From assembly GCA_032622095.1 (NCBI GenBank), contig CP136061.1:53827762-53891761 (forward strand): a DNA stretch of 64,000 bases, given 5' to 3'. The number at the start of each line of letters is the position of its first letter. Position 1 is the stretch's first letter. Shown here piece by piece: positions 1 to 64,000 of this stretch. A program made the position numbers and the translations under genes. Source of the DNA: Siphonodentalium dalli. Its lineage: Eukaryota; Mollusca; Scaphopoda; Gadilida; Siphonodentaliidae. The notes below the pieces were generated by a model that was not told the DNA's origin, did not search any database, and worked only from the letters and a program-made list of their open reading frames with translations.

Positions 1-335
1 AAAAAGCTGTGGCAAACGAAAGACACTAAGTGAAGTATATGCACAGAAAATTCACTGCAAGTTAAGATATATCTTAATTTGCCATTGAATGGTGTGTACA
101 GGTACTTAATGCCGATACACAAGGTCAAAATAAAACAATTATTGTTTTATGTTTTTCAATAACAAAATGACACCATCTTCATGATATACATATATTGATC
201 AAAAGTCTTATTAATGCATGTAGGTTTTCAAAAACAAATTCGGCGAAATCGCGTTGAATTGATTTTCCATATTGCAACTGGAGGTCTGGAATCCAGTCTT
301 TGAAAAGCCGACGAAACTCCTATCGGATGTACGTC
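1..335 (+). repeat. Dispersed repeat, copy A (cut by window start)
   Basis: This stretch matches 10900-11234 base for base apart from a few substitutions and with no length change. Similarity stops right after GGATGTACGTC in both copies, so that is one boundary of the unit. The other boundary lies upstream of the window. The last ~60 bases also occur inverted at about 14165-14225, so this end behaves like the terminus of a repeat family. No coding capacity is seen. Confidence 0.85.
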
Positions 336-1559
336 AATCTATTTGGATCCGTCAGATCGACAAGAAACAACGACCTGAATGTAGGAACAATATACACGCG
401 GAGCACATAACAGTCCACTGTCTATTTTAAAGGTGCTCGGTCCGATCGGGCGCTCCTAGATTGCTGTTTCTTTGGCCCCACGTTTAGAGAGCGCTTGGTT
501 CGACTCGGGGGCCGTCCGTCGGGGCACGGAGTGATTGGATGTCGATGTTTGGGGTATTGCGATCTCTATTGTTTGTGGGGCGGAGCTTGTCTGTCGGACG
601 GGCGGTCTTGCGGATGGGGATGGATGGCTCCAAGTCAGGTGGTAATAATAGCCACTTGATTTTGGAGTTATTCATCTTTGACTGCGGGGCCGTCCGTTTG
701 GCCGGCGTGTTCTTCCACGCGGGCAGTGGGGTCGCGGGCTTTGGGCGTCGATGTCTGGTCGTCCTGGGCTTTGATGTGTGGATTCCTCGGCTCGAATCGG
801 ATATTTTTTGCCTCCGGGACCGGAGGGGTATAGTGGGTTGGGGGCGTCTGGTCGATGTGAGTACCTTTAAGGAATATTGTCCATATACAGGTGTGAGAAA
901 AAAATAGATATAGTGTCAACCATTTGATTGCACATAATTATGCCTAAGGGTGCGTTCATGCGATGGAGGGTTAGCGCGGTATGGTCTTGCGGGAGTTTTG
1001 TCGTGGAGAACGGTATGGTGTCGGGATTGGGGCGGGGGCATGCACATGTGATCCATCTGTATCGTGGCTGACTGCGTGTGAGGTGTGATCTCGGTGGTTC
1101 GGCCTGTGGTGGTGCTGCCGGACTTTGCCTGTAAATAGCGTACAATTAACTCGCAAGAATAAATCATGCGTGTGTTTGAGGGCAGGTTCCGGTAGCGCCG
1201 TTGCAGGTGGAGCTACATGGGGTTTGCTTCTCATGTCTTTTGCTTCGGTGGGTTTGCATGTTGTGTGCGTGTGTCCGTTCTTTTTCTGGCTCCGTGCGGT
1301 TTTCTGTGGCGGAGTGCCCGCGATGGCGCACCGTGCATGCGGACTTGCCGGCGTATTGACGTCCCTAACCTCTCGACTTATGTTATTATTGTTGTTGTAT
1401 TGTTTATACCTTAATTGTTTTTAGTATATGCAATCATTTATTGCAGGAATGGTCTATCTCTTCCATGCCACAAATACAAAACCAAAATTTTAAATAAAAA
1501 ATCCATAATTGAGGATTCTAACAAGATAGAGTTATCCTTCGTACTACACTCTTCGAGTA
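336..1559. other. GC/GT-rich island without recognisable gene
   Basis: From about 430 to 1350 the plus strand is strongly G- and T-rich and clearly higher in GC than the AT-rich DNA around it. Several overlapping open frames of 60-120 codons arise on both strands from this composition. Their conceptual proteins are low in complexity and show no domain I know. I see no splice structure or known repeat. From 1360 onwards the sequence is ordinary AT-rich DNA. Confidence 0.5.
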
Positions 1560-1993
1560 GGTTAGAAGGAACTAAATGTTTTCCATAGGCGACAATGCTA
1601 ACATTTATCCACATTGTTGATAAATAATTGAGATCCCATACCTTTCTTTGCAAAAATCAAAACCACTGGTCCTTAAGACAACTTAATGCACAATTGGATT
1701 TGTTTCCAGCCACGCCTTTTTCATTTAAAACTACCGTCAGATTCGCAGAAAATTTCACTACCAAAATATATCTGGTACAACAAATTTATAAATGCTTTAC
1801 AGACAACCTGAATGGACAGATTCATCAACCTCGCTTAAATGAATCAATAGACTATAAACTATATTTTATTTCACCACAAATTTCTTACTTATAGTATGAC
1901 CCAATCAGCAGACAGAGTGTATTTTATGCTGCTTTGAGATACCCTGTAAATTTAACAAGGGGCATAATCCACCCTATTTAGTTCCTTCTAACC
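1560..1993 (+). mobile_element. MITE, copy 1 (TIR GGTTAGAAGGAACTAAAT)
   Basis: The 434-bp unit begins GGTTAGAAGGAACTAAAT and ends ATTTAGTTCCTTCTAACC, an 18-bp perfect inverted repeat. The interior has no coding potential and is nearly identical to 6003-6452 in the same orientation. Copy 2 carries ~16 extra bases around 6172-6190. This copy has no convincing target duplication of its own. Its left flank AGTA (1556-1559) matches the right flank of copy 2 (6453-6456). Confidence 0.85.
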
Positions 1994-2857
1994 TTAAGAA
2001 GACACAAAACCCTATTGTTTGTTTGATATCATGATATTAAAATGTACATATTAATATAACGTGTTGATTAAAAGTGTTTCGTATATGTACTCCCCTCGCT
2101 TCAGATGTACTCGCATATCCAAGAGGCACACCATATTCATTTCTCTGAAATTATAATTCCTTTGGTTTAGAGGGGTCAACATAATAAAGAGTCTCTGAAT
2201 GCGAATTGTTTATGTCATACATATTAATTTTAATTTTTTTCAAATCAATCACACCTTATGATATCATCACCGTCCATCGCCATAACACAGAAGTTGACCA
2301 GTCTGTATTCGTGGAGTAAACGTTAACCCTGCCAATTTTGATGGAAATCTGCCGTAACGCCAACACTCTTCCTTGCAGAAAATGTTTATGGCTGAAGCTG
2401 AGTCACTGAAATTAAAAATGAGAAATTTACATTTACCATGTAATATATTTTTATAACAGGCAGTTATATCTTTTGTGTAATTTTGAAAACATTAACCCCA
2501 CCCCATAAGCAGATTTTGAGTCTGGTGGATACCCTGATGACTTCATCTGCACTGGCTGCTAGGACATGGCATGGGTTGAGGGAAATTAAACAATTTATAT
2601 CATCAGCCCAGATATGTGTGTGGCACTCATGCACAATTAAAGGTGCGAGCAGCTGATAATGCATGCTTTGAATGTAAACAACAGAACCAGAATCCAAGAA
2701 CATGATGACAGGTAGGACGTTGACAGATTTAAAATAATTGTTCCTTCCCAGTCCAGGCAGTCATATTGTGAAAGTAAATTGCAGTGATCAGAGTGATTAT
2801 TTTCATAACAAATTCTGTGCTGATACTGGTTATGTGCTATTTTAAAATACTGCAAAC
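1994..2857. other. Upstream region of the Mutator-like gene
   Basis: AT-rich DNA between MITE copy 1 and the start codon at 2858. No promoter motif or terminal inverted repeat of the Mutator-like element could be fixed here. Short open frames are present without coding signals. Confidence 0.4.
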
Positions 2858-5441
2858 ATGGACAAAAATGTTAAGAGTGGAAGTAAAAATATGAATACCA
2901 GATACACATATGGTCCGAAAAATGGGCAGTTCAAATGTGGTCATACAGATGGATGGAAACATGGAAATATTCCTAAAAATAAAGTTCGGAGAACAAGTTA
3001 TGTTCGAAACAGTGTAAATAGTTTACCGAAAGTTAACCCTCTGCAAGCCACTTCAATTTCCAAATGCCGGACTGGGAAGGAACATGTAGATTCGTCTATT
3101 GTTACAAGATCTAAATGCTCTCAACCTCCATTGTCAAAAGGAAGATATTCTGCACCTGAAAAAGCAAGGTACATTTAGTTTTGATTATCAGACACCAACA
3201 ATAGTTATGCTAGTACATGCTTAAAGAAGATATCAACCCTTAAATACCCAGAGTGAAAATAATGAAAAAATTTCAAAATCAGTTTCGAGCCCATATGCTG
3301 GTAATTTTTCATGCATATCAATGTAGTTGACACTTGAAATTAAGTATGATATGGTAGAAATAATTTTCCAACATAAAAATGTGAAAAATTTATTAAAAAT
3401 TCTGAAGAAATGCATAATAATTACTGAAAAACATAGTTTTGCATGAAAGGGGTTAACGCATGAAAACTCCTTGCTGAACTCCAGATTAAAATGCAATTTT
3501 AATGAATTTTAGTGTTTTGACTAACTAGTAGCATAAAAGCATAGTTTTAACCCAAGGAAAGACTACACGGTTAACAGAATTGAGGGGGGTGTAACACAAT
3601 TCAAAATGTATATATGGACCAAATGAATAACAAGTATTTCAAGAAAACCAAAGGTGCAGAATATGTTCCCTTTTGATTTCAGGTTGACCACAGTAAAAAA
3701 GAATGGTCCAGTTACAAAAAAGAACCCAACAGTGTGGGAAAGGGAGAGTGACTCATATCGTTCTATTCATATTCGACGCAATGCTGATATGTGGAATTTT
3801 ACATTTCGAGAACATAAGTCACAGCGACCAGATTGTGATGGATTTTTACACTGGGATTTGAGTGCCGAAGAGACTCGTGGGTTGTGTTCACGACAAAAAA
3901 TGATTTGTGATAAGTGTACATATAAATCTGCGATGTTCAATTTATACGGAGAAGTGATATCAGGAAATCGTGGTCGAAGAGCAGCACAACAGAACATTGG
4001 TTTGTGTATTGGCCTTAGTAAAACTCCAATAGCTGCTACCGCATTGCGTCGAATATGCCTCAGTTCAAATATGAAAGCTCCATCAACACGTGGCCTACAG
4101 AAAACATCAAATAAGGTCATGGCAGCCATAGTTGATAAAAATAAACTTGATCTTCAAACTCGACGGTCGCAGTTAGTGAAGAAACAGAGGCAAGATGGAA
4201 AGCCAAAACCTAGGGATATCGATATGCAGGCTGATGCGATTTATAATAACCCCCTATATAGTGGAGCGGGAAAAAACCCATATTCAACCAGCAACACAGG
4301 TGATTTTCTCAGTTGCAGAAAATGTAACCACAAACCACGATATAATTGGGCTGACCGTGCATAACAAACTGTGTTCAAAGGGCTGTCATTTGAAAGCAAA
4401 GCCCTCACATAGGTGTTTCAAAGGTGAGTGCTTTGTAACACTGCCCTTTGACATAGCATTGGTGATGAAAAAACTTGGGCAAATGAGACTCTTCGTGATT
4501 TAAAGGAAAAAAGTGGTATTCAGGCTGATGTTTTAACAACTGACGGGGACGCTGCAACCGGTTTAGCAGCACAGGAGTTATTTGAAGAAGACGTAACCGA
4601 TTCGCAACCCATGCATCGGCTGGATACCACTCATGTTTCCAGAAATCACAGAAAGTTCATCCGACACCACAAGATACTTCCCGATATCATAATTAGTTCA
4701 ACTGTTAAAAATCGAGATCAAACACAGGGGAAAATGGCAACGGATTTAGCAGACCGGTGTGGTGCCGAAATCAGAAAATCTTTGAAAAAATACCCGAGAA
4801 ACTTTCAACTAGTTAAGAGCAAACTTTCGTATGTGTGTGATGCTATAACACAGTGTTACCAGGGCAGGCACAGCCTATGTAAAAAACATTCTTTTGTTTG
4901 CAAGGGCAGGATTAAGGACAACTGGCTTATCAAAAGTCACTTGTTGCCAAAAGATATCAAATTGAAGGAATCACATCAGACCACAGAAGTGATTCGCGAA
5001 CTTGTACACCATCGCCTCAATCCTGCCATGCTTGATAAAACTTGTTCAAACACCAACACCCAAAAGGTGGAAAGTTTTAATCGAGCATTAACAACGGCAA
5101 TCCCAAAGAATGTGACATTTTCAAGAAGTGTGTTTGGCCGGGCACATTCTGTATGCCATTCAATAAATTGTGGATCATCAAATTCAATAAAGAGCTTGTG
5201 TGATAATCTTGGTTGTAAAATAGCAGATGGTTCGAAAGTTGAAAAATCATTAGATCAAGACCAAAAAGACACTGAATGCCGACGTGCGCACAAGAAAACA
5301 AAGAAGGCGAAACGTACTCGTGTAGAGAAAAGAAAAATGTTATATGACTTATACGAGCAGCACCAGGAGGTGATTAAGTACAAAAAAACTCTAACATGCC
5401 ATCCACAAGTACCTCCAACATTGACGACAGAGTGGCTGTAG
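2858..5441 (+). pseudogene. Mutator-like transposase-domain gene, two exons, frameshifted
   Basis: The start is the ATG at 2858. A GT-AG intron at 3169-3682 joins exon 1 to exon 2 in frame (phase 2, ...KAR|LTTV...). The N-terminus has a basic CGHTDGWKHGNIPKNK segment. Further on come the acidic DDE-type blocks LTTDGDAATG (D codon at 4542), HRLDTTHVSRN (D codon at 4622) and QKVESFNRA (E codon at 5070), plus the His/Cys cluster CYQGRHSLCKKHSFVCKG. This order is known from the invertebrate Mutator-like transposase domain family (PF20700 type). Two frameshifts break exon 2: one at the A-run near 4271, after SGAGK, and one near 4460, before DEKTW. They cancel, so the frame downstream is the original one. 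The C-terminus is a basic KKTKKAKRTRVEKRK tail. Either the gene is decayed or these are base-call errors at A-runs. The element's own ends were not found. Confidence 0.8.
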
Positions 5442-5493
5442 AACATTCCTATGGAAAATACTATAAGGGGAAAAGGGTTAATATAAAAAAAAA

Positions 5494-5522
5494 ATAACCC
5501 GTCAGTTAATACCTGACGTTAT
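5494..5522. other. Small hairpin after the Mutator-like gene
   Basis: ATAAC-C-CGTCAG pairs with CTGACGTTAT around a seven-base loop, 50 bp after the stop codon and after an A9 run. It may be a transcript 3' structure or chance. Confidence 0.3.
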
Positions 5523-5531
5523 TATATGTTT

Positions 5532-5789
5532 TTATAAGATGCATGGGGGAATACATCCCAAGCAAGCTTCATTCAATTTGCATGTCATCCTCCCCTGATT
5601 TTCTTGGTGGCTCTCACAACACAGATGGGCGGGGTTAATACATGCTCTCACTCCACAGAGGTGGCTCGCTTCCTGCGCACCTGGGCCCCTGAATGGTGGA
5701 ATCTGTTGGCGAGTTAGTCGATCCCTTATTACTAGAGCTAGTCTGTGAGTTTTCATTCGCCTGTATGTGCCATCTGGCCATTTACCCAT
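5532..5789 (-). CDS. His-Me finger homing-endonuclease-like protein (zinc-binding loop domain)
   Basis: The 85-aa frame on the minus strand (ATG at 5789, stop just upstream at 5805-5807) carries SHLCGVRACINPAHLCCESH then QENQGRMTC and ends CLGCIPPCIL. This is the I-PpoI-type zinc-binding loop (PF05551). His43 and Asn64 are 21 residues apart, like catalytic His98 and Asn119 of I-PpoI. Cys45, Cys50 and His55 match its first zinc site; Cys70, Cys76, Cys79 and Cys83 match the second. The N-terminal YRRMKTHRLAL resembles the strand that precedes the loop in HNH/His-Me nucleases. It is shorter than I-PpoI (163 aa), so it is either a minimal domain, a 5'-truncated gene, or a last exon. It lies tail-to-tail, 90 bp from the Mutator-like gene and between the twin MITEs. 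No residue known to be essential is missing, so activity is possible but unproven. Confidence 0.7.
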   Translation of the reverse strand: MGKWPDGTYRRMKTHRLALVIRDRLTRQQIPPFRGPGAQEASHLCGVRACINPAHLCCESHQENQGRMTCKLNEACLGCIPPCIL

Positions 5790-6002
5790 ATCACCCCATA
5801 TCCCTCATCCTGTGTACCGTGCCATACAAAGCAGGTCCCAAAAGGTCCCCCGAACCGACTTTTTTTGTTCAGTTTTCTAACATAATTTCTATAAAAAGCA
5901 TCCATCTTGATATTAGTAAAGAAAATTTGAGAGTATGCTTGACTGAAATTCTAAAATAGGGTCTGGAAAGGATAAGGTACATTTTGGTTTGAGTGTGCTT
6001 TA

Positions 6003-6452
6003 GGTTAGAAGGAACTAAATGTTTTCCATAGGCGACAATGCTAACATTTATCCACATTGTTGATAAATAATTGAGATCCCATACCTTTCTTTGCAAAAAT
6101 CAAAACCACTGGTCCTTAAGACAACTTAATGCACAATTGGATTTGTCTCCAGCCACGCCTTTTTCATTTAAAACTCGGCGCTTTTAATACTACCGTCAGA
6201 TTCGCAGAAAATTTCACTACCAAAATATATCTGGTACAACAAATTTATAAATGCTTTACAGACAACCTGAATGGACAGATTCATTAACCTCGCTTAAATG
6301 AATCAATAGACTATAAACTATATTTTATTTCACCACAAATTTCTTACTCATAGTATGACCCAATCAGCAGACAGAGTGTATTTTATGCTGCTTTTAGATA
6401 CCCTGTAAATTTAACAAGGGGCATAATCCACCCTATTTAGTTCCTTCTAACC
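6003..6452 (+). mobile_element. MITE, copy 2 (TIR GGTTAGAAGGAACTAAAT)
   Basis: The 450-bp unit is a near-identical direct copy of 1560-1993 with the same 18-bp inverted ends. It differs by an insertion near 6172-6190 and a few substitutions. The right flank AGTA equals the left flank of copy 1. Together the pair brackets the Mutator-like gene and the endonuclease ORF. Confidence 0.85.
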
Positions 6453-7204
6453 AGTACTCCGAACATTTTCGCCCGAATTTCTGTTCTAAAAACTGTCTCA
6501 CAGATGTAATAAGAAACACCGCGAATAGATAGACCATCTTTAATTGTTCAAACCAGGTAAATTGGTGCTCTCTGAGAATGGTTATGTCGGTGTTCCGACC
6601 TGACAACACTGGAATTAGCATTATATACATACATGAATTATGGTATGATATTCCTTCGGATTTATATTCATTCTGCGTGTTTTGGCGATATTCTATATAT
6701 GGGTCACTGACATGGCGGTGCTGTGACAGGACACACGTTTACCTTGATTTACACGTTTATAGTTGGAATACTGGAATGTACCATTCGTTTGCTAAATTTT
6801 AACCCATTACGAAAATAAATAGTAATCAAATGAATCTCAAAATTCATAATAAATAAATAACAAAAGAAACTTAACCATGTGATAAGGATATACTTCCCAA
6901 CACATGTCATCATAGTAAATAACTATACATTATAAACATATATATGAGCGGACTATATTACATAGACACCAGTAATGTAGCTAAAAATCCAAAATATTTG
7001 TTTTATTTTAATACAATGGACCAAACGAATGCAACGCTTTCCCACCAATATATTTCTAAATTCGATTTATGTTTATCCAGAATGTATTTGATATTGAATA
7101 TCCAAACCACCTTAGTCTAATTATGCTCGAACGCCTCTCCATAATTCTAGAATGTCACCAGTTGGGCTTTAGTAATAACTCAAAAAAGGAAAACAATAAA
7201 TATC
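6453..7204. other. AT-rich spacer, possible LINE 5' region
   Basis: No gene seen. The 3' part probably includes the 5' untranslated region of the LINE that starts coding at 7205, but its 5' boundary cannot be set. Confidence 0.35.
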
Positions 7205-10200
7205 ATGATCGGTGAAATAAATCTGGGTGAACTCCAGGCTGGTAAAAAATATGACTTCACAAACAGATATGGGAGAGATGACTGTGATGAAAAAATCGAC
7301 CCATACGAATTCATGAATCACTCTTGTGATTATTATGCACCCACTCAATTCCGGGCCAAAATAAAACAATCAAAGAAAGGCACCTCATTATTAGGTCTTA
7401 ACTGCCGAAGTATAAATGCGAACTGGGATTCATTCAAAGACTTATTATGTAATATCCAAAACAACGACAATATCTTCGACGTCATAGCACTATCTGAAAT
7501 ATTCCGGACCAAGGAAACATATATATTACCCGGGTATCAACCTTTCGAATACGCAACGCGTCCAGATAACGACGATGGTAGAGGTGGGGTTTGATTATTT
7601 ATAAAAAATGGCATAACATTTAGAAATAGACCTGACTTATCTATATTTATACCACACGTCGCAGAAACGCTATTTGTTGACATTAATCCTAACAAAAAAA
7701 ACTCATATGTGGTAGGAGTAATATACAGACCTAACACAGCCCCAAGAGCAGATATCGATGAATTCATGACTTATATAGATGCCATAATGGTCAAACTCAA
7801 TGAATCGCACACTAAAGCATATTTGATTGGGGACTTCAACATTGACCTACTAAACTCTGATAATCATACGAAAACCGGCGATTTTATAGATAACATATTT
7901 GAGCGGGGTTACCTCCCTGTGATTACAAAACCTACTCGGGTCACGGACTACTCAGCAACATTAATTGACCATATCCATACGAACTCGAAGTGGAAATATG
8001 ACTGCGGAATTATATTATCAGATGTCTCTGATCATTTTGCAACGTACTACATTGAAAATGAATTACATCAAAATTATATTAGCTCAGCACAACAATCCCT
8101 AGAACCCATTCGAATAATTAATGAAAAAAATATAAATTCATTTAAAGAAATCCTTGGCAGTCTATCGTTTGACTCAATTTTCGGCTGCAATTCAGCAGAA
8201 CAAGCGTATGAAAAATTTATAGAACAGTATATATCAGCGTATGAGCAAGCCTTCCCTCCCAGATACACCGAACAAAGGAACAAATATATCAAAAGAGAAC
8301 CTTGGATTACAAACGGCTTATTGCAATCATCATTGAATAAAATAAGCTATTCACTAAAACAAACAGCACAGCCATCGACATTCAATATAGATAAATATAA
8401 AGCATATTGTAAAATATTCAACCAACTGAAGAGGAAGAGCAAAAACCAGTACTATAGCTCAATTCTCGAAGAAAATAGAAATAACATGAGACGAACATGG
8501 ACCATATTAAAAGATGCTCTTAAATTATCAACATGTTCACATAGTCTTCCAAAAAATATATAATTTAGAAACAGAACAACTTCAGATCCGGCAACTATTG
8601 CGCAATCATTTAACGAATATTTCGCAACAATAGGTCAGAATACAGCTAATAAAGTAGAGAAAATTCAGGATATACAACCTCTTGATTATATGTCTGAAAA
8701 AAACCAAAAGAACTTCTTTCTCTCAGAAACATCATTGTCGGAGATTGTAGATACATGCACCAAAATGTCCAATAAAAGCTGTGTAGACTTTTTTAATATA
8801 TCAACGAAGCTAATGAAAAGTACTATAAATGAAACAGCAAACGCGCTTTCGTACATAATAAATTTATCCTTCAAACAAGGAGTCGTTCCTAAAAAAATGA
8901 AAATCTCCAGAGTAGTACCAATATACAAAAATAGTGCCCGTGAAAATATTGAAAATTATAGACCAATCAGTATTCTTCCCGCTTTCTCTAAAATTATGGA
9001 AAAACTTATGCATAAACGTTTAAACTCGTTCTTAAAAAAAATTGATATCCTCCACGAAAACCAATTTGGATTTAGAGCAAAACACTCAACCACCCACCCA
9101 TTACTTCATTTATTACATCATATTGCCGAAAATAACGACAAAAATACACGAGACTCTACATTAGCAATCTTTATTGACCTTTCAAAGGCTTTTGACACAA
9201 TCAGTCATGAAATACTCCTACAAAAGCTTGACCATTATGGTATCAGGGGCATAACCAAGAAATGGTTCACGAGTTACTTAGAGGGTAGACAGCAATATGT
9301 TGAAATCGAACATGAAAAATCAAATATGCTCAATATTAGCTGTGGGGTGCCTCAAGGATCGATATTAGGACCGCTACTTTTTCCTCATATACGTCAACGA
9401 TATGCCCTATAGCACGTGTTTGAACATACTTTCATTTGCAGACGACACAACCCTCCATATTTCTGGAAATGACCACCGCCAAATTGAAAAACAAGTTAAT
9501 TCAGAATTGAAAAAAGTTCACAATTGGTGCTGTAGCAATAAATTGGTTATTAATATAACAAAAAGTAAGTACATGTTACTACATCCAACTAATAATGACT
9601 TTAAATGGAATATTCTTAAAATAAAACTGAACAACGAGCCACTAACACGAATTGGAAACGTTAGACCGGAACAATGTATGAAATTCCTCGGAATTAATAT
9701 TGATGAAAATCTCACCTTCAAATATCACATATCAATGGTAAAAACACGTATATCCAATGCAATGTACTGCATCAATAAGGTTAAACGTATACTTCCCAAA
9801 AACTGTTTGAAAACTTTATACTTTTCTCTAATCCACAGTCATCTCATATATGGGTTGCCAATTTGGGGTCATGCTGACACTGGAAATACTCTCTTCAAAC
9901 AACAGAAAAAAGCCATCCGTATCATGGCAAACAGAACGTATAGAAGCCACACCGAGCCAATATTTCGCAAAGAAAAGATTCTAAAATTTTATGACATGTA
10001 TCGGTTACAATCGGCCACTTTTGTATTTGATTGGACAAAAGGAAACCTTCCGAAATCATTTGATAATTCGTTTGAATATACAACTGCTAATACTCGACAA
10101 GCTGGCAATTTGAAAGCATTAACCCCTAGAACGACATTTACTTCTATACTACCCAAACACGCGTTTCCGTGCATATGGAACTTATTGGATAAAAATCTGA

Positions 10201-10238
10201 AAAATATCAGATTTCGAAATAGATTTAAAAAGAATTGA
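7205..10238 (+). pseudogene. Jockey/CR1-group LINE: endonuclease + reverse transcriptase, broken
   Basis: One polyprotein-like frame starts MIGEINLGEL. An AP-endonuclease domain follows, with NCRSINANWDSF, LIGDFNIDLL and SDVSDHFA. Then comes a reverse transcriptase with NYRPISILPAFSK, QFGFRAKHST, IDLSKAFDT, VPQGSILGPLLF and the catalytic FADD (9435-9446), and a typical LINE C-terminus (LIYGLPIWG, IWNLLDKNLK). It is inactive as written. A TGA at 7592-7594 lies just before LFIKNG in the endonuclease domain. A TAA at 8561-8563 lies between the two domains. One extra base near 9385 shifts the frame inside LGPLLF|LIYVNDM. No ORF1 is apparent upstream. The coding part is otherwise full length, so decay seems recent. 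Confidence 0.88.
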
Positions 10239-10895
10239 AAAATAAATATTTATTGCAATATGCAACAAAAGTTAAATGCAACAACTCATTTTGTCAAGAC
10301 TGTAAAGTGGATTAATATAGCATTGACCCCTAATCCCCCCACCATTGTAGTAACAGTAATGCAGTATGTTCACCTTAACATTTTGGCGGGACGAAACGAT
10401 AAACTGCTTCCTACATATCGATATATGAATTCCTCGATAACCTGAAACAAATACCTATTTCAGCAACAACGATCATTCAATGCATTTGATAATAGGAAGC
10501 CATTATTTTTTTAACCAGTGAAGAATTAAAACAGCCCCGGCCATACCCCATCATTAGTGACAGATTTATTATAAACCCATGAAAACAACCAATACAAATG
10601 TATTAACACATACATGTAGATGCACCCCATAAGTGGTTTGGATACATTGTTTGTCTATTAAGAACTACATTCTATCATTTTCATTATCATTTCACTTCAT
10701 TCGTTGCCACTTCATGTTTGTATACGTAGGGGCGACAGCAAGACGGCCCATCTGGGCCATGTCGCTCCTGTATAATATCATTTTTGTTTGTTTATTATCA
10801 CCATTGTCATATATACAAATAACAATCATCATCATCATCCAATTTTTATGCAACCTATTTTATTTCTTAAGTTTCAAGTTTATACAATAATACGC
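10239..10895 (+). mobile_element. LINE 3' untranslated region with terminal hairpin
   Basis: This non-coding stretch follows the LINE stop codon. At 10732-10765 an outer stem GCGACA/TGTCGC encloses an inner stem GGCCCA/TGGGCC, with a seven-base bulge on the left side. Such 3' stem-loops often serve as the recognition structure for the element's reverse transcriptase. A CATCATCATC-rich tail follows near 10830. The exact end is uncertain; repeat copy B starts at 10900. Confidence 0.5.
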
Positions 10896-10899
10896 TTGG

Positions 10900-11234
10900 A
10901 AAAAGCTGTGGCAAACGAAAGACACTAAATGAAGTATATGCACAGAAAATTCACTGCAAGTTAAGATATATCTTAATTTGCCATTGAATGTTGTGTACAG
11001 GTACTTAATTCCGATACGCAAGGTCAAAATAAAACAATTATTGTTTTATGTTTTTCAATAACAAAATGACACCATCTTCATGATATACATATATTGATCA
11101 AAAGTCTTATTAATGCATGTAGGTTTTCAAAAACAAATTCGGCGAAATCGCGTTGAATTGATTTTCCATATTGCAACTGGAGGTCTGGAATCCAGTCTTT
11201 GAAAAGCCGACGAAACTCCTATCGGATGTACGTC
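10900..11234 (+). repeat. Dispersed repeat, copy B
   Basis: Direct copy of 1-335 with no length difference. It runs up to GGATGTACGTC, followed by TCTAGACGTCTC. The mirror of this end, TCTAGAGACGTACATCC, lies at about 14165, with the CR1-like LINE between them. Confidence 0.85.
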
Positions 11235-11299
11235 TCTAGACGTCTCTATTAAAAATAGTTTCTGTATTGAAAGCATTCTCTCCATTTCATTGGAGAGTG

Positions 11300-13850
11300 G
11301 CACAGTTCAAGTTCAAAATCTTTATTTATAAAGTCAGGCATTTTAAATTACAAACATGAGCATTAAGCTCTTAACTGACTTGTAAAACAATGAATATGTA
11401 CATAAACAGTAACGTGAATAAAACACAACCTATCTGAAAAATAAATTACATGTATATTAGCTAAAACTTTGTAAAAGACGAGTAAAATCCCTGAGGACAG
11501 GTAGCCCTGACTCGATCAAAAGCGTAAGACACAAATTTGTATATTCATATACGGCACAGTAATGTGCACAACGAGTCCATATTTCATTCCTGGATAACAC
11601 GTTTTGTTCCATTCAGAGATACCAGACCAGAGAGTGCGGATTAAAATACAAAACATATGCATATAATTAGGATATCCTACAGGCACTGCATTTACATTTA
11701 AAACCATTCCAGGTTTGTAACATACATTCAAAGTCTTTCATCGTATCTGCGGTTCTGCATGACTCTGGAAGAGAATTCCACACTTTGGGTGCCATGAATC
11801 TAAACGAGCTTAAACCGAAAGTAGTAGTATCAGGTGATGGCAGTTCCATGGTCTCAGAATTTCTAAAAGAGTATGAACTATGTTTACGTTTCACCAGGCA
11901 GTCCAAATAGGAAGGAGTGCTAATGTCCTATCTATAGTATTTTGAAAACTGTGAGTGCCAAAAGTCTGAGTTTTTGGAGATGTAGATGCTCACAGTTTGC
12001 AATCTTTAGGAGAAAGTCATAATCAGATGTGTAGTCATTATAGATAAAACGAAAGGCTCTCTCCTGAATTTTCTCCAGCCTGTCCGTGGAGGACACACTG
12101 CAGAAATGCCAGGTAAGAGGGTAGTAATTAAAATGTGAGAGGATGAAAGATTTGAAGATACATTTTTTGCCTGAGAGGGTCAGCATATGTCCAAGTCTCT
12201 TTAAGACATTTAGCTGCCTTGATGCCTTTGAACATAGCGAATCAATGTGAGTGTTAAACGTCAATTTACAGTCCAGAGTTATACCGAGTAATTTCACTTC
12301 CTCGATACATGGGATAAGATGTGAAGCATTTATGCCAGTTATAGATTTACTTTTGGGACCCAATGATATTGCTTGGAACTTCTCTGGATTTGCCTTCATG
12401 CCATTTAGTGCGAACCACTCAATGAGATGAAGACGATCAGATTCCAGAGTGCTCCGAACTACATCAGGGTCCTTGTGAGAGAAGGAAATTGTGTTATCGT
12501 CTGCATAATTATAAAGGGAGCAGTCCTTCACAAAGCCGAAAATGTCATTCAGAAAGATGTTAAACATGGTTGGGCCCAGTAAATAATCCCTGTGGTACAC
12601 CCTTGGTGATGCACCTCCAGGAAATCACACTGGAGCCAAGTTTAACGCATTGTCTGCGACCAGAAAGATAGCTCCCCATATAAGACACCGACTTTTCACA
12701 AAGATTATATGCACGTAGTTTCTCTAACATAAGATCATGAGGTAGGCAATCAAAAGCCTTTGAAATGTCCATCATTACAGCGGCAACACTTTCATGCTTG
12801 TCAAGTGCCCTGCGCCAGTCTTCAATGGCACTTAACATTACGTCACTGCATCCATGATGCTTCCTAAAAGCTGAGAGAGCGGGGTTAAAAATAGATTCAA
12901 AATGCATATGTAGCTGTGAATTTATCGCTTTCTCAAATAATTTTGATATAGTAGGTAAAATACTAACAGGCCTGTAGTTTTCCTTACTCAAAATATCATT
13001 TTTCTTGTGTATAGGTGTCACTTGAGCAACTTTAAGGCTATCCGGGAAAGCAACGACAGACAGATAGTGGTTAAAAAGATTACTCAGAGGCACGTGGATT
13101 GCTGAGTTACATATTTTCAGCATTTTTGCTGAGATACCATCAATGCCAGTAGCCTTTTTTGAGTTTAGCTTACATATCTCTTTGGAGAAGAACTCTTCAG
13201 AGATTGGTTTCAGGCTAAAAGTCTCCGGCGAAATACAGTTCTCTTTGATTTTGACGATGCATGGATGTTCCTTATTTACAGGATGGTTCATGGGTATATT
13301 TGATGCAACGTCAATAAAAAATGAGTTGAAAATTTCACAGACAGATTGTTGGTCAGTAATTAACTCACCATTTTCCAGTAATAATGTACTTGTTTTGGCT
13401 TTAAAGCCCTTATTTGTCAGAAATGGTTTGACAGTTGGCCAAAAATCAGCAGATTTTGGGCCATCTGAACATTTGTCATTAAAATACGACTGGATGCTTT
13501 CCTTCTTGATACGTGTGACCAGATTTCTTTGTTTACGGTAAAGTTACCAATTTTTATGTGATCTGTATTTTAAATAGCGTTTCTGTAAGAATCTTTTCTT
13601 ATAGATAGCTTTTCTCAAAACCTTATTCATAAACGGGGTCCGGTTTTTATGTGGCCGCCTTGTTTTAACAGGGATGTGCTCATCAATGACATCAAGAAGA
13701 AGCCTTTCATGCATCCAGTATATATCATTGATATCATCAAATCCATATGCTGCATGGAAAGGAATCTTCGTGATGTCCTCAATGAGCGCATCAGTTTCTA
13801 TTCGCGATTTCATTGGTTTATGGCATAACAGATCACTTCACAGATCAGAG
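11300..13850 (-). pseudogene. CR1-like LINE, 5'-truncated reverse transcriptase, broken
   Basis: Read on the minus strand. A linker (MKSRIETDALIEDITKIPF...) is followed by a reverse transcriptase with NYRPVSILPTISK, MMDISKAFDCLPHDLM, a GVPQG block and the catalytic YADD (12496-12507). A C-terminal PKVWNSLPESCRT segment follows at about 11770. The endonuclease domain is missing, consistent with 5' truncation. Lesions are an in-frame TAA at 13544-13546, a frameshift at about 12590 inside GVPQG, and another near 11920. The 3' end lies in the TTGAACTTGAAC-like stretch near 11305-11330. It sits between inverted copies of the same repeat end (11234 and 14165). Confidence 0.85.
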
Positions 13851-14164
13851 GTCAATGACGTGTTGACAATTTTCCCACGCAGTGTCAAACTCAACTATTT
13901 TTTGAAAATGAATACAAGCGTTATATCCATGATTCATTTTACTCATCGCAATATAGCAGACATCATCTTTGAGTTTTTATCAGTCAACGATATTCATGAC
14001 TGATTATTCTTTCACATGCATCGTGTTGTATTTATAACTATTTCTAAATACTACGATTCTCACAAACATTTACTACGTCAGGAATTCACTCCATATTTGG
14101 AAACAGTTTATTACGTCATCTCGGGAATGTCGCGACGTCGTTGAAATGAAATATAATGACACAT

Positions 14165-14225
14165 CTAGAGACGTACATCCGATATTAGTTTCGTCGGCTT
14201 TCCAAAGAGACTGTCTGGAATCCTG
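14165..14225 (-). repeat. Inverted copy of the dispersed repeat end
   Basis: TCTAGAGACGTACATCCGAT and the following ~45 bases match the reverse complement of the last ~60 bases of copies A and B. The two inverted ends face each other across the CR1-like LINE. This suggests the LINE entered the centre of a palindromic repeat. Confidence 0.7.
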
Positions 14226-15417
14226 AATACATCATTAAATGTTCAATCATGATTTTGAATTGTCGTGCTATTTTCCCGAACATACACATCTCTCCTATTT
14301 TCGAGACTCCTTGTCAGCTGAGAAGCCTGAATGAACATCCATTTGCTCTAAGTGTCATGGCTGGGGCCACATTTCACCACAGCACAATTCACATGCACTA
14401 CAAATGATAGTTAACGTATATGTAGTGTTAAAGTTTAATTGAGTTAGTGTTCAAATTATATTAAATTAAAATATTCTTGGAAATATATGTCTCTTAATTT
14501 ACTTTATTTAGCATCTTCACACCTTTTTCAAAATTTTGCAAAATCTGGGAAATTTGGGTATAATGTGGTAGTATATTTACACTCTAGCATAACAGAATTT
14601 TGAAAAAATTTAAATCTTGTGACGCTATTTTTTTCTGAATTTTCGGAAAATTGACGTCAAAATTTTGTTCAGCCAAAATGTTTAAAGTGATATAAAACAC
14701 TGCGGTTGGGTGATCAAATATAAACGGATAATAATCTTGTTCAAAGTTGTTATTTTTACAAATATTATATCCAAATTGACAACACACACCGTCATTCTTA
14801 TATATTAATTAAATGCAGTGACTCTCGATGGCGAAATTGTTTTCGTTAGTTTATTGCCGATAGATGCGTCCCGAATCGAGTAGTATATATTTACAATTGA
14901 GCGTAGTTCAGACGATGTTTTCTATGGAGTGGTAACGTCGATCTGCTTCATAAATTCGGCATTGCCAACTAACCAGATTATCCTAAATTGAACCAACCTG
15001 CCCAAACGTGTATCTAGGTAGTATCAAGCCTGATGTATAAATTGTATTGTATGGTGCTACTTAACAAACGTACAAACATGTGGGTGAGGGACTCCGAGCG
15101 AGAAATAACAAAAATCTGCAGAAAGCAGCAAATGTTCTGAAATTGATATTCGGTTTGGATGAACATGCCATTTGCATAATATACATTGCATTTTGTGACT
15201 AGTTGGTCTGTCTTTTGAACATCGGTATCAGCTGTATGTTGTGATATGCTATATACATGTACTGTACACACATGTCATTATAATACAATATGTTCATTTG
15301 TTGTATTTAATTTGTTATTTCATCGATTTGAAACAAAAACAATCACATTTTATTAGGAACCTGTCTCATTTTCATACTTTCTCAGTAAAGGTACCGGTAC
15401 TACTTTGTAGTAGTACC
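14226..15417. other. AT-rich DNA with one dispersed repeat
   Basis: No gene seen. About 14660-14843 matches the reverse complement of 44538-44720, sharing CTCTCGATGGCGAAAT and AACACACACC-type blocks. A related stretch recurs near 49310-49460. The rest has no recognisable structure. Confidence 0.5.
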
Positions 15418-16260
15418 AGGGACGTCGCGACGGGGTTGGGGGGTTCGGAGGTGTCTCACAAACCCCCAACTTTGGTAAAAAAATTCAACAGTTGGAGATT
15501 TCATACTTGATACAACATTAGTTGGAAATTTCACACAAACAATAGTTTTTTCCAACTTTTTATTAGGGGAGAATTTGTTGTTTCTAGACCAACATTTGAA
15601 TATTTACCTACTTTTTGGTCAAAATATTGGACTGAAATGGCCATAAGTTGGAAATTTTCCAACCTTAGGAGATGTGTCAGGTTGGAAATTTCCAACACTT
15701 GGAAAACTTGTGTCCTGGTCGCTGCCCTGTGGCCAGTCAAAACTGCTAGTTAATTTAAGAAAACAATATTTTCCCACATTTGGTCAAAATTGTGGACTGA
15801 AATGGTCATCGGTTGGAAAATGTCCAACATAACGGGGGCATGAGGTTTGAAATTTCCAACACTATAGGAAGGCTTGAGGCCAGTCTAGATGGTAGGATTT
15901 TGCGATTTTCTTGCTCAGATTTCCAAATTATCTCACACCGGGCCGAACCATGGTCCGCCTGGTGTGACATGGTCTCTCGCCCGTGGCCCTGTGAATTTTT
16001 CTGGAGCTGAACCTCTAGATGTTTAGGATTTATGCAATTTTCGGGTTCAGATATGTAAAATTTGTCATAACGGGTATATATAACCATGGTTCTGTTTCTC
16101 CATCTGGCTATAGTGACCACAAGATAAGAGCCATTACGAATAGGTTATCAGGGGGGAAGGGGGTGCGAATGGAATTTCCAAAGGTGGACACCCCCAATGG
16201 AGAGCTTCTGGCCACTTCACTGCGAAGTACCGTATCAAGAACAAAAAGTATTTAGTCCCC
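15418..16260. repeat. Repeat block with GTTGGAAATTTCCAAC palindromes
   Basis: Variants of the 16-bp palindrome GTTGGAAATTTCCAAC recur near 15519, 15648, 15690, 15810 and 15844, spaced 40-160 bp apart. The spacer phrase TTGGTCAAAAT.TTGGACTGAAATGG.CAT appears twice (about 15616 and 15780), so the block contains degenerate ~165-bp tandem units. No coding sequence. Confidence 0.55.
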
Positions 16261-18148
16261 AAATGAAGGGGAGACTTGGCAGTTGCAAACCTGCAGGAAA
16301 CCTACAATTTAAAAAAAATATTTGAATATCTGGTCCAGCAAGTCACAGCACATTAACCTACAACATCAGCCTTGTTTTAATCTCATGATTCGTTGTTGTC
16401 ATTTGCAGCACAGTTCCCTATAATCACAGTTATGTACATGCATTCTGTTTATCCACCTAAAGGTATTTACATGTAACCAAGTAAAACATAGAATAATTAA
16501 TGTTGAGATTTTAGACAACTGAGGCATGTTGTTGTGACAAAAAACAAAGAGATGTTGATGCAAAATGTCTCCACATTGGTTTTTAATACCCACCAATATA
16601 CTTTAATCACACCGATTAAATTTGTGCTACCTGTACATCGTCACTAATGTCACTTTCTTCATTGTTTATTGTCGACACAAAAATTTAATATAAGTTTAAA
16701 ACTAAACAGAAGAAATGAAAATTAGTCTCTAAATTTGATACACATGCTAGTATCAAGAGCAGCCATTTACATGCAGTTGTGGAAATAGTTGCAGAATGAA
16801 ACGTTTGAGATGTTGATTTATCACTGACGCCGTCGATAGCACAAAACAGAAAGACAAGTTTGACCCGCCCCCATTCACAGTCTGAGTCACATGGCTAAGG
16901 TGCAAGGTTTGCTGATGAATCAAATGTGAAATCCAAGATAAAATTCGGAAACAATGATAAGCTCTCATCATCCCCAGAATCCATATGAAGTTTGTTGACG
17001 ATTGAATGAGAGATGTGGCCTGTATGGTACGCTAACGGCAATAGTTGACGCGCGCACGGACGGGCGGCAACCCATACCAATAGCTCAAACTATATTTCGT
17101 TCAGTTGAGCTTAAAATGTAGTATAAAAATAAATATGTGCGAGGAGATGTGGTCCACTTCCGTCAGCCTTGCGACATACCAGATTGCCACTCATGTACCA
17201 CTTCGAAGTCAGATGCGAAACAGTAAAGCCGTTCATGGAAATTTCCTTGGTGAAATGTTTTCTGGATCTGTTCTTTGAAGCATCTTTATGTCAAGAATAT
17301 AACAAAAATAATTATGGACCGTGGCATTAGAACATTGTCCAGAAAATTCACTGATAGGAGGTAGACAGGGACGGTAAGACCAGTAAGGGGTAACCACTTG
17401 GGGTTTCTTGAGTTGTGTGTATTAATCCTATTTCGAGGTGTATAGTTTCATACATTTGAATATATGCACGTTCCTGTAGATAATGTTAAAATATGTTTAT
17501 CGATGTCGAAATGGCTCATACCTCACGTTCTAGTATAATAATTCATGTCTTATATTTAGAGCAAATTCAGTTATTCCTATATGGCAACATTTATATCCGA
17601 GTCTGTAGTATCTTCAGTATGCTTGACCCTCATATGAGAGCGCAGACCACACCTGGTTTTGAAATTGCTGGCGCATAGATCACAGAGAGACACTATCGGC
17701 TCCGTGTCTCGTTTTGTGGTTTTATTTTTAGCTCATAGGCCTCACCGAACTATTCGTCACATTGGTCACATGGGTGACTTGGGGGTTCGTGCGCCTTCTT
17801 GTGCCGGTGTAAGTTACTGCTTATTTTAAGTTTTGTAGTTTCATTCCTCGCATGGAAACTCGGTTTCATTTGTTGGTGGCCAGGCACATGGGTTCGGTCG
17901 GGTGCATCGTAGTGCTGGTAGCCAGAGGAGGGGCGTTTGTTTCAGTTGATTGCCAATGGCAGGATTTTAAGCAATATTTCTGAATCCTCCATACTTCCAA
18001 CCAGAGTAAATCCTGTACAGAGGATAATTAAAAGTTTAGGTCAAATAAACTCTTAAATTGAAATGAAAGTTATCACGAGTAATCAGTGATATGTGGTGTT
18101 GCTGTTTCTGTACCACAACTAGCAATATGGAATGAGTCGAAACAAGAG
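16261..18148. other. No feature recognised
   Basis: Moderately AT-rich sequence with only short open frames. No splice-linked frames, tRNA boxes or terminal repeats were found. Confidence 0.4.
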
Positions 18149-18855
18149 GTGTGTACGCGCGTGCTAGCACACCCCCTCCGTGGCAAATTCAACCCGCATT
18201 ATCCGTAAACCCAACAAAAAAGATTTTTAACTTTAAAGAAATATTTGGATTAATAATATCGATATGGTGTCGCAAGAAGCTTGTACAGAAAAAAATATTC
18301 AAATTGGTTCATATTTGTTCGAATGATTGCAGAAACCCAAAAAAGGGTAGAAAATGAAACGCAACTTTAACATCTAAGATGGCTTTTGTCGGGTGTTTCG
18401 TCAGTCAAACCAAACTTGATAGCATCCACACACACAAAATCCCAAAATTTTCTAAGTCAAAATAAGTCGAAAATGAAGTGCAATGTTAGGAAAAATAGTC
18501 CAAGCCAACCCTGAGCCGCATCATGTAGAGAGGGTGTTGTGAGAAGCATGTATACCAAAAATTATTGAAATCGGTTCATATTTGTTAAAGTTATTAAGTC
18601 GGACAGAATTTTCTAAGTCAAAATAAGTCGAAAAGTAAGGCGTAAATTTAAAAACGAAAGTCGGACCGCATCGCAATTGGCATCATGCGGAAAGGCGGTA
18701 CTAAGGAGGTTGCATACAAAAAAAATTGAAATCGGTTCATAGTTGTTCGAGTTATGAGGTCGGACGGACGGACGGACACACGGAGGGAGAAAGTGTGACG
18801 GACAGACGCAGTCAATCCAGTATACCCCCCATTTTCTTCGAAAGTGGGGGTATAA
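18149..18855 (+). repeat. Dispersed non-autonomous element ending GGGGGTATAA, copy 1
   Basis: It starts near GTGTGTACGCGCGTGC and contains three degenerate units of 120-180 bp that share AAATCGGTTCATATTTGTT (about 18280, 18560, 18730). It ends in a GGACGGACGGACGGAC run, a short hairpin around CCCCCATTTTCTTCGAAAGTGGGGG and the terminus GGGTATAA. A second member lies at 57105-57667 in the same orientation. Similar GGACGGAC...GGGGTATAA repeats are common in molluscs. Confidence 0.65.
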
Positions 18856-19153
18856 TGACGGGGTCGTCCAGTTTTGCAGACACCTATTGTTTTCGGTAGG
18901 TTAGGGTAGAGGTGTGAATAATCCTCTTAATGACTACTTAGGCCCTTCCTAGTTGGTTTGATTGGATTCGGTTTTTTTCTGCCCTTTTGATTATGGGAAA
19001 TAACGGAGGTTTGGGTTGCATTTATGACTGTTTATTAGTTATGGATAATATAAAATACATGCAAATATTATAACACAAAAACATGAGGTACAAACATTAA
19101 CGAATTAGAAACAATGACAACAACATGCTCAGTGACCGCATAACTTGGCCATT

Positions 19154-20010
19154 TCATCCAGGAACTCTACTTCGTCTATTTCGCCTGCCAAGTACACTCT
19201 CTTGAAATGCCGTCTTGAATTTTCTTTTCTGTGGGTTCACTTTGCCGCCCACACTTATATGTAATATTTTACATTCATTGAATGCTTGTTCCTTCTTTAT
19301 GAAGTCTATCAGCCGGAATATGTTTGGATGGGAGCCCGCTATCCTCAGTTGTAGTTTTCTGTGCCACCCTTCTACGTGGTTCGTGGTCCTTGGTCCAACA
19401 GTGTCAAAGTGGTTCCACCTTATTTTTCCGTGGTCGCCCTCCACCCAGAAGGCTGTCATGTAGTCTGTAAATTGTGTTACCCTGGGGTCTACTTGTTGGT
19501 CGCTGTTCAGTGGAATGTCGTTCTCTTCGAGTGTGGTGAACCAAGCATCGCTAATCTTGTCAACCTGTATAAATGGCAGCGCGATGGCTCTTCTGATTAA
19601 TGGTTTCACGATTGGGTCGTCGTCGTCGTATTCTTTCTTCATCCTGCTTAAGTGGCATATTTCATTACACACTGGCTGTAGTGGAAAAAGCAACCTTTGA
19701 TTATGGCTGTCGAGAAAGTCAATCGTAGGGCGTTCTGAGCAGCAGTTTTGTAATCAGTGAAGATATATGTCGGTGAAAGGTTGATTCCTAATTCTGCTTA
19801 TTTTTGCTTGAGAAGACCAAAGAATCTGATGTATGTTTGTTGCGTCTTGTTCAACAGGAGTCCATAAACCAGGGGAACCATTATACTGTCGACGAACGCG
19901 TGGACTGAATATATTTGAAGAAATATGTCGCGAGATTGCTGTCTGTTGCGAAGATCAATATCTTGTCACTTCCACCATCGGATGCAAGAAGGAAGTTTTC
20001 GTTCGCGGTT
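19154..20010 (-). pseudogene. MULE-type transposase fragment
   Basis: The longest intact part (19693 to 19154) contains FDTVGPRTTNHVEGWHRKL and PNIFRLIDFIKKEQAF. These are typical of the C-terminal half of MULE transposases common in insects and molluscs. Upstream on the same strand, in another frame, are IMVPLVYGLLLNKTQQTY and TDYKTAAQNALRLTFSTAII followed by KGCFFHYSQCV. The latter is the core MULE block with its conserved Asp and the GC.FH..Q motif. At least two frameshifts and several stops separate these parts, so the copy is dead. It is unrelated in sequence to the Mutator-like gene at 2858. Confidence 0.8.
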
Positions 20011-20020
20011 GTCGTGGTAT

Positions 20021-20210
20021 ATTCACGGTGAACATTAGTTAGTGTTATTTACATATGCGCGAAAAACAAGTGACAACAGTATAAACACGTTTAAAGTGGC
20101 CTGGACACAACATTAAATATTCACTGTGAACATTAGTTACATATGCGCGAAAAACAAGTGACAACGGTTACCGTGGCCTTAGTATAAACAAGTTGGCCTG
20201 AACACAACGC
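20021..20210 (+). repeat. Two tandem units of about 95 bp
   Basis: GTGAACATTAGTTA, CATATGCGCGAAAAACAAGT and GTGGCCT..ACACAAC occur in the same order in both units, just upstream of the MULE fragment on its coding strand. They may be subterminal repeats of that element. Confidence 0.6.
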
Positions 20211-21631
20211 TTAACTTGGATCGGCCTAATTGCCAGCGTTGTAACAACACAACCGGTCGCACCTTGAGTTAATCCCCTGCCGCATGTCTGCAAAGTGAGA
20301 CTACCCCATAATGACTGCGAAGAATGTGTTTACTGATGCAAAATCTGCAGCTAAATGACAAGGCATCGGCTCGGAACTGGGGCATTTATCGGGTGCGAAC
20401 AAAAACACATTAAGATCAGGGGGGCATCGCAGCATTTTTTCGACTCATTAAAAGAGGCGTCTCTTGTGACTTAGGCGTGAACTATGATCAAGACGGTGGT
20501 CTGAGTGTGAGGAATTGTAAGAAACTCGCCGTACGCCCAAAAATAAACACACGTGGTTGGTGTGTACTAATTGTAATTAATCGGACAAGTTCCCATTGAA
20601 AATATGACAAGTACACGGTTTCAACTAAAACCTCAAATTAACTACAAGATCGATAGCATTGAGTCATTTGGAGAATAACTGTAGCATCAAATATAGATTA
20701 AATTCACCTTCGTCTGCCCAAAAATGCCGCTTATCGTCGTTGACCTATTTGCCCGATCTGAAACGAACCGTGACATTGGCGAATGCGCGCTGTGTCCAAA
20801 GCTGAAATAGAACCAGTTCTCACGGGGCAGGTACGAGCCGGTGAACAAGCAACTGTGTGGAGATCCATTGAACCAGAAAATTTACACGAGTCAGAGGAAT
20901 ACTTTTCATATACCAGCCCATATACAAACAAATTTGATTAAACACTGGTGTTTTAACAGTTATTATATAAATGTACACATGGATATCTACAATCACAAAA
21001 TATACACATATGTAATGTCTATTATGACGATCAGAATAAACTGAATTCATTGATTGATTGGTGTACCTAATGAAAACATGCAACAAAACGAACGAAATTG
21101 ATATTTATGACATTTCTACCCTGCGACACATGACACGAAATAGTGCCCAACTCCCCAGTTAAACATTGGCAAAACAACATACATTATTTCTTCATATCGT
21201 CAACTAGGTCTAAGAATTTCCCCGAGAGTGTACCCTATATGCTATTTCCAAGGCATTATATCGCAACCAGTGATGACGTGTAGATTGGTTGACTGGTCGC
21301 TCACCCGCCAACAACGGGTAAATCTAACTGAGGTGACCAAAAACTACCGATATATCTACATGTTACTAGGTGAATTATCGCTCGATGTGTCTGACTGTTT
21401 CGCTTGTCTCTTGAAACAACATAATTATCGAGGGTCGATTTACTGGCCATTCTTGAAAGAGAAAATATCTCAGGCGAATTTAAAGAGCGTTCGGTGGATG
21501 AATACATGTATCAAAGAGCGTTAATTTGAACTTTTCAAAAACGAATGTAAGCTAAGGAGATGAGACGACGGAAACGTTTTCGTCACAATTTGGATCGCTA
21601 GACTGGTTGTTGGTCCAGTCGGTGGCCTGTT
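20211..21631. other. No feature recognised
   Basis: Mixed-composition sequence with short open frames only. A few CA/TA-rich patches occur near 20950-21040. I see no gene or repeat boundary. Confidence 0.4.
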
Positions 21632-21927
21632 ACTGTGTAGCATAGCTACATGGCATCTTCCGCTGTATTACTAATGCATTCATTGTTATTTCGTCGATCG
21701 GTAACTTTTTATCACTTTCCTCACTTCAAATTGTACTTTATGCATTCATATTCTTAATATTACCTATAATTGTCAGATAACTGACTCATAATTTGCACAT
21801 TCATCTAATTATTACCCAACTAACTGCTGTAATTCTTATCTTATTCGCATTCATACACATCGTCGTTACATTGTATTTATATCATTCTGGGATTTTTCCC
21901 ACTCTTCGTTTGAAGCTATAAATAGCG

Positions 21928-21939
21928 TGACGTCATTGG
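21928..21939 (+). promoter_or_regulatory. CRE plus reverse CCAAT box in putative U3
   Basis: TGACGTCA (21928-21935) overlaps ATTGG (21935-21939), the reverse of a CCAAT box, about 250 bp upstream of the TATA box. Confidence 0.35.
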
Positions 21940-22007
21940 TAACTTCCGCCTTTTGTCGTTACCGTAGTGATTTCTGACGCTGTTTTCGTAACGTCTTATT
22001 TCAAGGT

Positions 22008-22102
22008 GGACTAGATACTGGCTCTATGACGCTCTGCTCTGTTCGCCGTCATGATGGCGTGCATAGTGTAACGACGTAGCCTCACAGAGCCAGCGTCTAG
22101 TC
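22008..22102. repeat. Inverted repeat upstream of TATA box
   Basis: GGACTAGATACTGGCTCT (22008-22025) pairs with AGAGCCAGCGTCTAGTCC (22085-22102), 16 of 18 positions. A second small palindrome, AGCTACCTTAAAAGGTAGCT, follows at about 22110-22129. Confidence 0.6.
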
Positions 22103-22187
22103 CAATTTCAGCTACCTTAAAAGGTAGCTGTGGGTATCACTTGTGGGTATCACTTGTAGGTAGTACTACCCACTGTGTGTCGCGTCG

Positions 22188-22195
22188 TATAAAAG
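22188..22195 (+). promoter_or_regulatory. TATA box
   Basis: TATAAAAG follows a GC-richer stretch in the middle of the putative LTR. A start site would be expected about 30 bp downstream, near 22220. Confidence 0.5.
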
Positions 22196-22844
22196 GGCCG
22201 ACGCTACCTACCGTGGATACACTTCAACGGATTACGTAGTCGCATTAACGGCTGTCGGTACTTAACTAACTTTAATTTAAAGACCCATTGGGCGTTTTAA
22301 CCATGACTTGGTACAGGATTTTTCGGAGTGTCACCCTTGTCTTTGGATATTTCTTAGACATTTGGCGAATTGCCTAATTGTCATTTCTTCGTCATTTATC
22401 TTGACTTGGTCATACCTTGGCTCACACTGTAGCTGGTTTTATGCTAAGTTGGAAGTATATCAGGCCTTATACATTTTGATAGTGCTACCCACACAGACCT
22501 ACAGTGGATTATCATCATTGATAGTGTATTAAATACTTGCATTCACATCTGAGAAGATACTTTTATGATTAAATCATACCGTTTTGTAACGGATTTGTCT
22601 GTTAACTTGTACTCCACGGGCTTACTAAATAATTTCTCCAATAACGGATTATCAGATAGGGCTTCGTGTCGAGCTCTAAGCCAAGAACACAGATTCCAAG
22701 AACTCCAGAATCACAGAATACAAGATCTATACAGATCGCAAGATCTACAACAATATTTTATTTGTAACAACGAGTTGGGGGAAACAGTCCACACTACCAC
22801 GACAGAACATTAATATAGTCAAGACCCCCGCCACGTTACAACTG

Positions 22845-23528
22845 TAATTCCCGCTAAATTATATAATTCGCGCTAACGATTGTCGGATGTAAACACATGT
22901 CATACGAGTTTTGTTCAAGAATAAACAAACTTCTGAGTCATTAAATCATAATTTTTTTGTGCAAAGGTACACGCTATATAGATTTACACGAGAAAAAAGT
23001 TCAGAATCTTTTCTTTAAGATGCCATAAGCCAATAGACCGCACAATGCCGCGCATTTTAGTCATTGGTGGGGTATTCAGAGAACACCCATAGTTTGTTTT
23101 GGCTAAAGCCCATATGACGTCATGTATTTACGATGGGATTGTGACGTTATTAACATTTTTTGACAGTTTCTATAATAAATCTAATAAGTTTTCAATTTTT
23201 TATAACTTTTTTTGGATTTAAGATGTTGAAATAGATTGTGATGTGCTGAATTCATAATTTAGTAATCTTTCCAATGGTGTAAACAATATGATAGAAGAGA
23301 ATGCATACAATACAGCACAATACGCCTGAACACAGTCTACAATAAGTGAAAATACCCCTGGGAGCCCAGGGTCAGGGCGTCGATCGTTGTGGGGAGCCAG
23401 GGTTCAAAGGGTTAAATCCGAATCTCTTCTCTTATTTCCCGCAAACATCTGTAAATATCCATACCCTTAACTAAACCCATACCATGTGCCAACTAGACCA
23501 AGCCTGGATATAGTGTGTCTGACTTTTG
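22845..23528. other. No feature recognised
   Basis: AT-rich sequence with short GGGAGCCCAGGG/GGGGAGCCAGGG repeats near 23359-23405. No gene seen. Confidence 0.35.
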
Positions 23529-23620
23529 AAGAATGAGGTGCCATGGGGGTAATTTAGTAACGCTATCCCGTACAGTGTGCTAGCGTAACCAAATTCACCC
23601 TCTGAGAACCTCATTCTGCG
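23529..23620. repeat. Palindromic ~90-bp repeat (GAATGAGGT family)
   Basis: It begins GAATGAGGTGCCATGGG and ends GAGAACCTCATTCTGC, self-complementary with mismatches. It is a diverged relative of the sub-palindromes at 55557-55646 and 55659-55750. Confidence 0.6.
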
Positions 23621-24114
23621 TAGGTCTCAACTGCTATGGGAGACTTAGGATCAGATTGAAGTTCCCCAGTTCAAATTGGAGATGTTTAGCAATTAGTCAC
23701 CTCAATTATGCATTTTATCTTCTTCTAATTAGGGGATATAGAAACACAAGGGGAAAAATAACTAAAACAAGATCACCCTCCTCTTATAATGGCAAATTGT
23801 ATTTTCGAAGATGTCAAATCTCTTAGTCAACTATACGACCAGCGTTGAATGAAGTTGACTTGTTTTGATTCACAACTACTATATAGGTTATTCTCATGTG
23901 ACAACACTGCCAGAAAACCACGGTCATCATTTTTTCGTTCGCTTCATATGCTTTGGTCATATGAGGAGCGTCAATGTGATATAGCAAAGATAAGCTGTTA
24001 ATGCATGTTTCTGCGTGACATAAATGTGTGACTGCAATGCATCTCAGGTCGTCATCAGAGGTTGAACCTGGCGAAACTGAATTATCACTCCAACATATCC
24101 TGGAGCAAATACGC
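23621..24114. other. No feature recognised
   Basis: AT-rich DNA without supported features. Confidence 0.35.
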
Positions 24115-24377
24115 ACCTACATAGTGTGATTATTTGATTCCGAAATAAGCAGATAATGGAGTCATATCCGTTATTTCGTGTTATGGGGCGGGCCACAGTG
24201 AAAACACATGTTAAAGAGCGTGAAGCTGAAAAGTCGTGAATTGGCTTATTTGTATCATTGTCCGCGCATACTCTGCTTAGAATCTCCTCACTGTGAGTCT
24301 ATAATGTGACTAAAACGCTCTTATTTTCAGCACATTATCGACTCAAATTGAGGCGAATCTAAGCAGATTATCTACCC
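24115..24377 (-). mobile_element. MITE, family C, copy 1
   Basis: This 263-bp unit is the inverted counterpart of 28814-29062. They share ATCCGTTATTTCGT, AAAACACATGTTAAAGAGCG and AATGTGACTAAAACGCTC. The ends resemble GGTASATAATGTG and its complement. No coding capacity. Confidence 0.65.
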
Positions 24378-25070
24378 ATAAGATTAGCAGATAATGTGCT
24401 GATTTTCGGAAGAACAGCCCACTCGCATGAAGCTGGGAATCAGAACTCCCATAATGATGAGACGTGGAGTCATTCAAAACACCCATATCCCTTTGTGACT
24501 CAAGTGCATTTGAATTGCCCTGACATACTGGGTTAACGGGAACACTCACACAATCATTGGATGACTGTGACGATTCCCTTGTGTTCAAGTGGTGTTCATA
24601 AGAAAGTGAGACATGGCTACTTTCCACTGTTCTCCATAGGCAAGTGCCAAAATGAACGGTCTTGTGATCCGACATTTACCGTATCGAGCTTTGTGAATTG
24701 GGAAAAAATTTCCCAGAATGTGATTCGGAAGTGAACACTGGATCATTGTACTGAACCTTTAATTGAATGCACATACTGTACGGGGAGTCAGGAGACAATG
24801 AACAGATGAGATGTTTGCGTTTTTAGTCTGGCGATCAACATTTCATTAGCTCTAACATTTTAATTAGTTTTTGCTACGGTGTCAGATTACACAATCTGGG
24901 ATCTGCTAGTTCATTCGATTTGTTCCACTGGGCAGATCTATAGACGCCCATTGTGTCGCCAGGATCCCAAGCTGTCGTTTTTTTTAGTACTTGTACCAAT
25001 ACTATTCTTGAGGGCTTCCAATTTCACATTAGCCCTATGTTTTTGCCTCACATATGTATTTGATGGGTAG
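24378..25070. other. No feature recognised
   Basis: Short open frames only. It begins with a further AATGTGCTGA-like echo of the MITE end at 24390-24403. Confidence 0.35.
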
Positions 25071-26034
25071 GGTTCTCTATTCCGAAGGTTCATTATTCCG
25101 AAGGTTCGCTATTCCGAAGGTTCATTATTCCGAAGGTTCATTATTCCGAAGGTTCGCTATTCCGAAGGTTCGCTATTCCGAATGTTTTCTATTCTGGGCG
25201 TATTTAACCAGAAATTAATGAAATTTGCACCCCACCACAAAAAACACACGAGGAATGAATACTAATACTAATACTAATACGCTAGTATTCACATATATTT
25301 TATCTCACGTGACTATCCAAGCCTTATCCACGCTTGTGATTGGTTGATTGACATTCACTATTATCGATAGTGTTGTCCACGAAGCCATAGTGGGCCTCCT
25401 AATTTTAGCAACCCCACTATCGCTTGGAAAATCCAGAAATCTATTTTTAGCATGCCCACTATTCCGGGGAGGTAATTTGAAAGTCATCTCCACCTCGCTG
25501 CAAAAGTTCAACACTTTTTTTTATCCGAAATGTCTTTGTAATCGACAACTAGAGCACAATAAATGATCGTAAGCAATTTCTTTATGTTATTTGTGATGTT
25601 TTATCCATGTTTGGTATGGCGATTTATCATGTTCCTTTCTCCGCTGATCACAATATCGCTTTGATATTTTTGTCTATTTCCTTAGTTCGCGCTACTAAAT
25701 TTTCTGAACGAATCTTCAGTTTGTTTTCGGTAAAAAAAGTAATGTTTTGAACTGATGTAATTTTTTATTAACAACACCAACAACAAAGACGTCTGCTTTA
25801 CATTGTTAATAATTCCTGAGGAAGACAATTTAAGATTTGCCCAACTAGAAGCCCGGCAATTTATTGAAGAAAATTTGACAAGCAAAATAAAAAAAGAAAC
25901 AACAAAACTTTGCATTGAAAATATTGAAATCGTTCTGCAATGAAAAGGAAATACATGGGAATATAGATGATTGTGAATTGTTTGACATTATGGGTCCTGG
26001 GACAGAAAGAAAAACGTTCGATAAAATATAATAA

Positions 26035-26139
26035 ATATTGCACGGCTTGTCGGTGACTATGCCAAAATAGTGTCCTCGGTGGAGGAATAGTCCCCTCGGA
26101 CCACTATTTTGGCATAGTCACCGACAAGCCGTGCAATAT
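26035..26139. repeat. Perfect 38-bp hairpin
   Basis: ATATTGCACGGCTTGTCGG... (26035-26072) is perfectly complementary to 26102-26139, with a 29-nt loop. The perfection implies a young insertion, selection on the fold, or an assembly artefact. Confidence 0.9.
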
Positions 26140-26335
26140 CTATATAATAGTACATATATACACCCACTTCTAATTCCCAAATTGTTCCAGATTTCCGTTA
26201 TTAATAGCAAGAAGACAATATCAGTTTATCGTTTATTATGGAAAGTTGAAAACACGATGACTGAAATAAACTACATGTAAAAGATATAGTTTTTCCGAAC
26301 TGGCTATCTGTATTTGAAAGAAACATCAACATTAA

Positions 26336-26817
26336 AGGCCCACTTAATTTCGAACACACAGATCACATAATTATATAACATATATACCAGTATATATACC
26401 ATTGGAAATAGGAAGCTCTCTAACACTGTATTATCAGCTTATCCGGTGTAATAAACTGTGAACATGTTGTTTTTGTTGAGTTAACGACGTGTTTGTGTGC
26501 TTAAAGTTCATCTGGTTTTGTTGCGCAAAGTGTATTATTTTCAATGGAGGGGAATAACTCTATATTATACAGATAGTGTTATTCCCCTTCAATTGAAAAT
26601 ACATTAGGTTGGATTATGTTGCATTCTAGGAGCCATAACGGGGGGATCTTTTTATGATTTAAGATGTTTTCTATTTCTCAATGGACATCTTCTGATACAG
26701 ACGTTTCAAATGGTGATGAACTATAGTGTTTTAATCATATTTTATGGCACAGATTGTTATTAAAGCCTGATATCAAGGCACTATAAAAAAAATAGTCGGT
26801 GACTCGAAAATTAGCCT
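26336..26817 (+). mobile_element. Non-autonomous TTAA element, relative of the 16.8-kb transposon
   Basis: The left end is TTAA|AGGCCCACTTAATTTCGA. The right end is TCGGTGACTCGAAAATTA--GCCT|TTAG. These match the ends of 41784-58579 except for 5 bases lost in the right terminus. Similarity at the right side extends ~180 bp inward, with shared AACGGGGG, ATAGATTGTCATTAAA-like and ATAAAAAAAATARTCGG phrases. The interior has an inverted repeat (TTTTCAATGGAGGGGAATAAC and its complement, 26540-26600) and no gene. The TSD is TTAA on the left and TTAG on the right. Confidence 0.75.
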
Positions 26818-27213
26818 TTAGCTGGCGTATTCTTGCCTCTAAGATAATTGAGATATAACGTCATACGTGATGACATTAAATCGTATGGAAACATAGCAAT
26901 TGTGTGGGCTGCCTGACGTGAATATGTTTTGGTAAATAACGTCATACTTATTAACATTTAATCTCAAGGAAACCCGCGAAGAAAAAAGTCGGTCACATTT
27001 ATTGTTTGAATGTTTTAAGTTATTTCCTTCAGAAAAAGAGTCTTCGTGATAAAGAACCCTCTCAATACTTTAGAATATAGAATTAACCTTTAAAATAACA
27101 AAATCTTCGGAATAGCGAACCTTCGGAATAGTGAACCTTCGGAATAGCGAACCTTCGGAATAGTGAACCTTCGGAATAGTGAACCTTCGGAATAGCGAAC
27201 CTTCGGAATAGAG

Positions 27214-27950
27214 ACATGTTCCCGTATTTGATGTACAAATGTACACTCAGAATGGATACATTGCATTCTCAATCTGCTGTGATTTTAATACTGGATCAGA
27301 TACAAAAATTTCATTGTCAAAATACTTTTCGTCATTTAAAATTATGTTACAGTCAGCATTTTTATAGAATAATTACTCCATTGCTTAGACAAATAATAGT
27401 CAATGTCCCGGTTTATATTTCAGTTATAACCAAACTCGTGACAGACATTCGTGTAATTCTCATTGGAACTGTATGCCTGATCCAATTCTAAAAGGTAATT
27501 ATCAAAGGCAAACCATGGCCATAATACATATTGCTGCATTTGGAGTTAATTCATGACGCTTCCATGTGTAAAGATTCCCACTGTAACTCAAACAACAAAT
27601 CATCTACCCTATATTGATGGCCCATCCACATACATGTAGGTATTGTTCCAAGTAAGATACTTCTTCATCTTGTGTGTGGATTCACAAATCGGCAAAAAGC
27701 GGAAATACCCCTCGATTCATGGAGCCAATTTAGAAAAATATTCGAAACGATCACAAGACAACGGTTGGTAAATGTTGGAAAACTTTTAATAATTTTTCCA
27801 TAAATAGGGGTGAAAATGTGCCTCCTTTAGTATGGCAGGGGAAGTTGTGTTGTCGGACAAAGACAAATCCGAGGTGCAAATTAAATGGCTATCCCACCCC
27901 AAACCCACCGTTAAAGAATTGCACTAGCTTGAGTGAGCCTCTCTCCAAAA
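27214..27950. other. No feature recognised
   Basis: AT-rich sequence; no coding signal or repeat boundary. Confidence 0.35.
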
Positions 27951-28760
27951 TCTTCTTTTATCCGTGAATCATACTTTCGACGGGAATGGAAACGCTCAAA
28001 CATTGTTCCAATACATAAGAAAGTAATTGGCTGAGTATTTTCTATCGCAAATTTCGTTGATAATTACGAGGCATTTGTTTGTCTAAATAACGTTTTAAGT
28101 TCGAAGAGCATTAGAATGGGGATAACAGTGTGGTGTTTTGTGTTTTGTGATTTCGGGAAGGTACAGGGAGAATATACTGTGGCAAATTCCGTTATAAGAA
28201 AGGAGATTGAACAAATCCGGCGAATTATATATCTCCACTCGAAAAATATTCTAACTAAACGTCAGTCCGGGTTTGTTCCCGCCGACTCAACTTCCTACCA
28301 GTTATGTGACCTATTTGACAAAATTAGCAGATCTTTGGATGAAGGGCGCGATATTCGATTAATATTCATTGACATAAGTAAAGCGTTTGATAAAGTCTGG
28401 CACGAGGGTCTACTTTTTTAATTTCATGCAATAAGAATTCGCAATAACATACACTGGTTGGGAAACTTTTAATTCACGGCGTGAAAAATACAAACTGAAA
28501 CTAGTATAAAAATGGTGTATGGCCAGGCACCAATATATATACGAAATTTAGTACATCCAACTTACAGTCAGATATCGGGGCGTATCGTCAGGCAAGGCAA
28601 TTGTTTCATGGTCTTAGGTTTCGATAATGAATATCAGAGAAGATTCTCCCTTCTCTCAACAACCACTTTGTGGTACAACCCTGACACAAGCAGGAGTGCC
28701 ATTTATTCGATAACGACATTCTCAGTCATTGAATTCGAACCGGAATATGATCCCGCTTAG
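27951..28760 (+). pseudogene. LINE reverse transcriptase remnant with internal deletion
   Basis: The frame ending near 28420 carries NILTKRQSGFVPADST and LIFIDISKAFDKVWHEGLL, the first half of a LINE polymerase domain. At 28512-28760 only the C-terminal part remains: KMVYGQAPIYIRNLV and RRFSLLSTTTLWYNPDTSR. The whole FADD/YADD region between them is deleted. The upstream remnant (27951-28115) is riddled with stops. Confidence 0.7.
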
Positions 28761-28813
28761 AGCCTGTTCTCCGAAAGCCCGCACAGTAGCTGCGTATACC
28801 AGAACATGTTTTA

Positions 28814-29062
28814 GGTAGATAATGTGCTTAGAATTGGCTCATTTTGAGTCGACAATGTGCTGACAATGAGAGCGTTTTAGTCACATTATCGATTATAAGC
28901 ACATTATGTGAAAACAATGACACAAATAAGCCAACTCACGACTTTTCAGGTGTACGCTCTTTAACATGTGTTTTCACTGTGGCCCGAGACACAAAACGAA
29001 ATAACGGATATATATATCAATTATCTGCTTATTGCAGAATCAAGTAATCACATTATGTACCC
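28814..29062 (+). mobile_element. MITE, family C, copy 2
   Basis: This 249-bp unit is in opposite orientation to 24115-24377, with ends GGTAGATAATGTG and CACATTATGTACC. No gene. Confidence 0.65.
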
Positions 29063-30432
29063 ATTTCTCAGAATAACCGGATCTAAGGGGGCGTTTTTGT
29101 CGTTCAGTTGCCAGCTAATTGACAACTTGATTCGGTGATATGAGCATGCAGTCACACTACCCTCTTACCAATCGGGCCAAAAGACAGGCCGATATAATGG
29201 TTATTGATACGTCATAAATTATCGCGAACGCGTGCACGCTCAAAGGATTTATTCATTGAGAAACAAGTATGGACCATGAATCCGATCTCATTCTGGGTTT
29301 AAATCAATCTGACAACGGGCATGTCTCTCAATACGAGTTTCACGCGCTGTTCATCACTTTGTGATAGATTTTCTGCAAGACGCTTTAACCGCGAAGACAA
29401 AATTTGGTATATTACATGTATATCTGTATATATTAAATGGTATAGGAGCTGTCTATATGTATATCCGTTTGTCTGTTCGCAACTGTTTTCCCATACCCCT
29501 GGACCAATTTCAACCAAATTAGTTGTGGTGACTCAGATGGTACAACGGCGTTAGATTTTAAACATTTTGATTTAAAAATAAGAAAATTTAACTTGAAAAA
29601 AAAATGAGAAAATTGTGTTGTTAATTTGAGTAAGCAGTTGACTCTAACAAGAACAAAATTTAAATTAATATTTGTTTGTTTTAAATTTAATTAATTTTGT
29701 TTTAAATATTAAAATGTTCAAATGATCAAAATGTGCTCAACGGTGTCGCAGGTCCCTATCGCAAAGAGGCCGCAGCCCCCTCTGACGCTGAATAAAGGCT
29801 CCATAATCGATTCAATCCTGGACCAAGAGGTCAGTCAAGTAAAGGCAATTTGCTTGTGAGTGCACACCAGAAGCAGCATCTAAACTGTTGGAAGTGGGCA
29901 ACAATGAAGTGGGGCAGTTTTTAATAAAGAAATATACTACATGCTTTGCTTTTTTCAATGTCATAAATTTCCCGTCATGCAGAAAATAAAAACGTTTCCA
30001 GGTTTTGAGCTGGTGGAATATTATGGGAATTTATGGGCATAGCCAGAGTGGACCTGTATGGCATGATCCACATCAAAATAAGTTATCAAATTTGACTCAT
30101 ATAGAGTATAAGTTTACGATTGTTTAGCATATCTGGTCATGCAGTAACATCGTTTTGGTGTCAAAAATAAAACGCCGAACCCTTCAAATGAATTCGTAGA
30201 AAATACCAGTATTTGTGATTGCCACAAGCTAAAAAAAAAAAAACACAAGATAGTTGTAAAAATCAAATTGAAGGAACATGTCCATATCTCACCAAAGCTC
30301 GCGTGCGAATGAATCAGCAGTGACATGATAACACCAGTGGGCAGTCACTTAGGGACGCCCTCACTCGAGAGTATCTACAGCTCCACCCTTTGACTGATTG
30401 TTTGACAATTCTAAACCGCGATGAAGAAAAGA
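29063..30432. other. No gene recognised
   Basis: AT-rich DNA. A stretch at 29280-29560 contains a TATATCCGTTTGTCTGTTCG phrase of the kind seen in dispersed repeats, but no second copy is in the window. Confidence 0.35.
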
Positions 30433-30789
30433 CGGATTCGTCATCTCACGTTTAGCCTCGGTAAAGCTGGGTTAGCTCGACCGCCGAATTAGATGGTTTA
30501 TTTGCCGGTTTAAGCTTATAAAACGCAAACAAATATCAAAATTGACAAAAACTTATCACCACACGCTTTATAAGTGTGAGTGCTTCTCGCTTATAAATTT
30601 CCAATCAAAATATGCTCGCTGTCGTAATTTTTATTTTCGCAATCAATAAAACAAGTCGGTCCGCCTAAGCGATGACAAATACGTCACCTAGACCTGTGGT
30701 CTCGGGTTTAAACCACGGATTTAGCTGAATCACGGCGGTTTAAACCTAGAGGTTTCGTGACCAGTTTTAAACCTGAGATGACGAATCCG
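30433..30789. mobile_element. MITE with 16-bp perfect TIRs
   Basis: CGGATTCGTCATCTCA at the left end matches TGAGATGACGAATCCG at the right end. The 357-bp interior contains several TTTAAACC motifs and no coding frame. Confidence 0.65.
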
Positions 30790-32304
30790 GCTATTATGAC
30801 AGGGTGGTATTTAAGAATAACGAAGTGTTTTCTCAACATATTTTATTTTGTGAAATAGGACCTAATTTGCGTCTAATAAACCTGGAATATTGTTAACACT
30901 GTCTGATTTCTGCATGTATGTGAATCGGACAAGTTGTTATAATCTCCGAAAATCGGCCGATGACTAAGTAAGCATTGATATTTTCCTCTGCAAAAAAACA
31001 GCAATCAGCAGTGATCTGACAAACTTCGGCCAGCAACAGACTGAGAGGAGTGAGGTTACACTTGACATGCACGACAGTGTTGTGAATTTCAAAAGACAGA
31101 TACTTAAGTTTCACAAAATTATAAACCACCCGAGTAACTCACAATAGTCAACCACTGGTGACTACGATTACGAGACGTGCAGCAATGTAGCAATCAGTCG
31201 GATTTATGACGTCACAGATCAGTCATGACTCATGACGAGTCAGTCACAAGTTCGTTGGCTACAACGTACAAGTACATGTACAAGGGACGGTGGGTCATAT
31301 TCGTCAGTTTTCACCGAAACGTGATTTGAGAACCATGTCGCCATAACATATCGCCCAGTTACGGAGTCTGCTATAGATTGATCGAACCGTCAGCGACGCT
31401 GTGATATTGTTGTGATATACGTATGGAATGATTGATAATCTCGGAGAAACGGATCCAATTCTGGGACACCCAATATCACTGAATCAGTCATAAGCTGTTA
31501 TCAGAAGTTGACTGTGTTCACTGCAACGTACTATAGCTATGCTCTAATTAATCGACCCCTTTAACATGGTTGTAGGGCGTTAATGACAGCGGTTATACCA
31601 TACCGCCATTCAACCAGGGTCAAGTTGTTGACATGTGGCATCCGCGGCTAATCTTACTGCGGTACTAGTTATAATTGTTTGCGACCGCTGTACTCCGCAT
31701 TAATTTTCCACATGGCCGCCTTACACACAGTCTAGTTGTTCGTGAGCGCCATACACTATAAGCAAAACAATTAATATTTTTTACGGTTTAATCAACATTC
31801 GAAGTTGGTTACTGACCGACATTCGTAAATATACACTCTCTGTAGTGGTTATAAAAAAAACAATATAAAATCCATATAAACGTATGAAAATGCGGTCTAA
31901 CCGCGAACGCGAGGTGGTACCAAGGTCGGTCACGGTAGGATTGATCACTGTTAATGGCATCAACGCGGTCGAGTAACGTAGTAATATCGGTGGTCAACGT
32001 CATTAGGGGGGGGGTTGATTACTTAGAGCATAGATATATATCTACATGTAGACCGATGCGGTGTCCATATGCATCATGTTCTTATAAAAACACATGTGAC
32101 TATCATTCTGAACGATTCGTCCATTTCCGCTTCGCTAGGAAATAACCTCTTCCATAATTGGAAACCATATTCGCGAAATGCTACAATATATAGCTCTAGT
32201 GATCGGGTAATTGAATCGTTGACGCATTGATGCGAATGGAGAATAATTTATTCACTGTGGCTGTACCAAACTTGATCATACATTATATACATTAAAACTC
32301 TCTA
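30790..32304. other. No gene recognised
   Basis: Short open frames only. A cluster of bZIP-type sites lies at 31207-31246. Confidence 0.35.
31207..31246 (+). promoter_or_regulatory. Cluster of CRE/AP-1-like sites
   Basis: TGACGTCA (31207-31214), TGACTCA (31226-31232) and GAGTCAGTCA follow each other within 40 bp. No gene start is recognised next to them, so function is uncertain. Confidence 0.25.
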
Positions 32305-32552
32305 AGTGTGAGCTGAGCGTTTGGTTATATACCGGTACAGCATATAGGAAGGATACGATTAGCAAAACACTCAACACCGTGGCGATTTTTTGGGAGTGAT
32401 TCCCGGTAACCCATTCAACACCGAAATCTTGTGGCGAGTACTAGTGAGCGCTATATAACGGTATGGTACAAACAACACGGTGTCAGTTTTAATTAACCAA
32501 AGTTCATGAGTGGGGTCTTCCCATTGTTGAGTATTTTGCTTACCGCACACTA
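32305..32552. mobile_element. MITE, family B, copy 1
   Basis: It shares GTGAGCTGAGC, AGCAAAACACTCAA, a CCCATTCAACACC core and the inverted end TTGAGTRTTTTGCT with 52205-52438. The inverted pair around the core is about 20 bp. Confidence 0.6.
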
Positions 32553-32689
32553 TTTACGTACTGTACAACATGTTCTGGAATTTGGCTTTGTTCACATAAC
32601 GCAGCGTACGAACTTGACAATTACATACAATCTACGCGATATTTATGATGGTGATAAAGAAATGTCTGAGTGAAGCACAAATTGACCTA

Positions 32690-33370
32690 TACTAATCTGA
32701 TCGGGATAAAATAGACCAATCGGTCTTCATGGCACAGTGCTCATTGTTGTAATAGAGGGAACTCTAAATTTCTTGACAATTGAAATCTTTGTACATGTAT
32801 GTTTATTGTTGAATATTCTCAGTAAATAATTATTCTGTGTCTTGCAAAAGAAATCAGAATTAATTTTGTTTAAGTATTGATTGACAGATAATAATAGAAC
32901 AGTTTGGAGTGACTCCCCTTATCCCAGATGCATGCTGGCTGTGAAAGACCGATCGGTCTATTTTAGCTCGATTGGGCTATAATAGACCAATCGTTCTATT
33001 ATAGATCGATAAGTGGTTCACCCAGACCTGTTTAAGATCTCTGATTTATAATGTTTATACGATTCAAGCCCATTAGTGCCACGTACAACAATATATCTGC
33101 GATAAATCACAAACCATTACCATTAATCGCTAACCTTTGCGATAAATCGCCAAGTAGTTGGCGATTTATCAGAAATATGTTGTCGAATTATCACAAAGTT
33201 GTTTTAATTTTGAATATTCTCAGTGAATAATTATACGGAGTCTTGCAAAGAAATCAGAATTAATTTTGTTTAAGTATTGGTTGAAATATAACAATATAAC
33301 CGTTAGAGTGACTCCCCTTATCCCAGATACATACTGGTTGTGAAAGACCGATCGGTCTATTTTAACCTGA
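32690..33370. repeat. Duplicated ~165-bp segment with GACCGATCGGTCTA sites
   Basis: About 32800-32965 recurs at 33205-33370 (TTGAATATTCTCAGT..., GTGACTCCCCTTATCCCAGAT, GAAAGACCGATCGGTCTATTTTA). Palindromic GACCGATCGGTC sites and AATAGACCAATCG variants occur around both. Confidence 0.65.
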
Positions 33371-33377
33371 TTGGGCT

Positions 33378-33522
33378 AAACATCGAATTAAGTACAAAAA
33401 CACGATCGAAGTTCTATAATAATAAAAGTAATATAATGCGGATTATTTAATTTTACACTATGCGAGAGATAACATGATCTCGAAGAATTGTCGATCGGGG
33501 TTTTGTACTTATTTCGATGTTT
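33378..33522. mobile_element. Small MITE/hairpin element
   Basis: AAACATCGAATTAAGTACAA at the left pairs with TTGTACTTATTTCGATGTTT at the right, and CGATCGA-type sites extend the stem. 145 bp, non-coding. Confidence 0.65.
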
Positions 33523-33599
33523 AAACGTAGTGGCATCATTTGGAATCTAACATGTCACATCGCTAATTTCGAGGGTTTGTACCTGGGCAGGTTATCCAC

Positions 33600-33960
33600 A
33601 TAGTACCTATATATATGGAACGCTGGATCACCAAATATCAAGGTACTATGCATAGTACCGGTACTATGCATAGTACCTAGATATTTGGTACTTCAGAGTA
33701 CCCGAACAGAGTACCTGTCTTGATATTTGGTAACCCAGAGTACCTGGATATTTGTTCTCCAGAGTACATGGGTAGTTGGTACTCCATAGTACCATATTTG
33801 GTACTCCAGAGTACAGTATTTGGTACTCCAGAGTACCAACAATATTTGGTACTCCAGAGTACCATATTTGGTACTCCAGAGTACCAACAATTTGGTGACC
33901 CCACGGGACAAGTTCAGTGCCTACGTAGGTACGCTAGAGTAACTATTCATAGTACCTATT
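33600..33960. repeat. GGTACTCCAGAGTACC palindromic minisatellite
   Basis: Units of about 22-27 bp combine the palindrome GGTACTCCAGAGTACC with ATATTTG or AACAATTTG. At 33640-33680 the variant is GGTACTATGCATAGTACC. Open frames here (YSGVPN-type repeats) are by-products of the array. Confidence 0.85.
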
Positions 33961-34017
33961 GTTTTAAGAGTGTAGGCTGGCCTTTGTAACATTACCACCG
34001 AGATTCTACTCCGTGGT

Positions 34018-34345
34018 TTCATTGACTGGTTGTTTGATTGATTGGGGTTTAATGTCGCTTTCAGCAAAAAAACCGATATCACGACATTGCCAGTTTAGTG
34101 GTGGAGGAAATCCGCACAGTTATTGCTAATCTAACAGTGATTTCAATGGATGATAAACTCATCGACCACGTGCGGTAAATAGCCGGACATCAGCGAGTAA
34201 CTGGCAACTCCACCTGATAACGACTTAGAGTTACAAAGTCCACCATGGAAACATGTGGCTTTGAACCCTCATCGCCATAGCTGGAGGGCGAGACGGCTTG
34301 GAGTTGCACACGTACCCCTAACCGACTGAGCCACCGAGTCCCGCC
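34018..34345 (-). mobile_element. tRNA-derived SINE
   Basis: Read on the minus strand from 34345. GCGGGACTCGGTGGCTCAGT contains a good polymerase III A box (TGGCTCAGTCGG, 34322-34333). GGTTCAAAGCC (34257-34267) is a B box at tRNA-like spacing. The body ends CGACATTAAACCCCAATCAATC followed by CAAT-like repeats, a tail style known from molluscan SINEs. Confidence 0.75.
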
Positions 34346-34764
34346 CCTTGGTGCCACTGAACACTCACATTACGATAATATGACCATTTTCAGGAGAGTA
34401 CAAATTCGAATTATTTGTGAACTTCAAACTCTCTTCTATCTCAAACATTACTCTCAAATTCTCTCTTTTTCTCTAACTGATCTCATATTAATAATAATAA
34501 TGATGACCAGTTTTATATAGCGATAAACAAATTACTTGCTCTAACACGCTTGGTACAATATTAATATGCCCAATACCAATTCTCTGTATCTTATTCCCAC
34601 TTTAACCGTTTATTCCCTAGAACTTAATATGGACACACATTATGTGACACATATCGAACGAGCGCACTCCGTGAGTTCTTACCAGATATAAACAACAAAT
34701 TTGCTGAAACACATCACACTTACACCAAACACACCATGCTGTGAGCTCAATCACAACATATAGA
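34346..34764. other. No feature recognised
   Basis: AT-rich spacer between the SINE and a hairpin element. Confidence 0.35.
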
Positions 34765-34910
34765 GGATCTCACATGAGTTTCTATTTTATACGGAATTTA
34801 TCAACCGAGTTCACTAAATTCGATTTGAGCCGAGGTTTACCGAGGCTCAAATAGAATTTAGAGGACGAGGTTGATAAATTACGTATAAAATAGGACGAGT
34901 GTGAGATACC
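34765..34910. repeat. Imperfect inverted repeat, ~146 bp
   Basis: ATCTCAC...CTATTTTATACG...AATTTATCAACC...ATTTGAGCC is mirrored by GGCTCAAAT...GGTTGATAAATT...CGTATAAAATAG...GTGAGAT. The centre is GAGGTTTACCGAG. It is likely a MITE; it lies ~550 bp upstream of the ORF at 35460. Confidence 0.7.
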
Positions 34911-35459
34911 TTTTATCACATGATCAAATAAACCCGAAGCAACGCGAAATATTCATCGAAAACAACAATCATAAACTACAGCGATCGCAAGTTATTTGAA
35001 GAACGCCGTGACGTCATCGCACGCGCTGATATTAAACGTGTCTATTACCGATAATTATGAAACTGCTTTTATGGCCAAATTATGTGATAAAACAGGATAT
35101 AACACAGTCCTATAAGATATAGTCACTTTGGCGGTGTTAAGTAGATGCAAAGTGCTATAGCCTTTTAAGGTAATAGAATCCGGGATTCTACAGTAGGCTG
35201 TAGTTACAGTGATAATTAACGATCTTTGAATTTGTCGTGAGCTTAAGATCTTTTCTGCATGCCAGCTATATATACGTACGTGATAAATAAACGTTATTCC
35301 TGTTATTGTGCAGACTTACCCCGCATATATAAAACACACGAACGTCGGCGCCGCTTATTCGATCTGAACGGAATTGCAAACTGCGCGCACAACAATTTAA
35401 GGCTGATCCTACATATTACGACGAGGGTTCTGAGTTATTCAGTAAGTTATAATTTTAAA

Positions 35460-36683
35460 ATGAGCTCCATTCATGTTACCAAAGGATGTGGACGTCGTGA
35501 AACGACCATGTCTAACATACTTGCTGGCGCGACCTCTATTACAAACAAACTTATATCACAGGTTCGCAGATTAGCTGTAACTGAACCCTCCGTGGGAATT
35601 AATGACATCACAGAAGACGACCAACCGGACGACGACGAGACAGACGAAAGTTGCTCATATGTTGATCGCGATCTCGGAAATTTGACAGGTGAAACGACTG
35701 GTGTAGACAAGAGTGGATTCATACGCCCGACTGATGTCGAATTTGCTGAATTTCACTTGGTTGAGAAACGTGACAAGAAAAGGCCCACTTCACCGCTGAG
35801 AGCTAGATCATGGTCGAACATCACACGTGTTGGAATTCGGAATTCTACATTCGGTCAAGAGAATAAAGTTCCCGAGAAGATGACTCCACCGGCTACAAGT
35901 GGAGGATTAAAACAATTAATATCGCATTGTCAGTCTAGTCACAGTAATCCTGAGATAAACTCCAATTCACCAAAAAGCAGCAAGAAGAACTGGAATGAGC
36001 ACAACAGTACAAATAGTATCAAACAACACGTGGATGTACATACAATCAATGCCAAGGTCATTAAAACCCAAGGGCAGGCGCACATTATTGTTCAACTTCC
36101 AGGTAGTCGCCACGATATAACGGTCGTTACCGATGTAAGTGGGTTATTTTCTGATATACAATACGATAAGTTGGATGCTGGTCGCACATCACATGTGCCA
36201 AAATTGGCATCTATGGATGTACCGAAACCACCAGTTGATTGCCAAACATTCAAAGAAGGCGCCAATGCAGCCCACGGAGAACTAATGAACGGAAGCGACA
36301 GAGGGGTGGATAATATACGCAGCAATTACAAAGCACGTAACAGTAATGACACACTAACGACATATGGGCATACTATGGATCAGCTCGATGGTAAGATAAG
36401 TCACAGTGTTCGAAAAAGGCAACGATTTACTCAAATGCGTGAAAACGCGAGAAGTATTGACGACGAACTACATGTATCAGTACGTGCATATCAGGGGGCA
36501 AACTACATTGGCAGTAAGGGAGGGCATGGTCCTCGAACGAGAAAAACATTGTTACAGAATTACCATAAGGCACACAGCGTTGATTGTGTACTATGTGGTG
36601 ACGGAACGAGCGGCAAGATAAGCAATATCGACCCCGAAGATCGTCTTTATGCAGGCGTGCCCGCTTGGTGGAATGGTATCTAA
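35460..36683 (+). CDS. Unrecognised protein, single long exon
   Basis: An open frame runs 35259-36683. I prefer the ATG at 35460 (MSSIHVTKGCGRR; 407 aa) because the first 67 codons look like untranslated leader and the AAAATGA context is better. A further ATG at 35508 is also possible. The product is hydrophilic, with an acidic patch (TEDDQPDDDETDES), Ser/Asn-rich central segments, basic KRQR and RTRKTLLQN stretches, and a C-terminus ending AGVPAWWNGI. No transmembrane segment, signal peptide or family motif is seen. A CRE-like TGACGTCA lies near 35010. It is long for a chance frame in AT-rich DNA. It may be a lineage-specific gene or the main exon of a longer one. It overlaps an antisense frame at its 3' end. 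Confidence 0.5.
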   Translation: MSSIHVTKGCGRRETTMSNILAGATSITNKLISQVRRLAVTEPSVGINDITEDDQPDDDETDESCSYVDRDLGNLTGETTGVDKSGFIRPTDVEFAEFHLVEKRDKKRPTSPLRARSWSNITRVGIRNSTFGQENKVPEKMTPPATSGGLKQLISHCQSSHSNPEINSNSPKSSKKNWNEHNSTNSIKQHVDVHTINAKVIKTQGQAHIIVQLPGSRHDITVVTDVSGLFSDIQYDKLDAGRTSHVPKLASMDVPKPPVDCQTFKEGANAAHGELMNGSDRGVDNIRSNYKARNSNDTLTTYGHTMDQLDGKISHSVRKRQRFTQMRENARSIDDELHVSVRAYQGANYIGSKGGHGPRTRKTLLQNYHKAHSVDCVLCGDGTSGKISNIDPEDRLYAGVPAWWNGI

Positions 36684-37014
36684 TCCAGAACGAACTAACT
36701 TTATATTTGGTTACTGAAGTCAGATCGCGAATACAGGAATGCATGTTAAGGCTATACACTTTTCGTGCGAGTTCGACGTCCGGTTGTTCATGAGACAGCC
36801 TTACCGGCATTGCATCAGTCTGGAATGGACAATAAACGACAAAGGTGCCATTGAAGATGTTTGTTTCTAGGTTCATGCGCAACAAATTCATGGATTGTTT
36901 AGAGCGATCCTGGTCAAGTGGTCCTGCTAATATGCCATGATAATGGTGGTCATGCTGCATTGCTATGATGCGGGTAAGACACCTAATAGAACCAGTATTA
37001 AAGATATTTCGCAA
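36684..37014 (-). CDS. Possible coding exon on minus strand
   Basis: The minus-strand frame reads CLTRIIAMQHDHHYHGILAG, then MNLLRMNLETNIFNGTFVVY and DVELARKVYSLNMHSC, with balanced composition and good hydrophobic spacing. A possible acceptor TTCTATTAG lies just before GTGTCTTACCCG (about 36983). The frame continues into the antisense of the 35460-36683 ORF, where it is probably not coding. No partner exon was identified, so this is only a candidate. Confidence 0.22.
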
Positions 37015-37233
37015 TAAATGTTTTGATATGCTTGATACGCATAATGTATTTTCATGTAAATGTTCAGATTATCAGAACACTGCGAAAAAGACAAATTGAA
37101 AACATATAACGGTACTTTTTGTTAACAGCATTAGTTTGCCCTAACAGCATAATAGCAATTAAGCAGCACCAGCCGCATCATAGCACACTAGGAGGACCAC
37201 TTGACCAGGGGTGTAAATGTAGGTATAAATTAA

Positions 37234-37755
37234 AGATGGATTATCTCTTTAAATAACAAATTTGAAATAGTTGCGTGGGTATAAAATAATAAATATGAAC
37301 TGAAGACCCCTGTCCGGAAAGGCTTCTATCAATTAATATTGATTTTATTTCGAATATTTTATTGGGCCCGTTTATTTGTATATTTTTAGACCAGACCATT
37401 CGGGTGATACCATATAGCGATATAGAGAGCATTGTGGTGTTCCTATGGCTACGTACCGAGCGTCAAATGTCCCAGATTGATTGGTTGTATTGTTTTATTC
37501 CATAGATATAAGCGATAATGAGTATAATTAACCTTTATTTGTAATAAAATTACACAATAAAATTTCTGGTCTCTGTTAACAGTAACCACTATTGTTCGTT
37601 AGCTAAACAACCACACCTTTTTAGACCAGAAAATGTTCGAAATAAAATTAGTAATAATCGATAGAAGCATTTCCGGACAGGAGTCTTCGATTCAGATCTA
37701 ATATTTTATACCACGGTAACTATATAATACATGTTTACAAAGAGATAATCCACCT
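37234..37755. mobile_element. TTAA-flanked element with long inverted arms
   Basis: TTAA (37230-37233) precedes AGATGGATTATCTCTTT; AAAGAGATAATCCACCT precedes TTAA (37756-37759). A second inverted block, GAAGACYCCTGTCCGGAAA, is mirrored at 37300-37370 and 37620-37700. 522 bp, non-coding. The ends begin AGRTGG, reminiscent of but not identical to the AGGCCC ends of the large transposon. Confidence 0.7.
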
Positions 37756-37763
37756 TTAATATA

Positions 37764-37973
37764 TAACGAGGTTATGCCAACCCCAGGCTGAGTGCACCCC
37801 ATTTGGGAGTCAGCATGATGTGGATTGTCATATATCCATGTCTTGCTGACCCTTAACTGGACAAGTAACTGACCTTATGCACTTGATGATTCAATCCTAT
37901 TTATGATTATTTTTGTATCTCCTGTATTCTTGTATAATGAATGCACTTTTGCCAATAAATTATCTATCTAACT
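37764..37973 (+). mobile_element. 5'-truncated LINE tail with 12-bp target duplication
   Basis: The insert ends GCCAATAAATTATCTATCTA, a LINE-type 3' end, and is flanked on both sides by ACCTTTAATATA (37752-37763 and 37974-37985). The left copy overlaps the terminus of the TTAA element. The LINE therefore landed after that element had inserted. Confidence 0.75.
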
Positions 37974-38311
37974 ACCTTTAATATAATACAATTTGAACTC
38001 GGCAGAATTTCGACCGACACACTCTATGAAACAACAATACCTGAACATAATTAAGGAATACTGTCGGGTTTTCCTATTGTAATTACAACGTAAAGCTTAT
38101 AACGAATCAAAAACTTACGCACTTATGAGCAGTTTGTAATTCGGAGACATAAACTCATTTTCATTCCCGCCCGCGCCGCGGGTGTATATCATCTCGCTGT
38201 TATGGCGAGATGACAGGGCTATGGGGATATTTCGCGGAACAACACACTTGCGAGTTATTTTGGGAAATTGTAGTAGAACGAAGACTAATGTCCTATTATA
38301 TAACACAAAAG

Positions 38312-39803
38312 GTGACATCTACGGAAGTCTATTAGGGCCATTTAATTTTTGTTATATAGTCATTAAAATATTTCCTTTATTTAATTTTTTATATATATTC
38401 ATTAAAATATTTCCTTTTTTTACTTTCCACTTGGGAGATAACTTTTCTCCCGGGAATTAACTTTTCTCACAGGGAGATAACTTTTATCCCGGGAATTAAC
38501 TTTTCTCACAGGGAGATAACTTTTCTCCCGGGAATTAACTTTTCTCCCAGGGAGATGACTTATCTACCAGGGAGAAAACTTTTCTCCCGGGAATTAACTT
38601 TTCTCCCAGGGAGATAACTTTTCTCCCGGGAATTAACTTTTCTCCCGGGAATTAACTTTTCTCCCAGGGTGAAAACTTATCTCCCAGGGAGAAAACTTAT
38701 CTCCCAGGGAGAAAACTTTTCTCCCGGGAATTAACTTTTCTCCCAGGGAGATAACTTATCTCCCAGGGAGAAAACTTTTCTCCCGGGAATTAACTTTTCT
38801 CCCAGGGAGATAACTTATTTCCCAGGGAGATAACTTTTCTCCCGGGAATTATCTTATCTCCCAGGGAGAAAAGTTAATTCCGGGAGAAAATGTTTCTCCC
38901 TGGGAGATAAGTTTTCTCCCTGGGAGATAAGTTAATTCCTGGGAGAAAAGTTATCTCCCTGGGAGAAAAGTTAATTCCCGGGAGAAAAGTTAATTCCCGG
39001 GAGAAAAGTTTTCTCCCTGGGAGATAAGTTATCTCCCTATGAGAAAAGTTAATTCCTTTTTACTTTCTTTTTTTACTTTCCACCTGGGAGATAACTTTTC
39101 TCCCGGGAATTCACTTTTCTCCCAGGGAGATAACTTATCTACCAGGGAGAAAACTTTTCTCCCGGGAATTAACTTTTCTTCCAGGGAGATAACTTTTCTC
39201 CCGGGAATTAACTTTTCTCCCGGGAATTAACTTTTCTCCCAGGGAGAAAACTTATCTCCCAGGGAGAAAACTTTTCTCCCGGGAATTAACTTTTCTCCCA
39301 GGGAGAAAACTTTTCTCCCGGGAATAAACTTTTCTCCCAGGGAGATAACTTATCTCCCAGGGAGAAAACTTTTCTCCCGGGAATTAACTTTTCTCCCAGG
39401 GAGATAACTTATTTCCCAGGGAGAACACTTTTCTCCCGGGAATTAACTTATCTCCCAGGGAGAAAACTTTTCTCCCGGGAATTAACTTTTCTCCCAGGGA
39501 GATAACTTATTTCCCAGGGAGAACACTTTTCTCCCGGGAATTAACTTATCTCCCAGGGAGAAAAGTTAATTCCGGGAGAAAAGTTTCTCCATGGGAGATA
39601 ACTTAATTCCTGGGAGAAAAGTTATCTCCCGGGGAGAAAAGTTAATTCCAGGGAGAAAAGTTATCTCCCAGGTGGAAAGTAAAAAAAAGAAAGTAAAAAG
39701 GAAATATTTAATGAATATATATAAAAAATTAAATAAAAAAGGAAATATTTTAATGAATATATAACAAAAATTAAATGGCCCTAATAGGCTTCCGTGGACA
39801 TCC
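38312..39803. mobile_element. Foldback element filled with CTCCC palindrome minisatellite
   Basis: Inverted arms of ~110 bp (GACATCTACGGAAGTCTATT... at 38314; its mirror ...GGCTTCCGTGGACATCC ends at 39803) flank arrays of 19-20-bp units: TTTTCTCCCGGGAATTAAC, TTTTCTCCCAGGGAGATAAC and TTATCTCCCAGGGAGAAAAC. The arrays alternate in orientation: forward 38422-38865, reverse 38866-39055, forward 39070-39545, reverse 39546-39671. The inner cassette including the TTTTTACTTTCCACYTGGGA edge is therefore duplicated. Each unit is itself palindromic. Confidence 0.85.
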
Positions 39804-40182
39804 AATGTTTTTCTGTGGATATTTTCCAATATTAGTAATATAACCAAGACATCAGGTATCATTTGCAGAAGCTGTAATTTAATTTCGGTAATTATACAAC
39901 AAACTGTTTTACACGAAATATACGACAAATCAAAATAGGGGAACGACCGTTAACAGGTCACAGAAACTACTTTGATAAGAGGATTATTTAACAATGTCTG
40001 ACGTTGCATGTCTTTTACTAGATACATTTTATTCCGATGCCTTCCATTTACTGAAGCTTATGCGTAGGGCCAGGTAGCTCGAGTAACTCTTGTGGTGACT
40101 ACATGTAGTAGCGTTCTTTGGGAATCAGGGAGCTAAATGTGTTCCAGAGTCGGGGAGCGAGTACACCGTGGAATGCTAAAGG
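39804..40182 (-). other. Spacer with LINE C-terminal scrap
   Basis: On the minus strand near 40170-40090 the frame reads LAFHGVLAPRLWNTFSSLIP, the usual ...PRLWN.L.. end of a LINE reverse transcriptase. Nothing else is recognised. Confidence 0.45.
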
Positions 40183-40578
40183 TGAAGGTAACTGAAGAAT
40201 GACCTTCACCTGATACATGTGACACGTTATTAAATGATGACATCGTGTTTATTTGATTTGTACATCATATCTAAATAATTTAAACTGGTGAATTAATGGG
40301 GGAATGGATTTTTGTGAGTGGGAAATTGATTTAACTAGCTGCTGTAGTTCTGGGTTTTTCCAGACCAAATTTGGTTGTGGGATAGCCCTGTCGTACACTT
40401 GGGGATTTATTTTAAAAAGTAAACACATTACCTATGATTTGTCATGCATTTTCGTTATCAACTGGTGTCAATCTAGCTGGGTAAACACCACTGGAATAGC
40501 CTGTAGGCTTCAATTCAGAAAATTCGGTCGAAACGTTAACACTGTCGCCTGTGGGAAACCATTTAGCTCAGTGATTCC
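40183..40578 (+). repeat. Host repeat, copy 1, with empty TTAA target
   Basis: GAAGGTAACTGAAGAATGAC through CAGTGATTCCT. The segment CGAAACG-TTAA-CACTGTCGCC (TTAA at 40536-40539) is uninterrupted. In copy 2 the same phrase is split by the 16.8-kb transposon. The two copies differ at only about a dozen positions over 390 bp. Confidence 0.92.
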
Positions 40579-41424
40579 TATAAGAAAAAATTGAATTTTA
40601 CGAAATTTCACGTTTCGCAATGACAAGTTGTTAATTTCATATTTTCTTATTTTCAAATGATAATGGCGACATGTTGGACAGATTTAAAGAAGAAACTCCT
40701 GGATCCGTATGTAGATAGTAAAGAAAGTGATAAATCTGGGAATTATGCATGGGCAATAGGTACCATGAGGGGGTCATGGGGTCTAAAGCCCCCCCCCATT
40801 TCGAGGTGTGCTAGCCCCCCCCCCCCCCCCCCCCCCCCCCCATTGGGGAAAGCTGACAGCTTCCGGCACCCAGTAGCCCCTATCAGGGATCGTATCCCCA
40901 CCCCAAGTGGGGTGTGATGGCATCAACACTAGTATTACTGCCGTGCAAGACTGTCATGGCAGGTCTGTTAAACAGACATTATGTACTGCCATCTGGTAAA
41001 ATTGCATGCCTTTGTATCATTATGTTTAGATATTTCAATTGACTTATGGTTGCTTCATATTGCTATTAAAGTATTTTTAATTTAAATTTTCTGTTAATTT
41101 TGGTAAATTTTTATTATAAATTGCCAAATTCTGCACGAAAATCGTTCAAATTTGATATCACTCTCAAAATGTAGACTAACATTTCCTCTTCAATTTAATA
41201 ATATTATGGTGTATCAGGGCATATTTCAGTTTGTACGAGATACATCAGCTAAAAAGATCTTAATTTTTGGGGTTTTTTTTGACGATTGACACTAATTTTC
41301 AGGAGACCTCATATTGAAAAATTAAAACCAATACTACCCGATATAACCCATTTTTGGTTTCAGTAAGGTCTATATTTGGATAAAATAACTATAAGAAACG
41401 CTGTGTGGTACCCATATGCATATA
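40579..41424. other. Spacer with C-rich tract
   Basis: A run of 27 C residues lies at 40815-40841, preceded by another run of 9 C. The proline-rich open frame across it is not credible as a gene. The rest is AT-rich, without features. Confidence 0.5.
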
Positions 41425-41783
41425 TAGAAGGTAACTGAAGAATGACCTTCACCTGATACATGTGACACGTTATTAAAGGATGACATCGTGTTTATTTGAT
41501 TTGTACATCATATCTAAATAATTTAACCTGGTGAATTAATGGGGGAATGGATTTTTTGTGAGTGGGAAATTGATTTAACTAGCTGCTGTAGTTCTGGGTT
41601 TTTCCAGACCAAATTTGGTTGTGGGATAGCCATGTCGTACACTTGGGGATTTATTTAAAAAAGTAAACACATGACTTATGATTTTTCATGCATTTTCGTG
41701 ATCAACTGGTGTCAATCTAGCTGGGTAAACGCCACTGGAATAGCCTGTAGGCTTCAATTCAGAGAATTCGGCCGAAACGTTAA
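41425..41783 (+). repeat. Host repeat, copy 2, left part (interrupted)
   Basis: It matches copy 1 from GAAGGTAACTGAAG up to CGAAACG-TTAA, ending at 41783. The transposon starts at 41784. The continuation of the repeat is at 58580-58622. Confidence 0.92.
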
Positions 41784-41806
41784 AGGCCCACTTAATTTTC
41801 GAGTCA
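41784..41806 (+). repeat. Left terminal inverted repeat
   Basis: Perfect reverse complement of 58557-58579. Similarity does not continue inward. Confidence 0.95.
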
Positions 41807-42058
41807 TAAAATTTTAGAATTTTTTTTCATTATATTTTGCATCCATTTTGGATACAAAAAGCTATAGACATAGATTTGCCGACATTATCCGGTCGAAAAA
41901 GAACATATCAATAAGAAAATCGATATTATATTGTCGAAGTATCGATCATTGTTCTGAGCTCGACTGTAGAGTTGACTGTATCATGACTGTATTCGTGAAA
42001 TTTTCCGAGCGTCGCCGAACATTTTCGCCGATGTTCGGAATCGGCTTAATTAGATAAG

Positions 42059-42066
42059 TCACGTGA
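42059..42066 (+). promoter_or_regulatory. E-box TCACGTGA upstream of the P2X7-tail gene
   Basis: This palindromic CACGTG site lies 81 bp before the start codon and within 283 bp of the transposon end, where the promoter must be. Binding is inferred. Confidence 0.35.
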
Positions 42067-42146
42067 TCTAGATGATACACCTGTGAAAAGTAAAACAACA
42101 GTGCTTTGTCTCCAGCTTCATCGAGTGATCAAAGTATTTATTCGCA

Positions 42147-45100
42147 ATGTCGGTGAGTGCTATTCTATTATTCAAACTATTGTATTATGCTGTGATCAAT
42201 TTTGAGAGTTCCTCACAAAGAAAATACGATCTGCAAATGTCAATCGAACGGCGACAGCTTCGGAATGAATTTCCTAATTTCGTGTTAACCTAGTAGTAGG
42301 GATCTACGTACTTTTAGCGATTTCAGTTCATCTATTGACACAACATAACTTGTTATTCTAAGTCAATTATTCTAAGTAGCAGGTTGACAAATAAGGAGTT
42401 TAAACTTGTACATGTACGTCTCCGGGAAATATAACAATCTAGCTACAATGCCTGAAATCAACCATTCTTGTAGACTTGCCCCTGACATAAAACTTACCCA
42501 CTGGAGTGTATATTGCTGTATTCAGCGAGAATAACTGAAATCAGTTATTGTGGCAGAATGTTTACATTTCTCAGACCTGGTCAAGTGACCAATGTTGAAT
42601 GGTAATTTCCATTAAAATGTAGCTCAGCAAAAGAGTTATATATTTCTGGGTGTTTCTTTGTGCAGTATAATGAGTATTGGAACAAGTTGTCTTCGACCAA
42701 AAATAAAATAAGACAAATTTAATAGCAATGACATGTGGTCAATTCCTGTTAGTTTCACTTATTTTTTTTCAAACATTATAATTCTAATATTTCTCTTTCA
42801 TTTTTCTACAGTCAGATGGTTCAGCTGAAGACACCGGATGTAGCGGGGGAGAAAGTGGTGATACTGGAAATTCTAGTTCTCCAGTCGTACCAGAAGAAAG
42901 GACGAGACGGACTAGCAGAACAATCAGGAGGCCCCTCCGTCTGCAAAGTGAAGGGTACTCAACACCCACATCGAGTTCCCCATTGACCGTTCCCACGTCT
43001 AGGGGAAGGGGTAGGCCTGCCAGGGGAAGTGGTTCTACAGCACGAGGGACAGGGCGAGGTAGAGGCCAGACTCAAGATCCTGCCAGGGGAAGGGGTTCTA
43101 CAGCACGAGGGACAGGACGAGGTAGGGGCCAGACTCAAGATAGAGAAGTCGCGGTAGTGGCAGGACCCAAGAAGAAGGCGAAAAAGAGAAGTAGGAGCGA
43201 CATTGAGCGCGAGGAGGATGCGGCAATTGCAGCATCCATCGAAGCCGAGAGAAAGCGAAAAGAAGATTTTGTGACGGTAATTTTTTTTTTTATATATTAT
43301 TTGCTAACAAGAAGACAAAATTAACAGAGAACAAGATATGTACTAGTATGTACTAGTGACCATACATGTATAAGCCAACATTAAAATGTTACATTTTCTC
43401 GCTATTCGTAATTTGATATTTCAATTACACACACTTGAAACGACATTTGATGTCTTACAACAGCGTTTTGACCTTTTCCACAATACTCTATATAACTCTG
43501 CATTATGGACGACATCAGATTTCAGGCCATCCAAAATGAATTTTGTTTTAGCATTGTTTCTCCCAGAACAATGAGGGGATGGGAAATTTAATCTTTTTGC
43601 TAATGTGATCTAAAACGTTTGATGGTATTCATCTTCATTTCTCCACAGGAAAAAATACAACAGATGGATACCGACAGACTAATGGGTCTATGCTTGCAGA
43701 TGGCAAGTGCCCATCCAGCTATGGTTTTTGACCTGCTGGACAACACACCCATGCGTGGTGGTTACCATCCACCTGAAGGTAGCACCTCCCCCAATTGGTG
43801 TACCTGCGGCAATTGTAGAGAGATGCCGCAAGAAATAGAAAAATTATGCTGCAATAGGGTGCCTGAAGACTGCATATCTGTGTTACCTGTGAGTATAATA
43901 TATCATTTATCACACAACCACTCAAAAACTGATGATATAAATATAGGGAAAAATCCAAATTCAAACTCAAATTCAAACCTTTATTGTCATACATCCCCGG
44001 TTTAACTACTTTACATCATACATATATATTACTGTTAATACTGTACATGCATGAATAGAAAATTTGTTAATCGTTTCATGTGCATTCTCCTATGTATGCA
44101 CGGGAGCCTCACATACCAGTATATGATAGATTGCACTGGCTTACATGATGAAATATATTATTGTTAGGCGAATGTATTCTCTTATATATGCGAGGTGCCC
44201 TATGGGCGACGCATATATAAGATAATTATGCATTGGCACAAGTTTCTCACAAATAAATCAGGAAGCACCAGTCATCAAAAGATTAAAATATTGTGGCACA
44301 ACAGTTCTAACATTAATTAAAGACATCTTATGTACTTTTTTGGGTGCGTGAAACTGAGAAGTTACTATTCGGATGCTATGCCAACTGGAGAAATGTAACA
44401 CTACTAATATCGCCACAAATTTCAAGGAAATCGACCATACCACTCAATAGAAAACATTATCTGAATTACACGCTTAAGTGTAAATATTTACATCTCGATT
44501 CGGGATGGATGCATCTATTGCCGATAAACAAACAGAAATGATTTCGCCATCGAGAGTCATTGCATGTAATTGATATATAAGAATCATGTTGTGTGTTGTC
44601 ATTTTGAATTAATATTTGTAAAAATTTAACAAGATCATTCTGAATTTCTATTTGAGCACCCTACCGGAGTGTTTCACATCACTTTAAATGAATATGAACA
44701 AAATAGACTCATTCACTTGATACCTCAAATAAAACCTAGATTGGGTAATTAGCACATTGACTGCCACTATAAATTAACTTGTTGAACATGGTCCCATGAG
44801 GGCTACTACATGTATGTGTAATGTAGGTTTTACACGCCACATACCTACCCCAACCATATCAGTTTGGTTATAATATATAATAGAACACTTTTTGTTGAGT
44901 TACCAGTTATAAATCACCACCCTGCCTTAGTGTGATATCTTTTAGCTCATCTGGTTCTATGTTTATTACAAATCTCGTCATTATTTCACATGCTTTATAA
45001 TTGGTTACATTCTGGCAGTGGTAAAATTTGTAAATAACCGGCTATGGTGGAAACATGTACATGTAAATGCTTGTGGCTTGTTTGCCGAGGCAATGAATTC

Positions 45101-46926
45101 AAACCCATGGCAATGAGTGTACTAGTGTGTAGATGTATATATAAATTCATTAATCGTGTCTCGTACAATTGTGTCAACCAAAAGCGAATGGTGAGGCGTG
45201 TTACAAAGATACCACAAGATAACTTGTAAATGGGACAGGACTGAATAATCTCGTGGTTAAACAAATAATATGTTTGTGACATCTTAGATTACATTGAATG
45301 AACAATTGTTTTATTAAGATTTATTTATCGTGTCTTATACATGCTGTACAGTTAGTTATACATGATTTGCGAACATCTGTTAATCACTCTACATCACCTA
45401 AGTTGTCAAAAAAGTTATATTTGTTTACCTTTTTTAATGAGGTTACTGATAACACTCAGCTAGCACCAGTTAAGGAACACTGATAAATTCCATCCCAGTT
45501 GCAGTTACAAGTTATCTTGTTGTAGCTTTTTTACTTTGACACATTTTGGCATCATATAGCCCAATATTGGTCGAACCTAGATCATGCCATGAATCTCTGA
45601 GTACTCTGACTAAATCTCGTAAAGATCATATTCCACCAGCGACATTTTTTCTATGGGCATTAGTCAAAGTAGAGATTCATGGCATGATCTAGGTCGAACC
45701 ATCCCACCTACATACATAAAATATCGCACCAGTTAAGGAACACGGGTAAATACCATCCCAGTTGCAGCTTACAAGTTATCTTGTTGTAGCTTTTTTACTT
45801 TGACACATTTTGGCATCATATAGCCCAATATTGGTCGGACCTAGATCATGCCATGAATCTCTAAGTACTCTGACTAAAGCTCGTAAAGATCATATTCCAC
45901 CAGCGACATTTTTCTATGGGCATTAGCCAAAGTAGAGATTCATGGCATGATCTAGGTCGAACCATCCCCCCCTACATACATAAACTATCAACTGCTGGGT
46001 AGCAAAACATGCAGTCCCTTGTTGGTATACAAGTTTATATTACATGTACCCTTTAGTTTTCGGTAGTGAACACGTTAAAATAGGTCAATAAATACGCAAT
46101 ACTTATTGTACCGGTACATGTATATGACTCAGAAACCCTATTGTCAACATAGAGTGTTTGCTGTTGAAAATAATACGCACCGTTTCATCCCAAAGTCATT
46201 GAAAATGTATTTGAGAGGTTTACATTGGATTACTTCTAGACTATTAAAGTTCAAACTTGGGTTTCCATTTGAAATATTGACCACTGCAAGATATTACTGT
46301 GCCAAGTTTGGCCATAGGCCTGTTACAACAGTGTATGCTTTCGTAGAAGACTGACTAACATACTGGTACTGTTTCATGGGAATTAATGCCAGCGCCATTG
46401 TGCTTGCTACTTGGGATTTCATGCTCACTCAATATAAACTAAGTTTGACATAACAATAACTTATTGCGATTCAGCTGACAGTGAGTCGGTCATTGTTATA
46501 GTTACCCAAGTTTGAACTTTTTTCAATAAGAGAATATATATTTACATCTTCATTACCATTTTTGGCATAAAAATAAATTACTGATAGTTACTGATAGTTT
46601 TTCATTGGAACTAATACTGTGTATTTTAGACATATTTTTGATTTAGAAAACAAATTTTTCTGCAGGGCATGGAGAGTATCGTGTTGGATGAAGGAGTACT
46701 AATGGTGGCTCGCGCGTATCGAGGGACATCATTTAACCTCCCAGATCCAGACCCACTAAAGTCCAACAGACATACCGCATACAGACAATTTATTCTGTGG
46801 CGCCATGGCCGGCTAGGCAGAGGCGTCAGGAGAGTTATTCCATCCTGTTGTGTCTGGAAAATAAGAGACAAGTTTCCTGACCCGTTCGGCCAGTACAAAG
46901 GATTTGATGCCGGACGTCTCTTGTAA
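42147..46926 (+). CDS. P2X7 intracellular (ballast) domain protein, transposon-encoded
   Basis: Four exons, all with GT-AG borders and all phase 0: 42147-42152 (only Met-Ser), 42812-43276, 43649-43888, 46666-46926. Together they give 323 aa without a stop. Residues 3-157 are Ser/Arg/Gly-rich, with a GRGRP AT-hook-like core, two near-identical 22-residue RG repeats, a KKKAKKRSR basic patch and a charged [15 protein letters not shown] helix that resembles a ubiquitin-interacting motif. Residues 158-323 are the cysteine-rich P2RX7_C domain. They contain [20 protein letters not shown] (Cys208, 210, 213, 224, 225), Cys232, [13 protein letters not shown], and [20 protein letters not shown] (Cys298, 299). 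In P2X7 this fold binds zinc and guanine nucleotide. No membrane segment or channel part is present, so it is probably nuclear or cytosolic. It may bind DNA or assist transposition; the role is unknown. Confidence 0.88.
44085..44288. mobile_element. Degenerate piggyBac-type MITE, copy 1
   Basis: Contains the family hairpin TTCTCTTATATATGCGAGGY with its mirror CGCATATATAAGATAAT and ends near GGAAGCACCAGTCATC. It lies in intron 3 of the P2X7-tail gene. The left end is eroded. Confidence 0.5.
44290..44720 (+). repeat. Dispersed repeat in intron 3 of the P2X7-tail gene
   Basis: 44538-44720 matches the reverse complement of 14660-14843. The part at 44320-44440 (CTTATGTACTTTTTTGGGTG...) and the GTTTCACATCACTTTAA block near 44670 recur at 49310-49460. 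The latter lies in the last intron of the transposase gene. Confidence 0.55.
45464..45990 (+). repeat. Tandem duplication of 263 bp, each with an inverted repeat
   Basis: Units start CACCAGTTAAGGAACAC at 45464 and 45727. Each contains CTAGATCATGCCATGAATCT and its mirror ~100 bp apart. They lie in intron 3 of the P2X7-tail gene. Confidence 0.85.
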
Positions 46927-46998
46927 AATTAAAATTGCTCTTTAGTGAATCGTTTTTGAAGCCTTGAATTAATGAACTGATAATTGTTTTGGCTTTAA

Positions 46999-47400
46999 CC
47001 CTTTTATGACGGAAGCTGCACTGGTGCAGCATTAAAGATCACATGCCAGTGCATTCTCTTATATATGCAAGTCTCCCTTTGGTAGCCTCGCATATATAGA
47101 TAATTCACTGGCTGTCAAGGTAAATATTGTTAGGTCATTGTATTCTCTTATATATGCAAGACTCCCAATGGGAGGCTCACATACATAAGTTAATGCACAG
47201 GCATTTCACAAAACCCTTCCAAGATTGCAGGTTTCAGAAATATTTTGAAAACCTTGTTCATTCTCTCACATGTTAGTCTCCCACATGGAGCCTCACATTT
47301 ATGAGAAAAATGCACTGGCTATCATGCGAGACTGACAGAAGAGTGTGCACTGGCATATAATCTTTAATGCAGCACCAGCACAGCTCCCGTCAATAAATGG
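46999..47400. mobile_element. piggyBac-type MITE, intact
   Basis: TTAA (46995-46998) precedes CCCTTTTATGACGGAAGCTG; CAGCTCCCGTCAATAAATGG precedes TTAA (47401-47404). The CCC start and TTAA duplication are piggyBac hallmarks. Three internal palindromic units of the TATATGCGAGGCTCCC type lie at about 47052, 47138 and 47256. The 402-bp element sits between the two convergent genes. Confidence 0.75.
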
Positions 47401-48015
47401 TTAATATAAGGGCATTTCACCAAGAGTTAAAATTTTGAGTGCAACAAATCCATATCTGAAACTTTTCATCATTTGGAAATGACCACATTGGGCAAATGAT
47501 GTAACAAGTCATTTGCCATTCTTGGGTGTTTGGAGGGTCCTCTATCAACCAGTAACAGCAGCATCAAGTAATTTCGATGATTCGAAATAACTTTATTACC
47601 CAAAATATAATATATTTATGGTGTTGGGGGGGGGGGGGTTTAATGCCAAGCAAGTGTCTTCATTCTTGAGACACACCAAGAAGATTATAATTGATGTAAA
47701 ATATAAAGATGTAAAATTTAAATCCAGTATATAGCTTGGCATGTGGGGTGACTTCTTTACTCGGACATTTTAAATATAAAATCTAATTTAGCGGAGCTGG
47801 ACTTTGACGGGGTATAGTTCTACACATATTATTTTTTCTTTTCATGGTAGGGGGTTGAGGGGGTAAATCGTTGATGCTATGCAGTGTGAGTTTAGCTGAA
47901 ATTTAGTAAATCTATATGTAAATATTTATCAAGCATTTGCTGTATGTATATTGTTATTCATATCTCGACTTCTTGCGTTCCACGATCTCTTTTGTTGAAG
48001 GTGGCGATTTCTGGG

Positions 48016-51000
48016 CTATCCTCTTGGATAATCTTCTAGGGTCATCAGGCTTATTGGAATTTTCCGTAAAAGTGGTTCTTTGTCCACCATTTTTGCATCA
48101 ACAGCTTTCTTAACAATATTCGGAATGTAGTTGTAATTTTTTTTCTCTTTTACTCTATAGACTGTCCACTCTTTCGACTTCTTGTTGTATGATCGGTGGT
48201 ACCTGTAAACATGAATTGTTTTAAATACCATTTGAAACAATTTTGCAACTGCAAAAATCTATCAATATAAGAACCCTTTCAATGATGGGAAATGAGCTGG
48301 TGCAGCTATAAAGATCCTGTGCCAGTGCATTCTATTATATATGCCAGTCTCCCATAGCGAGCCTCACATATAGAAGAGAATGCACTGGCTTACAAGTTGT
48401 AAATATTATTAGGATAATGTGTTCTCTTATATATGCGAGGCTCTCTATGGGGGAGTCACATATATAAGATAATGCATTGGCACATGGTTTTCATGAAATT
48501 TCAGGAAGCTCCAGTCATGGAAGGGTTAAATAACATAAGACTAAAATCTAAACAGTCGAACTTCATTAATTCGAATTTAATAAGTCACCGATGATTGTAC
48601 CTTCATTATCTGGACATCAGCTTGACTTTATCGTTACAATTAGTGTAATAACTTGCAGGACTATTTTTAGTTTCAACTTTGCACACCCTACAGCCGACAT
48701 TTATTGAGGAAATGTTTTGAAAATGTACAGGCATGTTTAGGATCGCCTATGGGAGCTATCAAAATTAAGAGAGTTTGACTATACATGTACAACTGATTTG
48801 CATAAAGAAATGAAGTTTCAGCTTCGGCCCTAATCTGTGGCTATCAATCAATGCATACAGATGTGGATTTGTGAAATTGAAGTATTGTTTTTTATTCTTT
48901 AGAAATCTTTTGTTCATATTGCTTTTTCGATTGAATATTTTATTGCAAGTACCATATTTTGATGAAAATATATGTTTCCATATTTCATAAATTATTGATT
49001 TATGGTTTACTATCCACCCCACCCCCTTTTCAAGTGAATATGCTGAATTGTCCTTAAATCTCACCTTGGTTCATTAGCTTTTGTACTGGCATATCCCCTG
49101 TCTTTGTGGTTCATGTAATCCAACGCTGCCAGGAAACATCGTGCGTGGTATACTGGATATGTATAAGCATATCGTTTTGCTGCGTACATCAATATATGTT
49201 GATGAAAACATTCCAATGTAGCTGTAGATCTGAAAAAAGATTTAGGAGATATTTGTATTGGAGAAAACTAGAAATTGAAGGGGTTGGGTTGTCTTTCACA
49301 GCCATTATTTCACAGTACATATTATGTACTTGTTCAGGTGCCTGAAACTGTTAGTATTCAGGTGCTATTATAACTGGAGGACTGTACTACTAACAACGGC
49401 GGATAATACTCCATTTGTATTTGATCACCATACCAGAGTTTTTCACATCACTTTAATAACTATTAACTTATGCATTGTTTTTCGCTAGGTCAATGGCACC
49501 TATTCCATGACACCCACCCATGTCAAATTACCTCTGTCCCGCATATTGCCATAGCTGATTAGAATGCTCTTTATTGCTCAAGTATGATAATATAATTTAA
49601 GGTCAACTGCACCTATCCAATGCTCCAGCAACCAGTGTCCAACCATTTGAGTATATGATTAATTATTTTGTTAAAGTAACTAAATGCCCTTTTAATACTG
49701 ACCATATATAGGGAGCCTCGCATATATAAGAGAATACACTGGCCTACAAAGTCATTGGAAATATTGTTCGGTAAATGTATTCTCTTATATATATGTGAGG
49801 CTCCCTATGGGAGACTCACATATATAAGAAAATTCGCAAAAATCTCAGGATGCTCCAATCATGAAAGGGTGTCATTCCAAATGTTAATTGATATTTTGAT
49901 ACATCACAAATCCATACATCCTGTTGATGACCCAGTGCCTCATACATACACAAATGTTTAAGTTAACTTACCTGAAGTTTAGATAGTATGATATTTTATT
50001 CAAGAATCTTTTTGCAAGGATAGAGTTTCCAAGTTCTCTGTGAACAAATGACCCTTCATGAAGCCAATCAGCACGATGGTCATCTGCTAAAGGTTCATGT
50101 AGACACTTTCCTGGTCCAAGTCCATTTCCAATTGGGAAGTCATCATGTTTATTTGTAACATGAAAGAGCAGAGTGGACCACATCCCCTGTAAATGTATTT
50201 TAGCAAAATCAGTACCTGTCCCATAGTCTAGTGGTGAAGGTAGATTTGTCCATGAACGGGAACAAAGAATGCAGAAAGTTTTATATTTTAAATAAGTCTT
50301 GGTCGATAAGCACAATATGTGGATGAACAGAGGTGTTGGTTGTTCGGTGGTCTAAGGAAATGTTCAGATAAAAGTTAGTTGTTTGTCTAACATTTCCCTA
50401 CAATCAATAGGAATGCATATGTGAGTGTATTATTGTCGTTTATTTTCCCTGAAAACCCTCCTAATCCATCGTATCAGAAAGAAGCCACATCGAATTTAAT
50501 TAATATCAAATTGTTACTAACTATATCAATTCAATTTTAACATTCAATCACATTTTCTAATAATCTTAACAATTTTCAGCTCTGACATAAAAACTTACTG
50601 TGAATTGCTCTATGGTCGTGCTATTCTTGGCGCAGTACCAAAAATGGTTTGTCAAATCCTTGATCCAGCCTTCCAATTGGGCACACCCTTTTTTCTTTGC
50701 TACCTGAATAGGAGTTGCAATGCATGTTTATCAATATCAAATTTATCTGACAATACCATCATATTGGCAACATCAACATGAAGTAGTTATGGCTCCTATT
50801 CAATGTGTCGTATACACCAATTTGTACTCTATTCCATACTACTAATTTTGTTGAATACACATGCTTCAAGATAATTGGTGTTGAATAACATGCGGAGAAT
50901 CATTCAGGCCAATACATATTAGAGGGAAAATGTGAATAGAAGACCCACCAGGATTCCATTATGGGTCAAGACACATAAGGCCATCAACTATCATACAATC

Positions 51001-54000
51001 ATGGGCATTGGGCAGAACTGAATTTGAATCCAAATGGGCTCAAATTGATTACTATTATGGTATCTGAATTCAACCAAGAACTTATGGCATATGACTAACG
51101 GAAAAGCCGAACAAGACGGTTGAACACCATTGAATGTCCTCACAGTAGAGAACATCCATAAGAAATTTCATATTTCTATATTGCAACACAATGTGATGCT
51201 TTATCCAGCTAAGCTGCACCATCTTCCCATTTTCTTTTCAAAAAGATGAACTATAATTTTCTTACCTTCCTAAGCTTCTTTGCCAAGAGTTTAGCACCAT
51301 GCCATATATCATAGGAATGTTTTATCTCAGGATGTTTCTTTTCTGGAAATCAAAAGAATAACTGTAATGATGATACCAAAGCAATTGCTGTAATGTGGGT
51401 GAGGGTAGGAGAGTTAAAAACAACAATTTAGTTACAATTTGAGACTGGATAATACGTTGAAATTATTCTGATTTTATTCAAGTTTTTCAATGTCTAGTAT
51501 TATATGTAGTTTTTAGGTAAAATATTTTTGAGGAGTGGGTAGTGATAAAATATTCTTACACTAGCCGAATACTGTAAATATAGAGAAGCTACATGTAGTA
51601 TTTCCTACGCTGAGCAATACATCAGCAGCGGATACATAACCATCACAGTGTCACTCACTTAAAAGGCAAGAAATCTGCGTATGTTCATCTGTTGCCACCT
51701 CTGTTATTTTCATATCATTCCTCTGCATATCTTCAATAACACGCTCAAAACCAAGTTTCTCCATATTTGTGGATTTTCCACCCGTCTCCCTTTTATCAAC
51801 TGTCTTCATTGATATTATGGATTCTGTCCTCTGATCAAGGGCAGTGTATGTCAGATATTTCGCAGAATGGCCCGGTGAGTCACATCGCCCATCACCTGAA
51901 GATTTAAAAGCATGATTTGTGACAACTAATTGATTCTTTGATAAAGATCACTCTCACCCCTCCCCAAGTTACCCCAACATACAATAAATATGCTGATATA
52001 GAACATGTATAATCATTTTCGCCATTGGGGCATGTAATGCTCCAAGAAGTCAGCATTTCACAATTGTAAATGCACAGATGGCATTTGTTACAGGTTATAT
52101 TTAGAAATAACAGTTACCAAATTGTGAAAAATTCCTCAACAATATACTAATAGTATAGTATAATGATACTTAGTATGAATGCGATATTTTCCACAAAACA
52201 CTTTAGGTGAGCTGAGCATTTTTTATATACAGCATGTATATAGTGAGTGATAAGCAAAACACTCAATACTGTGGTGATTTTTAGGAGAGTCATTCACGGT
52301 GACCCATTCAACACCCGAATCTTGAGTAGCAAGGATTAACAAGCACTATAACTGTATGTTGCAAACAATTTAATGGCCCTTTCTAACCAGTTCAATTAGT
52401 GCCGTCTCCGCAGTGTTGAGTGTTTTGCTAATCGCATACTCTCGGGTGCCCAATAATCATGATGGCCTAATAATAGTGATGGGTGGGGATTTGGGCTGAA
52501 ATTAATAATAGTGATGGCAATTTAACTTTATGTCTTAATGCCAAATAATAGTGATCTCCAAAATTAATAATCATGCTGACACTATTATTGGGCACCTGAG
52601 AGTACATGTACTCTTTTCATACTGTGTTTATATAACATGGTGTTTGTTTCCATGACACAGAGTAATAATTATGATTGGTGTAAGAACAATGTTTGTCTAT
52701 AATACAATACTCTTTCTACAATATTTCAGGCCTTGTTAGGACACACAACAGTACATCTATTCTTACCCAGAAGTATAATTTCCTCATCTTTAATATTGGC
52801 AACTGTTTTCTCCGTCATCGTTTTGAATTCATTTTCTATAGTTGGTATTGTGTAGAGTGACGAGAACTGGTGAAATATGGGTTCAGCCATTATCTTCAAA
52901 TTCATAAACTTTGCCAACAGTTGAATTTTCACAAAGTTATTCCCAGACAGAAAGATGGCGCTTGACAACATTATGTCACCCAAACTCATTCGGCCAACTG
53001 CAGGTTGCGAGAACCACTTATTCAGCACATGTCCCGAATCACAGACCTGTTTATAAATAAATTTAAAAATACTAATACATGTATCTTTGTCCTTTAACTG
53101 ATATATTTCTCACCACACAATATGGTTATTTTAGAAAAAGTAGTGTATCCTATGATTTGTAAACTTTTATTACATACCTGTGTGATTTACCATTATTTCT
53201 CGAGTTATAAACGATAATTTCACTAGTGAATTATTGAAATTTTATAACAACCGTGTTATGTATTGATATTTGTTATATATTCATCATGGATATAATGGCA
53301 GTGTTATTCAGATTTCTGGTAAATCAGATGTTTATAGTGGAATATAATAAACAGATGCTGAATAAAGACTCCCAAAGTGAGCCTGTTTTAGCTAGTTCTC
53401 TATTACTTAGAAAATAAAAATTCAGAGGTTGTTTGTAATAATTAAGTTCAATTTGGTCATATAATAAACATATTATTACTACAGTGAAGCGATCTGAGTA
53501 TCCACATCACGTCTCGTTGAGAAGGTGAGATCACAGATCAGACTCGCAGCCTGCGGCAGCTCGTCTGATCCGTGATCTCACATTCTCAACTTGGTGTGAT
53601 ATGGAGACTCAGATCATTTCACTGTAGTGATAATCTCTATTACTTACCCATTCAAGTACAAGTGAAGATCCTCGTTGCTTTGAAATTACTTTAACGGTCA
53701 TCCCACAACCTTTTCGCTGACAATTCTCCATTTTCTTTACAGTGAGGAGCTGCAAAATACTTTCTTCATAAGCTATGCATGGGGTATACTCATTACTGGC
53801 TCCCAGTGCCACTTGTATCTTTTTTGTTCTGGGTCTCTTCGTTACTGCTTGACTTGATTCGTCATCACTATCACTACCATCAAAAGGGTCATCAGCCGCA
53901 AGATCGTGTACCAATTCCGCCATTGACTGATTCGCCACATCATCATCATCTAAGTTATTTGGCCTAAATGTGAGGAAAAGATAAACAGTTTGAATAAAAG

Positions 54001-57000
54001 TATGCTTTACATGTATGATATCACTTTGCTTCATGGGTTGACAAAACATGAGACCAAAGTTATTAAATTATATTGCATCTGACCCTAGCTGACAACATTT
54101 TTTCAGTTTTGTTTTCAACTGAAAGTGTTCAAACTTTCAAATAAAGTGACACATGGTGAGAAGTTTCCCAATTGGAAGTCATAACATTCTATAATATGTC
54201 ATCTCTCTGTCTAATTGTTGACATAACCATACAATTGGGCTTGTTTTGATGAAAATAAGAATTAATCGTTAGCTCCTATTTAGAGGTCATCCCAGAAATT
54301 CATATCAAGATTGGGATCAGTCGCAATGAAAATGTGGGCTGTAGGGCATGCCAAAGGATTTAGGGATACAAAGATTAAAATCCAAAATGAACTGACAGCC
54401 ATGTTTTTGCCAAACTCCCATCCAGAAAGCTAATAGCAATCGGAGTGCTTATGGGGACGGGATTCTGAGGTATGAATTTGACAACATTGAACTAAGAACA
54501 GTTTGCATTTAACATACCTCAGAATTATTTCAAAGTCTGATTCATCGCTATCAGATTCTTCTTCCACATTCCAGTATGTTTGAAACCAGTCATCAATTTC
54601 TTCTTCCTCTTCCTCTTCATCTTCCTCTTCTGAATCAGATGTATCATCAGATTGAAAACTTATTTCAATAGTGTGCCTGGAATTGAAATTGAAGATGTCT
54701 TTGAACATGCCATCAATGTATGTCGGAAACCGCAGAGAAGATTATATCAAACTGTTTTCTACATCATTTATTTTCTTTTGCAAATGCAGTAAGAATTTTC
54801 TAGTGGATAACAGAATGCTATACGACAAATACGACATACATTATGCTTTACCAGTAGTCCAATATGTCTCATAATGATGTTATCAAGAACTGCATTTTAT
54901 TTTCTTTGGACCCATCATGATTAATATTTATTTAAATCATGTCAAGTGATTTCAGCGAAGAGTTAGTCAGCACCATCCATCATTGCACATTAGAGATACG
55001 GTATTATTTCAACTTAATTTTTGATACATAAGCAGCAGATACGAATAAATCTGGAATTTATCCCACTATAGTATATGAATTATCATAGAATGCATCACGG
55101 ATTGAATATAAGAGACAATTAATGTGAGAAAAATGAAGATCTCACCCAGGGTTATTGTAGTAGATGTAACTTGTATCCTGCAGTTTTGATCTAGTTCTCG
55201 TTTCTGTGCCAAGTTTAATTGGCATTGCACCCTCATCGGAACTTATGATCTTCTGACAGCCCAAACTGCTATCAGAATCTAGTTTCATTCTGCAATAAAA
55301 GAAAAAACAAATTGCCTCAATTTGACAAAATTTCAATTTGAATGGTTTGACACGACCTAGGAAATATATCATGGAATTATAAAATCCAAATACCCTCTAT
55401 TAGTACAGGTTTCTATTCATTTTCATGTGGCCACACAGACTGAAATCACAAAAACTTCACAACAAAGATAAATTGAAAATGCATTCGTCATTTGGACACT
55501 AGTTTGAAAGCATTTGTGATGGCAAACAAGCATTGAAATAGTGAGTCTGTCATTTACAGAATGAGGTTCCCAGAGGATGAATTTAGTGATGCTATCCCGC
55601 ACAATGGGCTAGCATCACCAAATCCACCCTTTGGGAACCTGATTCTGCTAAGGCCTAAGCAGAATGAGGTCCCCAGAGGATGAATTTGGTGATGCTAGCC
55701 CACTGTGCGGGATTGCACCACTAAATTCACCCTCTGGGGACCTCATTCTGCAAATGACAGACTCACTATTTCAATGCTTGTTTCATGGCTTGATGGCAAA
55801 CCTCTATACCAAATTTCATTTCAATCCGAAAACCCATGGCTGAGATATCTGCACAAACGGAAAGAAAGAAATGATTTCCAGACAAAGGATAATTCTAAAT
55901 GGAAAATGTGAACAATTTAATTTGCCCATCTTCTGTAAGCATCATGATGGTAAACCTTCATTATGCTTCATATGAATCGGATGAGGGATGTGGCCTGTAG
56001 ACTGGAGGGTGTGCTGAAGATATTGTCTTGAAGAGTAAAATTAAATTACTCAAGAACTTTTTAGAAGGGTCATTACTCTGGAAAATATGGACAAAGCCCA
56101 TTGTTTGTTAATACTCATTCCCCTTGTTGGTTCATCAACATACTGAAGATCAATAAATTCCAACTGATGATGACCAAGATGTAGAGATTCAATGTTGTTA
56201 CTGATGGACAGACTGACACACGGATTGACGGGAGCCCATTTATATATCCACTACTAGTACAAAACGTTGTTTGCAGGCGAATAACCTTTTGATATTCCAA
56301 TTTGGATGTATTTTTAACATCACCAATGAACACTCTCAACCATATGAGTATTAACATTTGCTCTCGATCAAGTCTTTTACAATACATACATGTATATATG
56401 TATATCACACAATCAAATCATATCAATGTGACAACTTCATTGTAAATTATATGAAAATAGAGTATATTGCAATTTACCTTAAAGGAGATGACCGATTTGA
56501 TATGTTTGAGAGATCGCTATCTTCCAATCTGGGAAGAGCTCCTTTACTCAAATGTTCTGCAGGTGTAGAAGAAATTAGCTGGCTCTTTGCAACTGGTGCA
56601 GTCAGTAATTTTGGAGTTGGCGGACATGTCTGACTTTGTGGCACTGTACTTGTACTGCATACAGCTTCCGTGTCAATTGCTTGATCTTGAGCAGCTGGAA
56701 CGGGTACAAGTATCTGAGTGTCAAAGGCAGAGCTTCGCTCCTCTACCAGCAATCCAGATTCCTGTGTTCGTAATTCAAAAAATCTGAAATAGAATTTTGT
56801 TTTGGATTGATCAGGATTGATACATTTATTATATCACATGTCAAAGTACCCGACAACTGACGTCTATAATTATGGGTATCAAATCTCGGGAGAAAATGGA
56901 ATATTCCTCATGTGGAGGGGTTCTCACACCACCCCCTAGGATTTGCAGTTTTTACTTTTTAATTTCATATTTCATAATGGTTGCTAAATGACAAAAATTG

Positions 57001-58288
57001 AAAGTGTCCTGACTCTGGTGGAAATGTCTGACTTGGACTAGTTTGTAAGCTTGTTTAAGATATTTCCAATTGAGAACTCATAGTCATACATGTATATACA
57101 AACAAGAGATGGACTGTCGTCCGGTGCATACCCCCTCGTGGCATACCGCCTAGTGTGGGCACATCTATAACTTATGATGGCTATACTCAGACATATGGAC
57201 CCAGAAATCAGCATTTTCATATAAACAAAGATGAATAACTATAGAACAAAAAACCAAAACAAACATTTGAATGTGCCATTAAATGTCCTCATAGTGGTGA
57301 ATTTCCATACAAAATTTCATTGAGATCCGAGCATTACTGTTCAAGTTATGACCTGAACAGACATCGGATGGACCAAACAGCCAACATGTCCAGATAAACG
57401 AACTTGAATAACTCTAGAATGGAAAAGCGGAACAGAACAATGGAACCCCCTATTGAATTTCCTCATAGCAGTGAACATTGAGATCCCAGCACAACTGTTG
57501 AACATCCATACATAATTTCATTGAGATCTGAGCACTTCTGTTCCAAGTTATGACAAATTGACATGAACAGACATATGACGGACGTACGGACAGACGGGCG
57601 CAAGGACGGGCAGACAGGTGCAAAACAGTACAATGTATACCACCTTCTTTTTTTTAAAAGGGGGTATAAAAATAATTTAATTTGAAATCCATTGATAATT
57701 GGTTGAAAAAATAGAACACAAGAACAACTTTTCGGGACAGGCGGACGGACAAATATATATTTCCCACACCAAAGGATAAGGAGTTAATCTACTAGTACTA
57801 TGCATGATCTGGCTGCTAAAATGTTGGCAGTTTTTCAGATCACAACATGATTTCCAAAAATGTTGATCAGTTACACTGGGCCAAAAGCATTGATCTGTTG
57901 ATTGGGGATGGGGTGCAGAGGAAAAACAGTTAATAATTAGAAAGGTGGACACCTTGCCCACTACGTAGTTCACGTCAATGTTTAGCAATCTGCTGTCATC
58001 ATGATTCAATTTCGGAACAATGTTGGTACCGTAGACTGAGTAGACTATGAGTACAGCGTAGAAGTTTCTAGAACGGTAGACGATTTTTTGTTTGTTTACC
58101 AAATTCACCAATTCAATTTCAACTCACCTGTCCAAAAGAGTCGTTGCAATAATCTCGTCTCTTCTGTATTTCCGAGCCGAAATTATGTTTCCGACTAGAG
58201 CCCATCGTTCAATCTGTTCACCGATACGAACGCGCGCCTTTTCCCTTTCGGATTCGTAAACTTTCTTTTTCTTCTCTTTGGACGCCAT
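48016..58288 (-). CDS. DDE-transposase-like protein of the 16.8-kb element, 11 exons, intact
   Basis: Exons 58288-58128, 56783-56478, 55289-55146, 54676-54518, 53963-53648, 53046-52767, 51895-51659, 51342-51266, 50703-50599, 50186-49972 and 48202-48016 all have GT-AG borders and consistent phases. They total 2,187 nt (728 aa) with no stop. Residues 1-60 are basic (KEKKKKK). Residues 200-290 are very acidic. Cys338, Cys343, Cys364 and His368 form a zinc-finger-like set. SGHVLNKWFSQPAVGRMSLG (366-385) leads into an RNase H-like core: GDGRCDSPGHSAKY (456-469), EVATDEHTQI with Asp525, and HSYDIWHGAK (543-552). NHFWYCAK (579-586) and HEGSFVHREL follow. This order is shared by a large family of animal transposase-like proteins that I take to be Kolobok transposases. 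I could not assign the third acidic residue with confidence. The start codon lies 291 bp inside the right terminus. The protein is presumed to cut at the TTAA ends. Confidence 0.87.
48274..48525. mobile_element. piggyBac-type MITE, copy 3
   Basis: Starts CCCTTTCAATGATGGGAAAT and ends GCTCCAGTCATGGAAGGG, followed by TTAA; the left duplication has eroded to AGAA. It carries two TATATGCCAGTCTCCC/TATATGCGAGGCTCTC palindromes. It lies in the last intron of the transposase gene. Confidence 0.65.
49687..49869. mobile_element. piggyBac-type MITE, copy 4, degenerate
   Basis: Begins CCCTTTTAATACTGACC and ends CAATCATGAAAGGG. It carries the same TATATATGTGAGGCTCCC palindromes and lies in the last intron of the transposase gene. 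Target duplication is lost. Confidence 0.55.
52205..52438. mobile_element. MITE, family B, copy 2
   Basis: Counterpart of 32305-32552 with AGCAAAACACTCAA near the left and TTGAGTGTTTTGCTAATCGC at the right. It lies in intron 6 of the transposase gene and abuts the next MITE. Confidence 0.6.
52439..52602. mobile_element. TA-flanked MITE (mariner-like)
   Basis: TA|CTCTCGGGTGCCCAATAAT at the left and ATTATTGGGCACCTGAGAG|TA at the right give 19-bp inverted ends with one mismatch. 164 bp, intron 6 of the transposase gene. Its left TA coincides with the end of the family B MITE. Confidence 0.7.
55524..55783. repeat. 260-bp palindrome made of two smaller palindromes
   Basis: Arms of 130 bp meet at AGGCCT (55651-55656). 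The outer parts share AAACAAGCATTGAAATAGTG and its complement. Each arm also folds on itself (55557-55646 and 55659-55750), giving a cruciform. It lies in intron 2 of the transposase gene, so the pre-mRNA can form a long double-stranded stem. A diverged single unit is at 23529-23620. Confidence 0.88.
57105..57667 (+). repeat. Dispersed non-autonomous element ending GGGGGTATAA, copy 2
   Basis: It has repeated ~170-bp units sharing ATTTCATTGAGATCYGAGCA and CAAGTTATGAC, then a GGACGTACGGACAGACGGGC run and AAAAGGGGGTATAA. It is in the same orientation as 18149-18855. A partial unit without tail is near 51080-51200. It lies in intron 1 of the transposase gene. Confidence 0.65.
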
Positions 58289-58556
58289 GTTTTTTTACCT
58301 GTCTGTGGCATCTACCGGAAATCTGCGAGAACTCCCGGAATTAGTCATGAATTCCAAGACTGGTTTCGCGTGAAGCATGCTGGGATGAATAACGGGGGTA
58401 TTCTTTCTGTGATTTTAGCGATTTTCGGTTGCTCTATGAGCACATTCTGAGACACAAACGTGTCACATGTTGATGGATTATATTAGTTTAATTATAATTC
58501 ATGTCATAGATTGTCATTAAAACCGAAAATCGCGACACCATAAAAAAAATAATCGG

Positions 58557-58579
58557 TGACTCGAAAATTAAGTGGGCCT
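58557..58579 (-). repeat. Right terminal inverted repeat
   Basis: TGACTCGAAAATTAAGTGGG... is a perfect mirror of 41784-41806. The ATAAAAAAAATAATCGG just inside is shared with the 482-bp element at 26336-26817. Confidence 0.95.
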
Positions 58580-58622
58580 TTAACACTGTCGCCCATGGGA
58601 AACCATTTAGTTCAGTGATTCC
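58580..58622 (+). repeat. Host repeat, copy 2, right part
   Basis: TTAACACTGTCGCC...CAGTGATTCCT continues copy 2 after the transposon. It matches 40536-40578 with three differences. Confidence 0.9.
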
Positions 58623-59324
58623 TTCAACACGTGTACCGCGTGACGCTCACACCGATCGAGGTGGCCATTAATGACCGCGCCAGATCAGACAGTGTGTGTA
58701 CTACACGGGGTGGGGGTCTGCACCCACACCAACAACATACATGAACAATTGTTGTAATGGGGGACGTCGGCATTTTGCTTTCGGATCTTTATTCAAGGAT
58801 CTCGAATAAGATGTTATGTTCTTCGGAATCTAATGTCTATATATGTATAGGGACAAGAGGGGAACTCGGAGGATGAGCTTGTTCATTGACAACAAACACT
58901 GTAGTTCAGATTCAATTGGGCTGTTTATTATTATAAACATAAACAACCAATAATAACTTAAACAAAATATATTGTCAAGAAGGTGGAGGCCAATATCCGC
59001 CAAAAATGCAACAAGGTTACTGGCAGTATTCATCTGCTACAGTAATAAGATGCCTTTGCCCAACCCGAAGCCGACGAGTGCCCATTGAAGGGGATATCCA
59101 AAGCATGATATTGATATACACACCATGGCTGTGCTAGCAGCAAAAGACGTATCAACTTAAGAAGCAAGTTGTTGAATGATTGATCAAAAGTGTAGTTTTT
59201 TAGTGGGTTCTGCGAATTGACAGTAGATTCAGAGTGTAAACAGGTAATGTGTTAACCAGTAATACTGTAAATGGCATTGCTAATTGATATTAACTTAATC
59301 ATATTTAAAATTGCATAATAACTT
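58623..59324. other. No feature recognised
   Basis: Unique-looking sequence with short open frames only. Confidence 0.4.
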
Positions 59325-60480
59325 GTTAGGGCTAAATACTGGTCAGCCCCAGTGTATATGAGTGGTCTGGTCTGAAAACTGGTTAGCTACTATTTTAATC
59401 AATAGGACAAATCTAATTATTTACAAAACAGACAGGTCTGAATAGTTTTCAGCCCCAGCATAGTCTTAACTATGTTCTGGTGTGAAATTTGTGAGGATGA
59501 AATTGGTCAATTTAAAATTGTCTGGTCAGAATATTATTAGGCACCAGTGATATTATAAACTATGTTCTGTTATAATTCTTAATACATAAAATTGTCTGGT
59601 CTGAATGATTTCCAGCCCCAATAATAATATATACTATGTACAATTATACTTCTGCAGACATAACATTGTCTGGTCTGAATGCTTTTCAGCCCCAGCGACA
59701 ATATAAACTAAGTTCGATTATAATTCTGCATACATAAAATTGTCTGGTCTGAATGCTCTTCAGCCCCAGCAATAATATAAACTATGTTCAGTATAATTCT
59801 ACATCCATAAAATGGCCTGGTCTGAATGATTTTCAGCCCCAGGTTGGTGAGTTTTCTGGTACAAACTCTTTTCAGCTACTGCCGTAAGCAATAAGACAAA
59901 TGTAATTATTTACATAACATACAGGTCTTTACAGTATCAGCATAGTAGGAAAATTGTTAATTTAGAATTGTCTGGTCTGAATGCTTTTCAGCCCCAGCGC
60001 TAGTATAAACTATGTTGTATATAGTATAATGGCCTGGTCTGAATGTTTTCAACCCCAGGAATATATTGAGTTTTCTAGTAAGAACTCTTTTCAGATACTG
60101 TCGTATTCAATAAGAACAATGTAATTATTTACTTAACATACTAGTCTGAACGCTTTTCAGCCCCGTCATAGTGTGGAATTGTGGATATAACATTGTCTGG
60201 TCTGAATGCTTTTCAGCCCCAGCAATATTATAAACTATGCTCGAATGCAGTGTTGTGTATTGAAGTGTCTGGTCTGAATGCTTTTCAGCCCCAGGTATAT
60301 GAGTTGTCTAATATAAATTCTTTTCACGATTGTGTAGTCGATAAGACAAATGTAATTATTTACATAAAACTGGTCTGGATACGTTTCAGCCCCAGCAATG
60401 ATATAAACTATGTTCTAGATAGTATTGCTTTGCATAATACTTTTCAGCTTCAGTGTATGTGACAGTCTGGTCTCAATAAT
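59325..60480 (+). repeat. Degenerate minisatellite (GTCTGGTCTGAATGCTTTTC)
   Basis: About a dozen units of ~75-115 bp share TGGTCTGAATGCTTTTCAGC and CCCAG, then ATATAAACTATGTTC and, in longer units, ATAAGACAAATGTAATTATT. The frame that reads SGLNAFQPQ across 60181-60462 comes from the repeat. Confidence 0.85.
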
Positions 60481-61155
60481 TTTCAACCACCATCCACTCA
60501 TGTAATCGGAAAATTGCAATCGTTTACTACACTGACTGATCGGAATATTACAGTATTTCAACCCAGGTGATAGTATGACTACCCGTATGTTCTAACATAT
60601 GTTCAGCTATGCTTTTATAGTCTTTAAGAACACTGTAAATATATATTGTCATAGCACACTGGTCTCAAATCTCACTAATATAAGTAAGCGAATGAAGCTA
60701 TACTTTTATAATCCATTTGCTATATGTCGTACACGTAATGCGACGATGCGAGTATAAAGTGAGCAGTTAACATGTGGATTACGGTAAGCTGAATATCTAT
60801 CGAGGACTAGAGAGGCGTAATACCTATCGGGACCGCACATACTATATCATTAGTGGAGTGGTCAATTAAGCCTCTAGTTTTACTATGGTAAAGTTTGTAT
60901 ATGTTTCAGTATATGAATATACAAGCCACACATCCACAAATAAAACACACTGATAGTCATTCTACAAATGCAGTGGTTTTTAATGGTATATGAGAGATAC
61001 AGTAACAATGTATCTACATGTTTATATATTACCCAGACTACAAGCCAAGTCTGTGGACGCATTGTATAGCGTGATAAGCTCACTGGCAAAGGTAAGCGAA
61101 AGAATATAAAGGTTTCACTTCTATTCCGATGGGAAAAGCCGAACCAGGTGGAACA
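60481..61155. other. No feature recognised
   Basis: AT-rich sequence between tandem arrays. Confidence 0.4.
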
Positions 61156-61425
61156 AAGGTCGAGTTTCGATTGAAAAACATTATGGAATAGGATCCCTGT
61201 ATACATGGCAAGCATGGCAAGAGGTGGCACATAGTAACATGGCCCTTAAAGACCTGCACGTAGGGATAAACATTCCCCAAAATTGAGACTATGAAAGGTC
61301 GAGTTTCGATTGAAACAACATTATGGAAGAGGATCTCTGTATACATGGCAAGCATGGCAAGAGATGGCACGCAGTGACATGGCCATGAAAGGCCTGCACG
61401 TGGGGATAAACATTCCCCAGGGGAT
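61156..61425 (+). repeat. Two tandem units of ~135 bp
   Basis: GGTCGAGTTTCGATTGAAA starts both units (61156 and 61295). CATGGCAAGCATGGCAAGAG and GGGATAAACATTCCCC follow in both. Confidence 0.85.
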
Positions 61426-61599
61426 AAACATTCCCCTAAGTTGAGTGGCGCGATAGTAACGACAGCAATTGAACGTATATATATATGAGTGGCTAGCTCA
61501 TAAATTAGGCCCAAAATCACCGAAGTTTTGAGAATCAAAATATATCAATGTATTTCCATTTTTTATATTTTCCGAGAATCATATTGAGAATAACGATTC

Positions 61600-62425
61600 T
61601 GATTCAAGCCATGGAAACTGTAAATGGCTATACTGATTGTTACGTTTGTTGAAAAGTGTGTAGGGTGTAATGGATTTGGTAGTCGTATAATTGCTATCGC
61701 CGATGTGTCAACTCAGATTGGAAGGCAATAGAAGAATAGCCATCTCAAACGAGAGGCGTGATAAAAGCGAGCGACAGCAATTTGACGTGCGAGTGGTTAT
61801 CTCATAAAATGTAAATGGCTACATGCCTATGATAACATTGGTTTAAACGGCTAAGGCGTAATAAATTTGAAAATCGCCTAATGTTAACGCTGATGTGGCA
61901 GCCATGAAAGGAAGCCAATCGCAAAAGAGAATAGCCATCTCGAATGAGAGGGCGCGATAAGAGCAACAGCATTGGTACATGCGAGCAGTTAGCTTATAAA
62001 ATGTAAATGGCTATGCGTATGATAACGTCCGTTTAAACATATGTATGATGTAATAATTGAGAAATCGCAGCAAATTGCTATCACCGACGAGCCAACCATG
62101 ATGGGAAGACAATCGCAAAAAGAATAGCCATCTCAACAAAACAAATATGCCGCGCAAACGTCTGACAGCAATTGAACGTGCAAGTGACTAGCACAGAAAA
62201 CAAGCCTAAATCCCATAAAGTTTTGCAAGAATCAAATTGTACTATTTCTACAGCGAATCAGCTGTTTCATAAATTTGATATTCATGATTCTGATACTCAT
62301 CAGATTTTAAGCCCTGTAAAACGTAAATGGCTATGCTGACAGCGATTTAACCGTCTATGTGTATATAAGGTGTAATAAATTTGAGATTCGTCAATTGCTA
62401 GCCGACGCATCCACCATGATAGGCA
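61600..62425 (+). repeat. Four degenerate units of ~195 bp or more
   Basis: TGTAAATGGCTA or GTAAATGGCTATG starts units near 61618, 61810, 62005 and 62325. GAATAGCCATCTC, GACAGCAATT and GTGTAATAAATTTGAGA-like blocks follow in the same order. Confidence 0.75.
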
Positions 62426-63140
62426 GACAAGCGCACACTTAAACCGTGCCCTGATAACGCATTGGTTTTTGCTTGGTCCCAAAAGGGACGTAATTCACAT
62501 GGTTCAACAACCCCCAACGGAACAGAAGTAATTGATGGTTCGCGGTTTCTTGGTATACCGTGGGCGCATGGGCGTTTTGTTTATAAAATGGGTTACAATT
62601 GTTGTTCTAATGCCAAGAAGTGCAAAGCGATTAATTCTATGAGTTGGTCATTCGGAAACCAATATATGTTCTATTCAATAATTACAACTGTGGTTATATA
62701 ATATATATGATCGTGATTGCGGTACCATTACGGACTATGATTTTCTGTTATAATATGATGGCAGAGATATCGCAAATCATTATCATTTTGAATGTGAAGA
62801 ATTGAATTATGAACCAAATTTATGGTAAACCACGAAACGAGTAATACTTTAAATATGAACTGGTAATAAAACAAATAGCGGTACGCTGAAAGAATATAGG
62901 TATTATTAAGGATTTAAAGTAATATTAGGTACTCAGTTGCTACCATAGGTACATGTACTACTGACAACATGTGATAAAATGTCAGAATTCTTGGAAGGGC
63001 GGTTGAATGGATTGAAACTCAAGAAGGCAATTAACTTGTCCATGAAAATCCATGTAATAATGTTCCCAGGATATTATTGAAAAGTTCAAAGTTCCTACTT
63101 TAGGATGAATTACTGCTGCCCTAAACTAATGGCACGAACA
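62426..63140. other. No feature recognised
   Basis: AT-rich DNA without supported genes. Confidence 0.4.
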
Positions 63141-63660
63141 AGTACCTAAGATATGTATAATGCCACATATGGAAGAATGTAGTTAGAAAGCCACATGTAG
63201 AATAATGAACTGATAAAGCAACTTGTGCTGTAAGATATGCAGAAATAAAAACACTTGTAAAATAATATGTTTATAAAGCAGCATATGGCAAGGAAGCCAC
63301 CTGTAACCTAACATATCCATTAAGTCACCAATGAGAATAAAATCTTTAGACGGATACCTGCAATAAATATTTAGCAAGCCACCTGCTAAATCAGGTAAAA
63401 TACTTAGAACACCACCTGCAAAATAATATGTGAAGATGGCAGCCTGTGAAATATGCATATATAGAATGCCACCTAAAAATAAACTTGATATGTAGAGAAC
63501 CACCCGTAAGGTAATATTTTTGGAGAAAACAAAAACATGTAAAATAGTATATATTTAACATGCAACCTGTAAACTAATATAGTTAGAAAGCCTCCTGTAA
63601 ATAATATATATAGAAAGAGCCTGTTGAATAATATATTCAGAAAGCTACCTACAACAGCTC
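63141..63660 (+). repeat. Degenerate 35-45-bp minisatellite
   Basis: GAAAGCCACCTGTAAAATAATAT and variants recur about 12 times. The long minus-strand frame over 63183-63503 comes from this array. Confidence 0.65.
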
Positions 63661-64000
63661 CAGGGTACCAAATATGAGCATACCTATGAACAAAACATGA
63701 CTAACCCGTAAACAGGCTTATTAACGCAACCAGTGTACCTACATGTATGCATAAGAAAATTGGAGTTATATGGCGTGTGCACAAGAACCAAAGAGTTATA
63801 CACATACGTATGTATAACATCCACTGTCGTAACGTGTGCATAAGACCATCTTTCATCAACATACAGTTATATGTGTGTGCACAATGACAAAGAAGTCCGA
63901 AACAGACAGGTATGCATATAATAACCGAACCGTTATAAATGTATGTACCATAAGTTCATAACCACAGTCATATAAACGTGTGCCCAATAACCACATATTT
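63661..64000. other. Degenerate TATATG/GTGTGCA-rich sequence
   Basis: Loose ~55-75-bp recurrences of GTGTGCAYAAGAACC and AGTTATA up to the window end. No gene. Confidence 0.45.

Follow-up and report, generated by a model that had tools for sequence, protein, structure and literature searches.

The analysed window is a stretch of 64,000 nucleotides of contig CP136061.1 from the scaphopod mollusc Siphonodentalium dalli. Positions 41784–58579 of the window are occupied by a DNA transposon of 16,796 bp with perfect 23-bp inverted ends and flanking TTAA. The left terminal inverted repeat (41784–41806, plus strand) has the sequence AGGCCCACTTAATTTTCGAGTCA, and the same 23 bp form the right terminal inverted repeat (58557–58579, minus strand). 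The termini of the window copy are 5'-AG ... CT-3' and thus follow the 5'-RR ... YY-3' rule. TTAA target-site duplications adjoin the left end at 41780–41783 and the right end at 58580–58583, and are positioned likewise in sister copies from the same genome. The inverted ends and the TTAA on both sides are confirmed exactly where a first-pass annotation of this DNA had placed them. The two ends of the element have only the 23-bp inverted repeat in common, and no long terminal direct repeat of about 450 or 660 bp was found. An Rfam search of the window gave no match.

Two genes with many introns had also been described in the element, and both are recovered as predicted gene models, whose exons together make up about 20% of its length. 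Splice sites and the sister copies guided the manual modelling of the exons. The predicted transposase gene is located on the minus strand and has 12 exons and 11 GT-AG introns, with splice sites that are kept in all three full-length sister copies. It encodes 783 residues in the window copy and about 800 in the sisters. Exon 1, which carries the start codon (58128–58288), is followed by exon 2 (56478–56783), exon 3 (55146–55289), exon 4 with an acidic stretch (54518–54676), exon 5 (53648–53963), and exon 6 (52767–53046), which has 94–97% identical matches in the other full copies. Exon 7 (51659–51895) encodes the blocks GDGRCDSPG and VATDEH, which probably provide the first two catalytic acidic residues. 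According to the gene model and the comparison with a relative, exon 8 (51266–51342) contains DIWH, corresponding to a C/DxxH signature, and exon 9 (50599–50703) contains GWIKDLTNHFWYC and belongs to a zinc-finger region. Exon 10 (49972–50186) precedes exon 11 (49065–49229), in which TLECFH would supply the catalytic E. The blocks GDGRCDSPG, VATDEH, DIWH, and TLECFH occur in this order, as they do in an intronless relative on C8 of the same genome (28% identity, E 5e-55), with which GDGR-DSPG, TDxH, DxWH, and LExFH are shared. The putative zinc-finger region lies between the C/DxxH signature and the last E; GWIKDLTNHFWYC and later H and C residues match those of the intronless relative. A 150-bp insertion in the sister copies C2a and C5a was considered as a missing exon and ruled out, as the DIWH exon is located elsewhere and is present in the window copy.

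Exon 12 of the window copy (48016–48202) has a one-base deletion near position 48050, and the missing base is present in all four sister copies. The deletion causes the loss of the reading frame for the last ~32 residues, whereas in the sister copies the exon 12 frame runs further and ends with ...KKSRYE. It is possible that the missing base is a base-calling error in the assembly. Nevertheless, the earlier description of the genes as intact does not apply to the frameshifted transposase of the window copy. C7a has a stop in transposase exon 1, and both the transposase and KolX are open in C2a and C5a. In a Pfam search, the spliced transposase had no significant transposase match, the best being DDE_Tnp_ISL3 at 0.036, below the cut-off. 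The same search contained no piggyBac transposase domain and no THAP match up to an E value of 10, although a THAP domain may have diverged or be encoded by a missed exon.

Intron 2 of the transposase gene contains a 257-bp near-perfect palindromic repeat (55527–55783). Similar repeats are present at two other loci, and the palindrome appears to be a short nested element that all full-length copies share. At six places between 44154 and 49842, the introns and 3' regions of the two genes contain a hairpin-like repeat of 84 bp, beginning with TTCTCTTATATATGCGAGGCTCCC, which is found close to other loci of the genome as well.

The second predicted gene, KolX, is located on the plus strand and converges with the transposase gene. 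It has three exons encoding 321 residues. An RG-rich basic N-terminal part is encoded at 42812–43276, in an exon whose AG/GT splice sites are conserved in five copies. The first half of a P2X7-type ballast domain (CTCGNC...CC...C) is encoded at 43649–43888, and the last exon (46666–46926) contains the second half (PSCCVWKIR) and the stop codon; both halves were assigned from Pfam and P2X7 structures. A tentative candidate for a first exon, encoding Met-Ser, is located at 42147–42152 on the plus strand. It contains the sole upstream in-frame ATG with a phase-0 GTGAGT donor, and its sequence is the same in all five copies. The joined KolX protein matches Pfam family PF20478 (P2RX7_C) at 8.5e-33. 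In solved P2X7 structures it matches residues 467–592 of the cytoplasmic ballast (1.1e-21), with the zinc-binding cysteines aligned. Judged by these matches, the predicted KolX is a zinc-cysteine protein related to the "ballast" domain of the P2X7 receptor. The cysteines are conserved as in the receptor, but KolX is without the channel domain, and its ballast domain is split over two exons, whereas that of P2X7 is contained within exon 13 (PMC7016195).

The genome (2.2 Gb, 9 contigs) was searched with both ends of the element and the matches were extracted. Such a search for further full-length copies bounded by TTAA had been proposed in the first-pass annotation, and it identified three of them: C7a (16,900 bp), C2a (17,454 bp), and C5a (17,791 bp). 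Additionally, C6a (9,337 bp) has an internal deletion of 7.5 kb and intact ends, and a 266-bp element, C5m, has the same ends. All five are bordered by TTAA on both sides and lie in different flanking sequence. A check for copies lacking TTAA showed that the young copies are all flanked by it, and the four-base duplication is present in all six young copies that have both ends. The window copy, C7a, C2a, C5a, and C6a are located on five chromosomes.

Over aligned bases, the window copy and its four relatives are 98.8–99.7% identical, the value for C2a and C5a being 99.7%. Among the four full-length copies, 104 shared sites join the window copy with C7a and one site conflicts with this pattern. 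The figure relevant to the age of an insertion is the number of the element's own private substitutions. Among 16,135 sites, these amount to 57 in the window copy (0.35%), 42 in C7a, 28 in C5a, and 13 in C2a (0.08%), so that C2a appears by this count to be the youngest sister. In the two genes, the window copy differs from C5a at 14 synonymous positions per 755 sites and at 12 non-synonymous positions per 2,548 sites (Fisher p 0.0006). Such an excess of synonymous change fits a period of selection on the proteins that preceded the divergence of the copies. The genome also contains older partial relatives, with 88–98% identity over aligned blocks. At 46109–46113, C2a and C5a have about 1.03 kb of extra sequence that is absent from the window copy, C7a, and C6a, and that seems to replace a few bases.

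The element interrupts a repeat on the plus strand, the left part of which is located at 41427–41783 (94–98% identity to 40184–40539) and the right part at 58580–58623 (93% identity to 40536–40579). An uninterrupted paralogous copy on the plus strand at 40184–40579, with its TTAA at 40536–40539, represents a related empty site. When the flanks of the window copy are joined, they can be aligned with this upstream repeat over 290 columns, with 95.5% identity and a single gap, and the alignment continues unbroken across one TTAA. The restoration of the repeat described in the first-pass annotation is therefore real, but the upstream copy is not the element's own empty site in the sense of a private record of the insertion. 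The upstream copy belongs to a highly abundant, dispersed, and partly tandem repeat, for which a first look across the genome gave 2,643 candidates. Many of these are 93–96% identical, and they often form rows with a spacing of about 1.24–1.35 kb. Several copies of the repeat stop at one place, at repeat position about 397–400.

C6a and C5a have related empty sites as well, C6a at three loci (97–98% identity over 500 columns) and C5a at two (91%), and each of these is continuous through one TTAA. Paralogous empty sites are thus exact across one TTAA for three insertions, those of the window copy, C6a, and C5a. For C7a, no empty site was recovered with the joined flanks; this copy sits at the edge of a repeat, and only the flank on its right is repetitive. 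The claim of precise mobility can be retained in part. Clean insertion with TTAA is documented at three loci, but the upstream repeat is neither an excision product nor an allele. Because it belongs to a dispersed repeat, it shows the precision of the insertion and the target before insertion, not the departure of the element from a site. Similarly, the small number of differences between the repeat copies, which had been taken as a sign of recent activity, amounts to about 4.5% and dates the duplication or spread of the repeat, not the insertion.

The Kolobok superfamily is defined by TTAA duplications and 5'-RR ends, the latter separating it from piggyBac (Kojima & Bao 2022, PMC9587614). The C/DxxH signature is typical of the hAT, P, MuDR, Kolobok, and Dada superfamilies, and the Kol0 lineage is characterized by the pairing of a transposase with KolX, from which the P2X7 ballast is likely derived (PMC9587614, 2022). 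TTAA, 5'-RR ends, the DxxH signature, and KolX are all present in the element, which on these features represents a new family within an established lineage, Kol0 of the Kolobok superfamily. The assignment rests on the motifs, KolX, TTAA, and the termini because of the lack of a significant Pfam transposase match. The reading of the first-pass annotation, in which one contiguous DNA transposon with two genes and many introns inserted precisely at a TTAA target, stands, but the class, Kolobok/Kol0, had not been named.

The element has in common with Kol0 elements of the Kolobok-1_XT type (PMC9587614) the TTAA, the AG ends, a DDE transposase with DxxH, and the KolX ballast fold. It differs from them in its 12-exon transposase gene, a KolX gene of at least three exons, the family's length of 16.8–17.8 kb, and in that no THAP domain was detected. 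The full-length XKol elements of Xenopus tropicalis (PMC6004289) are likewise flanked by TTAA at either end and have AG termini, a transposase of similar size, and, as in the family described here, several full-length copies of one subfamily. However, the XKol coding sequences listed there are about 2.3 kb, as for uninterrupted genes, compared to the 12 exons here, and the Xenopus Kolobok transposases have THAP domains. The full lengths among those listed are 6.8–13.9 kb. Xenopus Kolobok thus reaches at least 13.9 kb, and the element described here, although longer, has a length of the same order. KolobokP (PMC9587614) belongs to the same superfamily and also has two convergent genes, but it carries long terminal direct repeats and a His-Me nuclease, neither of which was found in the element, and is only 4.0–4.7 kb long in oyster, compared to 16.8 kb. 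The novel aspects of the element are its length, its introns, and the lack of a detected THAP domain.

The element in the window is, with high probability, a copy of a young, long Kolobok-superfamily (Kol0) DNA transposon family moved by its own DDE transposase. A piggyBac-type transposon, from the other superfamily that uses TTAA, would produce the same target-site duplication, and KolX-like C-terminal proteins are known from a small number of piggyBac families (PMC9587614). However, the termini begin with 5'-AG, which fits the Kolobok rule, and the DxxH block together with the order of the motifs disfavours piggyBac, as does the Pfam result. Furthermore, KolX retains its zinc cysteines here, unlike the described piggyBac versions, and we consider a piggyBac origin very improbable. 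Chance pairs of ends could occur, given the abundance of the 23-bp end (2,760 copies in the genome), and the apparent unit might then consist of two short same-ended elements flanking host genes, or of misassembled sequence. This is hardly credible, as the same end-to-end order is found at four other loci, three of them full length, the ends are flanked by TTAA as a pair in each copy, and the empty site contains a single TTAA and no short element.

It could also be argued that the family is old and no longer mobile, and that its copies are relics with decayed genes. The disabling changes in the window copy and C7a agree with this, as do the older partial copies. In contrast, C2a and C5a are nearly identical to each other and have both genes open, C2a has accumulated very few changes of its own, and synonymous change exceeds non-synonymous change. 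Therefore, we regard the loss of mobility as rather unlikely. Present activity of the young Kolobok family, as suggested by its low divergence and open reading frames, is plausible.

In the favoured Kolobok reading, the DDE transposase would be made from the 12-exon gene, spliced as modelled. It most likely binds the 23-bp ends and cuts the element out, and would insert it at a TTAA, duplicating the four bases. We infer that this is a cut-and-paste process, rather than another DDE route. KolX, encoded from the other end of the element, is a putative accessory factor that may aid transposition. The transposase might also move, in trans, many short elements with the same ends. The exact 23-bp end is present in 2,760 places genome-wide, and its reversed control in none. 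TTAA directly precedes 2,303 of these ends (83%), compared to a chance expectation of 0.8–0.9%. With thousands of identical ends in the genome, short elements that may be mobilized in trans are probably numerous. Both C6a and the 266-bp element kept their ends and lost coding parts, which fits non-autonomous derivatives. A broader proposal, possible but tentative, is that an active THAP-less Kol0 sub-lineage with host-like many-exon genes grew to 17–18 kb by intronic insertions, is mobile as a unit, and provides the transposase for short elements with the same ends, which number in the thousands.

Transposase and KolX matches are located close together and in convergent orientation at several other loci of the genome. 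Intron-rich relatives, with coding parts distributed over many exons, are present for example at C2:230.86–230.87 Mb, C1:202.88–202.91 Mb, and C6:71.87–71.89 Mb. Intron-rich relatives with 40–60% protein identity share the layout of the element, indicating that the introns are not peculiar to one family. Relatives with long uninterrupted frames are located at C8:189.81 Mb and C7:27.29–27.30 Mb. The intronless Kol0 relative at C8:189806740–189815358 has an open transposase frame of 632 residues and a convergent KolX frame of 189 residues. A search for TTAA plus inverted matches did not reveal the ends of the intronless relatives. As judged from these frames and exon arrangements, intron-rich and intronless Kol0 lineages coexist in one genome.

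The family provides a clean multi-copy example of very long intron-rich Kolobok elements in one chromosome-level genome, with three empty-site loci and two copies in which both genes are open. The link between KolX and P2X7 has been published previously (PMC9587614). The family offers a good natural system for studying the role in transposition of KolX, the probable origin of the P2X7 ballast, and for studying how numerous introns and nested insertions are accommodated within a DNA transposon.

The window contains additional repeats and coding remnants outside the element. Interrupted frames at 3627–5441 contain a Mutator-like transposase domain (PF20700, 1.4e-23), and reverse transcriptase domains (PF00078) mark the remnants of two retrotransposons, on opposite strands, at 8564–10238 and 11932–13543. 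An open frame of 478 residues at 35247–36683 has no significant Pfam match. A 1.2-kb array of 19–20-bp units with long inverted self-matches is located at 38369–39589. From 59316 to 60494, starting about 0.7 kb past the right end of the element, units of about 74 bp (CTGGTCTGAATGCTTTTCAGCCCCAG) form a degenerate tandem array.
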